DNA of 64,000 bases from Acidimicrobiia bacterium. GTDB taxonomy: Bacteria > Actinomycetota > Acidimicrobiia > Acidimicrobiales > Poriferisodalaceae. Location of the stretch: NCBI GenBank assembly GCA_022821985.1, contig JAJECP010000035.1:124001-188000 (forward strand), given 5' to 3'. The position numbers were made by a program, and so were the translations under genes. This document shows, piece after piece, positions 1 through 64,000 of this stretch. Each line of letters opens with the position of its first letter. The stretch's first letter is position 1. The notes under the pieces were generated by a model. The model was given only the letters and a program-made list of their open reading frames with translations, did no database searches and was not told the DNA's origin.

Positions 1-222
1 CAGCGTCGGCGAGATCGTCATTTCGATCGTTCTGGTCTCTGGGTGCTGCAGATAGATCGCGAGTCCAGGTGCAAGCTTGGAAATCCAGCCAGCGCTGAAC
101 CAACCGAATACGCCTCGCACCGAACGCGCCTCTCGAAAGGCGGGAATGAGGATTTCGCGAGCGAAGGGATTCTCGGGCAGCTTGTAGAAGCTCCGTCGGA
201 GGGTCGAGACGTCGGAGAGCAT
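1..222 (-). CDS. PLD-like (phospholipase-D fold) protein, N-terminal part, cut by the window edge
   Basis: An ATG at 222-220 follows directly on the stop codon of the upstream gene (TGA ATG) and opens 74 codons with no stop to the window edge. The peptide begins MLSDVSTLRRSFYKLPENPF and continues with an ILIPAFREA segment and a GVFGWFSAGWISKLAPGLA segment. This order resembles the start of PLD-like domains fused to SNF2/DEAD helicases, where 'PAL..A.......GYFSS..L..LA.GL' precedes the catalytic HKD motifs. The HKD and helicase motifs would lie outside the window. It is the last visible cistron of the phosphorothioation-type operon, so a nuclease/helicase role in restriction is a reasonable inference. 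The family call rests on a short N-terminal match and is moderate. Confidence 0.55.
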   Translation of the reverse strand, partial: MLSDVSTLRRSFYKLPENPFAREILIPAFREARSVRGVFGWFSAGWISKLAPGLAIYLQHPETRTIEMTISPTL

Positions 223-2310
223 TCAGCTGATCCGCCGCCGGCTCTTGAGTCGCTGCAAGAGATCGTTGGCCGCGGATGAGCCGAGCGGCTCATCACTCGA
301 TTCGACCTGCTCGAACCGAACTGATCCGTGGCGCGAGATGACGAGGCGCGCTTGAGCACCCGCGGTGACACCAATACCGGCCAGCGCTTCTCGGGCTCTA
401 CCGATCTCTGCGGTTCCGTTAACAGATGTCAGCCTCCAAATGACACTCACTGTGCCGCACCCTGCAGGCGCTGTGACGGGTACATCGCGACGATCATTGG
501 GACCGCAGTCAAGTTCGCGAGCTAGCTCGGGGGGGAAGCCCGTAATCGAGAAGCCGTCGAAGTACCTGGCCTCTACTCTGAAGTCCCAACTGAGGTCGCC
601 GTCCGCATTCCGTGTAGCGACATCTTCAACCGGTCTGTACGTGACACTGCTCTCGTCCGCGACGCTCACTAGGCCGTCAACGACCTCGAATTGCCGAGAC
701 GCGACATTGGATCGGACGCTGGCTTCGGTGACACCGAATCGCTCAGGGATGTCCTGAATGAGGAAGCTCAGTGGCACTGCGCCGCCATGCTGGTCGATTC
801 GCTGCTGGATTTCCGCGGGGATGCCCTCGTAGACATCATCGATCCATGCAGTGAGTCCCCATTTGTCCTTGTCAGCCCGGGCAATCGACTCGACGTTCGA
901 GAGCGTGCTACTGAGTGTGCCGAGCGCGAGTCCCCCCACGGCCGCAATCTCTTCCTTCGTTGCGGGCCGGCCTATGTCGAGGAGGGCGAGCTTTGCACGC
1001 GCGCGCAGCGTGTCTCGCAGAGCCACGTGTTCGCCGATGCGCGTGAGCCCCAACAATTCAACGAGCTCATCGAGCATGGACAAGCCATGCGGAAATTCGC
1101 GGGCAACAATCGACTGCAGATCTATGAGCCCAACGTCATCCACCTCGGCCGCAACAGCGCCAGAGAGTGCGCCCAGTAGCTGCTGGCCTGCGTCGCTGAG
1201 AGCGAGCGAACCCATGTAGGACAGCGCGAGCCGTGCCGTAACGAGATACTGGGGCAGGAACTTGGCCGGTTCGCTCGCTTCCTCTTCCGCAGCCTCGACA
1301 GCGGGCTGCAACATAGCGTTGATTCGCTCGGCCACCGAAGTGCTTTCGACGATCGGAGGCAACTCGGCATGCACCAAGGAGGCGATCACCTCCGCATGTT
1401 GACCTCCATAGGCGTCCAGAGCCCTCGCGACCTTGGCCTCGAGCTGCCGGACGCGCTCGCGCGTCACACCGCGCTCTTCGCCGAGCTGCGCAAGTGTGAC
1501 TGATCGCTCCACTTTGTGGCGGATGAAGAGGTCGACGTCCTCAGGATCGTGCTCCGCTTCGACGCGCCTGACTGCACCGATCAACTCCGCTACAGGCCCG
1601 ACATCGGCCGGAAGCTCATCAAGTTCAAGCCTGTCCAGGTTCTCAAGCGTGTCGACCTCGGTGAGCATCTCCACAAACCGAGGGGAGCGAAACGCATCAG
1701 CGGCGGTTCGGCAACCGAGCACATCTCGAGCGGCGGCCAGGGCTGGCAGGAGGCCCTCCGCCAGAACGGGCGCGCCGGCCCATACCGCCACGTCCTCGTC
1801 CGGCACCGCCAGAGAGCCTCTGACGGTCTGGCGCTGCGCTGTCTCAAGCGGTCCCGCCGCCTCCAACACGCACAGCAGGTCGATGAGTGTGGTGAAGCCG
1901 AAATTCGGAAGCTGAAGAAGCTGTTCAGCAGTCACATGCTTCGCGCTCGGCAGCAAGTTGCTGCGCCGAATCACATTCAAGGCCCGAACTGACACCGGCA
2001 GAGCAGCAAGCTCGTCGGCTGAGACCCCTGCCGGAATCGCCTCCAGTCGACCGCTTCCCGCTACCTGCCGTGCCGCGGCCACGAGTTGTTGGGAGCGAGC
2101 TCGGTCAAGGGGCTCCTCAACGACCTGCCAGTAGCTGCCGAGGTCCGCGAACGTCCTGAGCTCGGGCAGACTCGCAACAACCGATGGCAGCGGGCGATCT
2201 CCCAGCGCTTCGATGAACCATGCGGGAAGGACAGGCGTCCCAGGCGCACCCCATGGCGCCACGCATGACGACCGCTCGTCCACCTCGTGCGAACTCCCTA
2301 CAGCGCGCAC
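223..2310 (-). CDS. Large DNA-binding protein with RNAP alpha-CTD-like and sigma region-4-like segments
   Basis: This 695-residue protein has no catalytic motif that I recognise. Residues about 104-152 (LPVSVRALNVIRRSNLL ... LPNFGFTTLIDLL) resemble the helix-hairpin-helix C-terminal domain of the RNA polymerase alpha subunit. Residues about 261-301 (VTLAQLGEERGVTRERVRQL) match the helix-turn-helix of sigma-70 region 4. The C-terminal half contains two stretches that look like winged helices (about 430-490 and 505-560). The GTG start at 2310 overlaps the sspD-like gene by 13 nt; a GTG at 2283, just after that gene's stop and with GGGAG upstream, is an alternative. It is co-transcribed with the SspABCD-like genes and followed at once by a PLD-like gene. 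A DNA-recognition or regulatory subunit of the defence system is inferred, not shown. Confidence 0.8.
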   Translation of the reverse strand: MRAVGSSHEVDERSSCVAPWGAPGTPVLPAWFIEALGDRPLPSVVASLPELRTFADLGSYWQVVEEPLDRARSQQLVAAARQVAGSGRLEAIPAGVSADELAALPVSVRALNVIRRSNLLPSAKHVTAEQLLQLPNFGFTTLIDLLCVLEAAGPLETAQRQTVRGSLAVPDEDVAVWAGAPVLAEGLLPALAAARDVLGCRTAADAFRSPRFVEMLTEVDTLENLDRLELDELPADVGPVAELIGAVRRVEAEHDPEDVDLFIRHKVERSVTLAQLGEERGVTRERVRQLEAKVARALDAYGGQHAEVIASLVHAELPPIVESTSVAERINAMLQPAVEAAEEEASEPAKFLPQYLVTARLALSYMGSLALSDAGQQLLGALSGAVAAEVDDVGLIDLQSIVAREFPHGLSMLDELVELLGLTRIGEHVALRDTLRARAKLALLDIGRPATKEEIAAVGGLALGTLSSTLSNVESIARADKDKWGLTAWIDDVYEGIPAEIQQRIDQHGGAVPLSFLIQDIPERFGVTEASVRSNVASRQFEVVDGLVSVADESSVTYRPVEDVATRNADGDLSWDFRVEARYFDGFSITGFPPELARELDCGPNDRRDVPVTAPAGCGTVSVIWRLTSVNGTAEIGRAREALAGIGVTAGAQARLVISRHGSVRFEQVESSDEPLGSSAANDLLQRLKSRRRIS

Positions 2311-3143
2311 ACCGTACAGGTGTCATCGCTTTCCTCGTCCAACACGCCGGCGAGTGCTTCGATGAGCGGCCGGTCGGGCCTCTCCTTGGTTTGGCGCTTG
2401 AGGGCAGCATCGTGCCGTTCGAGGATCTCGTCACGTCGTCCGACTAGCTCGACGAGGGTTTCGCCGGAGGTCCAGGTGTATTGCCGGCCGTCCATGGCGG
2501 TTGCAGTGAAGTCCGCATCACCGTCGACCCCGGCGTCCTGCAGCACCTTTTGTTCAATTGCAACCGCGCGCTCGAACAAGTCCGGGTGGCGATCGGCCAG
2601 TCCAACCCACTCCGCCTTGCGCTGGTAGAAGCAGAAGTAACAACCGGAGCGGCTGCGCCACTCGTAGTACTCGGGGAGACCAATCCCAGCATCTTCGAGA
2701 ATGCGCATGACGCCGTCGTGATCTATGTCGTCTTCGATGAAGGGAAACACCGTTTCGATGTTGGGCTTGGTCGAGATGTAGCCCTTGCGATTCGCCTCGT
2801 CCGCACGTATCGCGACGTAGGAGATGGCCGGTGCGTCACCGATCCAAGCCTCGATCGGCTTGATCTTCATGTTCTTGGTGCACCAACGCATCTGTGGAGA
2901 TGGCAGAGCGCCGCGGAATACCTCGAACCAGTGGTCGAACCCCCGACTCGCATTGAGACGGGCAATAGGTTTGCCGAGGATCACCTCCAGCCGAGTGAGA
3001 TATTCGTAGGTCTCGGGCAACTCCGCCCCGGTGTCGCAAAAGAAGTACTCCATCTGCGGGACACGGTCGCGCAGGTGAACGGCGAGTGCTGATGAGTCCT
3101 TGCCGCCGGAGATACCGCAGATGTGTCGAGTGCTGCTAGTCAT
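2298..3143 (-). CDS. sspD: PAPS-reductase/ATP-pyrophosphatase family protein, SspD/DndC-like
   Basis: Members of this family adenylate the DNA backbone and help insert sulfur during DNA phosphorothioation. The 281-residue protein has the PP-loop ISGGKDSSAL at 11-20 and a CDTGAELPET segment at 36-45 typical of PAPS reductases. Cys88 (RWCTKN), a Cys168-x2-Cys171 pair (SGCYFCF) and a C-terminal Cys276-x2-Cys279 (CTVCAL) are candidate Fe-S ligands; DndC carries a 4Fe-4S cluster. It overlaps the 3' end of the ATPase gene by 8 nt. The family call is firm. The Ssp assignment comes from its neighbours: a desulfurase, a DUF4007 protein and a P-loop ATPase, with no dndD or dndE in view. Confidence 0.85.
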   Translation of the reverse strand: MTSSTRHICGISGGKDSSALAVHLRDRVPQMEYFFCDTGAELPETYEYLTRLEVILGKPIARLNASRGFDHWFEVFRGALPSPQMRWCTKNMKIKPIEAWIGDAPAISYVAIRADEANRKGYISTKPNIETVFPFIEDDIDHDGVMRILEDAGIGLPEYYEWRSRSGCYFCFYQRKAEWVGLADRHPDLFERAVAIEQKVLQDAGVDGDADFTATAMDGRQYTWTSGETLVELVGRRDEILERHDAALKRQTKERPDRPLIEALAGVLDEESDDTCTVCAL

Positions 3144-6100
3144 TCGATGCCTTCATGTTCTCGACAACTTCGATCATGCCAGAATCACTGGCCGGAGTGT
3201 CGGCTCGAAGGAGGAACTCGCACTGCAGCGCCAGCAGGGCCGATCTCGCCCTTGCGTCCGAACCCAGCGACTTCGCGGCAGATTGGACGGCGCGGCCAAG
3301 TGCCTCCTGAACGGCAGCGCGGTCGCGCTCGTCAAGCACCACTAGACGGTGCTCTTCACGGCCGTCTGGGCTCGTGACGGTGACGCGCCGGGACACATAT
3401 GCGCCATTTCCTATCGCACGGTGGTCAGCATGCAGAGCCATGAGACGGTGGAAGCCAGCGATGCGTAGTGGTAACTGGACTGCGAATCGCACTCGGTCTT
3501 CGTCCGACCACTCCGAGACCGCCTTCTGCGACACCACGGTCGCGATGGCCTTGACCCACTCGTGGTCATCTTCATGGGCTGCGCTGGCGAGTGCCAGGAC
3601 GAACGATCGAATCTCCGGGTCGAGGACCTCCCCAGTCAAAGACGCTGCCTGGCCTGCTACCGCGAGACGAGTTGTCTCCTCGGCTGCATCAAAGAGTTCG
3701 CGTCGCAAGTCTTCCAGGAGAGCCTGCGGGCAGGCCTCCAGCTGATCGACCGCCTGCGCGAGGGCGTGGCTCAGTTCGCGCTTTTGCGGGTAGGTCTTGG
3801 CTGTGCTCCTGACACTGGGGAGGCCGACAGCGTTCGGGAGTTGTTGAAACAGCAATTCGTCAGGCTCCACCGCCTTCTTCAGTGCGTCACGCACCGCGAT
3901 GGCTGCACTCGGCAGTGATCTCGTGTCGAGCGTGTACTTGTCAAGCTGTCCCACAATTCGTACCAAGTGGCCGACGATGGCGAGCACGTTTGCGACCCGG
4001 TGCTTACGAAATCTCTTCGCGACACCAAGTGCATTCGCAAGTTCATCGACGACCTCACGGCGAGCTCCGCTTGCGTTGGCGTAGTGCTTGATGTCGAAGT
4101 GCGCTGGGTTCCGGACCATTCTTTCTGACAGCTCGGCACTCAGCGATGGCCGGAACGTACCGTGCTCATAGATCGCGACCTCGTCCGCGCTCGCAAGCAG
4201 ACCTGCCGTTACGAATACCGGAAGGGCAGCAGCCTTCATCCCAAATGGAGGGGACATCAGCACCGCATGCACGTCAAGCAGGTTTATACGACGTCTCTTG
4301 GCTCGCCGGAATTCCGCCATCAGCGCTTTCCACGCTGGCTGTAGCGACGGTGTCACTGGCTCCGCGAACACCCGCGTCTCGTTGCGGCTGTCGAGGCGGT
4401 GCATCCCCGATCGGCCGAGCATCGAGCGGTACATCGCGACTTCCGGTCCGTAGCCCTCGAAACCAAGGTTCGTCTGGTCTGCCCGCTCGATCATTGCGCT
4501 CAGGAGGATCTTCCGAGCCTTGGCCCCCTGCGAAGTCATATGCGTCCGGTTGATCATCTCGTTGCCGATGACCGGAGTTTGGGAATAGCAACGATCCGCG
4601 GCTTCAGAAAGAGCCGCGCTTCCCCGACCCTTCGAGAGCGGCGTGCTCGCTTCATCAGTAACCAGCAACCAGTCGCAATTCTCTGCGGCGAATGTCGACA
4701 CCAACGCTGCACGCAACTCAGCCTCCGCGAGAGCGAGTCGTTCACCTAGCTCGCTTCGTGCCACCCAGTCGACGTTGACATCTGCCTGCTCGAGCACGGC
4801 GCGTATCGCCGCGACGGATCTTGCCGTCTTTTCCAGTTCGGCAATGGACTCGGGTATTGCCGCGACCGTCGGTTTCGCGGGGCCAGCGGTTTCTACGCGC
4901 TTCGGGCACAACCCCTCCGCACCGACAACGAGCAGGACTTCGCCATCAACGCCCGCAAGAGGTGACACTGGGTCTACCGTTTCGCAGCCGGTGACGTAGC
5001 GACGTGAGAAAGTCCGAAGAATGTTGTATTGGGCCGAATGGCGAGCGGCCACTACGGGCTGCGGGTTGTCGACCTTGGCCAGGATTTCTACGAGCGGCAG
5101 CTGGCTTGCGGCGCCCATTGCTGCGTCGATTCGCGCGCGCAGATCGATGTCACTGCCCTGCCAGATTCGGTACTCGCTGGCGAATTCTCGGTAGGTCACC
5201 AGACTCGACAATTCGAGGCTGTCGAGTAGCTTGTCCGCGCCGGGGTCAACAAGCCGGAGGACATCCGTCGATGCCCTAAGCGGTCCCGCCGTCGAAACCA
5301 GATTGAGGACCGCTATTGCCTTGGCAAGGCAGGTTGCTTCATCGGTGAGCCCGTGAGCGTCGCGCAAGCGAGTTGCGACCTCAGTCCATCGGCGTGATGT
5401 CGGCCCAGCGACGCCAGTCACTACGCCGCCATCAACGAAGTAGTCGTAGACCCTGGGCAGCCCAACCATTGGCAACGCCCCGTGCGCTGCCAATGGCTTC
5501 GCTTCTAGGAAGGCAGGCAGCGCACGCGGATCAGGTCCAGTGAGGAATGAGAACAGCGTTCGCTCGTTTTGCCCATACCGACCGCAGAGCTCTGGCAATA
5601 CAGCGGCAGTCAGAGGGTGCAGCGGATAGCAGTCAGCGATGGCATCTGTCTGGCTCAAGTCCTCGAAGCCCAGCTTCGACAGCGATTGGGCCAACTCACG
5701 TGATTGCGCCACGAGGCGGCGTTGGACCGCGTCATCTGTGATCTCGAAGACCGTCCCAATCAGCGCTCGCGTCTGTGCAGCTGAGTCAACAAACGGAATG
5801 TCCTCGAACCGCCCTTGGACCTTTGCCCATTCGAGCTGTTGGGAGCCGTCACTTCCGACGAAGTAGTCCTCGAATGCCAGATGTTGCAGTGTCAACGTGA
5901 AGATGGGTGACCCAGCCGCCTCTCCCGCTTCAGCCAGTTGTTGCAGCAGGTAGGGATCGGTATCCGCCGATTGATCGACAGCTTCGAGGTTCTTGCCGAA
6001 CTCGTCGATCACGACGAGAAGCGGTGCGTCGTCGGCTAGTGCTCGCGCGACTTCCAGCAACGCCGCCGGAGACGGCCCCGTACGACGGGGATCGGTCGAC

Positions 6101-6609
6101 TTCGCATCAGATAGGGCGGCCTTCAGCGCCTTGGTGGCCGGGAAACGAGTGGCAGTCGGCAACTTGCCAAAGCGTCTCACTACCGCAGAGTGCAGGGCCC
6201 GCAGCACTGTGTGGCTGATTGGTTCGCGGTTCGCGGTGACAACGGCGCGATTGAAGCCCCGCTGGTCGGTCAGGTGATGGCAATGGGCACGGGCGATCAG
6301 CTCGACAACGTCTGGATCAGCTCTCTCGATCAGGCCGAGCGCAGCATCCCGCACCGGACCTGATTCGCCAAAGACCCCATCAATCATCACCGCGAGCGAC
6401 GACTTGCCCGAGCCATAGGGGCCTGTGATCGACCAAGCACCACCTCTCTGCGTCGTCGCGGCAGCGGCTGCGAGGCGTTGAACTACGTCCAGAGCGCGCG
6501 CGGTGACGATGTAGCCGTCAAGGGGCTCCGTGGACGTGATGTCTCGTTCGAGGTTGGCCGACCGCGCAAAGCGCCCCGAAATCGCCAAGACTGAACTGGC
6601 CGGCCTCAT
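3136..6609 (-). CDS. sspC: Large P-loop ATPase, SspC-like
   Basis: A 1,157-residue protein with a Walker A motif GPYGSGKSS at 63-71 and a Walker B motif LLVVIDEFGKN at 197-207, placing it in the P-loop NTPases. The rest is long and largely helical without other recognisable domains. Position (third of the four ssp-type genes) and size fit SspC, the ATPase of the Ssp phosphorothioation system. The gene overlaps the DUF4007 gene upstream by 4 nt (ATGA) and sspD downstream by 8 nt, which implies translational coupling. An alternative is a generic defence-island ATPase (BREX- or Dnd-related), but the complete neighbour set favours SspC. Confidence 0.8.
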   Translation of the reverse strand: MRPASSVLAISGRFARSANLERDITSTEPLDGYIVTARALDVVQRLAAAAATTQRGGAWSITGPYGSGKSSLAVMIDGVFGESGPVRDAALGLIERADPDVVELIARAHCHHLTDQRGFNRAVVTANREPISHTVLRALHSAVVRRFGKLPTATRFPATKALKAALSDAKSTDPRRTGPSPAALLEVARALADDAPLLVVIDEFGKNLEAVDQSADTDPYLLQQLAEAGEAAGSPIFTLTLQHLAFEDYFVGSDGSQQLEWAKVQGRFEDIPFVDSAAQTRALIGTVFEITDDAVQRRLVAQSRELAQSLSKLGFEDLSQTDAIADCYPLHPLTAAVLPELCGRYGQNERTLFSFLTGPDPRALPAFLEAKPLAAHGALPMVGLPRVYDYFVDGGVVTGVAGPTSRRWTEVATRLRDAHGLTDEATCLAKAIAVLNLVSTAGPLRASTDVLRLVDPGADKLLDSLELSSLVTYREFASEYRIWQGSDIDLRARIDAAMGAASQLPLVEILAKVDNPQPVVAARHSAQYNILRTFSRRYVTGCETVDPVSPLAGVDGEVLLVVGAEGLCPKRVETAGPAKPTVAAIPESIAELEKTARSVAAIRAVLEQADVNVDWVARSELGERLALAEAELRAALVSTFAAENCDWLLVTDEASTPLSKGRGSAALSEAADRCYSQTPVIGNEMINRTHMTSQGAKARKILLSAMIERADQTNLGFEGYGPEVAMYRSMLGRSGMHRLDSRNETRVFAEPVTPSLQPAWKALMAEFRRAKRRRINLLDVHAVLMSPPFGMKAAALPVFVTAGLLASADEVAIYEHGTFRPSLSAELSERMVRNPAHFDIKHYANASGARREVVDELANALGVAKRFRKHRVANVLAIVGHLVRIVGQLDKYTLDTRSLPSAAIAVRDALKKAVEPDELLFQQLPNAVGLPSVRSTAKTYPQKRELSHALAQAVDQLEACPQALLEDLRRELFDAAEETTRLAVAGQAASLTGEVLDPEIRSFVLALASAAHEDDHEWVKAIATVVSQKAVSEWSDEDRVRFAVQLPLRIAGFHRLMALHADHRAIGNGAYVSRRVTVTSPDGREEHRLVVLDERDRAAVQEALGRAVQSAAKSLGSDARARSALLALQCEFLLRADTPASDSGMIEVVENMKASND

Positions 6610-7667
6610 GCCGCTGACCTCACCGGTTGGCGCTCCCTGGCCGCCAGCAGATCAGCTATCGGACCTTCGCGTTCAATCGGCAAGTCTTCGCGATCGACCG
6701 GCAGATCACCATTCTCCCCAGCCCAGGCGTCATCTATGCCTGCGCCGTAGTACCGATGCAACACGTCGACCGCGGCCTCCGAAACGTCGCGAGTCCAGCT
6801 GAGTTGTTGCCCAACCGTCGACGACATCAGGCTGACACCCTCCAATGTGCTCAGCGGCGCTTCAAGGATTCGCTGCATGTCGCTCTCGGTGAGTTTGAAT
6901 GCGCGCCCCGGCGCACCAGATTCGTTCGCCAGTTGCGAAAGCGTCACCGTATTTCCTGTCGGCGGCCGCCGAGACAAGAAATCAAGTGTCGCAAACAACA
7001 CAATCTCATCTGGAAGCGTCGGCTTCGCTCCAAGGGTGAAGCGGTAGTTGCCCGAAGCAACAGAAGCCCCAATCAACCCGAGCTCGCGCAACGGACAGTC
7101 GAGTACATCGTCGAGCGACGACCGACCCGATCGAGTTGCTGGCGCATACGTACGCAATAGCGCGCTGATGTCCTTTCGCATCGAGGATTCATGAGGGACC
7201 GGAACCGACGCACTGGACTCGAGCTGCCCTCGAACCGCTATCTCCAGTGCCTTGTCGTCGAACTCGACGAAGTGAAGTTCGTTGAACGCGATCCACCAAA
7301 CAGGTAAATGGCTCCTGGGCGCAAGCAGCATCCAGTGCAGGAGCCAGATGGTCCCGGGATCCTCCATGTACGGATCCCAGCCGTCGTCGCAGAACAGGGC
7401 ATGGCCGAATCGGGTCGGGACCATTTCAGGAGCGCGCTGGCTCTCCGACTGCGGATCCTTCGTGATGATCTTCGCAGCTTGGCCCCAAAACTTGATGGCC
7501 CGGACCATGTTCTTGCCCACGCCCATGTTGACTGGTGCGTCGGCTTCGCTGAATCCGTGCTGACGCGTAGCTGCCGTCGCGTAGGCCTTTCGAAACCACC
7601 CGTAGCGCGGATGAAACGTCTCGTGCCTGGCAAACGTCGCCATCACCGCATCCGACAAGCGCATCAC
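6606..7667 (-). CDS. sspB: DUF4007 protein, SspB-like
   Basis: The N-terminus carries the DUF4007 hallmark: FARHETFHPRYGWFRK (about residues 11-26), followed by the conserved VNMGVGKNMVRAIKFWG. DUF4007 is the domain I associate with SspB, reported as a DNA-nicking component of single-strand phosphorothioation systems. The 353 residues lie within the expected size. It overlaps sspA upstream and the ATPase gene downstream by 4 nt each (ATGA). The C-terminal ~40 residues are acidic then basic and look disordered. Catalytic residues cannot be assigned from the sequence alone. Confidence 0.85.
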   Translation of the reverse strand: MMRLSDAVMATFARHETFHPRYGWFRKAYATAATRQHGFSEADAPVNMGVGKNMVRAIKFWGQAAKIITKDPQSESQRAPEMVPTRFGHALFCDDGWDPYMEDPGTIWLLHWMLLAPRSHLPVWWIAFNELHFVEFDDKALEIAVRGQLESSASVPVPHESSMRKDISALLRTYAPATRSGRSSLDDVLDCPLRELGLIGASVASGNYRFTLGAKPTLPDEIVLFATLDFLSRRPPTGNTVTLSQLANESGAPGRAFKLTESDMQRILEAPLSTLEGVSLMSSTVGQQLSWTRDVSEAAVDVLHRYYGAGIDDAWAGENGDLPVDREDLPIEREGPIADLLAARERQPVRSAA

Positions 7668-8827
7668 GGGCTCCCGTTCAGGAATCGAACGCGCTCAACG
7701 GCACGAATCGTTCGATCCGCCGCCTCTTCGATCTCAGCGGCCGTCGTAAATCGGCCCAAGCTGAACCGCAGGGACTCTTCCGCAGCCGCGCGGTCCATGC
7801 CCATTGCCAAGAGCACTGGCGACGGCCCCAGAGCCCCTGCGCTGCAGGCGCTACCGGACGACACCGCAACGGATTCCATGTTCGTCATGACGGCGTCCCC
7901 GTCAGCTCCAACGAATCGAACATTTGCCGTGTTGGGTACACGACGGCTCACACTGCCGTTCTGAGATACCCCATCCAAACCGTGCACGAGTTTCGATACC
8001 AGGGCGTCTCGGAGCCCACTGACGCGGATCGCTTCGCTGGACTGCTCATCGGCTGCGATCTCACTCGCAGCGCCGAAACCCACTATTCCCGACACGTTCA
8101 GAGATCCTGAGCGCCGTCCGCGCTCATGCCCGCCCCCGAGGAGAAGCGGTCGTAGTTGGTGTGACATCGCCTTGGTGACGATGAGTGCGCCTACGCCCGT
8201 GGGCCCACAGATCTTGTGGCCGCTAATCGAAGCCGCATCCACGCCAGCAGATGCCATGTCGAAGGGCAGCCGTCCTACGATTTGGGTCGCGTCGCTGTGG
8301 AAGAACGCCCCAGAATCTGCGACACATTCGCCGATTGCCGGAAGGTCATTGATGACGCCAGTCTCACTGTTGGCAGCCATGACGGATACGAGCAGAACGT
8401 CTTGGCCCAGCATCTCGTCAAGTGCTGCAAGATCGACGCAGCCGTCGCTGGTCACTGGAACGATGTCCACCTTCGCGCGGCCGTGTTGTGCAAGCCAGTC
8501 CGCGGTTGCCATCACCGACGCGTGCTCGACTGCAGACACCAAGATCCGAGAGCGTTCAGGGCTCACGTCCGATACCAAGCCTTGAAGGGCGAGATTGTTG
8601 GCCTCCGTCGCGCCAGCCGTGAAGATCACGTGGCTCGTTGCAGCGGCCCCGACGAGTCGACTCACTTGCTCCCGGGCGAGATCGACGCGTGCCGCCTGAG
8701 CCCTGCCGAACCTGTGAACCGAAGACGCATTTCCCACACTGTCTCGTAGGGCTGGGGTCATTGCTTCGAGCACCCGCGGATCGAGCGGTGCTGAGCCGTT
8801 GTAGTCCATGTAGATGTCGGTGCTCAT
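7664..8827 (-). CDS. sspA: Cysteine desulfurase of the phosphorothioation operon, SspA/DndA-like
   Basis: This is a 387-residue PLP-dependent class V aminotransferase-fold enzyme that would mobilise sulfur from cysteine. It begins with MDYNGSAPLDP (NifS/IscS-type substrate loop), has the PLP lysine at Lys205 (SISGHKICGPTGVGA) and the persulfide cysteine at Cys328 in SSGSACSAG. The short active-site loop is like that of IscS/DndA. No iscU or suf genes lie nearby. Instead it is second in an operon with a PAPS-reductase-type protein, which points to a dedicated sulfur donor for DNA modification. The ATG at 8827 overlaps the HTH gene by 4 nt. Confidence 0.9.
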   Translation of the reverse strand: MSTDIYMDYNGSAPLDPRVLEAMTPALRDSVGNASSVHRFGRAQAARVDLAREQVSRLVGAAATSHVIFTAGATEANNLALQGLVSDVSPERSRILVSAVEHASVMATADWLAQHGRAKVDIVPVTSDGCVDLAALDEMLGQDVLLVSVMAANSETGVINDLPAIGECVADSGAFFHSDATQIVGRLPFDMASAGVDAASISGHKICGPTGVGALIVTKAMSHQLRPLLLGGGHERGRRSGSLNVSGIVGFGAASEIAADEQSSEAIRVSGLRDALVSKLVHGLDGVSQNGSVSRRVPNTANVRFVGADGDAVMTNMESVAVSSGSACSAGALGPSPVLLAMGMDRAAAEESLRFSLGRFTTAAEIEEAADRTIRAVERVRFLNGSP

Positions 8828-9036
8828 GTTGGCCCCGGTGTCAAGTAGGCCAGCAGCTCCGATCGGCGAAATCGCCAGGCCCGACCAACCTTGGCAGCGG
8901 GCAATTCGCCCAGCCGCGCCCTTCGGAGCACCGTCTTTTTGGACACTTTGAGCAGTTCCGCAGCTTCGTCGGGCGTCAGCACCTCGTCACTCCGAACAAG
9001 GTTGCTCAACTGCTCACCTGGAGGCATGTCCGTCAT
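8824..9036 (-). CDS. Excisionase/MerR-type HTH protein, first cistron of the ssp-like operon
   Basis: A 70-residue single-domain DNA-binding protein of the HTH_17 (helix_turn_helix, excisionase) type: LTPDEAAELLKVSKKTVLRR, then GELPAAKVGRAWRFRRSELLAYL. An in-frame GTG at 9060 would give 78 residues, but the ATG at 9036 has GAGGAGCGAGGC just upstream and is preferred. Its stop overlaps the start of sspA by 4 nt. As the leading cistron it could regulate the operon. A small palindrome near 9186 (TGAGA-C-TCTCA) in the upstream gap is a possible operator, though it may only be chance. Confidence 0.8.
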   Translation of the reverse strand: MTDMPPGEQLSNLVRSDEVLTPDEAAELLKVSKKTVLRRARLGELPAAKVGRAWRFRRSELLAYLTPGPT

Positions 9037-9219
9037 GCCTCGCTCCTCTGTTGGGGCCACAAGAGGACAGTACGGCCCTCCGAGGCCCTCGCGGGTGGAT
9101 GCTCCGCAGGTCCAGAATTCGCCGCGACTGCTGACATCGCCGACACCGGCGGAGATGCGGAGTGATTGCCCGACAACTTGCGGGCTGAGACTCTCACAAT
9201 CTGCGGTGTATCGCCTGCT

Positions 9220-10896
9220 TCAGATCTCTTCAGCGGCGAGTTGGTGGCGCTGCACCTTGCCGAGGGCGTTGCGGGGCAGCGCTGCGATGCGGTAGGTGCG
9301 GCGGGGTCGCTTGAAGTACGCGAGGCGCTCGCCCACGAAGTCCTTCAGCTCGTCGTCGTCGAAATCCCGAGTCGCGACCACGTAGGCCACCACCACTTCG
9401 CCCCACTCGGGGTCGGGCTCGCCGCCGACGGCGCACTCGGCGACGTCGGGGTGCGAGGCGATGACTTCCTCGACCTCGCGGGGGTACACGTTGAAGCCGC
9501 CGCAGATGATGAGCTCCTTGGCACGGCCGACGATGCGCAGGTAGCCGTCGTCCCACTGGCCCAGGTCGCCGGTGCGGAACCAGCCGTCGCTGAATGACGC
9601 CGCGTTCTCGGCGGGCCGCTCCCAGTAGCCCGAGAACACGTTGGGTCCCCGCACGAGGATCTCGGCAGCCTCGGGGCCAGCCGTCGCAGCTTCGTCGCCG
9701 TCCGCCGGCTCGCTATCGCCGTCGCTGACGTCCAGCGCTTCGAGGCGCAGCTCGACGCCCGGCAGCGGGAAGCCCACCGTGCCGGCACGGCGAGGCTCGT
9801 CGTGCGGATTCGACACCAGCATCACTGTCTCGGTCATGCCGTAGCGCTCGATGACGTGCTGGCCGCTGGCCTCCCGCACGGCGTCGTGCAGCTCAGCGGG
9901 CATGGGTGCCGAACCCGACGCGCACAGCCGCAGCGCCGACAGTTCGGCGGCCCGCGGCGAGGCGACCAGCCGCGAGTACATGGTCGGCACGCCGAAGAAC
10001 ATGGTGGCCTGGTGCTCGCGAATGGCATCGAAGACGGCGTCGGGCTCGAACGTGGGCTGCAGCACGGCCCGAGCGCCAACAGTGAGCGTGCCGTGGAGCG
10101 CCACGCCGAGACCGTGCATATGGAACAGCGGCAGCGCCAGCACGAGCACGTCATCGGGCATCCAGCGCCACGCCAGCTCCAGTGCCCGCACCGACACCAG
10201 CAGGTTCGCGTGGCTCAGCACCGCACCCTTGGGCCGCCCGGTAGTGCCCGACGTGTACCCAATCAGCGCCGGTTCATCGGGTCGGCGTTGATGCGCTAAC
10301 GCCACCAGATCGAATCTGGACCCTTCATGGGGCGCGGCACCGACGCCGCCGGGAGCGACTGCATCAGCGCTGCCGGCGGCGCGCTCGACGGCACCTGCGC
10401 GGCCAGCGAGCAAGTCTGATGCATCGAAGTCGCTGACCAATACTGCTGGATCAGCGTCGGCGATCCACCGCGCCCACTCGCCGGGTTCGCCGACGCTCTC
10501 CACCAATGCGGCTGCGGGACGGCAATCAGCCACCACGCTGCGTACTTCATCGGCCCGGTAAGCGCCGTTCAGCGGTACCACCACAGCTCCCGTCGCGAGC
10601 AGTGCCGCGTGCGCCGCAACCAGGCGAGACGAACTCGGACCGCTCATCAGCACGCGATCGCCCGCGACGATGCCCGCGCTCGCCAAGCGCCCGGCAATCT
10701 CTTGGGCGCGAGCGGCGAGCTGAACGCCGCTCACCCAGCCTTCGTGCGCATCCCACACCACGTCTCGCTGCGGATCGGCAGACCAGCGGTCCAGCCACAC
10801 CGCCGGCAGCGTGCCACCCGCGCCCAGATCAACCTCGGCGGCACTGCTACCTGCCGGCAGATGCCTGGACCAATGCGACTCCTGCCCATCGGTCAT
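9220..10896 (-). CDS. AMP-dependent acyl-CoA synthetase/ligase
   Basis: An ANL-superfamily adenylating enzyme that should activate a carboxylic acid to its CoA thioester. It has the P-loop YTSGTTGRPKGAV, the RYGMTET motif, WFRTGDLGQWDDGYL, the hinge GRAKELIICGGFNVYP and a C-terminal GKVQRHQL lysine region. The arrangement resembles malonyl-CoA (MatB) or medium-chain acyl-CoA ligases; the substrate cannot be read from the sequence. The ATG at 10896 (GAGGGAG about 9 nt upstream) is preferred over an in-frame GTG at 10917. An acidic insert near residues 395-415 (SDGDSEPADGDEA) is unusual. It stands alone, downstream of tRNA-Glu. Confidence 0.88.
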   Translation of the reverse strand: MTDGQESHWSRHLPAGSSAAEVDLGAGGTLPAVWLDRWSADPQRDVVWDAHEGWVSGVQLAARAQEIAGRLASAGIVAGDRVLMSGPSSSRLVAAHAALLATGAVVVPLNGAYRADEVRSVVADCRPAAALVESVGEPGEWARWIADADPAVLVSDFDASDLLAGRAGAVERAAGSADAVAPGGVGAAPHEGSRFDLVALAHQRRPDEPALIGYTSGTTGRPKGAVLSHANLLVSVRALELAWRWMPDDVLVLALPLFHMHGLGVALHGTLTVGARAVLQPTFEPDAVFDAIREHQATMFFGVPTMYSRLVASPRAAELSALRLCASGSAPMPAELHDAVREASGQHVIERYGMTETVMLVSNPHDEPRRAGTVGFPLPGVELRLEALDVSDGDSEPADGDEAATAGPEAAEILVRGPNVFSGYWERPAENAASFSDGWFRTGDLGQWDDGYLRIVGRAKELIICGGFNVYPREVEEVIASHPDVAECAVGGEPDPEWGEVVVAYVVATRDFDDDELKDFVGERLAYFKRPRRTYRIAALPRNALGKVQRHQLAAEEI

Positions 10897-10996
10897 CTCG
10901 GGCTGCTCCCTCGGCACACCGGCACCGGTGCTGCGCTCGCAGATAGCTCAGCAGGACCGACGCCGACCGAGCCGTCCGGATCGAGCGGGCATGGCG

Positions 10997-11069
10997 CACC
11001 CCCAACGGGATTCGAACCCGTGCCGCCACCTTGAGAGGGTGGTGTCCTTGGCCGCTAGACGATGGGGGC
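10997..11069 (-). tRNA. tRNA-Glu (anticodon CTC)
   Basis: The minus strand folds as a 73-nt cloverleaf. The acceptor is GCCCCCA paired with TGGGGGT (a G-T terminal pair), the D arm lies in TCGTCTAGCGGCCAAGGAC, the anticodon stem is CCACC/GGTGG with loop CTCTCAA (anticodon CTC), and the T arm contains GGTTCGAATCC. The discriminator base is G, and CCA is not encoded directly after it (CGCCA follows). Confidence 0.95.
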
Positions 11070-11117
11070 TGGTTGAGATGCGAGGAGTCAGCATAGCCAC
11101 CACCCCAGATGTGACCG

Positions 11118-12734
11118 CTAGCGATGGTCGGCGGGCGGCCAGATCTCGGTGTCGGGGTGCAGGCCGTACCAAGCAAACCAGAACGACTGCGACGAAACGA
11201 TGCGCGGCAGCGTGACGTCGATGCGATTGCGGCCGTCCACGCCGTTGACGCGCAGCTCGTCGTGTAGCACTCCCCTAGGCGCCACTTCCACGGGGGCACC
11301 GTGGCGCCACGCCTCGGCGGGCACGCCGGCCACCTCGGCGGCGCTGTACACCCTGGCGCCGCCTTGGTTCGGCACGATCACCAGCGGTTCACCGCCCAGC
11401 ACGTAGACGAACGGATCCTCCTGCTCCAGCGCCATCAGTCCCAACGCCAACGTGTGGCCGCCGCGGTCGACCGTGACCACTTCCTCCTTCAGCTCGAACA
11501 CGTCGGGCGTCTCGAAGGTGGGGAACCACAGATCCTCGCTGGAGTAGTACGTGCGGTACGCCGCGCCCGGCGTGTAGTCGTAGGTGATCGGCGGACGCTC
11601 GGGCATCTCGGGGAAGTACGTGGGCGGGGGCGTATCGAGCGTGAACGTGCCAGGGTGATCGGCCAGCCAATCTGACCAGCGCGTCGTGGCCACCGGGAAC
11701 TGCTCCAGCTTCGTGCCGGCGAGCGGGCCGGCGAACGCGGTGCCCGAGAGATGGTTCCACAGGCTCTCGGTCTCGTTGTCGATCATGATCTTGTTCGAGT
11801 CCATCAACAAGCCCGATGTCTGGAACGACAGCACGTCGCCGTTGGGCAGCCGCCGGTCGAACATGAGCGCTGTGAGGCACAGGGTGCAGTAGCCGAGCGC
11901 CACCGGCACACCTCCGACGACGTCGTTCGCCAGCTCGTGGCGTGCCAGGAACCGCACCGGGTACGCCCCGGCCTCGGCGCCGATCACCACGCCCAGCACC
12001 AATTCCTCATCGGTCATGAAGTCGGCTTGGGCAGGGGTGAGCCGTTCAGGGTTGTTCAGCTCCGGAATGCCGCCCCGGCGCACCCCACCGAACTGGATCG
12101 CGCCGAGCGTGACCCGGTCGGTGACCTGGGCGAGCATGTCCCCGAATCGGAAGTCGAGGTAGGCGTACAGCTCGCTCTTGAAGGTCTCGTAGCCCTCGCC
12201 GGGATCGACGCCGTTGGTGCGGTACCACGAGCCGTATCGCACGTAGTCGGTGTTGAAGTCGCCTGAGCTCTCGATGCCCGTCAGCCGCTCCAGCGCCCCC
12301 ATCGACGTATCGGAAACGTTGCGAGAACCGGCAGTGCGCATGATGTCCATGACCCAGGGCACCCACCGCTGGTCGCCGGTCAGGCCCATCTCGCCGGCGA
12401 TGTTCGCGGCGAATGCGGTGTTCGGCAGCTCCAGGAACTCGTGGATCTTCTCGGTCAGCGTCAGCTCCAGGAACGGCCGACCGTCCTCGGTGCCCGGAAA
12501 GAACGGCTGGGTGGTCGGCGGCGGTGCCGTGTCGGACGGCGTGGTGTCGGGTGGCCCCATGTCGTCAACGGCGGGCTCGGTGGCCGTTGCCTGTTCTTCG
12601 GGAGATTCGCCGACGGGAGCCTGGGTCGTCACGGCATCTGGCTGCGACATCTCGGGCGGCACCGGATTGAATGCCCTCGAGCAGGCCGCGGCGAGCACGC
12701 TCACGGCGACCGCTGCGCAGATCAGCTTTCGCAT
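11118..12734 (-). CDS. DUF3179 domain lipoprotein
   Basis: A 538-residue exported lipoprotein. The N-terminus MRKLICAAVAVSVLAAAC is a lipoprotein signal with the cleavage cysteine at residue 18, followed by a Pro/Thr/Glu-rich linker to about residue 80. The C-terminal half matches DUF3179: LGYCTLCLTALMFDRR, FQTSGLLMDSNKIMID and SLWNHLSGTAFAGPLAG. The biochemical role of DUF3179 is unknown to me. The paired cysteines in the YCTLC motif may bind metal or form a disulfide. It is transcribed divergently from the polysaccharide deacetylase gene, with a 109-bp gap. Confidence 0.85.
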   Translation of the reverse strand: MRKLICAAVAVSVLAAACSRAFNPVPPEMSQPDAVTTQAPVGESPEEQATATEPAVDDMGPPDTTPSDTAPPPTTQPFFPGTEDGRPFLELTLTEKIHEFLELPNTAFAANIAGEMGLTGDQRWVPWVMDIMRTAGSRNVSDTSMGALERLTGIESSGDFNTDYVRYGSWYRTNGVDPGEGYETFKSELYAYLDFRFGDMLAQVTDRVTLGAIQFGGVRRGGIPELNNPERLTPAQADFMTDEELVLGVVIGAEAGAYPVRFLARHELANDVVGGVPVALGYCTLCLTALMFDRRLPNGDVLSFQTSGLLMDSNKIMIDNETESLWNHLSGTAFAGPLAGTKLEQFPVATTRWSDWLADHPGTFTLDTPPPTYFPEMPERPPITYDYTPGAAYRTYYSSEDLWFPTFETPDVFELKEEVVTVDRGGHTLALGLMALEQEDPFVYVLGGEPLVIVPNQGGARVYSAAEVAGVPAEAWRHGAPVEVAPRGVLHDELRVNGVDGRNRIDVTLPRIVSSQSFWFAWYGLHPDTEIWPPADHR

Positions 12735-12843
12735 ACGCCGGCCGAGCCTATGGCAGCCGCCTGCTGCGCCACGGTCGGGCTGGTTGGGCTAGAACGGCAA
12801 GCGTGAGCGGCCGCTGCGGCGGCACCACGAAGGGGGAATCACG

Positions 12844-13722
12844 ATGGACAACGGTGCAAGCAACGGGGCGATACCGGACAATCCGGCGGGGTACGTCTGC
12901 CTGACCTTCGACTTCGACGGACCGTCGCTGTGGATAGCCCGCCGCCAGACCACGCCGACGCCCATCTCACGCGGCGAGTTCGGTGCCGTGGCCGTGCCGA
13001 GGATCCTCAAGCTGCTCGCCCGCCACGACATCCCGAGCACGTTCTTCATCCCGGGCCACTCCATCGACACCTACCCCGACGCCGCCCGCATGGTGGTCGA
13101 CGCCGGCTGCGAGGTGGGGCTGCACGGCTACGCCCACGAGTACAACCCCCGGCTCAGCGAGGACGAGGAGCGAGCCATCCTCGAGCGCACCTTCGCGCAG
13201 ATCGAGTCGCTCACCGGCGCTCCGCCGAAGGGCTACCGGGCACCCTCGGGAGACATCAACCCGTGGACCATCGACCTGCTGATGGAATACGGCCTCAGCT
13301 ACGACTCGTCGCTGATGGGCCACGACTACGCGCCGTACTGGCTGCGCACCGGCGACCAGTTCCCGCTGGACGGGCCGATGGAGTTCGGCGAGCAGGTCGA
13401 CCTCGTGGAGCTGCCGTTCAGCTGGCACCTCGACGACTACGTCCACCTCGAGTTCGTGACGTTCAAGAACACGATCCTGACCGGGCTGGAGAACCCCGGC
13501 ACCATGTTCGACACGTTCCTGTCGGATGTGAAGTGGATGGCCAGCGAGGTGCAGCACGGCGTGTGCACGGTCACGTTCCATCCGCAGGCCATCGGCCGGG
13601 GCGGGCGCCTGTACGAGATGGAGCGCTGGATCGACCAGATGACCGACCTGGGCGTGAGCTACACCCGCATGTGCGACGTGGCCGACGCCTGGCGGGCCGG
13701 CCGCCAGCTCGGCATCGAGTAG
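12844..13722 (+). CDS. Polysaccharide deacetylase family protein (NodB fold)
   Basis: A 292-residue cytosolic protein without a signal peptide. It has the NodB-domain markers TFDFDGPS (first Asp motif), FFIPGHSID, and CEVGLHGYAHEYN carrying the H-x3-H metal ligands, plus GYRAPSGDINP. The soluble form with the FDFDG motif is closer to PuuE-type and peptidoglycan-deacetylase-like enzymes than to secreted chitin deacetylases. The ATG at 12844 has GAAGGGGG at a good distance. The substrate is undetermined; amide hydrolysis is the family reaction. Confidence 0.88.
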   Translation: MDNGASNGAIPDNPAGYVCLTFDFDGPSLWIARRQTTPTPISRGEFGAVAVPRILKLLARHDIPSTFFIPGHSIDTYPDAARMVVDAGCEVGLHGYAHEYNPRLSEDEERAILERTFAQIESLTGAPPKGYRAPSGDINPWTIDLLMEYGLSYDSSLMGHDYAPYWLRTGDQFPLDGPMEFGEQVDLVELPFSWHLDDYVHLEFVTFKNTILTGLENPGTMFDTFLSDVKWMASEVQHGVCTVTFHPQAIGRGGRLYEMERWIDQMTDLGVSYTRMCDVADAWRAGRQLGIE

Positions 13723-13742
13723 TTGCCGTTTCGGCTCAGCCT

Positions 13743-14909
13743 CTAGCCCTCAACGCCGTCGAGCATTCGGCTGATCAGCAGCTTCTGGACCTCTGAGGTG
13801 CCCTCGTAGATCTGGTACACCCGCACGTCGCGGTAGATCTTCTCGACCGGGTAGTCGTTCAGGAAGCCGTACCCGCCGTGGATCTGGATGGCCTTCGACG
13901 CCACCCGCTCGGCCATCTCCGACGCGAACAGCTTCGCCATCGAGGCCTCGCGGGCGCATTCGAGGCCCTGATCGCGCATCTGCGCCGCGTGCAGATAGAG
14001 CTGGCGTGCCGCTTCGATCTGGGTGGCCATCTCGGCGAGCGTGAACGAGATCGCCTGGTGCTCGACGATGGGGCGCCCGAAGGTCTCGCGCTCTTGTGCA
14101 TAAGAATGTGCGGCCTTGAACGCAGCCCGTGCGCCGCCGGTGGCTTGGGCCGCGGCGCCGATGCGGCCCAGCGACAGGTTGCCCAGCGCAATGCCGAGCC
14201 CGCGTCCGATCTCGCCGAGGACATCGCCTGCGGGCACGCGCATGTCCTCAAAGACCACCTGGCAGGTGTCGTTGGTGCGGTGGCCGAGCTTGTCCTCCTT
14301 GGCGATCACGCGGTAGCCGGGGTTGTCGGTGGGCGTGATGAACGTGGTCATGCCCCGCTTGCCGGCGCCCGGATCGGTCACCGCCACGATCATCGCCACA
14401 TCGGCGGTCGAGCCCGCGGTGATGAACGCCTTGTGGCCGTTCAGGACGTACTCGTCGCCGTCCCGCGTGGCCCGGGTGCGGATGGCCGCGGCGTCCGAGC
14501 CCGTGTGAGGCTCGGTGAGGTGGATGCAGCCCAGCCACTCGCCGCTGGTGAGCTTGGTGAGGTAGTCACGTTTCTGCTGATCGGTGCCCGACTGCTGGAT
14601 CGCCACGGCGACCGGCGAGTTGTTCGCCGCCATCATGTTGCTGATGCCGCCGTCGGCAGCCGAGACTTCCTCGATGGCCAGCGCGTACGACACGAAGTCG
14701 GCGCCCGCGCCGCCCCAGCACGGGTCGATCATCACCCCCATCAGCCCGACATCGGCCATCTTGGCGTAGAGCTCGCGCGGCGCTCCGCCGGCGCGGTCCC
14801 ACTCAGCAGCGAACGGCGCAATCTCGCGCTGCGTGAAGGCTCTTGCAACATCGCGGATCTGCTGCTGCTCGTCGGTCAACTGCACTGCGCCCTCCTCGGG
14901 TTCGGCCAC
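13743..14909 (-). CDS. Acyl-CoA dehydrogenase
   Basis: A 388-residue FAD-dependent acyl-CoA dehydrogenase. It has the CIHLTEPHTGSDA FAD/substrate loop, the conserved QIHGGYGF motif and the catalytic Glu at about residue 369 in QIYEGTSEVQ, all in their usual spacing. These are features of short/medium-chain or branched-chain acyl-CoA dehydrogenases that oxidise C2-C3 of acyl-CoA and pass electrons to ETF. It is divergently transcribed from the nitroreductase fusion gene across 50 bp. The chain-length preference cannot be stated. Confidence 0.92.
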   Translation of the reverse strand: MAEPEEGAVQLTDEQQQIRDVARAFTQREIAPFAAEWDRAGGAPRELYAKMADVGLMGVMIDPCWGGAGADFVSYALAIEEVSAADGGISNMMAANNSPVAVAIQQSGTDQQKRDYLTKLTSGEWLGCIHLTEPHTGSDAAAIRTRATRDGDEYVLNGHKAFITAGSTADVAMIVAVTDPGAGKRGMTTFITPTDNPGYRVIAKEDKLGHRTNDTCQVVFEDMRVPAGDVLGEIGRGLGIALGNLSLGRIGAAAQATGGARAAFKAAHSYAQERETFGRPIVEHQAISFTLAEMATQIEAARQLYLHAAQMRDQGLECAREASMAKLFASEMAERVASKAIQIHGGYGFLNDYPVEKIYRDVRVYQIYEGTSEVQKLLISRMLDGVEG

Positions 14910-14959
14910 GGGATACGGGGGCTCGGCACCGCCGTGCAGCGGCGACTTAGGGTACCGAA

Positions 14960-16141
14960 ATGCAGAATTCTGATTCCGGAGAACGCATCTCCGAGGCCGG
15001 TTTCGATCTCGATCACGTGGATCGCCTGCTGACCACCACCCGGGCCGTGCGCAAGCGGCTCGACTTCGACCGCTGGGTCAGCGACGAGCTCATCTTCGAG
15101 TGCATCGACCTCGCCGAGCAGGCCCCGACGGGCGGCAACGATGCCAGCCGCCGCTGGATCGTGATCCGCGACCAAGACCTCAAGGACCGGCTCGGCGAGC
15201 TCTACGCAGAGGTCGGCACCATCTTCATCAACGCCCGCGGGCGGCTCGACGGCACCGGCCACCCCAAAGAGCACATCGTCAGCTCCAGCGCCTACCTCGT
15301 GGAGAACTACGCGAAGGCTCCTGCCCTCGTCATGCTGGCGATCTGGGGCGTCCACGACGACAGCGGCCGGCCGGGGCTGTTCGACAGCGCCATCCCCTCC
15401 GCCTGGAGCTTCAACCTGGCGCTGCGCTCCCGGGGCCTCGGCACCGCCTACGCCACCATGCTCAACAACAAGTCCGACGAGGTGGCCGAGCTGCTGGGCA
15501 TGCCGCCGGGCCTTACCACGCTGGTGTGCTTCCCGGTGGCCTACACCAGGGGAACCGACTTCCTGCCTGCACCCCGCCGGCCAGCGAGCGAGATCACCTA
15601 CTTCGACCAATGGGGCTTCACCCGCCAGCGGCCCAGCGACGACGGCACCGCCCGGGTGGCCGACGGTCAGGGCGTGGTAGCCGAGATCGACGCCGACGCC
15701 CGACCGCGCGCCGTGTGGGAGGTCATCACCGACATCAACATGCCGGCGCAGTTCTCCGAGGAATTCCTGGGTGCTGAGTGGACATCCGAGGGCGATCCGG
15801 GCGTGGGCTCGACGTTCCGCGGCCGCAACTCCATCCCCGATGTCTTCGACTGGGAAACCGACTGCATCGTCACTGCGTGGGAGGAACGCACGGCGTTCGA
15901 ATGGCGCGTCACCGACACCGAGAACCCCGGTGCGGTATGGCGCTTCGACCTCGCCGAGCAGGGCGGCGGCAGCCGGCTGCGGTTCTCGATGCTGATCGGA
16001 CAGGAGAACAACGGCACGGTGCCCATGGCGTTGCGCGACCCCGCCAAAGAGCAGCGTGTGCTCAACCGGCGCCGCGACGTGCTGCGGGCCAGCATGCAGC
16101 GCGTCGTCGAGGGCGTCAAGGCCATCGTCGACGGCGACTGA
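14960..16141 (+). CDS. Nitroreductase fused to an SRPBCC (START/Bet v1-like) domain
   Basis: A continuous 393-residue ORF with two domains. Residues 20-215 are an FMN-dependent nitroreductase: the N-terminal TRAVRKRLDF with the FMN-phosphate-binding arginines, EQAPTGGNDASRRWIVI and GLGTAYATML. Residues about 238-393 look like an SRPBCC lipid/cofactor-pocket domain (AEIDADARPRAVWEVITDI, then ERTAFEWRV and SRLRFSML). Either domain alone is common; the fusion is not one I recognise. The pocket domain may present a hydrophobic substrate to the flavin. The ATG at 14960 is the first in-frame ATG. Function beyond NAD(P)H-dependent reduction is open. Confidence 0.85.
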   Translation: MQNSDSGERISEAGFDLDHVDRLLTTTRAVRKRLDFDRWVSDELIFECIDLAEQAPTGGNDASRRWIVIRDQDLKDRLGELYAEVGTIFINARGRLDGTGHPKEHIVSSSAYLVENYAKAPALVMLAIWGVHDDSGRPGLFDSAIPSAWSFNLALRSRGLGTAYATMLNNKSDEVAELLGMPPGLTTLVCFPVAYTRGTDFLPAPRRPASEITYFDQWGFTRQRPSDDGTARVADGQGVVAEIDADARPRAVWEVITDINMPAQFSEEFLGAEWTSEGDPGVGSTFRGRNSIPDVFDWETDCIVTAWEERTAFEWRVTDTENPGAVWRFDLAEQGGGSRLRFSMLIGQENNGTVPMALRDPAKEQRVLNRRRDVLRASMQRVVEGVKAIVDGD

Positions 16142-16230
16142 GTCGCTTCGTTCGGTTGAGTCACTCGCAGATGTTCGACAATCAATTCGCATAGGAAAGG
16201 AAACTGCCAGCGCAGCGATATCATGGTTGT

Positions 16231-17220
16231 GTGGCATTCGCCGATCTGGATCAGTCTGAAGAACTGCTGGTCAAGGCGAGATGGCGGGACAGCCCGCTTT
16301 GCCCTCGATGCGACAGCGAGGGCGCCGAGATACGGGACAAGCCCGTCCGGGTTGAGTGGACCACTTGGCGTTGCGGCATCTGCCGAACACGGTTCAGGGT
16401 TACGACAGGCACCGCGCTGCACTCCACGAAGCTGACGCCGTCGGACTGGATTGCTGTGGCGAGCATGGACGGGCTCTCGGCGCCCCGCATCGCTGCGGCG
16501 ATCGATGTCTCACTGGTCACCGCTCGCAAGATCGCTGCGGTGATGGCGCCGGTGCGCGACGGCTCGCGGTCGGAGCGGGTGCGGCACATGATGAGTCCAC
16601 GCCATCGGCATCAGCCTGCGACCGACCCGTGGCAGATTGATCCCTTACCGGCCACGCTGCGTGCCGAAGAGAGCCCGCTCGGGTCGCTGAGCGACGGGGC
16701 CAAGGCGGTCCTGAACGCCTTGCGGGCCCGGCCGTTCGGAGCGACCGCAGCGAAACTCACGGAGCTTGCCGGCGTGTCCTATGCACAAACACTGCGGTGC
16801 CTCGCCCGCCTCGAGGAACGCGGCTGGGTCGAAGCCGCCAAAACCAGCATCCACCATGGATACGAGCTGCGCCGCGCAATCGTGTGGTCACTGTCGTGGT
16901 CGGACGGCTGCATGCATGCGCTGTCGTACCTTCGTGACCGGCCGACTCGCCCAGTCGAGGAGATCCCCGACCGCGTGCCTCGCCGCTTTTGGCGCAACTT
17001 CTGGTCGGGCGCATCGGCCGACACGCTCAGAATCTCCCAGCACGGCCTGCATATCGCCGAGACGCTGATCGGTGGGCACGACGCGTCCGCTAGAGCCTGG
17101 GCGCTCGCGAACCTGCCGACACCCGCGCTGCGCGAATGCCGCACACTGCGAGGATTTGAAACCGACTGGCTAGCCAAACTGCTCGATCAAGAGATCACCC
17201 GCCGAGCGGTCGCAGCGTGA
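16231..17220 (+). CDS. AbiEi-like antitoxin with N-terminal transposase-type zinc ribbon
   Basis: A 329-residue protein. Residues 24-51 form a four-cysteine zinc ribbon (CPRC at 24-27, CGIC at 48-51) followed by RFRVTTGTALHSTKL and a helix-turn-helix at about 84-106, the arrangement of IS1595-type transposase N-termini. There is no DDE/DDN catalytic core. Residues about 155-205 are a winged helix (LTELAGVSYAQTLRCLARLEE). The gene overlaps the AbiEii-family gene by 4 nt (GTGA), so by position it is the cognate antitoxin/repressor. The GTG start at 16231 lacks a strong Shine-Dalgarno site. The antitoxin role is inferred from context. Confidence 0.7.
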   Translation: MAFADLDQSEELLVKARWRDSPLCPRCDSEGAEIRDKPVRVEWTTWRCGICRTRFRVTTGTALHSTKLTPSDWIAVASMDGLSAPRIAAAIDVSLVTARKIAAVMAPVRDGSRSERVRHMMSPRHRHQPATDPWQIDPLPATLRAEESPLGSLSDGAKAVLNALRARPFGATAAKLTELAGVSYAQTLRCLARLEERGWVEAAKTSIHHGYELRRAIVWSLSWSDGCMHALSYLRDRPTRPVEEIPDRVPRRFWRNFWSGASADTLRISQHGLHIAETLIGGHDASARAWALANLPTPALRECRTLRGFETDWLAKLLDQEITRRAVAA

Positions 17221-17909
17221 GCGAGATCGACGCATGGGCCGATGTCTTGCCGACACGCCTGCGGCAGGCATGGCCGTACGTCGCTGAGTGCGCCAACAGT
17301 GTCGGCGGCGTGCTGATGGGAGGCACCGCTGTGGCCATCCACCTGCGGCACCGGGTCTCCGAGGATCTCGACGTAGTCACGCTGCGGAAGTTCTCCGGGC
17401 GGGCGATAGAGAAGCGACTCCAGCGGGCAGCCTCGCACGTGGAGACCGACGAAGTAGCCGACAACATGTTCCACGGCTACGTCGACGGCGTGCGGGTCGA
17501 CATCTTCCGGGCACTGCCGTCCGATGATGTACAGCCGCCAGACATGCGATGGGTTGCTCCGCGCACGACTATCGAGGACATGGAGGTCGGCTCCATAGCC
17601 GACCTAATGGCCGCCAAACTCGATGTGATCAGATTCCGCCCGAAGCTACGCGACTACCTTGACATCGCCACAATGGACCAGTCCGGAGCGTGCAGCCTCG
17701 AGGCCGGCGCGGGCTACTACTGCCAGCGGTTCGGGCACAGCCACCCGCCTCGTGCCCTGAATGAAATCGTGCGCCTGCTCGAACGGCCCGGCACACTGCC
17801 GAACGACCCCGACTACGAGAGCCGCCGCGACGACGCCCTCCTTCACCTGCGCAAAAGGGCACCAGCCCTGCGCGACCGAATCGCCGAAATGCGCGACCCC
17901 GCCTCGTAG
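17217..17909 (+). CDS. abiEii: AbiEii/AbiGii-type nucleotidyltransferase toxin
   Basis: A 230-residue protein of the AbiEii nucleotidyltransferase family, which transfers nucleotides to tRNA 3' ends and blocks growth during phage infection. The DNA polymerase beta-like motif is intact: GGTAVAIHLRHRVSEDLDVV, with the GG pair at 35-36 and the metal-binding aspartates at 50 and 52. The downstream IADLMAAKLDVIRFRPKLRDYLDI matches the conserved AbiEii region ending in D-x-x-D/YLDI. It is translationally coupled to the preceding antitoxin-like gene. The family call is good; activity as a toxin is inferred. Confidence 0.85.
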   Translation: MSEIDAWADVLPTRLRQAWPYVAECANSVGGVLMGGTAVAIHLRHRVSEDLDVVTLRKFSGRAIEKRLQRAASHVETDEVADNMFHGYVDGVRVDIFRALPSDDVQPPDMRWVAPRTTIEDMEVGSIADLMAAKLDVIRFRPKLRDYLDIATMDQSGACSLEAGAGYYCQRFGHSHPPRALNEIVRLLERPGTLPNDPDYESRRDDALLHLRKRAPALRDRIAEMRDPAS

Positions 17910-17925
17910 CCAAGCGAGTCCTTTG

Positions 17926-18495
17926 ACAAGGGAGCGTCTGGCAGTCCCTCGACCGTTTGCTGAATCACCTCGTGCACACCGCAACCAGCGATCGCGGTCA
18001 GTGGGCCTGTCATGGGCAGCCTGGCGTGACGAAACAGGCGTGTTGGCAGCGTTCGGCGCTGGGGCAGTGAGCGCAGCAGTTACGTCCTGCGATCTACTGG
18101 ATATGAGTCGTCGTACAGCACATCAGCAGCAGAATGAGTTACACCTCGCTTGCGCCTAGCCCACTTGCCTACTCTCCCGACCGCGAGCAACACAAGAAGA
18201 AGCGCCGCCAATACGAGACAGAAGACGACGGCGACCTCCTCGCGTGCGAGACCGGTGTCTTGCCCCAGCTGTCGTCGCAGGAGGCTCCACCCGAGCGCGA
18301 TAAACACGATCGCTGAGGCACCAGTCATCAGCGGCCGCTTGCGTCGACCGGAACGCAATGACTGCGTTTCGCCGTCCCCACGGCGAGCCGTACGTCGTTG
18401 TGTCGCTCGCATGGATACGCCAGTCTACGGCACACTCATCAATCGTCAGCTGCCCTCATCTCAGCAGGCCAAGGGATTGTCAGACGCTCCCTTGT
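17926..18495. repeat. Segment bounded by ~25-bp inverted repeats (possible decayed mobile element)
   Basis: The left repeat at 17926-17951 (ACAAGGGAGCGTCTGGCAGT...) and the right repeat at 18470-18495, read in reverse complement (ACAAGGGAGCGTCTGACAAT...), match for 15 bases without a gap and then with about three mismatches over the next 11. Each copy also folds on itself (AGGGA/TCCCT). They enclose about 570 bp holding only a small membrane ORF. No flanking target duplication was seen. The arrangement fits a MITE-like or decayed element, or two unrelated hairpin terminators that share sequence. Confidence 0.45.
18080..18412 (-). CDS. Small hypothetical membrane protein
   Basis: A 110-residue ORF, not matched to a family. 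It has a basic N-terminus (RRTARRGDGE ... GRRKRP), then two hydrophobic stretches, TGASAIVFIALGWSLL and VAVVFCLVLAALLLVLLAV, separated by a short polar loop, and a basic tail GKWARRKR. The pattern fits a two-pass inner-membrane protein. Met29 could be the true start, giving a shorter product. It fills most of the otherwise empty interval between the AbiE pair and the Calx-beta gene and lies inside the inverted-repeat segment. Coding status is uncertain. Confidence 0.4.
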   Translation of the reverse strand: MRATQRRTARRGDGETQSLRSGRRKRPLMTGASAIVFIALGWSLLRRQLGQDTGLAREEVAVVFCLVLAALLLVLLAVGRVGKWARRKRGVTHSAADVLYDDSYPVDRRT

Positions 18496-20882
18496 GCGGG
18501 GTGTCAGTCATTGTCGGTGATAGTGGCTTCTGCGATGCCGTCGCCCAAGGTGGCGTAGGTGGTGTCCACCAGCAGCAGCCGCAGCAAGAACGTCTCGGAT
18601 CCCTCGCCGCTGACGTCGTCGTCGATCAGTAAGATCCGCACCGTCTTGGAGATGTCGCCCGACGCGAACGTGACTTGGCCCCACTCGGGCAGATAGTCGC
18701 CGTAGGCCGTCGCTGTGGCACCCGGCACGGAGTAGTACACCGTCACCGAACCAGCCGCTGCAGTGCTCATCTCCACCGTGAAACTGACCGAGCCGTCGCC
18801 CTCACCCGCAGACACGTCACCCACCGAAATCGACGGCTTCGACGCAGGCGGCACCGAATCGTCATCATCGGCAATTGCGACGGTGGCTGTGCCAGCGGTT
18901 GCGGACACCGTGTAGCCGCTGGCGGCGCTGATCGTCGCGGTGGCCGACCCGTCGGCCTCATCGGTGCTGTCATTCGTCGTGACCACTGTCAGCGTGACGC
19001 TGCCCGACGTGGGGATAGTCACTTGACGCGACCCGGCCGCGACACCGAAGTCGCCGGACTGGGCAACGGTCACACTCACCGTCAGCGGCGCAGACGGAGC
19101 CGGATCGGCAGCAAGCGTGAACACAGCATCGTCGCCCTCAGTCAACCCGCTGCCTGCCGTGATGCTCACCACAGGGTCAGCCGACTGTGGATCATCGTCA
19201 TCGGACACCGACACCGAAGCCGATTTTGCGGACTGGCGCACTGTGTAACCTGTGCCGTCGTCCACCGTGGCAGTCACCGAGCCGTCAGCCTCGTCAGCGT
19301 CGTCATTGGATGTCGTGATCGTCAGCGACCCTGTGCCCGACGTCGAGATGACCACCTGATGCGACACGGCAGCCACACCGAAATCGCCCGACGAAGTCAC
19401 CGACACATCAACTGTCAGCGGTGCCGATGGCGCAGGCGACGCAGAGACGGTGAAGGTTACCTTGCCACCTTCAGTCACACCATCACCTCCGCTGACGTTC
19501 ACTTCCGGCACATCAGGATCCACTGCATTCTCGTCGGACTCTTTAGAAGTCGAATCGCTAGTGCTCGGGCAATTCCATAGCAAAGCAAGTCGCGGCCCGA
19601 ATGCAAGCAATTCGGCAGTAGACCATTCTCGTGTACAGTCAGGTCTCGGTGGGACAAGCACAGCGTCGATAGACCACCTGATGACCTTCTTGCCCGCCTC
19701 GGTGCACGAAACGAACATGAAGGCATTGGTCGCCAATCCGGCTGGAGTGATCGAAGTTGCTAGACGTGTACCGCGAATCAGTTTATGCTGCAGTTTACCG
19801 CAAAGTGTGCTCACGACAAAATCCTCGGTGATCTCAACTGTCTCACCCAGAGTTAGATCGCCATCAAGCACGCTCACGGCGACGCTCGCAACGCCCTCTT
19901 CGCAATATATGGTCAATAAATCAACACCGACTTTCGGGAGTTTCCGCCAACCTGTGCCCAACTCAGGTACTAACTCACTATTGACGCGTGCCGATTCGAC
20001 CATCTCGCAGACAGCGTGACTCAAGCCCGTACCTAGGTACTCTTCGTATTCAGTTGGAACGTCAACTTGATCGCGTGCCACGCAGGTGCCTTGGAATTCC
20101 ATGGTCTGTGTATCCGCGCAGGGCGGCACGCAGTCTCCGTTGGGCGCATGCACACGAGCGTTGCCAATGTCATCGGGCGTACAGGCAACCAGGTTGCAAC
20201 CAGTACCATCGTGGTTCTCGATTTCGCCATCACCACAGTTGGGAACGCACTCCATCGCTTTCTGCCCGTCCGATTGCGAGCGCAACGCCCTGACGAAACC
20301 TGCTGTACAGGGCGAGCAATCTTGACCGATGGCAATCGTGTTGATTGAACCGTCACCCGCGTCGACACATCGTAAATGGGAAGGACCTATCAACTTACAG
20401 TGCGGTGGATTGCTGCCTGCCACCAGTCCATATTCTGCTGGACACGAGTAGCGCAAACAGGTTGGTGTCGGCGTTGACGGGTCCAAGTCGTAGCTGCCAG
20501 GGCACATATACCGGAAGCAGATCAAAGGCGAAGCGGTCGAGTCGAGTTGATGGCGCGCTGGGCAAAGGTGGGTCTTGCACGTCGCTGGAGTAGTCTTTGG
20601 TGTGATCTCTGTGTCTCCTTCGTCGCACGTGTAACGCACTACTCCTGGAAGCACTCGGCTGCAGGTTCTATCTGCGCTGTCTAGCGTCCACGTACTGTCA
20701 GGGCAAACCGAAGAACCATTGCCCAAGTAGGTGCCAGCTGGCCGCTTGCAGTGATTGGTATTCGTGTCCAACGCGTACGTAGTCGGACAAGTTCGCTTCA
20801 TGCGCTTCGGATCGAGCTTCACAGTCCGATCTACCGTTACCGTCACCTCACGAACCACTGACTTGCAGCACTCCCATCGGGT

Positions 20883-21002
20883 GCGGGTTTCGTAGTTGTA
20901 CGCGTCGACCGTCTCGTAGTTGTAAACATCGCGCGTCTCATAGTTGTAGGCGTCAACCGTCTCGTAGTTGTACACGTCACGTGTTTCATAGTGGTACGCA
21001 TC
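20883..21002 (-). repeat. Five 24-bp tandem repeats encoding DxYxYETx
   Basis: Exactly 120 bp encode five 8-residue units: DAYHYETR, DVYNYETV, DAYNYETR, DVYNYETV and DAYNYETR. They alternate between two types, giving a 48-bp higher-order period. The units lie just before a Cys-rich region of the Calx-beta protein and are rich in Tyr and acidic residues. Confidence 0.9.
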
Positions 21003-21120
21003 AACGGTTTCTGTCACTGTCTCAGTGACATTCCGGTATGCCCACCGAATGCACCCGGTACCGAACTCGTGGTCGTATTGGGCGCAGTGGCGCTGTCGAC
21101 GTGTGTAGGTCTGGGGTGAC

Positions 21121-21255
21121 CGTCTCAGTGAATGGAGCGACACGAACAGTCTCGGTGTACGGCGCCTTGCGCACCTGCGCCGTGTACGGAGCGACACGAA
21201 CAGTCTCGGTGTACGGCGCCTTGCGCACCTGCGCCGTGAATGGAGCGACACGAAC
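21121..21255 (-). repeat. Five 27-bp tandem repeats encoding VR(V/K)AP(F/Y)Txx
   Basis: Exactly 135 bp encode five 9-residue units: VRVAPFTAQ, VRKAPYTET, VRVAPYTAQ, VRKAPYTET and VRVAPFTET. The 54-bp pair VRVAPxTAQ+VRKAPYTET is nearly perfectly duplicated. The array belongs to the upstream reading frame of the Calx-beta gene and lies immediately before the second frameshift. Confidence 0.9.
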
Positions 21256-21946
21256 CGTGTACTCAACTTCATATTGCACTTCGTCGACGGTCGTTCTGAC
21301 TTCGTCAACCTGAATCGTTTTCTGGCACTGGCCACCCGTAAACGTCCAGCCGCCATCCGCTGGGCAGCTGACAGTTGGGTGAGTGGTGTGCTCAGCGTTC
21401 GTGACGCAACGTCGGTCGCTAGCAGACACCATGACTGACGTGCCGTAGGCCGAGCAATCGGTATCGGCATCTTTGACTTCACGCTTCTCGCAGCGCACTG
21501 GCTGCGGAGCCGGATCGCTTACCTCGACGAGGTCAAACCCAGCGATACAGTATGGCTTCGCGACATATGTGGATGTGGTTGGAGTGACGGTGCCGCGAGT
21601 AGCTTCGACCGTTTCAGGTGTAGCTTCGACCGTTTTGCCAGTCGCTGAATCGCTTTCTGGCGGAGACGCCGGCCTAGTCGTCGAAGTCCCGGTAATGGGG
21701 ACCGGGGTGGTGGGGCCGTCTACCCCCCCCCGTTCTGCATCGCAGCCGCAGGGGTAAGCGGCAGGAAGAACAGGCAGGACAGGGTCACGACAATGGCGAC
21801 GAGTGCTTTGCGCATTTGATTTCCCAAGCTTTGGTGACCAGAGACCGAACTCGGGCCAAAGATCGAACCCAAGCAAGCTATCAGGTCCCCATAGCTTGTC
21901 AAGCTCCCGTCAGTACCGCCAGCGGCACCCTGATCACCCAGACGCG

Positions 21947-21976
21947 AAAAGGCCGACGGGCATAAGCCCGTCGGCC
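21947..21976 (-). terminator. Intrinsic terminator of the liv operon
   Basis: A perfect 11-bp stem GGCCGACGGGC/GCCCGTCGGCC with a 4-nt loop (21951-21976) is followed on the minus strand by a short T run (21950-21947). It lies about 90 bp downstream of the substrate-binding protein stop codon. Confidence 0.85.
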
Positions 21977-22062
21977 CAATCGCGCTGACTCGGAGGCCAG
22001 CTAGCTACTGTCGGACGCCGCAGCCGGTTTGAACCAGCTGTTGCGTCTGGCAGGAGGCTTGC

Positions 22063-23778
22063 CTAGCGGCAGCCTCCATTGTCCTTGTCCCAGGCGCAGT
22101 TCGTGGACTTCCCGTTAACGTCCACGACATCGCCGACCTGGTCCCAGGTTTGCCCGGCAGCGTCGAATTGGCTGAAGTCTGAACCCTCAACGAAGTACGC
22201 ATCCGCATTGCCGTTGAGTTGAGTGATGATGCCGTCGAGCAGCATCGGATGGTAGATATCGATCGACCGCACCGCCAGGATGAAGTTCGTTCGGTTCAGG
22301 CCGCCCGGCAGGTCTGCAGCAATGCGCAGCGCCTCGCCATAGGGGTAGCCATACATGTAACCTACACCGTTCAGCGAGTTACCCGGGTCGAGATCACCGG
22401 CTGCAAGGTTGTCGTTCAACCATGTGATAAATGGCTCGTCAGCAAACTTCGAATCCGTGGTGTCCTTGCCACCGCCGCCAACGATCCACCATCCATCGGA
22501 TGCGTCACCGGCCGGTTCCATGTAGTTGGCGACGGCCTTACACACCGACGGCGTAAACAGCACACCGCCCTTGTCCCTGACGTTCTCAATGAGACCGCTT
22601 TGGCCTGCTTCCTGGATGGCCAGCAAGCACGGGTTGCCCGCTGTCATCGAGATGAACACATCGGGGTCGAACGCCAAGACCGTCGTCATCTCGTTGGTCA
22701 GCGTCGGCGCGGCGGGGTCGTGACGCACCGGGAGGAACTCGCTCACCACGTCTGTGTTCTCGTGCGCCCACTCCTCAAAGCCCAGCTCGTACGCCAGACC
22801 GAAGTCGTTGTCCATCACTAGGCCGGCAACCTTCACCGGCAGCAGATCGGCGAGGTTCTCCTTGATCCAGGCACCCCACAGGATCGACTCGGTCGAGTAC
22901 GACATCTGCATGATGGTGGTCCACGGGTGGTTCACCGGGTCGCCCCAAGCGGGGTGGCCGGTCATCACGAACGGGTGCGGGATGCACTCCGCGTTGATCT
23001 TGTCGTACACCGCGAGTGTGTTCGGCGAGCCCAGCGTCAGGATCGAGAACACGTTCTCCGCCTCAATCAGCTCATCCACGAACTCGATCGTCTGAGCGGC
23101 GACGTAGGCGTCGTCTTTGATGATCAGCGTCAGGTCACGCGGCGCGCCGCCAACCATGATCGGGTCGTTGTCGTTGAGCCAGTTGAAATAGTTCTCCCAG
23201 CCGTAAGCGATGTTGCCGTAGGCGGCAAGGTTGCCGGACTGAGCCGTGGTGTGGCCGATACGGATCTGCGAGTCGGTGATGCCCGTGGTGTTCGACCAGT
23301 CGCTCGGGCACGCACTGATGTCGATCTCGAAGCCCGCAGGACCACGCAGAATGCCGTCGTCGCCGACGCCGTACTCGCCTGACTCAATCTTCTCGGTCAG
23401 TGAAGCAACAGCCTTGGCGCGACGGGCAGCGGCCTCTTCGAAGATGCCTTCGATGGTGGAGCGATCGAACATCATCTCCTCCTCTTCCATCATCTCCTCG
23501 TCGGCCATCTCGTCATCATCGTCTTCGCCGGCAACGGCAGCTTCGATGTCTTCCTCGGCAGCGGCACCTCCGAGAGCACCGGTGGCACCCTCGTCTTCTT
23601 CCTCTGCCATCTCCTCTTCCTCGGCCATGTCGTCGCCTTCGCTCGGCGCGGCCGTGGTTTCGGTTTCTGTCTCGCTGGCGTCAGCGTCTGTGTCGTCATC
23701 GCCGCCGCCGCACGCAGCGGCTACGAGCGAGAACGCGAACAGCAGAGCCAGCAAGCGCCACACTCGACGCTTGGTCAT
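22063..23778 (-). CDS. Branched-chain amino acid-type ABC substrate-binding lipoprotein
   Basis: A 571-residue periplasmic-binding-protein type I lipoprotein. The ATG at 23778 (GGGGAG upstream) starts MTKRRVWRLLALLFAFSLVA, with the lipobox at AAAC; ORF sequence further upstream is ignored. After the lipid cysteine comes a long acidic Asp/Glu/Met/Thr-rich linker. The mature domain starts near ITDSQIRIGHTTAQSG, the usual Leu/Ile/Val-binding strand 1, and continues with DDAYVAAQTIEFVDELI. It closes the liv operon, 118 bp after the second livM. Ligand identity (BCAA, amide or urea) cannot be read from the sequence. Confidence 0.9.
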   Translation of the reverse strand: MTKRRVWRLLALLFAFSLVAAACGGGDDDTDADASETETETTAAPSEGDDMAEEEEMAEEEDEGATGALGGAAAEEDIEAAVAGEDDDDEMADEEMMEEEEMMFDRSTIEGIFEEAAARRAKAVASLTEKIESGEYGVGDDGILRGPAGFEIDISACPSDWSNTTGITDSQIRIGHTTAQSGNLAAYGNIAYGWENYFNWLNDNDPIMVGGAPRDLTLIIKDDAYVAAQTIEFVDELIEAENVFSILTLGSPNTLAVYDKINAECIPHPFVMTGHPAWGDPVNHPWTTIMQMSYSTESILWGAWIKENLADLLPVKVAGLVMDNDFGLAYELGFEEWAHENTDVVSEFLPVRHDPAAPTLTNEMTTVLAFDPDVFISMTAGNPCLLAIQEAGQSGLIENVRDKGGVLFTPSVCKAVANYMEPAGDASDGWWIVGGGGKDTTDSKFADEPFITWLNDNLAAGDLDPGNSLNGVGYMYGYPYGEALRIAADLPGGLNRTNFILAVRSIDIYHPMLLDGIITQLNGNADAYFVEGSDFSQFDAAGQTWDQVGDVVDVNGKSTNCAWDKDNGGCR

Positions 23779-23896
23779 GTTGTGTCTCCCCAATTGGTTG
23801 CAAAATGACAAACCGGCAGCGGAATCGCACAGACGCCTCAACCGGTCCATCGAGACGCTAGTTCGCGTCCAGGGGCCGGTCACCGGACGAGGTATG

Positions 23897-25276
23897 TCAA
23901 TTCTGCAACGATTTCGATTCTGCGATCCGACTCCAGCCGTAGCGCAACCAGGGTTTGGACCGGTTGAACATGCCGATGAGACCGCGTGGGAAGACGAAGG
24001 TCAGTGCCACCAGCAGCACGCCGAACACGAACTGCTCCTCGTCGAGTAGGCGCAGGAACTCCCCGAGCGGGCCCAAGCCGCTCACGTCGCCGAGGAATCC
24101 GCCGATCGCGGAGAAGACCTCCCGGATAGCGACGCCCAGCACGGAGCCCCATATCGAGCCCAGCCCACCGAGCACCGCAGTCGCGTACAGCACCAGCGAT
24201 TCTTGGAACGGGTACGACTCCTGCGAGGTGAACGGCACGAGGACGATGCCGAGCGCGCCTGCGAGCCCTGCCAGCGTCGCACTCGCCGCGAATGTACTGA
24301 CTCTCGAGGCCACGAGATTGACCCCGTACACGGCTGCAGCCGTGTCGTTGTCACGCACCGCTCGCATCGCACGGCCGGGCCGGCTCTTGATGATGTTGTG
24401 CGTCAACCACATCGCCAGCCCCACCACCGCCAAGCAGATCACGTAACGGTAGAGCCCCTCGGCCCAGCGGGTGGTGCCGAACCACGACGGCGGCACCAAC
24501 TCGGCACCCACCGCCCTGCCGCTGACGCCGCCCGAGAACGTCGGCACTCGTTTGGCGAGCGGCTGGAACACGATCGCCAGCCCGAGCGTCACCAACGCGA
24601 GATGGATGCCCTTGATGCGAAGTGCGGGCAAGCCGACCAATGCGCCGATGGCGCCCGCGAACGCAGCCCCTGCAATGATCGAGACGACCCACGGCAGCGC
24701 CAAGTCGTCCACCGCGTAGGCGGCTCCGAACGCGCCGACAGCCACGAAGACTCCATGGCCGAGGCTGATCATGCCGCCGTAGCCGGTGGCGATGTTCACG
24801 CCCAGCACTGCGAGAACCATGACGACGATCTGGGTGTTCTGCCGCAGCTCGGTCACCGAACTGGCCAGCGGCATCGCCACCAGCCACACAGCCAGTAGCA
24901 CAGCGCCGATCCAGCTCAGCGGACCGCTGCGTCGGCGCGGGCTGACAACACGATCAGCGCCGCCAGCGCTCGCAAGGCCGCGCACCCGATTGCCAACGCC
25001 GGATGCCGTCTGCGGGCCGCCCGCCGGCACTCCTTGCGGGGCGCTGCGCACGCTGAGAGCTGCCTCGGCCAGCTCGGGGCCGAAGTCGTCGTCTTCGGGC
25101 GGTGCCGTCGCGGTCGCTTCTTCGGGAGATTCCGCCGCAGTCGTGTCATCGGGAAGTGCTGCGATGGCAGCGTCATGGGGTGGCGCGAAGGCAGCGAACA
25201 CGCTGGCATCGGCACCCGGAGTCTCGTCATCATCGCCTGGGCGCGGCATCGGCGAGGGCCAGTTGTCGTCGCTCAC
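23897..25276 (-). CDS. livM: LivM-type ABC transporter permease (second pair)
   Basis: A 459-residue inner-membrane permease of the branched-chain amino acid transporter family. The GTG at 25276 overlaps the livH stop by 4 nt (GTGA) and defines the start. The first ~110 residues are a soluble acidic Pro/Ala/Thr-rich extension, which is unusual. The LivM core then begins (SGPLSWIGAVLLAVWLVAM), with the family motifs GYGGMISLGHGVFVAVGA, GLPALRIKGIHLALVTLG and the EAA-like coupling segment SRPGRAMRAVRDNDTAA. It pairs with the overlapping livH gene. Confidence 0.9.
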   Translation of the reverse strand: MSDDNWPSPMPRPGDDDETPGADASVFAAFAPPHDAAIAALPDDTTAAESPEEATATAPPEDDDFGPELAEAALSVRSAPQGVPAGGPQTASGVGNRVRGLASAGGADRVVSPRRRSGPLSWIGAVLLAVWLVAMPLASSVTELRQNTQIVVMVLAVLGVNIATGYGGMISLGHGVFVAVGAFGAAYAVDDLALPWVVSIIAGAAFAGAIGALVGLPALRIKGIHLALVTLGLAIVFQPLAKRVPTFSGGVSGRAVGAELVPPSWFGTTRWAEGLYRYVICLAVVGLAMWLTHNIIKSRPGRAMRAVRDNDTAAAVYGVNLVASRVSTFAASATLAGLAGALGIVLVPFTSQESYPFQESLVLYATAVLGGLGSIWGSVLGVAIREVFSAIGGFLGDVSGLGPLGEFLRLLDEEQFVFGVLLVALTFVFPRGLIGMFNRSKPWLRYGWSRIAESKSLQN

Positions 25277-26217
25277 ACCCGCTCGATCCGCTGGGTGCCG
25301 AACAAGCCGGCCGGGCGCACGATCAGCACCACCACCATGGCGACCAGCGCGGGCAGCACACTGAGCTCGAAGCCGATGAACGGCACATACGCCGGAATCA
25401 GCGTCTGGCTCAGGCCAATGACCACCCCGCCGACCAGCGCTCCCTTGGGCGAGTCGAGCCCGCCCAGCGTCGCCGCGGCAAAGGCGTACACGAGTACCCG
25501 CACCATCATGGTGGGCTCGAGGAGCACCGAATTCGCGCTCATGTTTGCCGCGATGGCACCGAGGCCTGCTGCCAGCGCCCAGCCGTACATCAGTGTCGGA
25601 CCCACGCGAATGCCGTTCAACGCGGCCGATTCCGAATCGATCGACACTGCCCGGAACGCGAGACCGGCCCTCGTGTAGCGCAACAACAGCGCCAGCACGG
25701 TCAGCAGCGCGAACAGCACCAGCCACGCCCCGACAGTGGAGAAGCGCAGGCGAGCGCCCGCGATCGCGAAGTGATCACCGGGATCCGACGGGAAGAACGG
25801 CGGGAAGACACGCGGTCCGGTTCCCCACCATTGGCCCATCAACGAGTTCAGCGCCAGCAAGATGCCGATCGTCACGTTGACGAGCGCTAGCTCCGGCGCG
25901 TTTCGTAACGGCCGTATCAGCACGCGTTCGGTCGCTGCGCCGGCCGCGATGCCGATGACGACCGCGCCTCCGATCGCCAGCGGCGTCACGAGCGGCGCTC
26001 CGATCCACGACGCCAGCCCACCGCCGGTGACTCCTGGTGCCGCGCCGGCGAGCAGAACGAAGGCGATGTAGGCCGAGAAGGTGGCCATCTCGCCCTGGGC
26101 AAAGTTCAGCAGCCCGGTGGATCGAAAGATGATGACCAGCGCCAGCGCCAGCGAGGAGTAGATGGCGCTGTTGAACAGGGCATCGAAGATTCGCTGCAGC
26201 AGCAGTACTACATCCAT
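25273..26217 (-). CDS. livH: LivH-type ABC transporter permease (second pair)
   Basis: A 314-residue membrane permease with the LivH signature near the N-terminus (SGLALVIIFRSTGLLNFAQGE-like: LALALVIIFRSTGLLNFAQG). It also has the coupling loop TRAGLAFRAVSIDSESAAL and the C-terminal RPAGLFGTQRIERV shared with the first LivH in this operon. It should form the transmembrane heterodimer with the overlapping LivM. Sequence similarity to the first LivH of the operon suggests a duplicated permease pair. Confidence 0.93.
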   Translation of the reverse strand: MDVVLLLQRIFDALFNSAIYSSLALALVIIFRSTGLLNFAQGEMATFSAYIAFVLLAGAAPGVTGGGLASWIGAPLVTPLAIGGAVVIGIAAGAATERVLIRPLRNAPELALVNVTIGILLALNSLMGQWWGTGPRVFPPFFPSDPGDHFAIAGARLRFSTVGAWLVLFALLTVLALLLRYTRAGLAFRAVSIDSESAALNGIRVGPTLMYGWALAAGLGAIAANMSANSVLLEPTMMVRVLVYAFAAATLGGLDSPKGALVGGVVIGLSQTLIPAYVPFIGFELSVLPALVAMVVVLIVRPAGLFGTQRIERV

Positions 26218-26296
26218 CGCGACTGCTCAGCCTTCAGCAATGTCGGCCGAACCCCTGCGCCGCAACGGAGGCGGGAGGCTCGGCGTCGCTTTACAT

Positions 26297-28123
26297 CTAC
26301 GCAGAGGCGCCGACGTCTTCAGGCGCTGGCTCGGAGGCCGTCTCGGCCTTCTCGTCGGCGAACACGAAGTAGCGCAGGCCGATGAAGATCGTCGCCGCGA
26401 TGACGATGATGCTCAGCACCAGCGACAGCATGCTCTGCGTCGGCCAGCCGATGAGCCAGAAGCCCACCGGTGTCTCGGAGGCATCGATGGCATCGGATGC
26501 CACGTTGCACAGCTCGCTGACCGACATGTCGCTGATCTCGCCCGTGGGCGAGGTGCCGCAGAATTCGCCCGACGTGCCGACAAAATCCTTCGCCTTCGCC
26601 GCCTCATTGACCAGCGGGATAGCCGGCACTGTCTTGCCGTCGGGATTCACCGCGACCGATTCGCGGGCGAGGTGTCCGACGTGGTGGGCTCGCAGCGCGA
26701 TGTTCAGGGCGAACGCCTGGATGTAGGCGAAGCTCAGCACACCGAGGACGCCCGCTGTCTTGGCCTGCGAGCTCACTGCAGCGGCGTTCTCGCCGCGCCG
26801 GCCGGCTTTCGCGGCTCGGAGCTCGTTCATCGAGACGAAGATGATGACCGGTGCGAGCACCACGATGGCAAAGCGCAATGCGAAGGCCAGCGTGCCGACG
26901 ATGAGGTTGTCGACGTTCATCAGCACCCAACCGATCACCAGCAGCACCGGGCCGGCGATGGCGAATCTCAGCGCCCACGTAGCTCGGGTGGAGGATGGAC
27001 CGGGGTCGAGATCCTCGAGCGGGGTGATGGGGTCGCCAGACGGCGTCAGCGGGACGACCTGGATGATCCTCTTCTGTATCGCCGTGACCATCGAGGCGAT
27101 GCCGCCCGGGGCGAAGAAAGTGAACAGGATGAGGATGAGGCCGAAGATGGCCGCGGAGAGCGGGCCATCGCCGTCGAGTGTGTAGAAGCCCAACGGGATG
27201 GAGATTCTCTTCGTGAGATCTCGTACCCACACCACGAACAAGCCGCCGAATATCGAGCCTTGCAGCGTGCCGACACCGCCGATTACCAAGCCGATGATGA
27301 GGTCGACTGCCAGCAGGAACGTGAAGTCCTGGCCGGCCACGAAGCCCTTGTCGAGGCACCACATGAGGCCCGCCAGCGAACCCAGCGAGGCGCTCAGAGC
27401 GAAGTTCACTGTCTTGTACATCGGCAGGTTCACGCCGTACACCGCAGCGCCAGCCTCGCTGTCGCGAATCGCAAGCACCGCCCTGCCGGGTCGGCTGCGC
27501 ATGATGTTGCGAACCAGCGCAATGACGATCGCTGTCATGATCAGCAGGATCCAGTAGCGGTACGCATTCGCGCCACGCGCACCGTCGACACCGGGCAGCC
27601 ACTCGAAGAAGCTGGAGAAGCCGCTCTCCTGCCGATCGACTTCCTCGATGACGTCTCGGCCATTCGGGCCGCCGGTACGGCGTGCAATGCCGAGTTCGTC
27701 GATGTTCACCAGCGTTGGGAACACCGCCGCCTGAGCGATGGTGACCAAGGCTAGGTAGAGACCTCGCACACGCAGCGCAGGCAGGCCAACGATGATGCCG
27801 ATGGCGAACCCCACGATCACGACGACCGGGATGATCATCCAGTAGTCCCAGAGCTCGTCCTGGACCATCGACGCGGCAACGAATGCACCGATGCCCATGA
27901 ACGCCGAGTGCCCGAGCGCGAGCATGCCGTTGAAGCCAACGACCAGGTTGACCGCCAGCACGGCCACCATGAGGACCAGCGCGCGGTTCATCTTGCCGAT
28001 CTCGAACGGCTGCAGGACCAGTGGCACCAGGATCGCCAGCGCCACGGCATAGCCCCAGCTCAGGAACCGCCACTGGCGGTGCTGTGTGCTGCCCCTGGAA
28101 ACGATGAGCAGTGGTGAACTCAT
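26297..28123 (-). CDS. livM: LivM-type permease with extra C-terminal membrane region (first pair)
   Basis: A 608-residue protein. Residues 1-350 are LivM: FNGMLALGHSAFMGIGAFVA, GLPALRVRGLYLALVTIAQ and SRPGRAVLAIRDSEAGAAVYG. Residues 351-608 are not part of the usual LivM fold. After a linker (VVPLTPSGDPITPLEDLDPG) there are about four hydrophobic segments (near 386-406, 411-430, 452-470 and 555-580) with an extracytoplasmic-looking loop holding two cysteines, and an acidic tail. Family LivM proteins are commonly 300-400 residues, so this is clearly longer. The ATG at 28123 follows livH by 29 nt. Confidence 0.88.
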   Translation of the reverse strand: MSSPLLIVSRGSTQHRQWRFLSWGYAVALAILVPLVLQPFEIGKMNRALVLMVAVLAVNLVVGFNGMLALGHSAFMGIGAFVAASMVQDELWDYWMIIPVVVIVGFAIGIIVGLPALRVRGLYLALVTIAQAAVFPTLVNIDELGIARRTGGPNGRDVIEEVDRQESGFSSFFEWLPGVDGARGANAYRYWILLIMTAIVIALVRNIMRSRPGRAVLAIRDSEAGAAVYGVNLPMYKTVNFALSASLGSLAGLMWCLDKGFVAGQDFTFLLAVDLIIGLVIGGVGTLQGSIFGGLFVVWVRDLTKRISIPLGFYTLDGDGPLSAAIFGLILILFTFFAPGGIASMVTAIQKRIIQVVPLTPSGDPITPLEDLDPGPSSTRATWALRFAIAGPVLLVIGWVLMNVDNLIVGTLAFALRFAIVVLAPVIIFVSMNELRAAKAGRRGENAAAVSSQAKTAGVLGVLSFAYIQAFALNIALRAHHVGHLARESVAVNPDGKTVPAIPLVNEAAKAKDFVGTSGEFCGTSPTGEISDMSVSELCNVASDAIDASETPVGFWLIGWPTQSMLSLVLSIIVIAATIFIGLRYFVFADEKAETASEPAPEDVGASA

Positions 28124-28152
28124 ACCTCAGCAACTCCCCTTGGGTCGTTGAG

Positions 28153-29211
28153 CTAGACGCGCTCGATACGGCGGGTTCCGAAGAGACCCGCTGGACGGAA
28201 CAACAGCACGATCAAGATCAGCAGGAACGCCATGGCCAGCTGCAAGATCGAGAAATAGGCCTGGCCGAGCACGACCACGCCGAACCATGAGACCAATACC
28301 GATTTGATGAGGCCCACGACCAAGCCGCCGATGACGGCGCCGCCGAGGCTGTCGAGGCCGCCGAGGGCGGCGCCGGCCAGGGCGTAGATCAGGATCGTCA
28401 GCATCATGTTGGGGTTGACGCCGCCCAGCGCCGGTGCCACGAGGGCGGCAGAGAGCGTGCCGAACACCGAGGCCAGCGCCCAGCCGAATCCCAGCGTGCG
28501 GCCGGTGTTGACGCCGACCAGCCGGGCCGACTCGGTGTTGGAGGACACCGCCCGGAAGGCCAAGCCCGCCTTCGTCTTGCCCAGGATGAGCGCCAGCGCG
28601 ATCAGCGCGAGGGCCAGTGCGATCCAGATGCCGATCGTGCGGTAATGGAGGCGGGCCCCGATGACCTCGAAGAAGGTGCGGCCCACCATCTCGCACATCT
28701 CGGCGCCGGCGGTGCCAGCCGCTACCTCGGCAAGATCGCCGTCGGCATTCTCGAGGCACGCGATGTTGCCCTCGCTGGAGGTCTTGAGCTCGCTGCCGTT
28801 GGGCACCCAGCTCGGAAAGTGCCCGAAGGGGTCGTTCACCCGCCGGACCTGGTAGTTCCAGACATCGCCAGCGACGGCATTGATGATCAGGAACAAACCT
28901 AGGGTGATGAGCACCACAGGCAGGTGGTCGGCCGGGTCGAACGGCCTGACGAGTGTTCGCTCGACGGCCGCGCCGATCGCGGCGCTGATGAGCATCGCTA
29001 TGGCGATCGAGAGCCAGAGCCACAGGCCCTGCTCGACATTGAGCACATAGACGAAGAACGCACCGAGCATGGCCAACTCGCCGGTGGCGAAGTTGATCAG
29101 CGTGGTGGCCTTGAAGATCAGCACCAGCGCCAGCGCGGCTGCGGCGTAGACGGCGCCGTCGCGTAGCCCGTTGAAAATGAAGTCCGGGAGGATCTCCCAG
29201 TTCCAGTTCAT
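28153..29211 (-). CDS. livH: LivH-type ABC transporter permease (first pair)
   Basis: A 352-residue LivH-family permease: ALALVLIFKATTLINFATGE near the N-terminus, TKAGLAFRAVSSNTESARLVG as the coupling loop, GGLDSLGGAVIGGLVVGL, and the C-terminal RPAGLFGTRRIERV. A loop of about 60 residues between membrane segments (RRVNDPFGHFPSWVPNG ... CEMVGRTFF), with several cysteines, is longer than in the second LivH copy. GGGGG lies shortly upstream of the ATG at 29211. Confidence 0.93.
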   Translation of the reverse strand: MNWNWEILPDFIFNGLRDGAVYAAAALALVLIFKATTLINFATGELAMLGAFFVYVLNVEQGLWLWLSIAIAMLISAAIGAAVERTLVRPFDPADHLPVVLITLGLFLIINAVAGDVWNYQVRRVNDPFGHFPSWVPNGSELKTSSEGNIACLENADGDLAEVAAGTAGAEMCEMVGRTFFEVIGARLHYRTIGIWIALALALIALALILGKTKAGLAFRAVSSNTESARLVGVNTGRTLGFGWALASVFGTLSAALVAPALGGVNPNMMLTILIYALAGAALGGLDSLGGAVIGGLVVGLIKSVLVSWFGVVVLGQAYFSILQLAMAFLLILIVLLFRPAGLFGTRRIERV

Positions 29212-29235
29212 GGTTTCTGCCCCCGTAACTGCGAA

Positions 29236-29949
29236 TCAGGCGCCCAAGTACGCTTCCTGCACTGCAGGATCGTTCTTGAGCTGATCGGCTGGTCCATGCA
29301 GAGCGATCTCGCCGCTCTCGATCACGTAGCCGTAGTCGGCCATGTCCAGTGCCAGGTTGGCATTCTGCTCGACGAGCAGCATCGTCAGCCCGGTCTCTTT
29401 GTTGAGCTGAGCGAAGCGCTCGAAGAGGTCTTCGATGATGAGCGGCGCCAAGCCCAGCGACGGCTCGTCGAGCAGCAGCAGCCTCGGCCGGCACATCAGC
29501 GCCCGGGCGACGGCTAGCATCTGCTGCTCGCCGCCCGAGAGCGAGCCGGCGAGCTGATCGCGGCGCTCTTCGAGCCGGGGAAAGATCTCGAACCAGCGGT
29601 CGACATCGGCGCCGACCTCGTTGTCCTTGCGGGTGTAGGCACCGATCTTGAGATTGTCCATCACCGAGAGCTCGGGGAACGTGCCCCGGCCCTGTGGCAC
29701 GTGGGCGACACCGCGCCGCACGATGTCGGCGGTCTTGGCACGGGAGATGTCGTCGCCTTCCATCGTGACCGTGCCGGTCGTTGTGCACATGTTGCACAGC
29801 GCCCGCAGTGTCGTGGTCTTGCCGGCGCCGTTGGCGCCGAGAATCACCACGACGTTGCCGTCGGGAACTTCGAAATCGAGGCCGCGGAGCACCTCGACGG
29901 CGCCGTAGCGCGCGTGGAGGTCCTCGACCTTCAGCATCATGTCTGTCAT
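29236..29949 (-). CDS. livF: LivF-type ABC transporter ATP-binding protein
   Basis: A 237-residue ATPase subunit with Walker A GANGAGKTTTLRAL, the ABC signature LSGGEQQMLAVARAL, Walker B LLLLDEPSLGL and the LivF-typical VPQGRGTFPELSVMDNL Q-loop. It overlaps livG by 4 nt, so the two ATPases are translated in step, and it energises the LivHM permeases encoded immediately downstream. Confidence 0.95.
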   Translation of the reverse strand: MTDMMLKVEDLHARYGAVEVLRGLDFEVPDGNVVVILGANGAGKTTTLRALCNMCTTTGTVTMEGDDISRAKTADIVRRGVAHVPQGRGTFPELSVMDNLKIGAYTRKDNEVGADVDRWFEIFPRLEERRDQLAGSLSGGEQQMLAVARALMCRPRLLLLDEPSLGLAPLIIEDLFERFAQLNKETGLTMLLVEQNANLALDMADYGYVIESGEIALHGPADQLKNDPAVQEAYLGA

Positions 29950-30707
29950 GAAGAACTCCCCAGGTACGCCTCGATGACCTCCGGGTCGTTGCGCACGACA
30001 TCGGGGTGACCGTCGGCGATCTTGCGGCCGAAGTTGAGCACCACCAGGTGCTCGCTGATGTTGAGCACCATGCGCATGTGGTGCTCCACCAGCAGGACTG
30101 ACAGGTTGTGCCGGTCGCGGATGTCCTTGACATCTTGCGCGAGCGAGTCGACCTCTTGGTGTGTCAGGCCTGACGCCGGCTCATCCAGCATGATGAGGCG
30201 CGGATTGGAAATCAGGGCCCGTGCGAGCTCAATGCGCTTCAGCGTGCCGAACGGCAGGCCGGCAGCCGGGTGGTATGCGTACTCCTCGAGGCCGAGCTCC
30301 TCAAGGGCTTCCCAGGCCCTCCGCCGCAGGTCCTTCTCTTCATTGCGGGTGCCGAGGCGGAACGCAGCGGTGAAGAAGTTGGCCTTCGTGTTGGTGTGGT
30401 CGCCCACCATCACGTTCTCGATCACGGTCATGCCGCGCCAGAGGGCCAGGTTCTGGAATGTGCGGTAGACGCCGACGCGGCTGATCTGGTGCGCAGGCAT
30501 CGCCAGCAGATCGTGCCCGTCGAATGTCACCGAGCCGGTCGTCGGGTCGTAGATCCGGCTGACCACGTTGAACAGCGTGGTCTTGCCCGCACCGTTCGGG
30601 CCGATGAGTCCGAGGATCTGTCCCTCGTCCAGAGTGAACGACAAATCGTCGAGCGCACGGATACCGCCGAATTGCACGGAGATGTCTTGGACTTCGAGCA
30701 ACGCCAC
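29946..30707 (-). CDS. livG: LivG-type ABC transporter ATP-binding protein
   Basis: A 253-residue ATPase subunit and first gene of the liv operon. It has Walker [15 protein letters not shown], the Q-loop [18 protein letters not shown], a LivG-type degenerate signature ([15 protein letters not shown] instead of LSGGQ), and Walker [12 protein letters not shown]. The C-terminal BCA_ABC_TP_C-like tail ends in [10 protein letters not shown]. The promoter should lie in the 230 bp between 30708 and tRNA-Gln, in which I see no other feature. Confidence 0.95.
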
Positions 30708-30938
30708 GCGCTGAACCCCCTCCGGTCCTCGCCGATCAGGTGACCGGCCGCAGGCAAGTTATCAGGTCGGCCCAGCAGCGTGAGTTTCCGCGTGGAGCCT
30801 CTCGCGGGCCGGGCCAGCGGGTGATGCTAGGACACAAATCGACGATTGGTGCAAATCGTGGCGGGGACGCCGAGGACGTGGATGTTTGCCGACCGCGGCA
30901 AGCGCCTGGTGCGTGGGGACATGCCGCCGACAGCCTGG

Positions 30939-31010
30939 TTCGGGGAGGAGGACTCGAACCCCCAATGACTGGACCAGAACCAGTTGTGTTGCCAATTACA
31001 CCATCCCCGA
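30939..31010 (-). tRNA. tRNA-Gln (anticodon CTG)
   Basis: A 72-nt cloverleaf on the minus strand with acceptor TCGGGGA/TCCCCGA, D arm TGGTGTAATTGGCAACA, anticodon stem ACTGG/CCAGT with loop TTCTGGT (anticodon CTG), T arm GGGGGTTCGAGTCCTCC and discriminator A. CCA is encoded and extends to 30936. It lies 43 bp downstream of gltX on the same strand. Confidence 0.95.
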
Positions 31011-31053
31011 GGGCGGGAACAGGCTAGCGCTGCAGCTCTTTCGGTGGCCCTGA

Positions 31054-32370
31054 TTATTCCCCGGAGTCTGCTGCGCTTGTGAGCTTCGCCAGCGCGGTGT
31101 CGAGGCGCGCGAGCGTGGCATCGCGGCCGAGCAGCACGAGCGATTCGAACAGCGGGGGGCCGACGGCGCGGCCCGTGGTGGCGACGCGAACCGGGGCTTG
31201 CGCTTTGCCCAGCTTCAAGCTGAAGCTCTCGCCGATCGCGCGCAGCTCGGCGTGCAGCGTCGCGGCGCTCCACTCGGCCTCGGAGAACGCGGTGCGCGCG
31301 CGCTCGAGGATGTCGCTTGCCGGCGCCGCCATAGCTGCGGCCCAGTCATCGGGGTCGATCTGGGGTTCAGCGAAGAGGAAGGCGATGCGATCGGGAGCGT
31401 CACCGAGCAGGCGGGTGCGCTCGCGGATAAGCGGTGCGACCGTGCTCAGGGTCGCTGCATCAAGATCAGCGCCCCACGGTTCCGCGCGCACCCACGGCTC
31501 GACTGCGGCGGCGAAGCCGGCATCGTCGAGCGCCCGCAGGTACTCGCCGTTGATCGCGGTGAGCTTGTCCATGTCGAACATGGCGGGCGCAGCGTTGACG
31601 TCGGCCAGATCGAACAATTCAATGATCTCGCTGAGCGGTCGCACCTCGATGTCGTCGGGAGGTCCCCATCCCAGCAGTGCCAGGTAGTTGACCATTGCCG
31701 CCGGCAGCACGCCCTGATCGCGGTAGCTGATGAGCGACACGTCGTCGCGCCGCTTGGAGAGCTTCTTTCGCTGCTTGTTGACGATGAGCGGCAGGTGGGC
31801 GAACGTCGGCATTTCGGTCGCGCCGAGCGCAGCCCGCAGCAGCACCACCTTCGGCGTCGTATTCAGCAGATCTTCGCCTCGCACCACGTGCGTGATGCCC
31901 AGATCGAGATCGTCGACGGCGTTCGCGACGAAGAAGGTCGCGCTGCCGTCGCTGCGGCGGACAACGAAGTCATCGATCGACGCGTTCGGGAACTCGACGC
32001 GGCCCCGCACGATGTCGTCGAAGGCCGTCACGCCGTCGTCGGGAACGGCGAACCGCACCGCCCCGTCGTCGAGATAGGCACGCCCCTCGTCGAGCCAGCG
32101 GTCGACGGCGTCGTCGTAGAGCGCGCCGCGCTGGCTCTGGAAGACGGGGTCGCCGTCAAAGTCCAGCCCGAGCCAGTCGAGCGTCTCCAGGATCTGATTG
32201 ATGTGTGCGGTGGTGGCGAGCTCCGCGTTCGTGTCCTCGATGCGCAGCACCATCTCCCCGCCGCAGTGGCGGGCATAGAGCCAGTTGAACAGCGCCGTGC
32301 GCGCCGTGCCGAGATGCGGCAGCCCGGTCGGGGCGGGAGCGAAACGCAGCCGAGGTGCGCCGCTCAGCAC
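31054..32370 (-). CDS. gltX: Glutamyl-tRNA synthetase
   Basis: A 438-residue class I aminoacyl-tRNA synthetase. It has the HIGH-type motif in APAPTGLPHLGTARTALFNW, the glutamate-site RIEDTNAE, HVVRGEDLLNTTPKVVLL, and the KMSKS-type loop KKLSKRRDD. The GTG at 32370 overlaps the upstream gene's stop by 7 nt and starts directly before the conserved RLRFAPAPTG; longer reading upstream has no family similarity. With gatB in the same window and tRNA-Gln adjacent, it is probably the non-discriminating enzyme that also charges tRNA-Gln with Glu (inference). Confidence 0.95.
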   Translation of the reverse strand: MLSGAPRLRFAPAPTGLPHLGTARTALFNWLYARHCGGEMVLRIEDTNAELATTAHINQILETLDWLGLDFDGDPVFQSQRGALYDDAVDRWLDEGRAYLDDGAVRFAVPDDGVTAFDDIVRGRVEFPNASIDDFVVRRSDGSATFFVANAVDDLDLGITHVVRGEDLLNTTPKVVLLRAALGATEMPTFAHLPLIVNKQRKKLSKRRDDVSLISYRDQGVLPAAMVNYLALLGWGPPDDIEVRPLSEIIELFDLADVNAAPAMFDMDKLTAINGEYLRALDDAGFAAAVEPWVRAEPWGADLDAATLSTVAPLIRERTRLLGDAPDRIAFLFAEPQIDPDDWAAAMAAPASDILERARTAFSEAEWSAATLHAELRAIGESFSLKLGKAQAPVRVATTGRAVGPPLFESLVLLGRDATLARLDTALAKLTSAADSGE

Positions 32371-33050
32371 TGACCGGTGCTGCAGTTCGGGTCGCTCGAG
32401 TCGACCCAGCGGCCCACCGGCCTGCCCGCCATCGCCAGCAGCCGTTGCAGCGGCGGGGTGGACAGGTCGACCGGCAGCGCCTCGAGCCCTGGCCAGACCG
32501 TTACGGCGGGGGCCGCAGCGAGTACCCGATCCACGAGGAGCTCGTCGAGGCCCGCGCCCGCGCTGATGGCCTGCTGCAGGTCGTATCCCAGCACTGTCAG
32601 CTCGGTGACGCGCGTCCATAAGAGGTCGCGCAGCCTGGGGCTGAATCCGGCGCCTGCATCCAGGCCGGCTGCCATCGACAGCACCGTGCGGACGCTCTCC
32701 ACGACGGGTTGTGTGGGATCGGGGCGATCCTGAGCGCCGGTGCCGAAGCCCAGGCCGATGCCAGCTGCGGGCGTCGGGATCCGGACCGGTGGCGGTGCTG
32801 GCTGCCCGCCCATCTCGGCCGCAGCCGCGAGATTGCCGTTGATTGCCCGCTCCAGCAAGTCGGCGACGGTGTAGTCGCCCAGCGGCGGGGCCAGCCGCAT
32901 GCCCATGTGCTCCCAGGCGGGCAACCGCATCCTGGCAGCGAAGTCGGTGCACGCCCTGCGATGCAGCCGCAACAGCTCGCGGTCGGGCTGCATGGTGACG
33001 GTTGCGCCGGGAGGCTGGTCGGCGGTCTGGGTGTTCGTCGTCTGGGCCAT
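32364..33050 (-). CDS. Hypothetical protein, possibly DinB/mycothiol-isomerase-like
   Basis: A 228-residue soluble protein. The segment RRACTDFAARMRLPAW ... GDYTVADLLERAINGNL loosely resembles the start of actinobacterial mycothiol-dependent maleylpyruvate isomerase/DinB-like four-helix proteins ('W TV.DLL.H'). The conserved metal histidines are not clear, so the assignment is weak. A Pro/Gly-rich linker follows near residues 80-100. It lies between a 173-residue hypothetical gene (7-nt gap) and gltX (7-nt overlap), so the three probably form one transcript. Confidence 0.6.
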   Translation of the reverse strand: MAQTTNTQTADQPPGATVTMQPDRELLRLHRRACTDFAARMRLPAWEHMGMRLAPPLGDYTVADLLERAINGNLAAAAEMGGQPAPPPVRIPTPAAGIGLGFGTGAQDRPDPTQPVVESVRTVLSMAAGLDAGAGFSPRLRDLLWTRVTELTVLGYDLQQAISAGAGLDELLVDRVLAAAPAVTVWPGLEALPVDLSTPPLQRLLAMAGRPVGRWVDSSDPNCSTGQC

Positions 33051-33057
33051 GGGTTTC

Positions 33058-33579
33058 TCAATCTCGCGTCAGCGACAGGGGATCTGTTTCATACCGACGC
33101 CTGATCGCCGACGGCGCGAGGGAGAGCACTTCGGTCGGGACGCGGGCGACCAGCTCGCGGACATGCTTGTAATGGTGCGCTTCCGCAGCGCCCTCGAACA
33201 GCGGCGTGCGGCGCGCCACGAGCTCCGCCGGCGGGTGCTGGTCGAGGAAGCCATACGCCAGGTATCCCGCTTCGAGGTCCCACACCACCGGCGCACGTCC
33301 GAAGATCGACGCACGCTTAAGCGCTACGGCCACGCAGCCAACGTCGACGTCGTCACGATCCTCGTTCTCGGTGAGATACACCCGGTCGTCGAAGAGATGG
33401 ACCAGTCCGTAGGCATACCCCTGGTCGGGTCCTTGGTGTCCCCTCAGCGCACCTGTGGGTTGACCCCCGGCCAGATCGCCGGGACGGGCGGCCTTCCAGC
33501 GCCGGGGCGTCACTTCGGGCGAGGAGTACGAACGCACTACTGAAAGCGGTTCGACCCGGACGTGTCGTGGCGCAGCCAT
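33058..33579 (-). CDS. Conserved-looking hypothetical protein
   Basis: A 173-residue soluble protein, not matched to a family. The ATG at 33579 (MAAPRHVRVEPLSVVRSYSS) is preferred. The upstream in-frame extension to 33765 runs through a GC-rich repeat and lacks coding character. A motif-like stretch, DDRVYLTENEDRDDVDVGCVAV, precedes the C-terminal helical half (GYLAYGFLDQHPPAELVARR). It is followed after 7 nt by the gene preceding gltX. No function is proposed. Confidence 0.6.
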   Translation of the reverse strand: MAAPRHVRVEPLSVVRSYSSPEVTPRRWKAARPGDLAGGQPTGALRGHQGPDQGYAYGLVHLFDDRVYLTENEDRDDVDVGCVAVALKRASIFGRAPVVWDLEAGYLAYGFLDQHPPAELVARRTPLFEGAAEAHHYKHVRELVARVPTEVLSLAPSAIRRRYETDPLSLTRD

Positions 33580-33654
33580 TGCCGCGCAGCCTAGAGGCTG
33601 AGCCCCAGGCCAGAGCGGCCGGTGGGCGCAGCGAACTAGAGCGCAAAGCGCAGA

Positions 33655-33686
33655 GCGAAGCCGTGGCCCGAGCGGCCCGTGAGCGC
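33655..33686. repeat. GC-rich ~30-bp dispersed repeat, copy 1
   Basis: GCGAAGCCG(T)GGCCCGAGCG-GCCCGTGAGC at 33655-33686 recurs with a single base change at 38418-38444. A degenerate tandem partner lies just upstream (about 33613-33640, GGCCAGAGCGGCCGGTGGGC). It is intergenic between cimA and the 173-residue hypothetical gene. Confidence 0.6.
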
Positions 33687-33692
33687 AGGCTG

Positions 33693-35363
33693 TTACTGGC
33701 TCTGGCCGTCGCTCAGGCGATGACGCATGAGCGCGTAGATGACCGAATCGCGCAGAGCCAGCCACGACGATTCGATGATGTTCTCCGAGACGCCGATAGT
33801 GGTCCAGACGGTCTCGCCGTCGGTGGAGTCGATGAGCACCCTCGTGACCGCCTCGGTGCCCCGGTCGGCATCCAGCACCCGGACCTTGTAGTCGGTCAGG
33901 CGAACTGCATCGAGTTCCGGGTAGTCGTCTCGCACGGCTTGCCGGAAGGCGTTGTCAAGTGCGTTCACCGGACCGTCGCCCTCGCCCACCGTCACCCGCC
34001 GGTCACCGTCGACGACGATGCGCAGCGTCGCCTCCGTGTCGAACTCGGCCTCCCGGCCGCGCTCCACCAGCACCTTGAATGACTCGACCTTGAAGAAGTC
34101 GAAGGTCTGGCCGGCGGCCCGACGCAGCAGCATCTCCAGCGAGGCGTCGGCCACCTCGAAGTGATATCCGGCGTGCTCGAGCCGCTTCAGCTCATCGACC
34201 ACGTCGGCCATGGCGGCCTTGTCGATCTCGATGCCGAGCTCGGCGGCTTTCAGCTCCACCGACGCCCGACCCGACAGATCGCCGAGCAGGAAGCGTGTGC
34301 TGTTGCCGACGGCCGCCGGGTCGACATGCTCGTAGCTGTCGGGGCGTCGCGCGATGGCGCTGGTGTGCAGGCCCGCCTTGTGGGCGAACGCTGAGGCACC
34401 CACATACGGCTGCTGGTTCTGAGGCGGCATGTTCACCAGCTCGGCCACGTGATGTGCCACCGAGGTGAAGCGCGACAGGCACTCGCGTGGCACCGTCTCG
34501 ATGCCCATCTTGAGCGTCAGGTTCGGAACCAGCACGGTGTTGTCGCAGTTGCCCGTGCGCTCCCCGTAGCCATTGACGGTTCCTTGCACGTGCGTCGCGC
34601 CGGCGACGACACCCGCAACGGCATTCGCGACAGCACAACCAGTGTCGTTCTGAGTGTGCATACCGATCTGGACACCATCGAAGTGCGCGACCACCTCGCG
34701 CACAATCGTCTCCACCTCATGGGGCAGCGAGCCGCCATTGGTGTCGCACAGCACCAGGCAGTCGGCACCGTTGATGGCCGCTGCTTCGAGCACCTGCAGC
34801 GCGAACTCCGGATTGCGTTTGTAGCCGTCGAAGAAATGCTCCGCGTCGAAGAAAACACGCAGGCCTTCCCCCTTCAGGAACTTGACGGAATCGCCGACCA
34901 TGGCAACGCCTTCGCTGAGCGGCTGCCGCAGCGCCTCGGTGACGTGGTAGTCCCACGACTTGCCCACGATGCACACCGTGGAGGTGCCAGCCGCAACGAG
35001 TGCTGCCAGAGTCTGGTCATCGTCGACGCGGCCACGGGGCCGACGCGTGGAACCGAAGGCCACCAGCGTGGCGTGCTGGAGCTGCAGCTCGGTGGCCGCC
35101 CGGGTGAAGAACTCTTCGTCCTTCGGGTTCGAACCGGGCCAGCCGCCTTCGATCCAGTGGATGCCGAGCGCATCGAGCTGGCGAGCCACCTTGAGCTTGT
35201 CGTCTGGCGACACCGAGATGCCCTCGAACTGGACGCCGTCGCGCAGCGTCGTATCGAAGATCTCGACTCGCTCGGGCCACGCGGGGTCGCGCACTCCCTC
35301 ACGGATGAGCGGAGCCGACGATCCGGGTTCAGTGCTCGCGTCCGCAGGGTCGGAGGTGTTCAT
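33693..35363 (-). CDS. cimA: (R)-citramalate synthase
   Basis: A 556-residue DRE-TIM metallolyase of the 2-isopropylmalate/citramalate synthase family. It shows DTTLRDGVQFEGISVS (catalytic RDG and first metal Asp), CDTNGGSLPHEV, IGMHTQNDTGCAVANA with metal-binding His, and GTVNGYGERTGNCD. The segment DTTLRDGVQ rather than RDGEQ is typical of CimA-type enzymes. The last ~130 residues form the LeuA-type dimer/allosteric domain (AEFDTEATLRIVVDGD). It makes citramalate from pyruvate and acetyl-CoA for isoleucine synthesis, using LeuCD and LeuB downstream. The ATG at 35363 follows leuB by 7 nt. Confidence 0.92.
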   Translation of the reverse strand: MNTSDPADASTEPGSSAPLIREGVRDPAWPERVEIFDTTLRDGVQFEGISVSPDDKLKVARQLDALGIHWIEGGWPGSNPKDEEFFTRAATELQLQHATLVAFGSTRRPRGRVDDDQTLAALVAAGTSTVCIVGKSWDYHVTEALRQPLSEGVAMVGDSVKFLKGEGLRVFFDAEHFFDGYKRNPEFALQVLEAAAINGADCLVLCDTNGGSLPHEVETIVREVVAHFDGVQIGMHTQNDTGCAVANAVAGVVAGATHVQGTVNGYGERTGNCDNTVLVPNLTLKMGIETVPRECLSRFTSVAHHVAELVNMPPQNQQPYVGASAFAHKAGLHTSAIARRPDSYEHVDPAAVGNSTRFLLGDLSGRASVELKAAELGIEIDKAAMADVVDELKRLEHAGYHFEVADASLEMLLRRAAGQTFDFFKVESFKVLVERGREAEFDTEATLRIVVDGDRRVTVGEGDGPVNALDNAFRQAVRDDYPELDAVRLTDYKVRVLDADRGTEAVTRVLIDSTDGETVWTTIGVSENIIESSWLALRDSVIYALMRHRLSDGQSQ

Positions 35364-35370
35364 CGCTGCA

Positions 35371-36369
35371 TCACCCCTGCTCGACGCCGGACAGGATCGC
35401 CTTGGCGATCTCGTCGGTGCCCACGTCGGGCACGGTGTCGTCGGCAATGACGGCTTCGCACGCAGCTCGCACGCGTTCCGCGCACTCGGCCTCGCCCAGG
35501 AACTCCAGCATGAGCACCGCCGACAGCACCGCAGCCGTGGGGTTGGCCAGGCCTTTGCCGGCGATGTCGGGCGCCGACCCGTGCACCGGCTCGAATAGCG
35601 ACGGTCCCGTGCGGTCCGGGTTGAGGTTGGCGGAAGCGGCGAGCCCGATGCCGCCCGCCACGGCGCCGCCGAGGTCGGTGAGGATGTCGCCGAAGAGATT
35701 GTCGGTGACGATCACCTCGTAGCGGTGCGGATCCTCGACAAAGTGGATGCAGGCCGCGTCGACGTGGTTGTAGGCAGTCTCGACGTCGGGATACTCCTCA
35801 GCCACCTCGTTGAACGTGCGCTCCCACAAGTCGCCCGAGAACGTCAGCACGTTGGTCTTGTGGACCAGCGTCAGGTGACGGCGCTCGCGTGCGCGGGCCA
35901 GCTCGAAGCCGTACCGGATGGCGCGCTCGGCTCCCATGCGGGTATTGACCGATCCTTGGGTGGCGATCTCGTGCGGCGTGCCCTTGCGCAGGAACCCGCC
36001 CTCGCCCGCATAGGTGCCTTCGGTGTTCTCGCGGATCACGGTGAAGCTGTGGCCGTCGGGCAGGGTGAAAGGCCGCAGGTTCACGTAGAGATCCAGATCG
36101 AAGCGAGCCTTCAGCAGCAGGCCCCGCTCGATGACGCCTGGGGGCACCTCCGGCGTGCCTACGGCACCGAGCAGGATGGCGTCGAACGTGCGCAGCTCTT
36201 CGAGGGTCTCGTCATCGAGCACCGTGCCGTCGCGCAGGTAGCGATGCCCGCCCAGTTCGAATTCGGTCGTCGAGATGCCGGCTCCGGCGGCAGCAATCAC
36301 ATCGAGCGCAACCGAGATCACCTCGGGTCCGATTCCGTCTCCGCCGACGACTGCGATGCGATGCGTCAC
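35371..36369 (-). CDS. leuB: 3-isopropylmalate dehydrogenase
   Basis: A 332-residue NAD-dependent beta-decarboxylating dehydrogenase. The GTG at 36369, preceded by GGGAGGGG, starts VTHRIAVVGGDGIGPEVISV. It has FTVIRENTEGTYAGEGG, RMGAERAIRYGFELAR, the catalytic Lys in LVHKTNVL, DNLFGDILTDLGGAVAGG with the metal Asp, and PVHGSAPDIAGKGLANPTAA. It serves both leucine synthesis and, with CimA, isoleucine synthesis, and is the first gene of leuB-cimA. Confidence 0.93.
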   Translation of the reverse strand: MTHRIAVVGGDGIGPEVISVALDVIAAAGAGISTTEFELGGHRYLRDGTVLDDETLEELRTFDAILLGAVGTPEVPPGVIERGLLLKARFDLDLYVNLRPFTLPDGHSFTVIRENTEGTYAGEGGFLRKGTPHEIATQGSVNTRMGAERAIRYGFELARARERRHLTLVHKTNVLTFSGDLWERTFNEVAEEYPDVETAYNHVDAACIHFVEDPHRYEVIVTDNLFGDILTDLGGAVAGGIGLAASANLNPDRTGPSLFEPVHGSAPDIAGKGLANPTAAVLSAVLMLEFLGEAECAERVRAACEAVIADDTVPDVGTDEIAKAILSGVEQG

Positions 36370-36435
36370 TGTGATGTCCCCTCCCTCGAAAGGCACAGAG
36401 AGTGTGCCAACAGAAGCCCTCGGTAACCTCGCGGG

Positions 36436-36915
36436 GTGCCCGAGATCCACCACATCTCAGCGGAGACCCGCGATCGACTCCAGGCCGAGCTCATCGATCT
36501 GACCGGGCGAGGCCGCATCGATATCGCAGCCCAGATCGAGGCGGCCCGACTGCTCGGGGATCTCTCGGAGAACGGCGACTACCACGCCGCCAAGGAAGAG
36601 CAGGGGAAGATGGAAGGCCGCATCATGCGGCTGAAGTCGATCCTGGAGAACTGCGAGATCGTCGCCGATTCGGAAGACAGGCTGGTCGGCAGCGTCGTGG
36701 CGCCGGGTCTCGTGGTGTCCATCCGCTTCCAGGGCGACGACGAGGTCGAGCAGTACCTGTTCGGCTCGATCGAGGAGCGCCGGACGGGCATTGAAGTGGT
36801 GTCGCCGGGCTCGCCATTGGGCCAGGCGCTCGAGGGCGCGCGGGCGGGTCAGACGGTCACCTACGAGGCGAACGGCAACCAGCTCAGCATCGAAGTCGTC
36901 GCCATCGAAGCCTGA
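36436..36915 (+). CDS. greA: Transcription elongation factor GreA
   Basis: A 159-residue protein with the GreA N-terminal coiled coil (RDRLQAELIDL ... ARLLGDLSENGDYHAAKEEQ; the DLSENGDY tip carries the acidic residues that trigger RNA cleavage) and the C-terminal FKBP-like domain (SPLGQALEGARAGQTVTYEA). It rescues backtracked RNA polymerase. The GTG start at 36436 gives the normal length. It is divergent from leuB across 66 bp. Confidence 0.93.
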   Translation: MPEIHHISAETRDRLQAELIDLTGRGRIDIAAQIEAARLLGDLSENGDYHAAKEEQGKMEGRIMRLKSILENCEIVADSEDRLVGSVVAPGLVVSIRFQGDDEVEQYLFGSIEERRTGIEVVSPGSPLGQALEGARAGQTVTYEANGNQLSIEVVAIEA

Positions 36916-36977
36916 GCGCCGGGGCCCTCCAGACCATTGCGTTGGAATGACGGGCCTGCAGGGTCCATAGTGAGGAC

Positions 36978-38399
36978 GTGACAAGTTCCGCCGCGACGGG
37001 TGCGCGCACCCTCAGCGAGAAGGTCTGGGACCGCCATGTCGTCCGCACCGGCGGCGGGCAGCCCGATCTGCTCTATATCGACCTGCACCTCATCCATGAG
37101 GTCACCTCTCCGCAAGCCTTCGACGGCCTGCGCATGTCGGGGCGCACCGTGCGCCGCCCCGACCTGACCGTGGCGACCGAGGACCACAACGTCCCCACCG
37201 CCGATCTGCATCTGCCCATTGCCGACCCCATCTCGGCCAAGCAGGTGGAGGTGCTGCGGGCGAACTGCGACGAGTTCGACATCACGCTGTACCCGATGGG
37301 CGATCCGGGCCAAGGCATCGTGCACGTCATCGGCCCCGAGCAGGGTCTCACGCTGCCCGGCATGACCGTGGTCTGCGGTGACAGCCACACCTCGACGCAC
37401 GGCGCATTCGGCGCGCTGGCCTTCGGCATCGGCACCTCCGAGGTGGAGCACGTGCTGGCGAGCCAGACGCTGCCGCAGGCGCGGCCGTCCACCATGGAAG
37501 TCCGCGTCGACGGCGATGCGCCTGCGGGCGTGACCGCCAAGGACATCGTGCTGGCGATCATCGGACGCATCGGCACCGGTGGCGGCATCGGTCACATCAT
37601 CGAGTACCGCGGCTCGGCCATCGAAGCGCTGTCGATGGAAGGACGGATGACCGTTTGCAACATGTCCATCGAGGCGGGCGCCAAGGCGGGCATGGTGGCA
37701 CCCGACGAGACCACCTTCGAATACTTGGCAGGTCGCCCGCACGCCCCGGCCGGATCCGCCTGGGAGGCCGCAGTGGCCGACTGGCGCTCGCTTGTCACCG
37801 ACGAGGGCGCGGCTTTCGACCGCTCGGTGACCATCGACGGCACCTCGCTGCGGCCGCACGTCACGTGGGGCACCAACCCCGCACACGTCATTCCCATCGA
37901 CGGCAACGTGCCGGGCCCGGGCGATTTTGACGACCCGGTGGAGGCGACGACCGCCCAGCGGGCGTTGGACTACATGGGGCTCACCGCGGGCACCCGGTTG
38001 TCGGATGTGCAGGTCGACACGGTGTTCATCGGCAGTTGCACGAACTCGCGCATTGAAGATCTGCGGGCTGCTGCGGCGGTGGCCCGCGGCCGCACGGTGG
38101 CGGACGGCGTCCGCACCTTGGTCGTGCCCGGCTCGTTCGCCGTCAAGGCACAGGCCGAGGCCGAGGGGCTGGATGCGGTCTTCGTTGAGGCCGGATTCGA
38201 CTGGCGAGAGCCCGGCTGCTCGATGTGCCTGGCAATGAATCCCGACAAGCTCTCGCCCGGCGAGCGCTCGGCGTCGACGTCGAATCGCAACTTCGAGGGC
38301 CGGCAGGGCCGCGGCGGCCGCACACACCTGTGCTCGCCGGAGGTGGCAGCGGCAACAGCCATCGCCGGTCGCTTCGTCACGCCCGACGACCTGGGCTGA
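36978..38399 (+). CDS. leuC: 3-isopropylmalate dehydratase large subunit
   Basis: A 473-residue aconitase-family protein. The 4Fe-4S ligands are at Cys354 ([13 protein letters not shown]), Cys414 and Cys417 ([13 protein letters not shown]). Other motifs are [34 protein letters not shown] and [17 protein letters not shown]. With LeuD it isomerises 2- to 3-isopropylmalate, and citramalate to beta-methylmalate in the CimA route. The GTG start is at 36978. leuD follows after a 111-bp gap that contains a repeat copy. Confidence 0.95.
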
Positions 38400-38417
38400 C
38401 GGAGGCTGAGCCGGTAG

Positions 38418-38444
38418 GCGAAGCCGCGGCCCGAGCGGCCCGTG
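38418..38444. repeat. GC-rich dispersed repeat, copy 2
   Basis: GCGAAGCCG(C)GGCCCGAGCG-GCCCGTGAGC in the leuC-leuD gap is nearly identical to 33655-33686. It begins shortly after the leuC stop codon, behind GAGGCTGAGCC, a string also present just upstream of copy 1 (33594-33604). Confidence 0.6.
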
Positions 38445-38510
38445 AGCCCAATCACATGGACATCGGGAACATGAGCGGGAAGAAAATGCTGATCCAGGAG
38501 GAAGAAGACG

Positions 38511-39101
38511 ATGGAGCCAGTACGAGTCCATGAGGGGCGGGCTGTGCCCCTCGATCGCTCCGACGTGGACACCGACCAGATCATTCCCAGCGACTGGCTG
38601 AAGCGTGTCGAGCGCACCGGCTTCGGCAAGGGACTGTTCAGCGAGTGGCGCGACGAGCGCGATTTCGTGCTGAACGACGAGCGCTTTGCGGGCGCCACGG
38701 TGCTGGTCGCCGGGTCGAACTTCGGCACGGGGTCGTCGCGCGAGCACGCCGTGTGGGCACTGATGGACTACGGCTTCGTGGCGGTGGTCTCCCCTCGCTT
38801 CGGAGACATCTTCCGCAACAACTCCACCAAGAACGGGCTGGTGCCGGTGCAGGTGTCCGAAGAGACCGCCGCCCGACTCCGGGCCGCTGTGGCCGCCGAC
38901 CCCGACCTGGTGGTGACGGTCGACGTCGAGCGGCGCCTGCTCAGTGCACCCGCTGCGGGCATCGAAGAACCGTTTCCCATGGACGACGCCACGCAGGAGC
39001 GCTTCCTCGAGGGTCTCGACGACATCGGCATCACGCTGCGCAGCGCATCGGAGATCGACAGCTTCGAGCAGGTCCGGCCTGCGTGGCTGCCCACGACGTA
39101 G
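38511..39101 (+). CDS. leuD: 3-isopropylmalate dehydratase small subunit
   Basis: A 196-residue swivel-domain subunit: DVDTDQIIPSDWLKR, then VLVAGSNFGTGSSREHAVWAL (the GSSREHA substrate loop), FGDIFRNNSTKNGLVPV, and the C-terminal EIDSFEQVRPAWL. It pairs with LeuC. An AGGAGG-like Shine-Dalgarno site (CAGGAGGAAG) lies upstream of the ATG at 38511. Confidence 0.95.
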   Translation: MEPVRVHEGRAVPLDRSDVDTDQIIPSDWLKRVERTGFGKGLFSEWRDERDFVLNDERFAGATVLVAGSNFGTGSSREHAVWALMDYGFVAVVSPRFGDIFRNNSTKNGLVPVQVSEETAARLRAAVAADPDLVVTVDVERRLLSAPAAGIEEPFPMDDATQERFLEGLDDIGITLRSASEIDSFEQVRPAWLPTT

Positions 39102-39119
39102 TCCCGATTGCCGGGTGGC

Positions 39120-41165
39120 TCAAGCAGGTTCTGGCTGGATTTCGAGCCGCTTGAGGCCTCTCAGCAAGAAGCTGGGGTGATATTCGAAATCGTTCGACGC
39201 GGAGAGCGTGAAGGAACGCAGCCGCTGCGCCAGCTCTTCGGCCGCGACTCGTCCCTCCAGCCGTGCCAGCGCCGCACCCAGGCAGAAGTGGATGCCCCGG
39301 CCGAACGCGAGGTGGTTCGACACGCCGTCGCGCATCGGGCAGAAGGAGTCTGAGTCCTCAAAGACTGATCGGTCCCGGTTGGCCGAGCTGAACATCACCA
39401 CCACGTGAGCGCCGGCGGGAAGGTCGACGCCGGCGAGCTGGGTGTCGTTCTTCACGACACGGAACATCCCCTGCGTCGGCGTCGACAGTCGAAGGGTCTC
39501 CTCCACAAATGCCGGGGCTTGTGACGGATCTGCTCGCAGCGCCTCCCACTCGGCGGGGTGCTCGGCCAGCAGCCGCAGCATCTCGGTGAGCATCTTGGTG
39601 GTGGTCTCATTGCCGGCCACGAGCAGCTGCTGGATGATGCTGAGCATCTCGGCAATCGTGAGCGGTTCCGTCGACACCGCTTCGTCGGCGACGTCATCGC
39701 CATCGCGGTCGATGCGGGCGTTCAGCAGGTTCGTCAGCAGATCGTCCTGCGGCTCGGCGCGGCGACGTTCGAGCTGTTCGGCAAAGTACTTCTGGAACTC
39801 GATGACCTCGCGCTCGGCGTCGAGACGTTCCTCGATGGAGATGTTGGTGCCGATGCCGGCGATCGAGGCGTCGCTCCATCGCTTGAAGTCGGCAAGTCGG
39901 TCGTCGGGAACGTTGAGCGCCCGAGCGATGACCGCCACCGGGAGCGGCACAGCGAACGCTTCGACGACGTCGATCGAGCCGCCGCCGGCGGTCGCAGCGA
40001 GCATCTGATCGATGAGCGATGCAGCTATCTCGCGCACGGCGGGTTCGAGGTCGTTGACCACCTTGGGAGTGAACGCTTTGCTGACGAGACGGCGGAAGCG
40101 GGTGTGCTCGGGAGGATCCACCGTGAGCATCGTGCCGACCCGGTCGTAACCGCCCTCGGTCTCGTAGAGCTCCCTGGTGCGCCGAGCCAGCTCAGCGTTG
40201 CCCCGGCCGCCGACGTCAAAGCGAGAGGAGAACGTCTCAGGATCCCGCACCACTTCCAGCACGTCGTCGTACCTGGTGACCAGATGCAGTGCGGCACCGC
40301 CGGCCGCCGCCTCGAATACCGGCGCCGATTCGCGCATCTTGGCGTAGTAGGCGTGCGGGCACTGCTGCACCGCCGGGTCGAACAACCCGAATTCGCTCAG
40401 GTTGACCTCGTGCGATCCGGCGAAGAAGCGCAGCATCCAGCCGGCGACAAGTTCCTGGTTGCACGGTGCCGCCAGGCTGGCCTTGGCTTCGGCAACGGCA
40501 TCGGCGCCCAGCAGCTCAGTGCGGCTCTCATACAGCGGACCTACGAACTCGGGCTGGAACTCCGGGTGGCCCTGCAGCCCGACGAGGTGCTCGCCCACCG
40601 CGAGCATGGCCACCGGGCACCGATCGGCGCCCGCCAGCACCACCCCACCGGGAGGCAGCGTCAGGACTTGGTCCTGGTGGCTGTGGATCAGGCGGATCTC
40701 GTCGGCGGGAGGGTCCATCCAGGGGCGGCGCTCGTGGACCTTCCAGACGTTGGCGCCCACCGTCCAGCCGTGCGAGGCCCGCTGCACTGTGCCGCCCAGC
40801 GCGTGGGCGATCATCTGGTGCCCGAAGCAGACGCCGAACATCTTGCGACGCTCAGCGTGCAGCTGCCGCACGAAGTCGGCAAACCGGCTGATCCACGGCG
40901 CATCGTCGTACACCGAGGCACGGGTTCCGGTGGTCATCCAGCCGTCGTAGGCGTCGAGGTTGTCGGGCCACTCGTCGTCGGGGAGGCTGTACGTGTCCAT
41001 CTGGACGCTCGGGTCGACCCGGGCAATCACGTCGGCGAACATGTCCGAATAGGTGCCGCAGATCGATCTCAGCTCAGGGATCGGATCGTCGCAGCGCAGC
41101 AGGCCCAGGCGCAGCGGACGGTGCTCGCCTGACGCGCCGGTTTCTCCTCGAGGGCTCGCTGGCAT
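39120..41165 (-). CDS. Class I glutamine amidotransferase-cytochrome P450 fusion
   Basis: One uninterrupted 681-residue ORF. Residues about 18-250 are a class I glutamine amidotransferase (GMP-synthase-type, COG0518-like): the nucleophile Cys113 in FGVCFGHQMIAHALGG, and His200 and Glu202 in GLQGHPEFQ. Residues about 255-681 are a bacterial P450: the I-helix LLVAGNETTTKML, EETLRLSTPTQGMFR (ExxR) and the heme loop AFGRGIHFCLG with Cys628. Both active sites look intact. The ATG at 41165 follows the flavin-monooxygenase stop by 7 nt, so the two are probably one transcript. I know of no characterised enzyme with this fusion. Confidence 0.88.
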   Translation of the reverse strand: MPASPRGETGASGEHRPLRLGLLRCDDPIPELRSICGTYSDMFADVIARVDPSVQMDTYSLPDDEWPDNLDAYDGWMTTGTRASVYDDAPWISRFADFVRQLHAERRKMFGVCFGHQMIAHALGGTVQRASHGWTVGANVWKVHERRPWMDPPADEIRLIHSHQDQVLTLPPGGVVLAGADRCPVAMLAVGEHLVGLQGHPEFQPEFVGPLYESRTELLGADAVAEAKASLAAPCNQELVAGWMLRFFAGSHEVNLSEFGLFDPAVQQCPHAYYAKMRESAPVFEAAAGGAALHLVTRYDDVLEVVRDPETFSSRFDVGGRGNAELARRTRELYETEGGYDRVGTMLTVDPPEHTRFRRLVSKAFTPKVVNDLEPAVREIAASLIDQMLAATAGGGSIDVVEAFAVPLPVAVIARALNVPDDRLADFKRWSDASIAGIGTNISIEERLDAEREVIEFQKYFAEQLERRRAEPQDDLLTNLLNARIDRDGDDVADEAVSTEPLTIAEMLSIIQQLLVAGNETTTKMLTEMLRLLAEHPAEWEALRADPSQAPAFVEETLRLSTPTQGMFRVVKNDTQLAGVDLPAGAHVVVMFSSANRDRSVFEDSDSFCPMRDGVSNHLAFGRGIHFCLGAALARLEGRVAAEELAQRLRSFTLSASNDFEYHPSFLLRGLKRLEIQPEPA

Positions 41166-41172
41166 CTGCAGC

Positions 41173-42285
41173 TCAGCGGAACGACGAGACGAGGGCGTTG
41201 TCGGCGCCGTGCGCAAGCGGTTCGAGCAGACCGCGTTCACGCAGGATCGGCATGACGCCCTCGCCGAACCAGTACGCCTCTTCGAGGTGCGGGTAGCCCG
41301 ACAGGATGAACTCGTCGAAGCCCAGCGCGTGGTACTCGGCGATTCGGTCCGCCACCTCGCCGTAGCTGCCGACCAGCGCCGTTCCGGCACCGCCGCGGAC
41401 GAGTCCGATGCCCGACCACACATTGGGGTGGATCTCCAGCCGCCCCGTGCCCTCGGCGTGAAGCTGGGCCATGCGGCGTTGGCCCTCCGACATCGTCGTG
41501 GCGAAGTCGGCCTGGGCGGCGGCGATGGCCTCGGGGCTCATGTGCGCCAGCATGTCGTCGGCCACGGCCCAGGCGTCGGCCGCATCGGGTCGGGTGATGA
41601 CGTGGAAACGGATGCCATAGCGCAGCGTGCGATCGTGCTCAGCGGCCCGCGCACGCATCCGGTCCAGCCGCTCGGTCACCATGTCGGGAGGCTCGCCCCA
41701 CGCCAGGTAGACGTCGACGTGCTGCGCTGCGATCTGCTCAGCAGCAGGCGACGCCCCGCCGAAATAGATGGCAGGCAGCGGATCGGGCGCCTCACGAGTG
41801 GTGGCGGCGGCGACGTTGTAGAAGTCGCCCTCGAAATCGAACGGCTCGCCCGACCACGCCTCCCGCACGATGCGCAGGAACTCGCCGGTCCGGGCATAGC
41901 GAGTGTCTTTGTCGAGCCAGTCGCCGAAGCGGTTCAGCTCGCGCGGCTCAGCACCGGTGACGATGTTGATGAGGAGCCGCCCGCCCGACAGCCGCTGGTA
42001 CGTCGAGGCCATCTGCGCAGCCAGCGTGGGCGACAGGAAGCCCGGCCGGAAGGCAACGAGGAACTTGACGCGCTTGGTCAGCGGCGCCAGCGCGATGGTG
42101 GAGAGCCATGCGTCCTCGCACATCGTGCCGCACGGCGTAAGCATCCCCTCATAGCCGAGCTGATCGCAGGCGGTCGCAATCTGGGCGAGATAGTCCATCG
42201 ACGGCGCCCGCCAGTGCGCGCCCGGCTCGTCGGGCAGCACGTCGCGAGAGTCGCCTCCCGTTGGCAAGAACCAGTGGACCTTCAT
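41173..42285 (-). CDS. LLM-class FMN-dependent monooxygenase, SsuD-like
   Basis: A 371-residue luciferase-like TIM-barrel protein. The ATG at 42285 with AAGGTGG upstream begins MKVHWFLPTGGDSRDV, which is typical of alkanesulfonate/alkyl-sulfone monooxygenases. Other hallmarks are NIVTGAEPRELNRFGDWLDK, RIVREAWSGEPFDFEGDFY, IYFGGASPAAEQIA and GIGLVRGGAGTALVGSYGEVA. It should use reduced FMN and O2. The partner reductase is not in the window. Its coupling with the P450 fusion suggests a joint oxidative pathway (inference). Confidence 0.88.
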   Translation of the reverse strand: MKVHWFLPTGGDSRDVLPDEPGAHWRAPSMDYLAQIATACDQLGYEGMLTPCGTMCEDAWLSTIALAPLTKRVKFLVAFRPGFLSPTLAAQMASTYQRLSGGRLLINIVTGAEPRELNRFGDWLDKDTRYARTGEFLRIVREAWSGEPFDFEGDFYNVAAATTREAPDPLPAIYFGGASPAAEQIAAQHVDVYLAWGEPPDMVTERLDRMRARAAEHDRTLRYGIRFHVITRPDAADAWAVADDMLAHMSPEAIAAAQADFATTMSEGQRRMAQLHAEGTGRLEIHPNVWSGIGLVRGGAGTALVGSYGEVADRIAEYHALGFDEFILSGYPHLEEAYWFGEGVMPILRERGLLEPLAHGADNALVSSFR

Positions 42286-42456
42286 CGGCCGACCACCTTG
42301 CTGACACCACCGTGCCGCACGCCGAGGGTTGCGCACGTCGCCGTCAATGGCAACGACATCGTCGGTTACGGTAGCGCAGGCTCTCGCCGGGCCTGACCAA
42401 CAATTGCACCCGTCGTCGTGTGACCGGTGGGTGCCCCCAAGGAGGGAGACATCCTC

Positions 42457-44238
42457 ATGAGGATCACGACGACACGCGACAAGCAGCGGAGCTTCGGCCG
42501 GCTGCTGGTTGCGTTGCTAGCGGTGTTCGCACTGGTCGCTGCTGCGTGCAGCAGTGACGACGACGATGACGCCGCACCGGCGACCACTGCCGCGGCGGAC
42601 TCGGGCGGTGAAGCCGGCGACGACATGGCCGACGACGACCACGACGAGGACGACGGCCACGACCACGACGAGGACGACGGCGATGCCAGCGGTGATGACA
42701 TGGCCGACGACGACATGGCCGACGACATGGCCTCTGCTGCGTGCAATGGCGGGCAGAACGTCGGCGGGACGCTCATCATCGGCAGCACGCAGGTGCCGCG
42801 GCACCTGAACGGCACCGTGCAGTCGGGCTATGCGACCGCCGTGCCCGGCACGCAGCTCAACGCCAGCCCGCTGCTGTACGACGCCGAGTACAACCCCATG
42901 CCGTACCTGGCTCACGACTGGGACGTCGCCGATGACGGCCTCTCGGTGACGCTGCATCTGGTCGAAGACGCGGTATTCCACGACGGCATGCCGATCACAT
43001 CGGCCGACGTGGCGTTCTCGATCCAGACCGTGCAGGCACATCACCCGTTCAAGACGATGTACGCACCGGTGACCAACGTGGACACGCCCGACGAGCACAC
43101 CGCGGTCATCAACCTGAGCCAGCCGCACCCTGCGATCCTGCTGGCAATGTCGCCCGGCCTGCTGCCGATCATCCCCAAGCACATCTTCGATGACGGCCAG
43201 GAGATGCCGACCCACCCCCGCAACTCCGAGGACTTCGTGGGCTCGGGACCGTTCCGGCTGACCGAGTACGAGCCGGGCACGATCATCCGGATGGAGCGCT
43301 TCGACGACTTCTTCATCGAGGGCACGCCGTGCCTGGACGAGATCGTGATGGAGATCACACCTGAAAGCACAGCCATCGTGCTCGGGCTCGAGAACGGCAC
43401 GACCCACCTGTCGTCGACGCTGGGCCCGTCAGCGAACGTGCTGCGTCTGATGGACAACCCCGACGTCGAGGTGAGCGCCAAGGGCCACGAAGCCATCGGC
43501 CAGATCAACTGGCTGGAGATGAACGTGAACGACCCGGCGCTCTCGGACAAGCGGGTGCGGCAGGCGATCGCCTACGCGATAGATCGCGACTTCCTCTCCG
43601 AGGTCATCGACCAGGGGATCACATTCCCCGTGCCGACCGGCATTGCGGCCGCCAGCCCGTTCCATAACCCGAACGTGAACCACTACGACAAGGACATCGA
43701 TCGAGCGAAGGCGTTGTTGGCTGAAGCTGGCTATGGCCCAGGAGAGCTGCAGCTGTCCATCGACTACATCCCGCCGGCATTCGTGGTGCAAGCCGAGTAT
43801 GTGCAGCAGCAACTGGAGGAAGCCGGCATCGAGGTTGAACTGAGCGTGTCACCCGACTTCCCGACCTGGGCGCAACGAGTCGCCGCCGGGGAGTACCAGA
43901 TGACGATCAACCAGGTCTGGAACTGGGGCGATCCGGTCATCGGCGTGCACCGCACCTACCTGTGCGACAACCGGGTGGGCGTGATCTGGACGAACAACAC
44001 GGGCTACTGCAACCCCGATGTCGACGCGCTGCTCAACGCGGCCGGCCAGGAGTTCGACATTGACAAGCGTGCCGAGTTGTATGCCGAGTTCCAGGAGATC
44101 GTGGCCGAAGACATGCCGATCTTCTTCTTGAACACGCCCTCGTTCTGGCAGGCCTACAACCCGGCGGTCATGAACCCGCCGACCAACAACATCTGGGGGC
44201 AGATGTCGCCCATGCACGAGGTCTGGCTGGACGAGTAG
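42457..44238 (+). CDS. dppA: Peptide/nickel-type ABC transporter substrate-binding lipoprotein
   Basis: A 593-residue SBP_bac_5 family lipoprotein. The ATG at 42457 with AAGGAGGGAG upstream begins MRITTTRDKQRSFGRLLVAL, with the lipid Cys31 in VAAACSSDD. The next ~70 residues are extremely acidic and include His pairs (DDDHDEDDGHDHDEDDGD), a possible metal-binding linker. The binding domain starts at GGTLIIGSTQVPRHLNGTV. SDKRVRQAIAYAIDRDFL and DIDRAKALLAEAGY are family signatures. It heads the dppABCDF operon. Ligand unknown. Confidence 0.9.
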   Translation: MRITTTRDKQRSFGRLLVALLAVFALVAAACSSDDDDDAAPATTAAADSGGEAGDDMADDDHDEDDGHDHDEDDGDASGDDMADDDMADDMASAACNGGQNVGGTLIIGSTQVPRHLNGTVQSGYATAVPGTQLNASPLLYDAEYNPMPYLAHDWDVADDGLSVTLHLVEDAVFHDGMPITSADVAFSIQTVQAHHPFKTMYAPVTNVDTPDEHTAVINLSQPHPAILLAMSPGLLPIIPKHIFDDGQEMPTHPRNSEDFVGSGPFRLTEYEPGTIIRMERFDDFFIEGTPCLDEIVMEITPESTAIVLGLENGTTHLSSTLGPSANVLRLMDNPDVEVSAKGHEAIGQINWLEMNVNDPALSDKRVRQAIAYAIDRDFLSEVIDQGITFPVPTGIAAASPFHNPNVNHYDKDIDRAKALLAEAGYGPGELQLSIDYIPPAFVVQAEYVQQQLEEAGIEVELSVSPDFPTWAQRVAAGEYQMTINQVWNWGDPVIGVHRTYLCDNRVGVIWTNNTGYCNPDVDALLNAAGQEFDIDKRAELYAEFQEIVAEDMPIFFLNTPSFWQAYNPAVMNPPTNNIWGQMSPMHEVWLDE

Positions 44239-44253
44239 CGGCAACAGAGCACC

Positions 44254-44284
44254 ATTCCGGCAACACCGAGGTGACCGCCGGAAT
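44254..44284 (+). terminator. Intercistronic hairpin between dppA and dppB
   Basis: ATTCCGGC (44254-44261) pairs perfectly with GCCGGAAT (44277-44284) around a 15-nt loop and has no T run. A hairpin after a binding-protein gene commonly favours higher expression of that gene over the downstream permeases. That role here is inferred. Confidence 0.4.
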
Positions 44285-44305
44285 CTCGCTCAACAAGGAC
44301 GGAGC

Positions 44306-45289
44306 ATGCTGAGGTCCATCGCTGCCAGGATCGCCCAAGCACTCGGGCTGATCCTGGCAGTGATGTGCCTCAACTTCTTGCTGATCCACATCACGCCGGG
44401 CGATCCCGCCACCGTCATCGTGGGCGAGAGCGGGGCCGGCGATCCTGAGCTGCTGGAGGAGATCCGCGCGCAATACGGACTCGACCGCCCGGTCATCGTG
44501 CAGCTCGCGTCGTATGTCGGCCGGGTCGCCACCGGCGATCTGGGTGACTCGTACTTCTTCAACCAGTCGGTGACGTCGCTGATCCTCCAACGCCTGTGGC
44601 CCACCGTGCTGCTGGTGGGAACCGCGCTGGCGTTTGCCGTAGCGGCTGGGACGATGGTGGGCGTTGCCACCGCGCGCCGTCCGGAGAGCCCGCTCAGCCA
44701 TGGAGCGACCGTGCTGGCGCTGGTGGGCTTCTCGATGCCGGTCTTCTGGACCGGGATCATGCTGGTGATCCTGTTCGCCTCCGCCTGGAAGCTGCTGCCC
44801 GTGCAGGGATGGCACGACGTGAACTACGGCGAGGGCCTGCTCGCGAATGTGCTCGACGTGGGCGAGCACCTGGTGCTGCCCGCGCTCACGCTCGGCCTCA
44901 TCTACCTGGCGCAGTACAGCCGGCTGTCTCGGGCGTCGATGCTGGAAGTGCTCGAGTCGGACTATGTGCGCACAGCGCGGGCCAAGGGCCTGAACGAGCG
45001 CCGAGTCGTATACAAGCACGCGCTGCGCAACGCCGTCATCCCCGTGGTGACCGTGGTGGGTCTGCAGTTCGGCGCGCTGCTGTCTGGGGCGCTGCTCGTC
45101 GAGACCGTATTCAACTGGCCCGGGCTCGGCCGATTGGCGTTCGACTCGATTCTCCGCCGGGACACCTCGGTGCTGCTCGGCGTGCTGATGGTGTCGTCGG
45201 TGATGGTCATCGTGGCCAACCTGCTCACCGATCTGCTGTACACGATCATCGACCCGCGCATCCGGCTGCGGGAGCGTTCCAATGTCTGA
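44306..45289 (+). CDS. dppB: DppB-type ABC transporter permease
   Basis: A 327-residue membrane permease. It has the N-terminal domain typical of DppB/OppB (ITPGDPATVIVGESGAGDPE, IRAQYGLDRP) and the EAA coupling loop DYVRTARAKGLNERRVVYKHALRNAVIP. Six hydrophobic segments can be followed. The ATG at 44306 lies after an AAGGACGGAG site. The gene overlaps dppC by 8 nt. Confidence 0.95.
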   Translation: MLRSIAARIAQALGLILAVMCLNFLLIHITPGDPATVIVGESGAGDPELLEEIRAQYGLDRPVIVQLASYVGRVATGDLGDSYFFNQSVTSLILQRLWPTVLLVGTALAFAVAAGTMVGVATARRPESPLSHGATVLALVGFSMPVFWTGIMLVILFASAWKLLPVQGWHDVNYGEGLLANVLDVGEHLVLPALTLGLIYLAQYSRLSRASMLEVLESDYVRTARAKGLNERRVVYKHALRNAVIPVVTVVGLQFGALLSGALLVETVFNWPGLGRLAFDSILRRDTSVLLGVLMVSSVMVIVANLLTDLLYTIIDPRIRLRERSNV

Positions 45290-46211
45290 CGCGATGGGAC
45301 GTGGCGAGGTGGCCGCCGCCGATCTGCCCGTCGCACCCGGCCTGGGCGCCGGCGGCGACGGCGGATCGGGTCGCCCAGGTCGCGAAACACTGCGGTTGTT
45401 CGTGCGCAACAAGGCGGCAGTGGCCGGTGTGGTGATGCTCATCGGGATCGTCTTCATGACGGTCGCCGGGCCGCGGATCTACGACAACGATCCCAAGGAC
45501 ATCGTGGCCATCCCGCTCACTGGTCCCGGAGAGCTGGCCGAGGCCCGCTTGGGCACCGACTATCTGGGACGTGACGTGCTGGCCGGGGTGATCGGGGGCG
45601 GCACAACCAGCATGACGGTGGCTGCCATGGCGGCTGCGATGGTGCTGGTGATCGGCATCAGCATCGGCGCACTCGCCGGCTATTACGGCGGCTGGCTCGA
45701 CAGCGCCCTCATGCGCTTCACCGAGTTCTTCCAGGTGCTGCCTGCGCTGCTGTTCGCGATGGTGCTCGTGGCGCTGTTCGAACCGTCGATGTGGACGATC
45801 TCGTTCGCCATCGGCGTAGTGGCGTGGCCGGGGATCGCTCGCATCACTCGTGCGGAGTTCCTGAGACTGAGGAACCTGGAATTCGTGCGGGCAGCCCGAG
45901 CGGTGGGAGCGACGGACTGGCGCATCATTCGCAAGGTGGTGTTCCCCAATGCGCTGCCGCCGCTCATCGTGTCGGCCACGCTCATCATGGGCACGGCAAT
46001 CCTGTTCGAGGCGGGGCTGGCGTTCCTGGGCCTCGGTGATCCCAACACCACGAGCTGGGGCTTGATGATCGGGCTGAACCGAGGGAACTTCCTGACGGCG
46101 TGGTGGTCGGTGACCTTCCCCGGCCTGGCGATCTTCTTCACCGTGCTGAGCTTCAGCCTCATCGGCGACGGGCTGCAGGATGCCTACAACCCCAAGCTGC
46201 GGGGACGCTGA
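45282..46211 (+). CDS. dppC: DppC-type ABC transporter permease
   Basis: A 309-residue permease with the DppC N-terminal cytoplasmic helix (LRLFVRNKAAVAGVVMLIG), the LGTDYLGRDVLAGVIGGG motif and the EAA loop LEFVRAARAVGATDWRIIRKVVFPNALPP. It forms the channel with DppB. The ATPase gene follows after 3 nt. Confidence 0.95.
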   Translation: MSDAMGRGEVAAADLPVAPGLGAGGDGGSGRPGRETLRLFVRNKAAVAGVVMLIGIVFMTVAGPRIYDNDPKDIVAIPLTGPGELAEARLGTDYLGRDVLAGVIGGGTTSMTVAAMAAAMVLVIGISIGALAGYYGGWLDSALMRFTEFFQVLPALLFAMVLVALFEPSMWTISFAIGVVAWPGIARITRAEFLRLRNLEFVRAARAVGATDWRIIRKVVFPNALPPLIVSATLIMGTAILFEAGLAFLGLGDPNTTSWGLMIGLNRGNFLTAWWSVTFPGLAIFFTVLSFSLIGDGLQDAYNPKLRGR

Positions 46212-46214
46212 GCG

Positions 46215-47153
46215 ATGAGCGCTCTGGCGAACGGCGACGGCACCCTGGGCGATGCGCCACGGCTGCGGGTTCGGGGCCTGACCGTGGGCTTCGATGAGTT
46301 CATCGCCGTGAACGACGTGTCGTTCGACCTGCACGACGGCGGGACGCTGGCGGTGGTCGGCGAGTCGGGTTCGGGCAAGTCGGTGACTGCGCTGTCGATC
46401 ATGCGGCTCATCGAGATCGGCACCCGGGCGGAGATCCGCAGCGGCGAGGTGCTGTTCCGCCACGACGACGGCAGCGTCGACGACTTGCTGCAGCTCCCCG
46501 AACCGCAGATGCGATCGATCCGCGGCGATCGCATCTCGATGATCTTCCAAGAACCGCTGACCAGCCTCAACCCCGTCTACACCGTCGGCAGCCAGATCGG
46601 CGAGGCGCTGCGGCTCCACCGTGGCATGAACCGCAGCGAGGCTCGCGAGCGCACGTTGGAGATGCTGAACCGGGTGCGCATTCCCGACGCTGCGCGCCGG
46701 ATCGACCAGTACCCCCACGAGATGTCGGGCGGGATGCGCCAGCGGGTGATGATCGCCATGGCACTCGCCTGCGATCCAGCGATCCTGATCGCGGACGAGC
46801 CCACCACCGCGCTCGACGTGACGATCCAAGCGCAGATCCTCGCCCTGATCGCCGAGATGCAGCGCGAGACCGGCGCAGCCGTGCTGATCATCACCCACGA
46901 CATGGGCGTGGTGGCCGAGATCGCCGACGAGGTGGTGGTGATGCAGCAGTCGCGATTGGTGGAGCGCGGCCATGTCTCGGACATCTTCGATCGGCCCAGC
47001 GAGCCCTACACGCAGTCGCTGCTGGCTGCTGTGCCGCGGCTGGGGTCGATGGCCGGCGTCGAGGCCCCGCAGCGCTTCGAACTGATTGATCCCGATGCGC
47101 TGGCGGCTGCTGCGGCTGCCGGGGCCGACTGCGACAGGGAATCGGACTCGTGA
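46215..47153 (+). CDS. dppD: DppD-type ABC transporter ATP-binding protein
   Basis: A 312-residue ATPase subunit with Walker A GESGSGKSVTALSI, Q-loop MIFQEPLTSLNPVYTVG, signature EMSGGMRQRVMIAMAL and Walker B ILIADEPTTALDVT. The C-terminal EPYTQSLLAAVP region is the oligopeptide-transporter extension. It energises the DppBC channel and overlaps dppF by 4 nt. Confidence 0.95.
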   Translation: MSALANGDGTLGDAPRLRVRGLTVGFDEFIAVNDVSFDLHDGGTLAVVGESGSGKSVTALSIMRLIEIGTRAEIRSGEVLFRHDDGSVDDLLQLPEPQMRSIRGDRISMIFQEPLTSLNPVYTVGSQIGEALRLHRGMNRSEARERTLEMLNRVRIPDAARRIDQYPHEMSGGMRQRVMIAMALACDPAILIADEPTTALDVTIQAQILALIAEMQRETGAAVLIITHDMGVVAEIADEVVVMQQSRLVERGHVSDIFDRPSEPYTQSLLAAVPRLGSMAGVEAPQRFELIDPDALAAAAAAGADCDRESDS

Positions 47154-48112
47154 CGGAGCACGGTGCCGCAGAGGCCGAGCCGATCGTCGAGGTCGAAGCG
47201 CTCACCAAGCATTTCCCGGCCAGTCATGGCGCCCGCGTGCACGCCGTGGAGCAGGTCAGCCTGCATATCGACCGAGGCGAGACGCTGGCGGTGGTCGGCG
47301 AGAGCGGCTGTGGCAAATCGACGCTGGCGTACCTGATCATCCGCCTCCTGAATCCGACCAGCGGCACCATCAGGCTCGACGGCGCCGACATCACGAACCT
47401 CGGACCCCGGGCGCTGCGGCCCCACCGGCGCAAGGCGCAGATCGTCTTCCAGGACCCCTTCGCCAGCCTGGATCCCCGCCGCACCGTGGGCAAGGCGATC
47501 GCCGAGCCGCTCGAGATCCATCGAGCCGTGCCCAAGCGCGAGATCAATGACGTGGTCGCCGATCTCCTGCGACGGGTCGGCATGTCGCCTGACGACATGC
47601 GGCAGTACCCGCACCAATTCTCCGGAGGTCAGCGGCAGCGCATCTGCATCGCCCGAGCCCTGGCGCTGCGGCCTGAGCTGGTGATCGCCGATGAAGCGGT
47701 GTCCGCGCTGGACGTCTCGATCCAAGCGCAGGTCATCAACCTGATGATGGATCTGCAGGAAGAGATGGGATTGTCGTACCTGTTCATCAGCCACGACCTC
47801 GCCGTGGTGGAGCGAATCGCTCACCGTGTGGGCGTGATGTACCTCGGCCAGATCGTCGAGCTGGGTCCGCGCCGCGCCATCTTCGAGAACCCCATGCACG
47901 ACTACACCAAGCGGTTGCTCGACGCAGTGCCGATCGCCGATCCGGCTCGCCGCCGGACCGACCGATCGGTGCAGACCGACGAGGTGCCCAGCCCGGTCTT
48001 CGAAGCCGGCACCGCCCCCGACCCCGTGACCCTGGTCGAGGTGGAGCCGGGACACCTCGTCGCGCAAGCGACGAGCGACCAGCACAGCGTGGCGCAAGAG
48101 GAGCACGACTGA
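47150..48112 (+). CDS. dppF: DppF-type ABC transporter ATP-binding protein
   Basis: A 320-residue ATPase subunit: Walker A GESGCGKSTLAYLI, IVFQDPFASLDPRRTVG, signature QFSGGQRQRICIARAL, Walker B LVIADEAVSALDVS and the LGQIVELGPRRAIF tail. It is the second ATPase of the transporter. The stop overlaps the amidohydrolase start by 1 nt (TGATG), linking the two in one transcript. Confidence 0.95.
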   Translation: MTEHGAAEAEPIVEVEALTKHFPASHGARVHAVEQVSLHIDRGETLAVVGESGCGKSTLAYLIIRLLNPTSGTIRLDGADITNLGPRALRPHRRKAQIVFQDPFASLDPRRTVGKAIAEPLEIHRAVPKREINDVVADLLRRVGMSPDDMRQYPHQFSGGQRQRICIARALALRPELVIADEAVSALDVSIQAQVINLMMDLQEEMGLSYLFISHDLAVVERIAHRVGVMYLGQIVELGPRRAIFENPMHDYTKRLLDAVPIADPARRRTDRSVQTDEVPSPVFEAGTAPDPVTLVEVEPGHLVAQATSDQHSVAQEEHD

Positions 48113-49791
48113 TGGGGACGAACCAGCCGTTCGTGATCTACCCAGCTCGCCGGGTCATCACCATCAACCCCGCATTCCCCTTCGGCGAGGCAGTGGCGGT
48201 GGCGGGCAATCGCATCCTGGGCGTCGGCACCACCGACGAGCTGGCGTCGTGGGGCGAGCACCGCATCGACGATTGCTTTGCCAACCACGTGATCATGCCC
48301 GGGTTCATCGAGGCCCACTGCCATGTCATGTCGGGCGGGCTGTGGAACTCCACCTACGTCGGCTACTTCGACCGGCGCGACCCCCAGGGACTGCTGTGGC
48401 CGGGTTGCACATCGATCGACGATGTGCTCGAACGGCTGGCCAAGGCTGCCGCGGATATGAGCGACGATTCCCAGACGCTGCTGGCCTGGGGCCTCGACCC
48501 CATCTACTTCCCGGGCGAGCGGCTCGTGGCCCGCCACCTCGACACGGTGACCGGCGACCGGCCGACGCTGATACTGCATGCCAGCGGGCATCTCGCCACC
48601 ATCAACTCGGCGCTCATGGAGCGTTGCGGCATCGACGAGACGGCGACCAGCCCCGGCGTGGCTCGGGGCGGCGACGGGCTGCCGAACGGCGAGCTTCACG
48701 AGCCCGCCGGGATGATGCTGGCCGGCGAAGCGTTCGCCGACATGATGAAGGCCAACCGCAGCGAGCAGGCCCGCTGGCGCTACGCCAACGAGGCACGCAA
48801 TGCAGGGCACACGCTGCTGACCGACTTGGGCACCACACAGCTCTGGGATCCTGAACAACTCGGCAACTGGAAGAAGGTGACCAGCGGTCCCGCATATCCG
48901 GCGCGGGTGATGGTGGCGATGTCGAACCTGTTCGGGGCCACGGCCGACCCGGCGGAATTGGCCGAGCTGTGCGTGAAGCTGAAGAGCGAGCAGACCGACA
49001 AGCTGCGCTTCGGCATCGTCAAACTGATCCTGGACGGATCGATCCAGGGATTCACGGCCCGCATCAGCTGGCCCCACTACTACAAGCCGCCGCCGGGGCA
49101 TATCGGCAACGGCATGTGGCTGACGGCGCCCGACCAGATGGCCGATCTGGTGGAGCCGTACCACCGGGCCGGTTTGACCGTGCATTGCCACTGCAACGGG
49201 GATGAGGCCACCGAGGCGTTCGTCGAAGCCGTCGAGCAGGTGCTCGAGCGCTATCCCCGCTGGGATCACCGCCACACGGTGCAGCACTGCCAGCTCACCA
49301 CGCCCGACCAGTACCGCCGCATGGCAGCGCTCGGCATGTGCGCCAACATCTTCTCGAACCACATCTACTACTGGGGCGACCAGCATCGGGACGTAACCGT
49401 GGGGCCCGAGCGTGCGGCGCGGATGGATGCCTGCGGCACGGCCTTGGCCAGCGGCGTCAGCTTCTCGATCCACTCGGATTCGCCGATCACGCCGCTGGGC
49501 CATCTGCACACTGCGTGGTGCGCGGTTAACCGGGTGACGGCGTCGGGCCAAGTGCTGGGACCAGACGAGCGAATCGGCGTGCCAGACGCGCTGAGGGCCA
49601 TCACCATCGAGGCCGCCCGGCAGATCAAGATGGACGCCGAGATCGGCAGCATCGAGGCCGGCAAGCTGGCCGACTTCGCCGTGCTGGAGGACAACCCGCT
49701 CACCGTCGACCCGATGGCGCTGCGCGACATCGGGGTGTGGGGCACCGTGCTCGGCGGCGTGCTGCAGCCTGCCCAGATCAGCGACGCGTAG
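48112..49791 (+). CDS. Amidohydrolase family protein, YtcJ-like
   Basis: A 559-residue metal-dependent hydrolase of the amidohydrolase_3 (YtcJ) family. It has the HxH metal motif at 69-71 (GFIEAHCHV), VHCHCNGDEATEAFVE, the HTVQHCQLT histidine, and a late Asp in SIHSDSPITPLG. The N-terminal beta-sandwich element (PARRVITINPAFPFGEAVAV) and the closing EAGKLADFAVLEDNPLTVDP are standard. Translation is coupled to the dpp transporter, so it may hydrolyse the imported compound (inference). Substrate unknown. Confidence 0.9.
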   Translation: MGTNQPFVIYPARRVITINPAFPFGEAVAVAGNRILGVGTTDELASWGEHRIDDCFANHVIMPGFIEAHCHVMSGGLWNSTYVGYFDRRDPQGLLWPGCTSIDDVLERLAKAAADMSDDSQTLLAWGLDPIYFPGERLVARHLDTVTGDRPTLILHASGHLATINSALMERCGIDETATSPGVARGGDGLPNGELHEPAGMMLAGEAFADMMKANRSEQARWRYANEARNAGHTLLTDLGTTQLWDPEQLGNWKKVTSGPAYPARVMVAMSNLFGATADPAELAELCVKLKSEQTDKLRFGIVKLILDGSIQGFTARISWPHYYKPPPGHIGNGMWLTAPDQMADLVEPYHRAGLTVHCHCNGDEATEAFVEAVEQVLERYPRWDHRHTVQHCQLTTPDQYRRMAALGMCANIFSNHIYYWGDQHRDVTVGPERAARMDACGTALASGVSFSIHSDSPITPLGHLHTAWCAVNRVTASGQVLGPDERIGVPDALRAITIEAARQIKMDAEIGSIEAGKLADFAVLEDNPLTVDPMALRDIGVWGTVLGGVLQPAQISDA

Positions 49792-49860
49792 GAGTCACTC
49801 CGGCGAACGGAACGGGCTGTCGCGCCAGGGTGTCGCAGACAAGGGCAAGATGGGCGGGAG

Positions 49861-50856
49861 ATGAACGCGCACACGATTGCGGTCACCGTTGTCGGCGGGT
49901 ATCTCGGCGCTGGCAAGACGACGCTGGTGAACCATGTGCTGCGCTCGACCGACGAGCGCATCGCGGTGATCGTCAACGACTTCGGCGAGATCTCCATCGA
50001 CGAGGACCTGATCGTGGCCGCCGACAGCGACAAGCTGACGTTGGCCAACGGCTGCATCTGCTGCACGCTCGCTGACGGATTCGCCGCCGCACTCATGCAG
50101 ATCCGCTCGGCGGGCACGCTCCCACAACGCCTGCTCATTGAGGCCAGCGGCGTGGCCGACCCCGCCCAGATCGCCGCCTACGGCCACACGCCTGGTTTGC
50201 GCCTCGACGCCGTGGTGGTCATGGCAGATGCCGAACAGGTCCGACGCCAAGCCAACGACCGCTGGGTGGCCGACACCGTGCGGATGCAGCTCGCCGCTGC
50301 GGACCTGCTGGTGGTCAACAAGATCGACTTGCTCGACGATGCCGATAAGGCCGACGAGCTGTGCGACTGGCTGGCAGGGCTCTCGACCGGTGCCACCATC
50401 GTCCGCGCGAGCCGTGCTGCCGTACCCATCGATGTGCTGCTCGGCCCCCGGTCGGCCAGTGACGCGGTCGACACCCATGAACGACCGGCGCCCGAGCGGG
50501 CCGCTGCTCCCGGATGGCACGTCGTGGCGGATCTCTTCGAATCGCAGACCGTCGTCCTCGATGCACCAGTACCCAAGCCCGTCATCGAGGCGTTGCTCGC
50601 CGATCTGCCCGATGGCGTCGCCCGGCTCAAGGGCTTGGTGCAAGCAGCGCCCGCCGCCGGCGCGAGCGACACGACCGCCACAGAAGCCGCCGACGCGACC
50701 GCCTACCTGATCGAAGCCGTCGGCAAACGCACCTCGATGACCCCCTACGCCACGGACCCCACCCAGCCACCACCCCGCTGGGCCATCAGCCTCATATCCC
50801 ACAAGGGTTCACTCGCTCCCGACTGGCTCGAGTCACGGCTGCACGAGCGCAACTGA
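49861..50856 (+). CDS. COG0523/CobW-type GTPase metallochaperone
   Basis: A 331-residue G3E-family GTPase. It has the P-loop GGYLGAGKTTLVNH, the metal-binding CxCC motif (Cys65, 67 and 68 in NGCICCTLADGF), LIEASGVADPAQIAAY and the NKIDLL specificity motif. Its C-terminal CobW_C region is recognisable but short (AIGKRTS ... PRWAISLISHKGS). COG0523 proteins deliver Zn, Co or Fe to client enzymes. The flanking amidohydrolases are plausible metal-dependent clients (inference). The ATG at 49861 follows a GGGCGGGAG site. Confidence 0.9.
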   Translation: MNAHTIAVTVVGGYLGAGKTTLVNHVLRSTDERIAVIVNDFGEISIDEDLIVAADSDKLTLANGCICCTLADGFAAALMQIRSAGTLPQRLLIEASGVADPAQIAAYGHTPGLRLDAVVVMADAEQVRRQANDRWVADTVRMQLAAADLLVVNKIDLLDDADKADELCDWLAGLSTGATIVRASRAAVPIDVLLGPRSASDAVDTHERPAPERAAAPGWHVVADLFESQTVVLDAPVPKPVIEALLADLPDGVARLKGLVQAAPAAGASDTTATEAADATAYLIEAVGKRTSMTPYATDPTQPPPRWAISLISHKGSLAPDWLESRLHERN

Positions 50857-50962
50857 AGTTTGTGCCGCCGGGTGAGCGGCGGCGGTTGCATGCCAGACTC
50901 GTTGTGGCAAACGGCCAGCGCTGCCCGAATCCGCTCCCGAATTCCCGTCCCGGAGACCTGAG

Positions 50963-52294
50963 ATGGCGATCACGATCCCTGAACCTGATGTCAACAATGT
51001 GTGGCGACTGGAGACGCCGGGCAATGAGGGGTGGCTGCGCTCGGCTCGGCCCGATGCCGCCGACAAGTTCTTCATGTGCTCGGCGGACGGTCATGTGCAG
51101 GAGCCGAACACGTTTCTGTATGACCGCATCGACCCGGCGTACCACCACCGGCTGCCGACCATCGCCGTCACCAAGGCCATGGACGTTCATAGCAAGGGCG
51201 CCAAAAGCAACGATGCCAAGGGTGGGGGCGGCGGTGCCACTGGCGAAGCCGGCGGCGGCGCGACCGAGGAGCAGTTCTTCCAGAAGGCTGAGGGGTTCCG
51301 GCCGGCCAAGCTCAATTGGACCAAGCCCTTCGAGGGCCACGAGAAGCTGCGCAACCAATCTGGGCGCAGCCCCGAGGCCCGGCTGGCTGACTTGGCACTG
51401 GACGGCTGCGACGCCGAGATCCTGTTCCCGAACAAGGGCTTGAGCATCTGGGCCACGCCCGATGCGGACTTCAGCCACGCCATGTGTCGGGCCTACAACG
51501 AATGGGCCTGGGAAGAGTTCGCCGACTACAACGACCAGCTGGCGCCCATGGCCTGCATCGCTCCCGCCGCGCTCGACAAGGCCATCGCGGAGATCCAGCG
51601 CTGCGCAGCGCTCGGATTCAAGGGCTTGAGCCTGCCGGCCAAGCCGGTTTTCGGGCCGCCCGACGTGGACGACCTCAACTACAACCTGCGCGAGATGGAG
51701 CCGCTGTGGGACTGCATCGACGAGGTCGAGCTGCCCGTCACGTTCCACGTCTCGACCGGGCGTGACCCGCGCACGTCACGCAGCCAGGGCGGCGCCGTCA
51801 TCAACTACGCCGTGCACTCGCTGGCGCCCACCATGGAGCCGCTGGTCAACATCTGCGCCTCGGGGGTTGCCGAGCGGCACCCGAAGCTGCAGTTCGGCTC
51901 GATCGAGGCCGGAATCGGCTGGGTGCCTTGGATGCTGACTGCGATGGACGAGGCGTACCTCAAGCACCACATGTGGGTGCGACCCAAGCTCGAGATGCTG
52001 CCCAGCGAGTACTTCAAGCGCCAGGGCTTCGCGAGTTTCCAGGAGGATCCCGCCGGCCTGGACCTCGCCCGCGAGCACGAGCTGGTCGACAACTTCCTGT
52101 GGGCGAACGACTTCCCGCACCACGAGGGCTCATGGCCCTATTCGGCCCAGGCCATCGAGCGCACGATGAGCCACCTCGACGACGGCGAGCGGGCCAAGAT
52201 CCTGGGCCTCAACAGCGCCCGCATCTTCGGGTTCGACATCCCCGAGCGCTACCTGCACCATCCCGACGCAGCCGCAGTCGCGGCCCTGCGCTGA
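50963..52294 (+). CDS. Amidohydrolase_2 family protein
   Basis: A 443-residue TIM-barrel metal-dependent hydrolase/decarboxylase. The N-terminal motif MCSADGHVQEPNTF has His44. Other markers are ACIAPAALDKAIAEIQRCAALGFKG, KLQFGSIEAGIGWVPWML and the C-terminal FLWANDFPHHEGSWP with the catalytic Asp. A low-complexity Gly/Ala insert (AKGGGGGATGEAGGGATEE) lies near residues 80-105 and is probably a flexible loop. It resembles enzymes acting on ring-cleavage products, but substrate and direction are unknown. Confidence 0.88.
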   Translation: MAITIPEPDVNNVWRLETPGNEGWLRSARPDAADKFFMCSADGHVQEPNTFLYDRIDPAYHHRLPTIAVTKAMDVHSKGAKSNDAKGGGGGATGEAGGGATEEQFFQKAEGFRPAKLNWTKPFEGHEKLRNQSGRSPEARLADLALDGCDAEILFPNKGLSIWATPDADFSHAMCRAYNEWAWEEFADYNDQLAPMACIAPAALDKAIAEIQRCAALGFKGLSLPAKPVFGPPDVDDLNYNLREMEPLWDCIDEVELPVTFHVSTGRDPRTSRSQGGAVINYAVHSLAPTMEPLVNICASGVAERHPKLQFGSIEAGIGWVPWMLTAMDEAYLKHHMWVRPKLEMLPSEYFKRQGFASFQEDPAGLDLAREHELVDNFLWANDFPHHEGSWPYSAQAIERTMSHLDDGERAKILGLNSARIFGFDIPERYLHHPDAAAVAALR

Positions 52295-52345
52295 AGCTCA
52301 CCCGTCCGCGATCGTGGGGACGTGGGAGAGGCGGCCGCTGGACTG

Positions 52346-53287
52346 CTAGGCGTTGACGCCGTAGGGCACGGGGTCACCGGCTAGGGCCAGGTTGACCTGT
52401 TCGGCGATCTGGGTGCCGGCGCGGTCTTGCGCCTCTGAGGTGCTGGCACCGAGGTGCGGGGTGGCCACAACATCGGGTCGGCCGAAAAGCGGCGACTCGG
52501 TCGCCGGTTCGGTCGCGTAGACGTCTACCGCCACGCCGCCGAGCCTGCCGGCGTCCAACGCAGCGGCCGCCGCCACCTCGTCGAGAATGCCACCCCGCGC
52601 GGTGTTGACGATCAACGCGTGCGGGCGGCACTTGGCCAGGTTCTCGGCTCCCAGCAGCCCGGCCGTCTCCGGCGTGGCGGGCATGTGCAGCGTGATGATG
52701 TCCGAACGCCCCAGCAGTTCGGGGAGCTCCACCATCTCGACATCGGCGGCTCGGCCTGATTCCGCGCTCACATAGGGGTCGTAGGAGATGAGCTCCACAT
52801 CGAACGGGGCGATCCGCTGGGCGACGAGGCGGCCGACTCGGCCGAGGCCCAGGATTCCAATCGTTTTGCGGTAGATCTCCATGCCGCCCCAGCGGCTGCG
52901 CTCCCAGCGGCCGTCCGCGAGTGCTTGGTGTGCTTGAGGCACGTGGCGCGCCAGCGCCAGCATGAGCGCCACGGTCATCTCTGCCGCAGACACCACGTTG
53001 CTGGACGGCGCGTTGCACACGAGCACGCCGCGCTCGGTTGCAGCGGCCACATCGACGTTGTCGAGCCCTACGCCGGCACGCCCCACGACGACGAGCGAAT
53101 CGCCGGCTGCCAGGAGATCAGCATCGACCTGAGTCGCCGAGCGGATGACCAGTGCCTGTGCCCCGGCGACGGCGTCGCGCAGCTCGTCGGCGCTGAGCCC
53201 CGTACGGATGTCGACGTCGTGGCCGGCAGCGCGCAGCAGGTCGAGACCGGCATCGGCCAACGTCTCGGCGACCAGGACCCGTGCCAT
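52346..53287 (-). CDS. serA: D-3-phosphoglycerate dehydrogenase (short form)
   Basis: A 313-residue D-2-hydroxyacid dehydrogenase with GRAGVGLDNVDVAAATERGV, the Rossmann motif GILGLGRVGRLVAQRI, the catalytic Arg in NTARGGILDE and the catalytic His in ATPHLGAST. It stops after the catalytic and NAD domains. The ASB/ACT regulatory regions of the long actinobacterial SerA are absent, so serine feedback through them is unlikely. The neighbouring serC supports the serine-pathway call; a related 2-hydroxyacid dehydrogenase is the alternative. Confidence 0.85.
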   Translation of the reverse strand: MARVLVAETLADAGLDLLRAAGHDVDIRTGLSADELRDAVAGAQALVIRSATQVDADLLAAGDSLVVVGRAGVGLDNVDVAAATERGVLVCNAPSSNVVSAAEMTVALMLALARHVPQAHQALADGRWERSRWGGMEIYRKTIGILGLGRVGRLVAQRIAPFDVELISYDPYVSAESGRAADVEMVELPELLGRSDIITLHMPATPETAGLLGAENLAKCRPHALIVNTARGGILDEVAAAAALDAGRLGGVAVDVYATEPATESPLFGRPDVVATPHLGASTSEAQDRAGTQIAEQVNLALAGDPVPYGVNA

Positions 53288-53288
53288 G

Positions 53289-54482
53289 TCACCCGACCAG
53301 GTCTGCGATGCGGCTGATGCCTTCGGCCAGGTCGTCGAGCCCGAGAGCGAACGAGAAGCGCGCGTAGCCGGGGGCGCCGAAGGCCTCGCCGGGCACGAAG
53401 GCCACCTTCGCGTGCTCGAGCACGGCCGCCGCCAATTCGAGCGTGGTCGTGACTTCTGTGCCGCCGTAACGGCGCCCCAGCAGCCCTTCCATGTTGGGGA
53501 ATGCGTAGAACGCGCCTTCGGGCTCGGGACAGTCCACGCCCTCGATCGAGTTGAGCATCTCGGTGATGCGTTGGCGCCGCACGTCGAACGCCGAGCGCAT
53601 CATCGCGACCGCCTCGAGGTCGCCCGACACGGCCGCGAGAGCGGCGGCTTGAGCCACGTTGCAGACGTTGGACGTGGCATGGCTCTGCAGGTTGGTGGCG
53701 GCAGCGATCACGTCTGACGGCCCGGCCATCCACCCGACCCGCCAGCCCGTCATGGCGTAGGTCTTGGCTACGCCGTTGAGCACGACACAGCGGTCGGCGA
53801 TCTCGGGCACCAGCACGGGAAGCGAGTGGTGCTCGGCGTCGCCGTAGGTCAGGTGCTCGTAGATCTCGTCGGTGATCACCCACAGTCCGTGCTCGACGGC
53901 CCACTGGCCGATCGCCACGATCTCGTCGTGCGGGTAGATGGCTCCGGTCGGGTTCGACGGTGAGACGAACAGCAGGGCCTTGGTGCGGTCGGTTCGCGCC
54001 GCTTCGAGCTGTTCGACACTGACCCGGAAGCCCGACTCGATGCCGGCGAACACCTCCACCGGGACGCCTCCGAAGACGCGGATCGCTTCGGGATACGTCG
54101 TCCAGTAGGGCGCAGGCAGCAGCACTTCGTCGCCTGGGTCCACCAGCGCAGCCATGGTGTTGTAGACGGCTTGCTTGCCACCATTGGTGACCAGGAACTG
54201 GCTGGCATCCCAGTCGAGACCGCTGTCTCGCTTGGTCTTGGCTGCCAGAGCGGCTTTCAGCGCGGGTTGCCCCCCGGCGGGCGAATAGCGGTGATTGGCG
54301 ACATCGCGGCAAGCGGCGACCGCTGCGTCCACGATGTGGGGAGGGGTCGGGAAGTCGGGCTCGCCGGCGCCGAAGCCGATCACGTTCTCCCCCGCCGCCC
54401 GCAGCGCCTTGGCCTTGGCATCCACCGCCAGGGTTGCCGACGGCGCGATGCCCGCCAGCGCTGTGGAAACTCGATTGCTCAT
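53289..54482 (-). CDS. Aspartate/aromatic-type aminotransferase
   Basis: A 397-residue fold-type I PLP enzyme, class I subgroup gamma: [36 protein letters not shown], the PLP lysine in [16 protein letters not shown], and the C-terminal [18 protein letters not shown]. The ATG at 54482 has GGGAG upstream, giving [11 protein letters not shown]. It is probably an aspartate aminotransferase; substrate range cannot be fixed. It lies 1 nt from serA on the same strand and is divergent from serC. Confidence 0.9.
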
Positions 54483-54619
54483 TGGGCGTCTCCCGTCTGC
54501 TCGACGCGCTGCCGCGAACGTCCGACAGTCTCGCCGCCAAGTCACGTTGCGCCACCATCGGCAACTTGTTGCGAAAATGTGGTTGTCGGCAGCACGGCCG
54601 GGCGCAATAGTGGCAGCCA

Positions 54620-55768
54620 ATGGCTGGCACTCCCCCATCGATTTCGATTCCCGCAGAACTGCGGCCTGCCGACGGGCGTTTTGGCTCCGGCCCGTCCAAG
54701 GTTCGACCCGAGGCCGTCAAGGCGCTCGAGGCTCGTGCACTCGACTACATGGGCACGTCGCATCGTCGCACTGGAGTGCGATCAGTGGTGGGTCGGCTGC
54801 GCGCAGCCATGACCGAGCTGTTCGGACTCAGCGACGGCTGGGAGGTGGTGCTGGGCAACGGCGGCAGCACCGGCTTCTGGGACGCAGCGGCTTTCTCTCT
54901 GATCGAGCGGCGCACCCAGCACCTGACCTTCGGCGAGTTCTCGGAGAAGTTCTCGGCAGTCACTGCTTCCGCCCCGCACCTAGACGACCCGGTGGTCATC
55001 ACAGCGCCGTACGGCAGCCACCCCGTGCCCGCGGCGGCGGATCCCGCCGAGGTCGACGTGTACGCGCTGACGCACAACGAAACGTCGACCGGCGTGGCGA
55101 TGCCGCTGACGCAGCCGCAACTTGACCCGTGCCGGCAAGGCGTGCCGCCGGCACTGGTCATGGTCGACGCCACCTCGGCGGCCGGAGCGATGACATGGGA
55201 TCCCCGCGATGTCGACTGCTACTACTTCGCTCCACAGAAGGCGTTCGCGGCCGATGGCGGGCTGTTCATCGCACTGTGCTCGCCGGCAGCCATTGAGCGG
55301 ATCGAGCGGATCGATGCTTCGGGTCGCTACAAGCCCGCCACGCTCGATTTGGCAATCGCCGCCCGCAATTCTCGCCAGGATCAGACCTACAACACGCCGG
55401 CGCTTGCCACGATCCTGCTGACGCTCGAGACCGCAGAGTGGATGCTCGACGGCGGTGGGCTCGGCTGGGCTGCGTCCCGCTCGGCCGCGTCGAGCGGCGC
55501 CGTGTACGGCTGGGCAGCAGAACGCGACTTTGCTGCGCCGTTCGTCGCGGACGAGGCCATGCGCTCCCCCGTCGTGTGCACCATCGACTTCGAGGGCGCC
55601 AGCGCTGACGACATTGCGGCCGCACTGCGCGCCAACGACATCATCGATACCGAGGGCTACCGCAAGCTGGGCCGCAACCAGCTGCGCATCGCTGCATTCC
55701 CTGCGATCGATCCGGCCGACGCCGAGGCGCTGACCGCATGCATCGACTACATCGTGGAGCGGCTCTAG
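54620..55768 (+). CDS. serC: Phosphoserine aminotransferase
   Basis: A 382-residue class V PLP enzyme of the actinobacterial SerC type: [54 protein letters not shown], and the PLP lysine in [13 protein letters not shown]. It converts 3-phosphohydroxypyruvate to phosphoserine, using the product of the divergently encoded SerA. The ATG start at 54620 gives the normal length. Confidence 0.95.
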
Positions 55769-55811
55769 CTCCGCAACAACCAACCCAGCCGAAAGCCCGT
55801 AGAGCCGCTGC

Positions 55812-56330
55812 TCAGTTGCGAGTGACGAGGGTGCCTGCTGCCTTGTCGTGCCAGCCTTGGTAGACGCGATCCCACGTGGCACTGACGTAGCAGAGGATCG
55901 ACAGGAGCCAGCCCACCAAGGGAATGAGCGCGAGCAGTCCGGGAATCGCCCATCGGCCGAATGCCTTGCCCCACCCGGGCAGGCCGCCATGTGCAGCGTG
56001 GATCACTCTGATGCCGACTATCCGCTTGCCCAATGTGCGGCCCCACAGCGCGATCTGCACCACCTCGTAGCCGATACCGATAACGAGGCCGAGAAGGATG
56101 CCCGTCACATCGAAGCCCGAGAAGTCAGCCGCGTCGCCGGAACTCGACCCTGCGGCGAACACCAGGATCAGGACGAAACCAACTGCCACCACGATGATCG
56201 CGTCGAGCACGCGGGCGCCGAATCGAGCGCCGATTCGGGCCAACTCGACGGTCTCGCCGGATCCGAGTTCCGCCCAGCCAGTCCGTCGGTTTCCATCGTG
56301 GGATGGGGGCTCGCCGTAATCGCTCATCAA
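55812..56330 (-). CDS. RDD family membrane protein
   Basis: A 172-residue protein. It has the RDD motif region (RIGARFGARVLDAIIVVAVG), two further hydrophobic segments, the conserved GRTLGKRIVGIRVI and the C-terminal QGWHDKAAGTLV. RDD proteins are small three- to four-pass membrane proteins, some acting in ion exchange. The role here is unknown. The N-terminal ~30 residues are hydrophilic and cytoplasmic. Confidence 0.88.
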   Translation of the reverse strand: MMSDYGEPPSHDGNRRTGWAELGSGETVELARIGARFGARVLDAIIVVAVGFVLILVFAAGSSSGDAADFSGFDVTGILLGLVIGIGYEVVQIALWGRTLGKRIVGIRVIHAAHGGLPGWGKAFGRWAIPGLLALIPLVGWLLSILCYVSATWDRVYQGWHDKAAGTLVTRN

Positions 56331-56445
56331 TGGCCTCCGCCGTCGTGGATGCAGTCGACAGATTCGAGCGCGAACCTAGCGCGCTGCTGCACGAAGTCCG
56401 CAGCGCACTGCGGTAAGTACTCGCCACACAAAGCGTGCCGGCGCG

Positions 56446-57069
56446 CTAATTCTGCGCGGGGTCGTCGGGATAGTGGGCCAGCAGCCGGGCGGGCGGTGAC
56501 TGGCGCGCCAGCACGTCGTACCAGAGCGTGGTGGCATCGGCAGTCAGGTCGCCAGGCATCGAGTCGAACACCCACCAGCAGCCCGACTGCAGCTCGCCTC
56601 GCAACTGGCCGGGCCCCCACCCCGCGTGCCCGCCATAAATCCGGACGGCAACGACTGCGGAGTCCAGTTCGGCCGGATCGGCGGTGAGGTCGACCAGCCC
56701 GACCGTCCCGTTGACGGTGCGCCACACGCCGCCGGCCTCGGACGACTCGGCGCCCGAGCCTCGGGTCGGCAGTGATTCGCCAGCCGCGGGATCCATCGTT
56801 GCACCGAGCGCCAGCAGACCCTGCGGCTCCACCGGCCCGCCGAGCCCGACGGCCGCCTCCTCGGCGAAATGTGATGCCCAGCGCGGAACCGCGGCGACGC
56901 ACGAGATATCCGACACGCGGTTGATGACCACGCCCAACGTTCCCGCTTCCTGGTGCTCGATCACGAACACGACCGTGCGATCGAAGTTGGGATCCACCAG
57001 ACGCGGCGTCGCCACGAGCAGGTCACCCGCAGCGGGCACCCGCACCGGCGTTACGACAACGTCGACCAC
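56446..57069 (-). CDS. YqgE/AlgH family protein
   Basis: A 207-residue UPF0301 protein: GDLLVATPRLVDPNFDRTVV, EAGTLGVVINRVSD, LGGPVEPQGLLALG, and GHAGWGPGQLRGELQSGCWW. These are the family's four conserved blocks. A Ser/Gly/Glu-rich insert (ESLPTRGSGAESSEAGG) near residue 110 looks like a flexible loop. Function is not established. Confidence 0.92.
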   Translation of the reverse strand: MVDVVVTPVRVPAAGDLLVATPRLVDPNFDRTVVFVIEHQEAGTLGVVINRVSDISCVAAVPRWASHFAEEAAVGLGGPVEPQGLLALGATMDPAAGESLPTRGSGAESSEAGGVWRTVNGTVGLVDLTADPAELDSAVVAVRIYGGHAGWGPGQLRGELQSGCWWVFDSMPGDLTADATTLWYDVLARQSPPARLLAHYPDDPAQN

Positions 57070-57148
57070 GCCCCGATTCTGCCACTGCGCTGCTGCGTCT
57101 CAGGTGCCCCGAACTGGGCGCGCCGTCGAGCGCGAGATGCTCAGAGGC

Positions 57149-58186
57149 TCAGGAGACAGCGCCGCCCGAGGCCGCGGTGACATCCTGGCGGCCCGCGGTG
57201 ATCCACGGCATCATCGCCCGCAACTCCGCGCCGACCTGCTCGATGGGGTGCTGCTTGCCTTCCTCGACCATCCGGCGGTAGTTGGGCAACCCGTTGCGGT
57301 TCTCGTCGATCCACTCCCGGGCGAAGCTGCCGTCCTGGATCTCCGCCAAGATGCGCTTCATCTCCGCTCGTGTCTCGTCGGTGATGATGCGCGCGCCACG
57401 GGTCATGTCGCCGTACTCGGCTGTTGTCGAGATGGAGTAGCGCATGCCCGAGATGCCGGCCTCGTAGATGAAGTCGACGATCAACTTCACCTCGTGCAGC
57501 GTCTCGAAGTAGGCCGACTCGGGCTGGTAGCCGGCCTCCACCAGCGTCTCGTAACCGGCCCGGATCAGCTCGGTGAGGCCGCCGCAGAGCACCACCTGCT
57601 CACCGAACAGGTCAGTCTCGGTTTCCTCGGCAAACGTGGTGGTGAGCACTCCACCCCGTGTGCCGCCGATGCCCTTTGCATAGGCCAGCGCGTCGGCCAG
57701 CGCACGTCCGCTGGCGTCCTGGTGAATCGCGACGAGCGCCGGAACGCCGCCGCCCTCGACGTAGGTGCGCCGCACGTTGTGGCCCGGTCCCTTGGGGGCG
57801 ATCATCCACACGTCCACGTCGGCAGGCGGGCTGATCTGGCCGAAGTGGATGTTGAAGCCATGCGAGAAGGCAACGGCATTGCCCGGTTGCAGATTCGGCG
57901 CGATCGAATCCTCGTAGATGCCGGCCTGGTCGGTATCGGGCAGCGCCATCATGATGATGTCGGCCTCGGCGGCGGCGCCTGCGACATCGGCGACGCGCAG
58001 GCCCTCGGCCTCGGCCTTGGCACGAGACGACGAGCCTTCCCGCAGCCCCACCACGACGTCCACACCGCTGTCGCGCAAGTTCAGGGCGTGAGCGTGACCC
58101 TGCGAGCCATAACCCATGACCGCCACAGTGCGGCCAGCGAGCTGGCTGAGGTCTGCGTCTTCTTCGTAATAGATGGTCGCGGGCAT
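57149..58186 (-). CDS. ilvC: Ketol-acid reductoisomerase
   Basis: A 345-residue class I KARI. It has the Rossmann motif [59 protein letters not shown] (metal Asp and Glu) and [17 protein letters not shown]. The loop after GYGSQG, with the downstream VGLREGSSS, suggests NADPH preference. It converts acetolactate to dihydroxyvalerate and is third in ilvBNC, 46 nt after ilvN. Confidence 0.96.
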
Positions 58187-58232
58187 CCTGGTAGTTCCTC
58201 TCGGAGTCAGCGTTGGCGGGAGTCTGCCAGTC

Positions 58233-58817
58233 TCAGGCGGTCATGCCGACGGCAGGCTCATCGGCATCGAGCGCACGCAGCGCGATGCGGCCGGTGCGCT
58301 GCAGCACGTGCAGGCCGAACGGACGCAGCTGACGCTCGCACCGATCGAGCCGGTCTGGATGGGCGCTCACGCTCACAATGGCCTCGCCATCGGCGTGATC
58401 GAGCACTTCCCCGCCGTATTCGGAGATCACATCGACGACCGCCTCGAGATCGACGGCGCCGACGCGGGCCAGCATCAGCTCCCGTTCGAGCGAATCGGAC
58501 GGGTGCAGCTCGCTGATGTTGATGACGTTGACGAGCTTGTCGAGCTGTTTCGCGATCTGGTTGACGTCGGTGTTGTGGACGTCGACCACGATCGTGATGC
58601 GGCTGTAGGACGGATCAGCCGTCGGGGCCACTGCCAGCGAGAAGATGTTGAAGCCACGCCGGCTGAACAGCCCGGCGATCCGCGCAAGAACGCCGAACTT
58701 GTTCTCCACGATGGCCGCAAAGATGTGCAGGTCGGGTTCCTGCGGCAGGCTCACCACCGCCGATTCCTCAGGGGACAGGTTCGTGCCCTGCGGGCCGCTC
58801 ACGACGGCCTGCCACAT
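58233..58817 (-). CDS. ilvN: Acetolactate synthase small (regulatory) subunit
   Basis: A 194-residue subunit with an N-terminal ACT domain ([39 protein letters not shown], the NKFGVL motif for valine feedback) and the ALS_ss_C domain ([20 protein letters not shown]). The ATG at 58817 gives an N-terminal extension of about 30 residues before the ACT core. This start lies in a 30-bp tandem duplication at the ilvB-ilvN junction, so an internal start is also possible. Confidence 0.93.
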
Positions 58818-58867
58818 TGCGCGCCGCTCACGACGGCACTACTGCATTGCGCGCCGCTCACGACGGC
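58794..58867. repeat. Tandem ~30-bp repeat across the ilvB-ilvN junction
   Basis: GCCGCTCACGACGGC occurs at 58794-58808, 58823-58837 and 58853-58867. The longer 23-bp CATTGCGCGCCGCTCACGAC-GGC is exact at 58815-58837 and 58845-58867, a 30-bp period. The array covers the ilvB stop, the 40-bp gap and the ilvN start. Confidence 0.85.
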
Positions 58868-60612
58868 GCGCTGCCCTTCAGGGCCGCGTCGGCGTCGCCC
58901 TCGGGACCGAGGATGATGTCGTCGTTGGAACCTCCGGCCGGCACCATTGGATACACCTTCTCCTCGGTGTCGACGCGGAAGTCGATCACCACCGGACGGT
59001 CGTTGACAGCGTTCGCCTTGGTGATGGCAGGAACGACTTCCTCCGCTGATTCCACCCGGATGCCGACGCAGCCCATCGCCTCGGCCCAGCCGACGTAATC
59101 GGGGTGGTCGGCGCTGAGATACACCTCGCTGTAGCGCTCGGCGTAGAAGAGCTCCTGCCACTGGCGAACCATGCCCAAGTAGGCGTTGTTGAGGATGCCC
59201 ACCTTCACGGGGATGTTCTCTGCACTGGCGGAGATCAACTCCTGTGCGGTCATCTGGAAACAGCCGTCACCATCGATTGCCCACACCGTTCGATCCGGTC
59301 GGCCCACCTTGGCACCGATAGCCGCAGGCACGGCGAATCCCATGGTCCCCAGACCGCCTGAGTTCACCCAGGTGTAGGGGTGGTCGAACTGCCAGAACTG
59401 GCTGGCCCACATCTGGTGCTGGCCCACGCCCGCCACGACGATCGTGTCGTCGGGAGTGTGATCACGCAGCTGCTCCACCACGTACTGCGGCTTGAGCGGG
59501 TGGCCGCTCGACGGCTGGTCATAGCTCAGGGGGTACTGCTCCTGCCAGCCTGAGACTGTCGACTTCCACACAGATCGATCCGCCATCGCATCGGTGACGG
59601 CGCTGCCGTCGCCGGGGCGCAGCACTTCGATCAGCGCTTCGATCGCCACCTTGGCATCTCCGGCGATCGGCACATCAGGCACCCGCACCTTGCCGTGCTC
59701 GGCCGGGTCGATATCGACGTGAATGACCTTGGCACCCGGAGCGAAATGCGCGGGGTTGCCTGTGACCCGGTCATCGAAGCGCGCTCCGAGGTTGATCAGC
59801 AGGTCGGCCTGCTGCATCGCCGTCACTGCGGTGTAGTTGCCGTGCATGCCCGGCATCCCGAGGCAGAGCGGGTGACGGTCGGGGAACACACCGCGCGCCA
59901 TCAAGGTGGTCACCACGTGGATCTCGCACATCTCGGCGAGCTCCCGCAGCGCTTCCGCCGCTCGGGCCTTCAGCAGTCCGCCGCCGGCGTAGATGACCGG
60001 ACGCTCCGCCGTGCGGATGAGCCGGGCAGCTTCGGCAATGGCGGCCGGGTCGATCTCGCGGCGGGGCCGGTAGCCGGGCAGGTCGACGCCGTCTGGCCAG
60101 TACCAGTCCATCGTCGCGTTGCTGACGTCCTTGGGCAGGTCGATCAGCACCGGGCCCGGACGCCCGGTCGTGGCGATGTGAAATGCCTCGGCCACGATGC
60201 GCGGGATGTCGGCCGGGTCGGTCACGAGGTAGTTGTGCTTGGTGACCGCCATGGTGATGCCGGTGGTGTCGCACTCCTGGAAGGCGTCGGAGCCGATGGC
60301 CGACATTGCGACCTGGCCGGTCACGACGACCATCGGGATCGAGTCCATGAAGGCGTCGCACAGCGGTGTCACGATGTTCGTGGCTGCAGGCCCGCTCGTG
60401 ACCATCGCCACGCCCGGCTTGCCCGTGACGTGCGCGTAGCCCTGCGCCATATGGCCGGCGCCTTGTTCATGGCGCACGAGGACGTGGCGGATCGGTGAGT
60501 CGAGCACGGGGTCGTAGACCGGGAGGATTGCCCCGCCGGGCAGGCCGAACATGACTTCGACGCCACTCATCTCCAGGCTTCGCATCAGTGCCTGAGCGCC
60601 TGTGAGCTCCAT
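58858..60612 (-). CDS. ilvB: Acetolactate synthase large (catalytic) subunit
   Basis: A 584-residue ThDP enzyme. It has the catalytic Glu49 in [28 protein letters not shown], the FAD-binding middle domain ([13 protein letters not shown]), and the ThDP motif [12 protein letters not shown] ending in [12 protein letters not shown]. It makes acetolactate or acetohydroxybutyrate. The ATG at 60612 has AGGAG 8 nt upstream and lies just behind the attenuator-like terminator, so expression probably responds to branched-chain amino acids. Confidence 0.96.
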
Positions 60613-60764
60613 GAAGATTCTCCTGAAACAAAAAAGCCCCCCGAGCGGGAGGCAGGGCGAGCGCGGACGAAACGGCTCGCCTAGATGAGTACCCCTCCTG
60701 TCGCGCCGCGCCTCGCAGGCTCGGCCGGGCAGCCGGTTCGGCGTGCTGACGCGCTCACCGGCAC
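60613..60764 (-). promoter_or_regulatory. ilvB leader: putative leader peptide, pause hairpin and attenuator terminator
   Basis: On the minus strand a GTG at 60764 opens a 27-codon ORF ending in consecutive GTA-CTC-ATC codons (Val-Leu-Ile, 60692-60684) and TAG at 60683-60681. A hairpin follows at once (GGCGAGC/GCTCGCC, 60681-60675 with 60662-60656). Next comes an intrinsic terminator: GCCTCCC (60653-60647), loop GCTC, GGGGGGC (60642-60636) and six T residues (60635-60630). The ilvB Shine-Dalgarno site and start lie about 17 nt beyond. The arrangement is that of ribosome-mediated transcription attenuation. An antiterminator pairing was not clear by eye. Confidence 0.75.
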
Positions 60765-60833
60765 ATTCTGTCGTGCCGTTCCGGCGGCCACAACCTCAGA
60801 GGCGGCGCCGGTGGGCGGGCGTACATTGGCCGG

Positions 60834-62186
60834 GTGCGGGGTGGACGGCTGTTCAGCATTGCCACCTGCGCTGCGGCCATCGCTGCCGGGGCGCTGGCAG
60901 TGGGGTGTTCTGACATCGGGATCGACGAGGGCGCCGGCCCCGCCATCGGCAGTCCAGACGGCGCGGGCAGCGCTGCGACAAGCGAGCCTGCGACCACCCT
61001 GCCGCTGACGCAGACGCCCGAGTACATCGCATCAAACACACCATGTCCGCAGGGGCTGACCGAATTGGGCGCAACACCGCTGGGAGAGGCGGCGCCCGCG
61101 CGTTCCGTGACGCTGGTGCCGTATATCGATCTGGCTGAGGCGACGGTGATGGTCTTCGACAGCGCCGGTGCAGCAGACGGCGGTTTCGTGGGCGATCGCA
61201 GGGGACGCATCTGGCGATTTGCACCAAACTTCGCAGCGCAAGCCGGCCGCGACTTCGGTGCGGTCATCAGCGCGGAACCCGTTGCCGATTTCTCCTCGAA
61301 TACGGCGGCCGAGCACGACCAAGGCTTGGTGGGCATGACGCTGGGCCCCGACGGGCGGCTGTGGATCAACCGCACCGACCGCCACGGGTCGAGCGTGCTC
61401 ACCGTGCTCACGCCGAGCGCGGATCGAACGACGCTGGAGAACCTGTACGCCGATGTGCTGGAGGTGAAGCAGACCAATGCACAGCACAACGGCGGTGACC
61501 TGCTGTTCGATCCGGATGGGCTGCTCTACGTGTCGTTCGGTGACGGCGGCGGCCTCGGCGATCCGCGCCATCACGGTCAGAATCTCGCTACCCCGCTCGG
61601 GGCTGTGCTGCGATTCGCCGTCGAAGGAGGCAACAGCGCCGATCCAGGCGACTGGCGCTTGATACCGGCGCCCGGCAACCCCGACCTCGGACCCGGCAGC
61701 GATCCGCACATCTGGGCCTACGGGGCGCGCAACCCGTTCCGCATGTCGCTCGACGAGGCGACCAGCACTCTGTGGATCTCCGATGTCGGACAGCAGTGCA
61801 TGGAAGAGGTCACGGTGCTCGGCCTCGATGAGGGCGGCGCCAACCTGGGCTGGAATGCCTACGAAGGCAGCCGGCGATTCGTGGGCGACGAGCTCGCCAA
61901 CCACCGGCCGCCCGATCTGGAGTACCGGCATGGGCGGGGTCTGTGCGCCGTCATCGGGGGCCACGTCTACCGGGGCGGCCAACTCGACTGGCTGGCCAGC
62001 CGCTATGTCTTCGCCGATCTCTGCGGGGGTGACATCTACGCGGCGGCGGTGACGCCCGGCACGCAGCCCGACGACGTCTGGCACCTAGGCGTGAGCACGC
62101 CCCGACCGGTCGGGTTCGCGGTAGACGCAGCGGGCGAGCTCTACGTGATCGACATGGAAATCGGCGTGTGGCGCCTGACCGGATGA
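60834..62186 (+). CDS. PQQ-dependent sugar dehydrogenase-like lipoprotein
   Basis: A 450-residue exported lipoprotein (GTG start 60834; signal RLFSIATCAAAIAAGALAVG with the lipid Cys at about 25). It has the six-bladed beta-propeller pattern of soluble glucose/sorbosone dehydrogenases: DQGLVGMTLGPDGRLWI, HNGGDLLFDPDGLLYVSFGD, WAYGARNPFRMSLDEATSTL, and DVGQQCMEEVTVL. PQQ binding is usual for the family but was not verified residue by residue. It is divergent from ilvB. Confidence 0.85.
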   Translation: MRGGRLFSIATCAAAIAAGALAVGCSDIGIDEGAGPAIGSPDGAGSAATSEPATTLPLTQTPEYIASNTPCPQGLTELGATPLGEAAPARSVTLVPYIDLAEATVMVFDSAGAADGGFVGDRRGRIWRFAPNFAAQAGRDFGAVISAEPVADFSSNTAAEHDQGLVGMTLGPDGRLWINRTDRHGSSVLTVLTPSADRTTLENLYADVLEVKQTNAQHNGGDLLFDPDGLLYVSFGDGGGLGDPRHHGQNLATPLGAVLRFAVEGGNSADPGDWRLIPAPGNPDLGPGSDPHIWAYGARNPFRMSLDEATSTLWISDVGQQCMEEVTVLGLDEGGANLGWNAYEGSRRFVGDELANHRPPDLEYRHGRGLCAVIGGHVYRGGQLDWLASRYVFADLCGGDIYAAAVTPGTQPDDVWHLGVSTPRPVGFAVDAAGELYVIDMEIGVWRLTG

Positions 62187-62220
62187 CGCACGCAGCACCT
62201 GCCGGATCCGGGACGTAGCC

Positions 62221-63531
62221 GTGTTTCGACGCACGGTCTACGACCGTGAGATCCTGCTGCTCGCGGTGCCGGCGTTCGGGGCGCTGATCGCCGAGCCGCT
62301 GTATGTGCTCACCGACAGGGCGATCGTCGGGAGGCTCGGCACGCCCGAACTCGCCGGGCTTGCGATCGCCTCCGCCATCCTGCTCAGTGCTCACGCAATT
62401 CTGATCTTCCTCGCCTACGGCACAACCGGCCTCGTCGGCCGGCTGGTGGGCGCCGGATCGCTGCGTCGAGCAGCCGAACAGGGCATCGCCGGCATGTGGC
62501 TGTCGATCGGGTTGGGCGTGGTGTTCAGCCTGGGCATGTGGGCCGGCTCGGGCTATCTCGTCGGCGTGTTCGACCCGACCCCCGAAGTCGCTGATCACGC
62601 GCTCACGTACCTGAGGATCAGCCTCATCGGCTTTACCGCGTTGCTGGCGGGCATGGCGGCCACGGGTTACCTGCGGGGCACCCAGGACACGGTCACCCCC
62701 CTCGTGATCGCCGTCGCTTCAGCGGCAGGGAACTTGCTCATCGAACTCGTGCTGGTGTTCGAGCTCGACATGGGCATCGCCGGCGCGGCATGGTCAACGG
62801 TGATCGCGCAGTGGGGTGCCGCCGTGGCGTTCGCCGTCGCCGTCCATCGCCACGTTCGGGCAGTCGGCGCGAGGCTGCGGCTCGTTGCTACCGCGGCGTG
62901 GCGTTACGCCCGTGTCGGGGCGCAGATGTTCGTGCGCACGGCATCGTTGCGGGGCGCGTTCGTGCTGGCTGCAGTGTTCGCTTCCCGTATCGGCACCACC
63001 GAGGTGGCATCGCACGAGATCGGCGTGCAGATCTGGTCGTTCTTCTCGCTCGCCCTCGACGCAGTGGCTATTGCGGGTCAGGCCATGGTCGCAAAGGAAC
63101 TCGGCGCCAGCCGACCCGACGTGGCTCGCGCAGCCAGCGTCCGCATGATCGGCATGAGCATCCAGCTCAGCGCGGTATTCGGGCTGGCACTCGTGCTGCT
63201 GCGTGGACCGCTGGCATCGATCTTCAGCAACGACCCTGCTGTCGTCGCGCTCAGCGGCTTCATCCTGCTGTTCGTGGCCGTCGCGCAGCCCATCAATGCC
63301 GCCGCCTTCGCCTTCGACGGCATCTTCATTGGCGCCGGCGACTTGGGCTTTCTGGCACGGGCGATGGCCGGTGCAGCGGCGGGTTTCGCGATCGTCGGCG
63401 GCGCGGTGCGCATCTTCGATCTGGGCATCGGCTGGCTGTGGGTGGCGCTCACCCTGTTCATGTTCTTCCGCGCTGCGCCGCAGTGGATTCGCTTCCGGGG
63501 CGATGCCTGGCTGCGCACCGGGGAAGGCTGA
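62221..63531 (+). CDS. MATE family efflux transporter
   Basis: A 436-residue polytopic membrane protein of the DinF-type MATE family. The GTG start begins VFRRTVYDREILLLAVPAFG, followed by AEPLYVLTDRAIVGRLGTPELAG, the signature region of the first helices, and the internal repeat AFVLAAVFASRIGTTEVASHE in the second half. About 12 hydrophobic segments are visible. It should extrude organic cations or drugs by Na+ or H+ antiport. It follows the dehydrogenase gene by 34 nt on the same strand. Confidence 0.9.
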   Translation: MFRRTVYDREILLLAVPAFGALIAEPLYVLTDRAIVGRLGTPELAGLAIASAILLSAHAILIFLAYGTTGLVGRLVGAGSLRRAAEQGIAGMWLSIGLGVVFSLGMWAGSGYLVGVFDPTPEVADHALTYLRISLIGFTALLAGMAATGYLRGTQDTVTPLVIAVASAAGNLLIELVLVFELDMGIAGAAWSTVIAQWGAAVAFAVAVHRHVRAVGARLRLVATAAWRYARVGAQMFVRTASLRGAFVLAAVFASRIGTTEVASHEIGVQIWSFFSLALDAVAIAGQAMVAKELGASRPDVARAASVRMIGMSIQLSAVFGLALVLLRGPLASIFSNDPAVVALSGFILLFVAVAQPINAAAFAFDGIFIGAGDLGFLARAMAGAAAGFAIVGGAVRIFDLGIGWLWVALTLFMFFRAAPQWIRFRGDAWLRTGEG

Positions 63532-63554
63532 GCGCGAGAGGCGCGCAGCGCGAA

Positions 63555-64000
63555 TCAGGCGCCGCGCCGCTGCGCGAGCAGCTGGGTGACGGCTTGGCCG
63601 TCGGCCTGGCCGCGGGTGGCCTTCATCACTGCTCCCACGAACACGCCGGCCACCTTGGCCTCACCGGCGCAGAACTTCTCCCACGCTTCGGGGTTGTCCG
63701 CGATGGCCTGATCGACCAGCGACTCCAGCTCGGCTGTGTCCATGGCTTCGAAACCCAGCTCGGCGGCGATCGCCGCCGGATCAGCGCTGCCGGCGGCTGC
63801 TCGCTCGCACATGATTCCCAGCACCGTCTTGGCTTGCGTCGCAGTGAGCTGCCCTGAAGTCTCCATCTGGACCAGCGAGGCCAGATGGTCGATGCCAAGC
63901 AGTTCGGCTCCGTCAAGGGCCAAGTTCTGCACGGCATGGGTCATCGTGCGCTTGGCATCGGCTCCCGCCTCGATGGCTTCCAATACCACCGGTGCCAGGC
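63555..64000 (-). CDS. gatB: Aspartyl/glutamyl-tRNA amidotransferase subunit B, C-terminal part
   Basis: The 3' end of gatB, open through the right edge (148 residues visible). The visible part is the GatB_Yqey tail: TMTHAVQNLALDGAELLG-like linker, LTATQAKTVLGIMCERA, IADNPEAWEKFCAGEAKVAG, and the terminal FVGAVMKATRGQADGQAV, which is the conserved GatB/YqeY ending. GatB kinase-activates Glu-tRNA(Gln) for transamidation. Its presence with gltX and no visible glnS fits indirect Gln-tRNA synthesis. Confidence 0.95.
   Translation of the reverse strand, partial: LAPVVLEAIEAGADAKRTMTHAVQNLALDGAELLGIDHLASLVQMETSGQLTATQAKTVLGIMCERAAAGSADPAAIAAELGFEAMDTAELESLVDQAIADNPEAWEKFCAGEAKVAGVFVGAVMKATRGQADGQAVTQLLAQRRGA

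What the first reader, a model, noticed from the sequence alone, without database searches (positions are those of the whole stretch)
1..9036. Ssp-type phosphorothioation operon with an unfamiliar downstream module
Five co-directional, 4- to 8-nt overlapping genes match HTH, SspA (desulfurase), SspB (DUF4007), SspC (ATPase) and SspD (PP-loop). They run straight into a 695-residue alpha-CTD/sigma-4-like protein and a PLD-like protein. SspE (DUF262/DUF1524) would be the usual partner and is not seen. The added pair may be an alternative restriction module.
Basis: partly seen in the sequence, partly recalled or inferred. Interest (0 to 1): 0.85.

Follow-up and report, generated by a model that had tools for sequence, protein, structure and literature searches.

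The report
Sulfur-marking operon with swappable antiviral effector
A bacterial gene cluster appears to mark its own DNA with sulfur and joins this writer to an antiviral module so far known from a different sulfur-marking system, which suggests that bacteria mix and match the two halves of this defence.

Summary
HTH, SspA, SspB, SspC and SspD lie in one overlapping operon that runs into a 695-aa DNA-binding protein (p695) and a PLD protein cut by the window edge. Past the edge, the "unfamiliar module" is largely known: the PLD protein is PbeA (HKD nuclease plus SF2 helicase), followed by genes like PbeB, PbeC and PbeD in order and size, then GIY-YIG-like and DndB-like genes.

What I did not find in print is the operon SspABCD-p695-PbeABCD. 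It recurs in bins of several phyla; in 296 genomes of the class, 6 of 11 SspB genomes carry PbeA within 10 kb. p695 evolves with Pbe more than with Ssp. Two relatives with 93% identical Ssp DNA diverge one base past the SspD stop codon: one continues with p695-PbeABCD, the other with a distant Pbe set lacking p695. p695-Pbe thus behaves as one exchangeable effector; it also occurs beside Dnd and beside a third sulfur-type cassette.

The island fills a site empty in nine of ten same-genus genomes. No DUF262 (SspE-type) or PglZ gene was found in this 90%-complete genome. p695 has alpha-CTD-like (weak), sigma-4, winged-helix and B3-like parts; target recognition for PbeA is inferred. Verdict: new variant of a known kind.

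The parts
8824..9060 (-). 78-aa excisionase/BldC-like helix-turn-helix protein, first gene of the operon; of the 29 fetched loci only L026, the sister locus, has it
   Evidence: HTH_17 3.5e-18, excise 1.1e-15, MAD1 1.5e-12 far under its cut-off
7664..8827 (-). SspA, cysteine desulfurase (387 aa); PLP-lysine and catalytic-cysteine motifs present
   Evidence: PADLOC SspA 3.9e-127, DndA 1e-123; motifs
6606..7667 (-). SspB, DUF4007, presumed DNA nickase (353 aa)
   Evidence: DUF4007 1.8e-77; PADLOC SspB 3.4e-96; solved SspB 6juf/6lb9 9.6e-62
3136..6609 (-). SspC ATPase (1157 aa), Walker A GPYGSGKS and Walker B VVIDEF present
   Evidence: PADLOC SspC 1039 bits, BrxC 303.5 bits
2298..3143 (-). SspD, PP-loop sulfurtransferase (281 aa), SGGKDSS and GCYFCF motifs present
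   Evidence: PADLOC SspD 2.7e-108, BrxP 9.4e-10
223..2310 (-). p695: multi-module DNA-binding protein, proposed target-recognition subunit of the Pbe effector
1852..2037 (-). p695 residues 92-153: alpha-CTD-like segment (weak)
   Evidence: best PDB hit RNA polymerase alpha, E=0.025
1405..1593 (-). p695 residues 240-302: sigma region-4-like HTH
   Evidence: Pfam 3.4e-6; family profile against PDB sigma factors, best 9e-13
304..594 (-). p695 residues 573-669: B3-like DNA-binding pseudobarrel (predicted fold)
   Evidence: AlphaFold2 pLDDT 90.7; first 22 Foldseek hits in PDB are B3 or B3-like (some of these labels recalled), best E 3.6e-3, none under 0.001
1..222 (-). N-terminal 74 aa of PbeA (739 aa in all); continues outside the window to C31:122003
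   Evidence: L002:16003-18222; PADLOC PbeA 2.2e-150; HKD and SF2 motifs present
1..9244 (.). window part of a 17.07-kb inserted island (C31:116174-133244; window base 1 is C31:124001). Outside the window: PbeB-like 67 aa, PbeC 731 aa, PbeD-like 154 aa (start chosen by me; the frame could begin earlier, 186 aa), GIY-YIG-like 222 aa, DndB-like 667 aa
   Evidence: empty-site comparison; genes

Best explanation
This is a phosphorothioate-based (PT-based) antiviral system made of two interchangeable halves. SspABCD (writer) would put sulfur into the host DNA backbone: SspA draws sulfur from cysteine, SspD activates it, SspB and SspC nick and position the DNA. p695-PbeABCD (effector) would act on incoming DNA that lacks the mark: PbeC, a CxC-type ABC ATPase, with PbeD scans DNA, and PbeA, an HKD nuclease plus SF2 translocase, stops its replication. 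p695 would be an extra DNA-recognition subunit of the effector, using sigma-4, winged-helix and B3-like domains to select DNA for PbeA. Shown here: gene content, order, motifs, recurrence, co-evolution of p695 with Pbe, and exchange of the effector behind a kept writer. Inferred from published Ssp and Pbe work: PT writing and PT-dependent immunity. Inferred only: the role of p695.
For: Writer: all four Ssp proteins and their motifs. Effector: PbeA 2.2e-150 and PbeC 1.2e-40; a 67-aa and a 154-aa gene in the PbeB and PbeD places, against 66 and 152 aa in the described system; CxC motif in 19 of 19 PbeC rows. Coupling: at least one of SspB/C/D beside Pbe in 19 of 29 loci fetched by PbeA; PbeA within 10 kb of SspB in 6 of 11 SspB genomes; an overlapping SspABCD-PbeABCD operon in a cultured isolate. 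p695 with Pbe: upstream of PbeA in 24 of 29 and behind PbeD in 1; a PbeA start codon -4 to +2 nt from the p695 stop in 20 of 23 loci; distance correlation 0.82 with PbeA against 0.46 with SspC. Exchange: L034 and L079 share 92.9% identical DNA to one base past the SspD stop, then carry Pbe sets of 28-37% protein identity, one with p695, one without. No DUF262 (SspE-type) gene in this genome.
Against: No wet-lab data for this organism. Ssp and Pbe distances correlate poorly over 19 loci (r 0.16-0.34, some p just under 0.05), so they are not a fixed pair; without two odd loci SspC-PbeA is 0.61. p695 is not needed everywhere: absent in 4 of 29 loci and from the Ssp-Pbe loci of G252, G272 and G214. 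Relatives of p695 also stand alone. Own PbeB and PbeD match no family above a cut-off. No Foldseek match of p695 or its B3-like domain reaches E 0.001. In plasmids the Ssp-Pbe pairing is rare: 2 among the 60 listed of 66 SspD-bearing records.
Confidence: 0.62

Rival explanations
1. p695 is a transcription regulator of the operon (a sigma-like or promoter-binding factor), not part of the effector complex; SspABCD-PbeABCD works without it.
For: Sigma region-4 and weak alpha-CTD-like segments; only DNA-binding modules recognised; p695 absent in 4 of 29 loci and from the loci of G252, G272 and G214; solo relatives.
Against: Stop-start spacing to PbeA of -4 to +2 nt in 20 of 23 loci, co-evolution with PbeA and PbeC, and presence or absence together with its own Pbe type in L034/L079 fit a complex partner better. 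In two Dnd plasmids the sigma-like gene directly precedes PbeA, not the writer.
Confidence: 0.28
2. Two separate defence systems merely sit next to each other: a solitary Ssp writer and a Pbe module that uses another mark or none.
For: 320 of 553 PbeAC lacked DndCD in the published survey (PMC6459918, passages). Ssp and Pbe distances correlate weakly. One class genome pairs PbeA with a D12 methyltransferase. Among the 60 listed of 66 SspD-bearing plasmid records only 2 gave a PbeA hit at 1e-30.
Against: Continuous overlapping operon; repeated Ssp-Pbe pairings in bins of several phyla; the effector changes exactly behind the SspD stop while the writer is kept.
Confidence: 0.12
3. The effector is a suicide switch: sensing of infection frees PbeA to cut host DNA, with PbeB as restrainer (an alternative put forward by Rakesh et al. 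2024, PMC10853773).
For: HKD motif H142-x-K144, GSxN and E173 kept in 18 of 19 aligned PbeA rows, this one included; the row L082 was only a fragment. Argument read in section 16 of PMC10853773.
Against: The tested archaeal Pbe stopped viral replication without visible cutting of viral DNA and spared PT-marked virus (PMC6459918, passages).
Confidence: 0.25
4. It is a type 4 BREX system, which shares SspC/BrxC, a PAPS reductase and DUF4007.
For: BrxC model 303.5 bits on SspC; shared components described in PMC12839542 (passages).
Against: No PglZ found in the genome (the model rings in 2 of 14 controls), whereas PglZ was kept in all 457 taxa analysed in that paper; SspC 1039 bits beats BrxC, and SspD (360 bits) beats BrxP (35).
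Confidence: 0.02

Closest known systems
DndCDEA-PbeABCD (Xiong et al. 2019, PMC6459918)
   Same: PbeA (HKD + SF2 helicase), CxC ABC-ATPase PbeC, and PbeB- and PbeD-sized genes, in the same order and sizes, behind a PT writer
   Different: Writer here is SspABCD, not DndCDEA; extra gene p695 in front of PbeA; GIY-YIG-like and DndB-like genes behind
SspABCD-SspE (Xiong et al. 2020; I did not fetch it, known through other papers)
   Same: Same writer genes in the same order A-B-C-D
   Different: No DUF262 domain gene found in the genome; effector is Pbe
SspABCD-SspFGH (PMC8092258)
   Same: Ssp writer with a multi-gene effector that is not SspE
   Different: SspF has a Walker A motif and SspH an FtsK-like end; Pfam shows no FtsK among the 12 island proteins it lists (PbeA included); SspFGH proteins themselves were not compared
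Type 4 BREX (PMC12839542)
   Same: Shares SspC/BrxC, PAPS reductase, DUF4007 and often a desulfurase
   Different: No PglZ found; BrxL not searched for in the genome
BfiI and LlaJI-type restriction enzymes
   Same: Their DNA-recognition domains are among the Foldseek matches of the p695 C-terminus (BfiI rank 32 and 38, LlaJI.R1 rank 3); that BfiI joins an HKD nuclease to a B3-like domain is recalled
   Different: Here nuclease (PbeA) and B3-like domain (p695) are on neighbouring genes, and PbeA also has an SF2 motor
MzaA of the MZA system
   Same: Only the sigma region-4 stretch matches (4.8e-5, residues 268-300)
   Different: 22 of 800 cut-off bits; PADLOC flags no other MZA protein among those scanned

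Membership tests
SspABCD PT writer | SspA cysteine desulfurase with PLP lysine and catalytic cysteine | tested here: met
   PADLOC 3.9e-127, with DndA nearly equal; motifs
SspABCD PT writer | SspB DUF4007 protein | tested here: met
   6juf 9.6e-62. Nicking activity not testable
SspABCD PT writer | SspC ATPase and SspD PP-loop protein with motifs present | tested here: met
SspABCD PT writer | Phosphorothioate at 5'-CCA-3' in genomic DNA | not testable with these tools
   needs LC-MS/MS
SspABCD-SspE | SspE (DUF262/DUF1524) effector | tested here: not met
   PF03235: 0 of 1 genome; rings in 8 of 14 controls. DUF1524 not searched. Assembly about 90% complete
SspABCD-SspFGH | SspFGH genes, with FtsK-like SspH | tested here: inconclusive
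   no FtsK domain in the Pfam scans of the island proteins; SspFGH sequences not compared and genome-wide search not run
PbeABCD | PbeA: HKD endonuclease fused to SF2 helicase | tested here: met
   PADLOC 2.2e-150; TIGR04095 2e-96, 324 of 600 cut-off bits; motifs
PbeABCD | PbeC: CxC-type ABC ATPase | tested here: met
   PADLOC 1.2e-40; Walker A, CxC and signature motifs
PbeABCD | PbeB, about 66 aa, between A and C | tested here: inconclusive
   67-aa ORF at the right place with similar ORFs in many relatives; no PADLOC hit and only a sub-threshold Pfam hit
PbeABCD | PbeD, about 152 aa, DndE cognate, behind C | tested here: inconclusive
   154-aa ORF at the right place, no family hit; the PbeD of G252 hits TIGR04062 at 1.1e-5, below cut-off
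DndCDEA-PbeABCD | Dnd writer next to Pbe | tested here: not met
   writer here is SspABCD
PbeABCD | PT-dependent block of viral replication without DNA cleavage | not testable with these tools
   needs phage challenge
Type 4 BREX | PglZ | tested here: not met
   0 of 1 genome; rings in 2 of 14 controls
Type 4 BREX | BrxL | not tested
   no genome-wide search made

The most novel reading that the evidence does not exclude
p695 is an adaptor that makes one effector (PbeABCD) portable between genetically unrelated sulfur writers: Ssp, Dnd, and a third, apparently undescribed one (PP-loop protein, cysteine desulfurase, GHKL ATPase, two further proteins, putative methyltransferase). It would do so with modules borrowed from promoter recognition (alpha-CTD-like, sigma-4) and a restriction-enzyme-like B3 domain, reading target DNA or its mark for PbeA.
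Probability: 0.3. Interest if true: 0.8.

Novelty: new variant of a known kind. Interest (0 to 1): 0.6.

Why it matters
The published Pbe survey left 320 of 553 PbeAC pairs without a Dnd writer, 155 of them near methyltransferases (PMC6459918, passages). Ssp operons could account for part of such cases: in this class 6 of 9 genomes with full-length PbeA pair it with Ssp. Ssp is reported to mark one strand and Dnd typically both (PMC8092258), so a Pbe effector behind Ssp asks directly whether the effector reads the mark, its strand, or the site. The natural exchange L034/L079 suggests chimaeras for that test, and a cultured isolate carries an Ssp-Pbe operon on a plasmid.

Tried and rejected
Rejected or set aside: SspFGH (different domains; proteins not compared directly); type 4 BREX (no PglZ); SspE elsewhere in the genome (no DUF262); p695 as an MZA protein (only the sigma-4 stretch matches).

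Led nowhere or was limited: a six-row p695 alignment was too divergent for the contig scan, so I scanned with a PbeA pair; that scan uses two peptides shared by two p695-bearing loci, so its 29 loci are biased toward p695. The PbeA model is no genome marker by itself: it rings in 295 of 296 genomes and in all 14 controls. I used a cut of 400 bits, chosen after seeing the gap between 438 and 224 bits; G214's PbeA comes in two pieces. The VIA-align library was not available. Sequence search gave no convincing PDB relative of the B3-like domain. The plasmid search with p695 found only 4 distant records. A downstream match between L034 and L079 occurs twice in L034, so it is a repeat and does not prove a shared downstream flank; only the upstream side, about 1.2 kb before SspA, is shown to be shared. 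Many loci are MAG bins, so the taxon names may be wrong through mis-binning. PMC7544218 (Krishnan et al. 2020) is not held and I did not fetch the 2020 Ssp paper, so prior mention of Ssp beside Pbe-type genes there cannot be excluded.

Rows and counts: for the distance tests L026 (near-identical to the window) was removed and L032, L047, L048 (incomplete) were not entered; 19 rows remained, 13 with p695. Some entered rows are fragments (SspA of L037 and L049, SspC of L037, PbeA of L082). With L027 and L043 left out, SspC-SspD itself falls to 0.24 in the 11 remaining rows, so small differences between such values mean little. Genomes met twice: L026 and G296 (100% identical over 19.3 kb); L037 and G242, L046 and G106 (equal contig lengths). 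In one search, 4 of the 10 matching genomes (G043, G138, G068, G135) have only short, weak matches and were left out of the split of 7 loci, which includes the window's own. PbeA starts: 20 of 23 by script; L050 runs off its contig and was not resolved there, L051 is +8, L054 has none.

Literature: searches. None of the listings I checked names an Ssp-Pbe operon. All seven papers that hold both PbeA and SspB were seen in passages: PMC9239217, PMC10853773 (also section 16), PMC7464106, PMC8053081, PMC9646914, PMC12707154, PMC11676413. PMC7464106 counts pbeA-D together with 'PT-modifying genes' that pool dnd and ssp, so Ssp strains with Pbe may lie unnamed in its tallies. PMC6459918 and PMC12839542 were seen in passages, PMC8092258 in its first fifth; other papers only as listings. 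Supplements were not read.
Full report
What is there. The window is C31:124001-188000 of a 3.31-Mb, 41-contig assembly about 90% complete; the closest named relative met is an Acidimicrobiia MAG (L026). On the minus strand five genes overlap by 4, 4, 4 and 8 nt: a 78-aa HTH protein, SspA, SspB, SspC, SspD. PADLOC and Pfam place all four Ssp proteins with high scores, though SspA scores almost as well as DndA. The motifs expected for desulfurase, ATPase and PP-loop activity are present. SspD overlaps p695, which abuts an open frame cut by the window edge.

Past the edge. I fetched C31:90001-126000 and 123001-134500. The cut frame is a 739-aa protein, followed by ORFs of 67, 731 and 154 aa that overlap or lie within 11 bases of each other, then after 186 bases by a 222-aa and a 667-aa ORF. 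The 154-aa start is my choice; the frame could begin earlier (186 aa). PADLOC: PbeA 2.2e-150 and PbeC 1.2e-40. The published system has PbeA (HKD endonuclease + SF2 helicase), PbeB of 66 aa, PbeC (CxC ABC ATPase) and PbeD of 152 aa (DndE cognate) in that order (PMC6459918 passages; PMC10853773 section 16). Sizes, order and the PbeA and PbeC motifs agree; PbeB and PbeD have no family hit above a cut-off. The last two ORFs are GIY-YIG-like (3.3e-4) and DndB/DGQHR-like (3.9e-6 in Pfam, 5.4e-11 in NCBIfam), all under their cut-offs.

An insertion. In the ten same-genus genomes searched, the two flanking genes (an AMP-dependent ligase and a xanthine-dehydrogenase-type gene, names by recall) match 7-90 bases apart in nine and 16 kb apart in one, G296. 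Alignment to three empty sites: two agree within 2 bases on C31:116174-133244, 17.07 kb; the third gives an end about 100 bases off on one side. No integrase shows in the family scans of the 12 island genes. G296 carries the same island at about 95% identity, but its GIY-YIG and DndB-like genes are replaced by a reversed HATPase-type gene, so those two look accessory.

The combination recurs. A contig scan with a PbeA pair gave 29 loci, named as Acidimicrobiia, other Actinomycetota, Gammaproteobacteria, BD2-11, Latescibacteria, Gemmatimonadetes, Acidobacteria, a planctomycete, a Rhodobacteraceae MAG and unnamed bacteria. At least one of SspB, C, D lies beside Pbe in 19 of 29 (only D in L032, C and D in L047 and L048, where the contigs end); 8 of 29 carry another cassette, and 2 show no writer (L042 truncated, L054). 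p695 is upstream of PbeA in 24, behind PbeD in 1, absent in 4. This sample is biased by its query. A less biased sample, 296 genomes of the class: SspB in 11, PbeA above 400 bits in 9, both within 10 kb in 6 (G000, G242, G252, G106, G272, G214). The other three PbeA genomes pair with Dnd (G248, G075: DndC 3.4e-189 and 1.4e-191) or a D12 methyltransferase (G253); G075 also has SspB on another contig. In plasmids, 66 records have SspD-like and 11 have PbeA-like genes; among the 60 SspD records listed 2 have both, side by side: Sphingomonadaceae OTU29MARTA1 (one overlapping operon, no p695) and Rhizobium indigoferae (convergent). So in plasmids the pairing is a minority.

p695 belongs to the effector. 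Over 19 loci protein distances correlate within Ssp (SspB-SspC 0.97, SspC-SspD 0.91) and within Pbe (0.96, 0.97), but weakly between them (0.16-0.34, p 0.04-0.20). p695 follows PbeA (0.82) and PbeC (0.84) more than SspC (0.46) or SspB (0.51). With SspC held constant its correlation with PbeA stays 0.81; with PbeA held constant its correlation with SspC is 0.41 in 13 rows and -0.18 in 11. Without L027 and L043, two loci with divergent Ssp, SspC-PbeA rises to 0.61, so part of the set has travelled together, while SspC-SspD falls to 0.24 there. An in-frame PbeA start codon lies -4 to +2 nt from the p695 stop in 20 of 23 loci. The clearest case is L034 against L079 (G252): 92.9% identical DNA over 7.7 kb from about 1.2 kb before SspA through SspD, ending one base past the SspD stop; Ssp proteins 94-98% identical, PbeA, C and D only 37, 28 and 28%, p695 present in one only. 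A further downstream match is a repeat and shows nothing about that flank. The effector was thus exchanged behind a kept writer. The trees agree: G252 and L034 are sisters for SspC and in different deep clades for PbeA, both with starred support (long branches flagged elsewhere in the trees). p695-like genes also stand before PbeA beside Dnd writers in G248, G075 and an Arthrobacter plasmid (Dnd there by weak similarity only) and, as about 1020-aa sigma-like proteins of weaker similarity, in Ruegeria and Pontibrevibacter plasmids. Solo relatives exist in G137 (two), G272 and mycobacterial plasmids.

What p695 looks like. AlphaFold2 with 29 rows: pLDDT 84.7, pTM 0.60. Segments: alpha-CTD-like 92-153 (weak); sigma-4 HTH 240-302; helical and winged-helix regions between about 300 and 550, with a SelB C-terminal fragment as best fold match, E 1.8e-3; a B3-like pseudobarrel at 573-669, where the first 22 hits are B3 or B3-like (several of these labels recalled), E from 3.6e-3 upward. 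No match reaches E 0.001. No catalytic domain was recognised. I infer a DNA-recognition subunit; a transcription regulator is the main rival.

Mechanism. Published work: SspABCD writes PT on one strand at CCA (PMC8092258, first fifth); archaeal PbeABCD needs all four genes and PT in the host, stops viral replication and spares PT-marked virus (PMC6459918 passages; the same passages say that pbeBCD without pbeA kept a low level of resistance); Rakesh et al. argue that PbeA should cut DNA, viral or host. For this locus I expect Ssp to mark host DNA and p695-Pbe to stop replication of unmarked DNA. Composition is shown; function is inferred.

Novelty. The seven papers of the library that hold both PbeA and SspB were seen in passages and none describes an Ssp-Pbe operon; a phrase search gave none. 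One of them pools dnd and ssp when counting pbeA-D, and two key papers were not seen. PADLOC has models for the parts, and NCBI names some PbeA proteins 'DNA phosphorothioation system restriction enzyme'. I file it as a new variant: known writer, known effector, apparently new pairing, plus a new effector component.

Noticed in passing
L033 (reverse strand), L035, L036, L038, L039, L041, L050, L051: A conserved cassette beside p695-Pbe in 8 of 29 loci: GHKL-type ATPase (PADLOC PDC-M33A 2.1e-32, tested on L041), a 300-aa protein and a DUF6339 protein in all 8, a DndA/SspA-like desulfurase in 6, a PP-loop protein in 5, a 'phosphorothioation-associated' methyltransferase (TIGR04096) in 5; some contigs are truncated. 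It may be a third sulfur-modification writer. No paper in the library holds DUF6339 or PDC-M33.
   Followed up: partly
L002:10277-12951; L019:10698-12344; L047:3412-5189: A GIY-YIG-like gene followed by a DndB/DGQHR-like gene occurs in three Ssp-Pbe loci at different places in the operon (the L047 one is GIY-YIG-like by eye only); in two Rhodobacterales plasmids the DGQHR gene has a different, hydrophobic partner.
   Followed up: partly
L026:15176-17197: In the sister genome the GIY-YIG-like and DndB-like pair is replaced by a reversed 673-aa HATPase-type gene at the same site.
   Followed up: no
L029, L037 (same contig as L019), L044 near SspC; L048 and L082 in PbeA: SspC or PbeA is split over two frames in some relatives; assembly error or real breakage not decided.
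   Followed up: no
G181:C34:10889-17734: SspB with a different SF2 helicase (87 bits to the PbeA model) about 5 kb downstream, perhaps yet another Ssp effector.
   Followed up: no
L028:15221-16297: An Ssp-Pbe locus without p695 carries a DUF262 (GmrSD_N) gene right behind PbeD, possibly two effectors on one writer.
   Followed up: no
phage records MT835506, MT835493, MT837093: Three unannotated contigs from human faecal samples, deposited as phages, encode PbeA-like proteins or parts of them (28% identity; one covers over 80% of the query), so the effector may travel on mobile elements.
   Followed up: no
window 16231-24000: Lower G+C (0.58-0.61 at 18-24 kb) near a protein with a sub-threshold IS1595-type zinc ribbon at 16231-17220; may be another acquired patch.
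   Followed up: no
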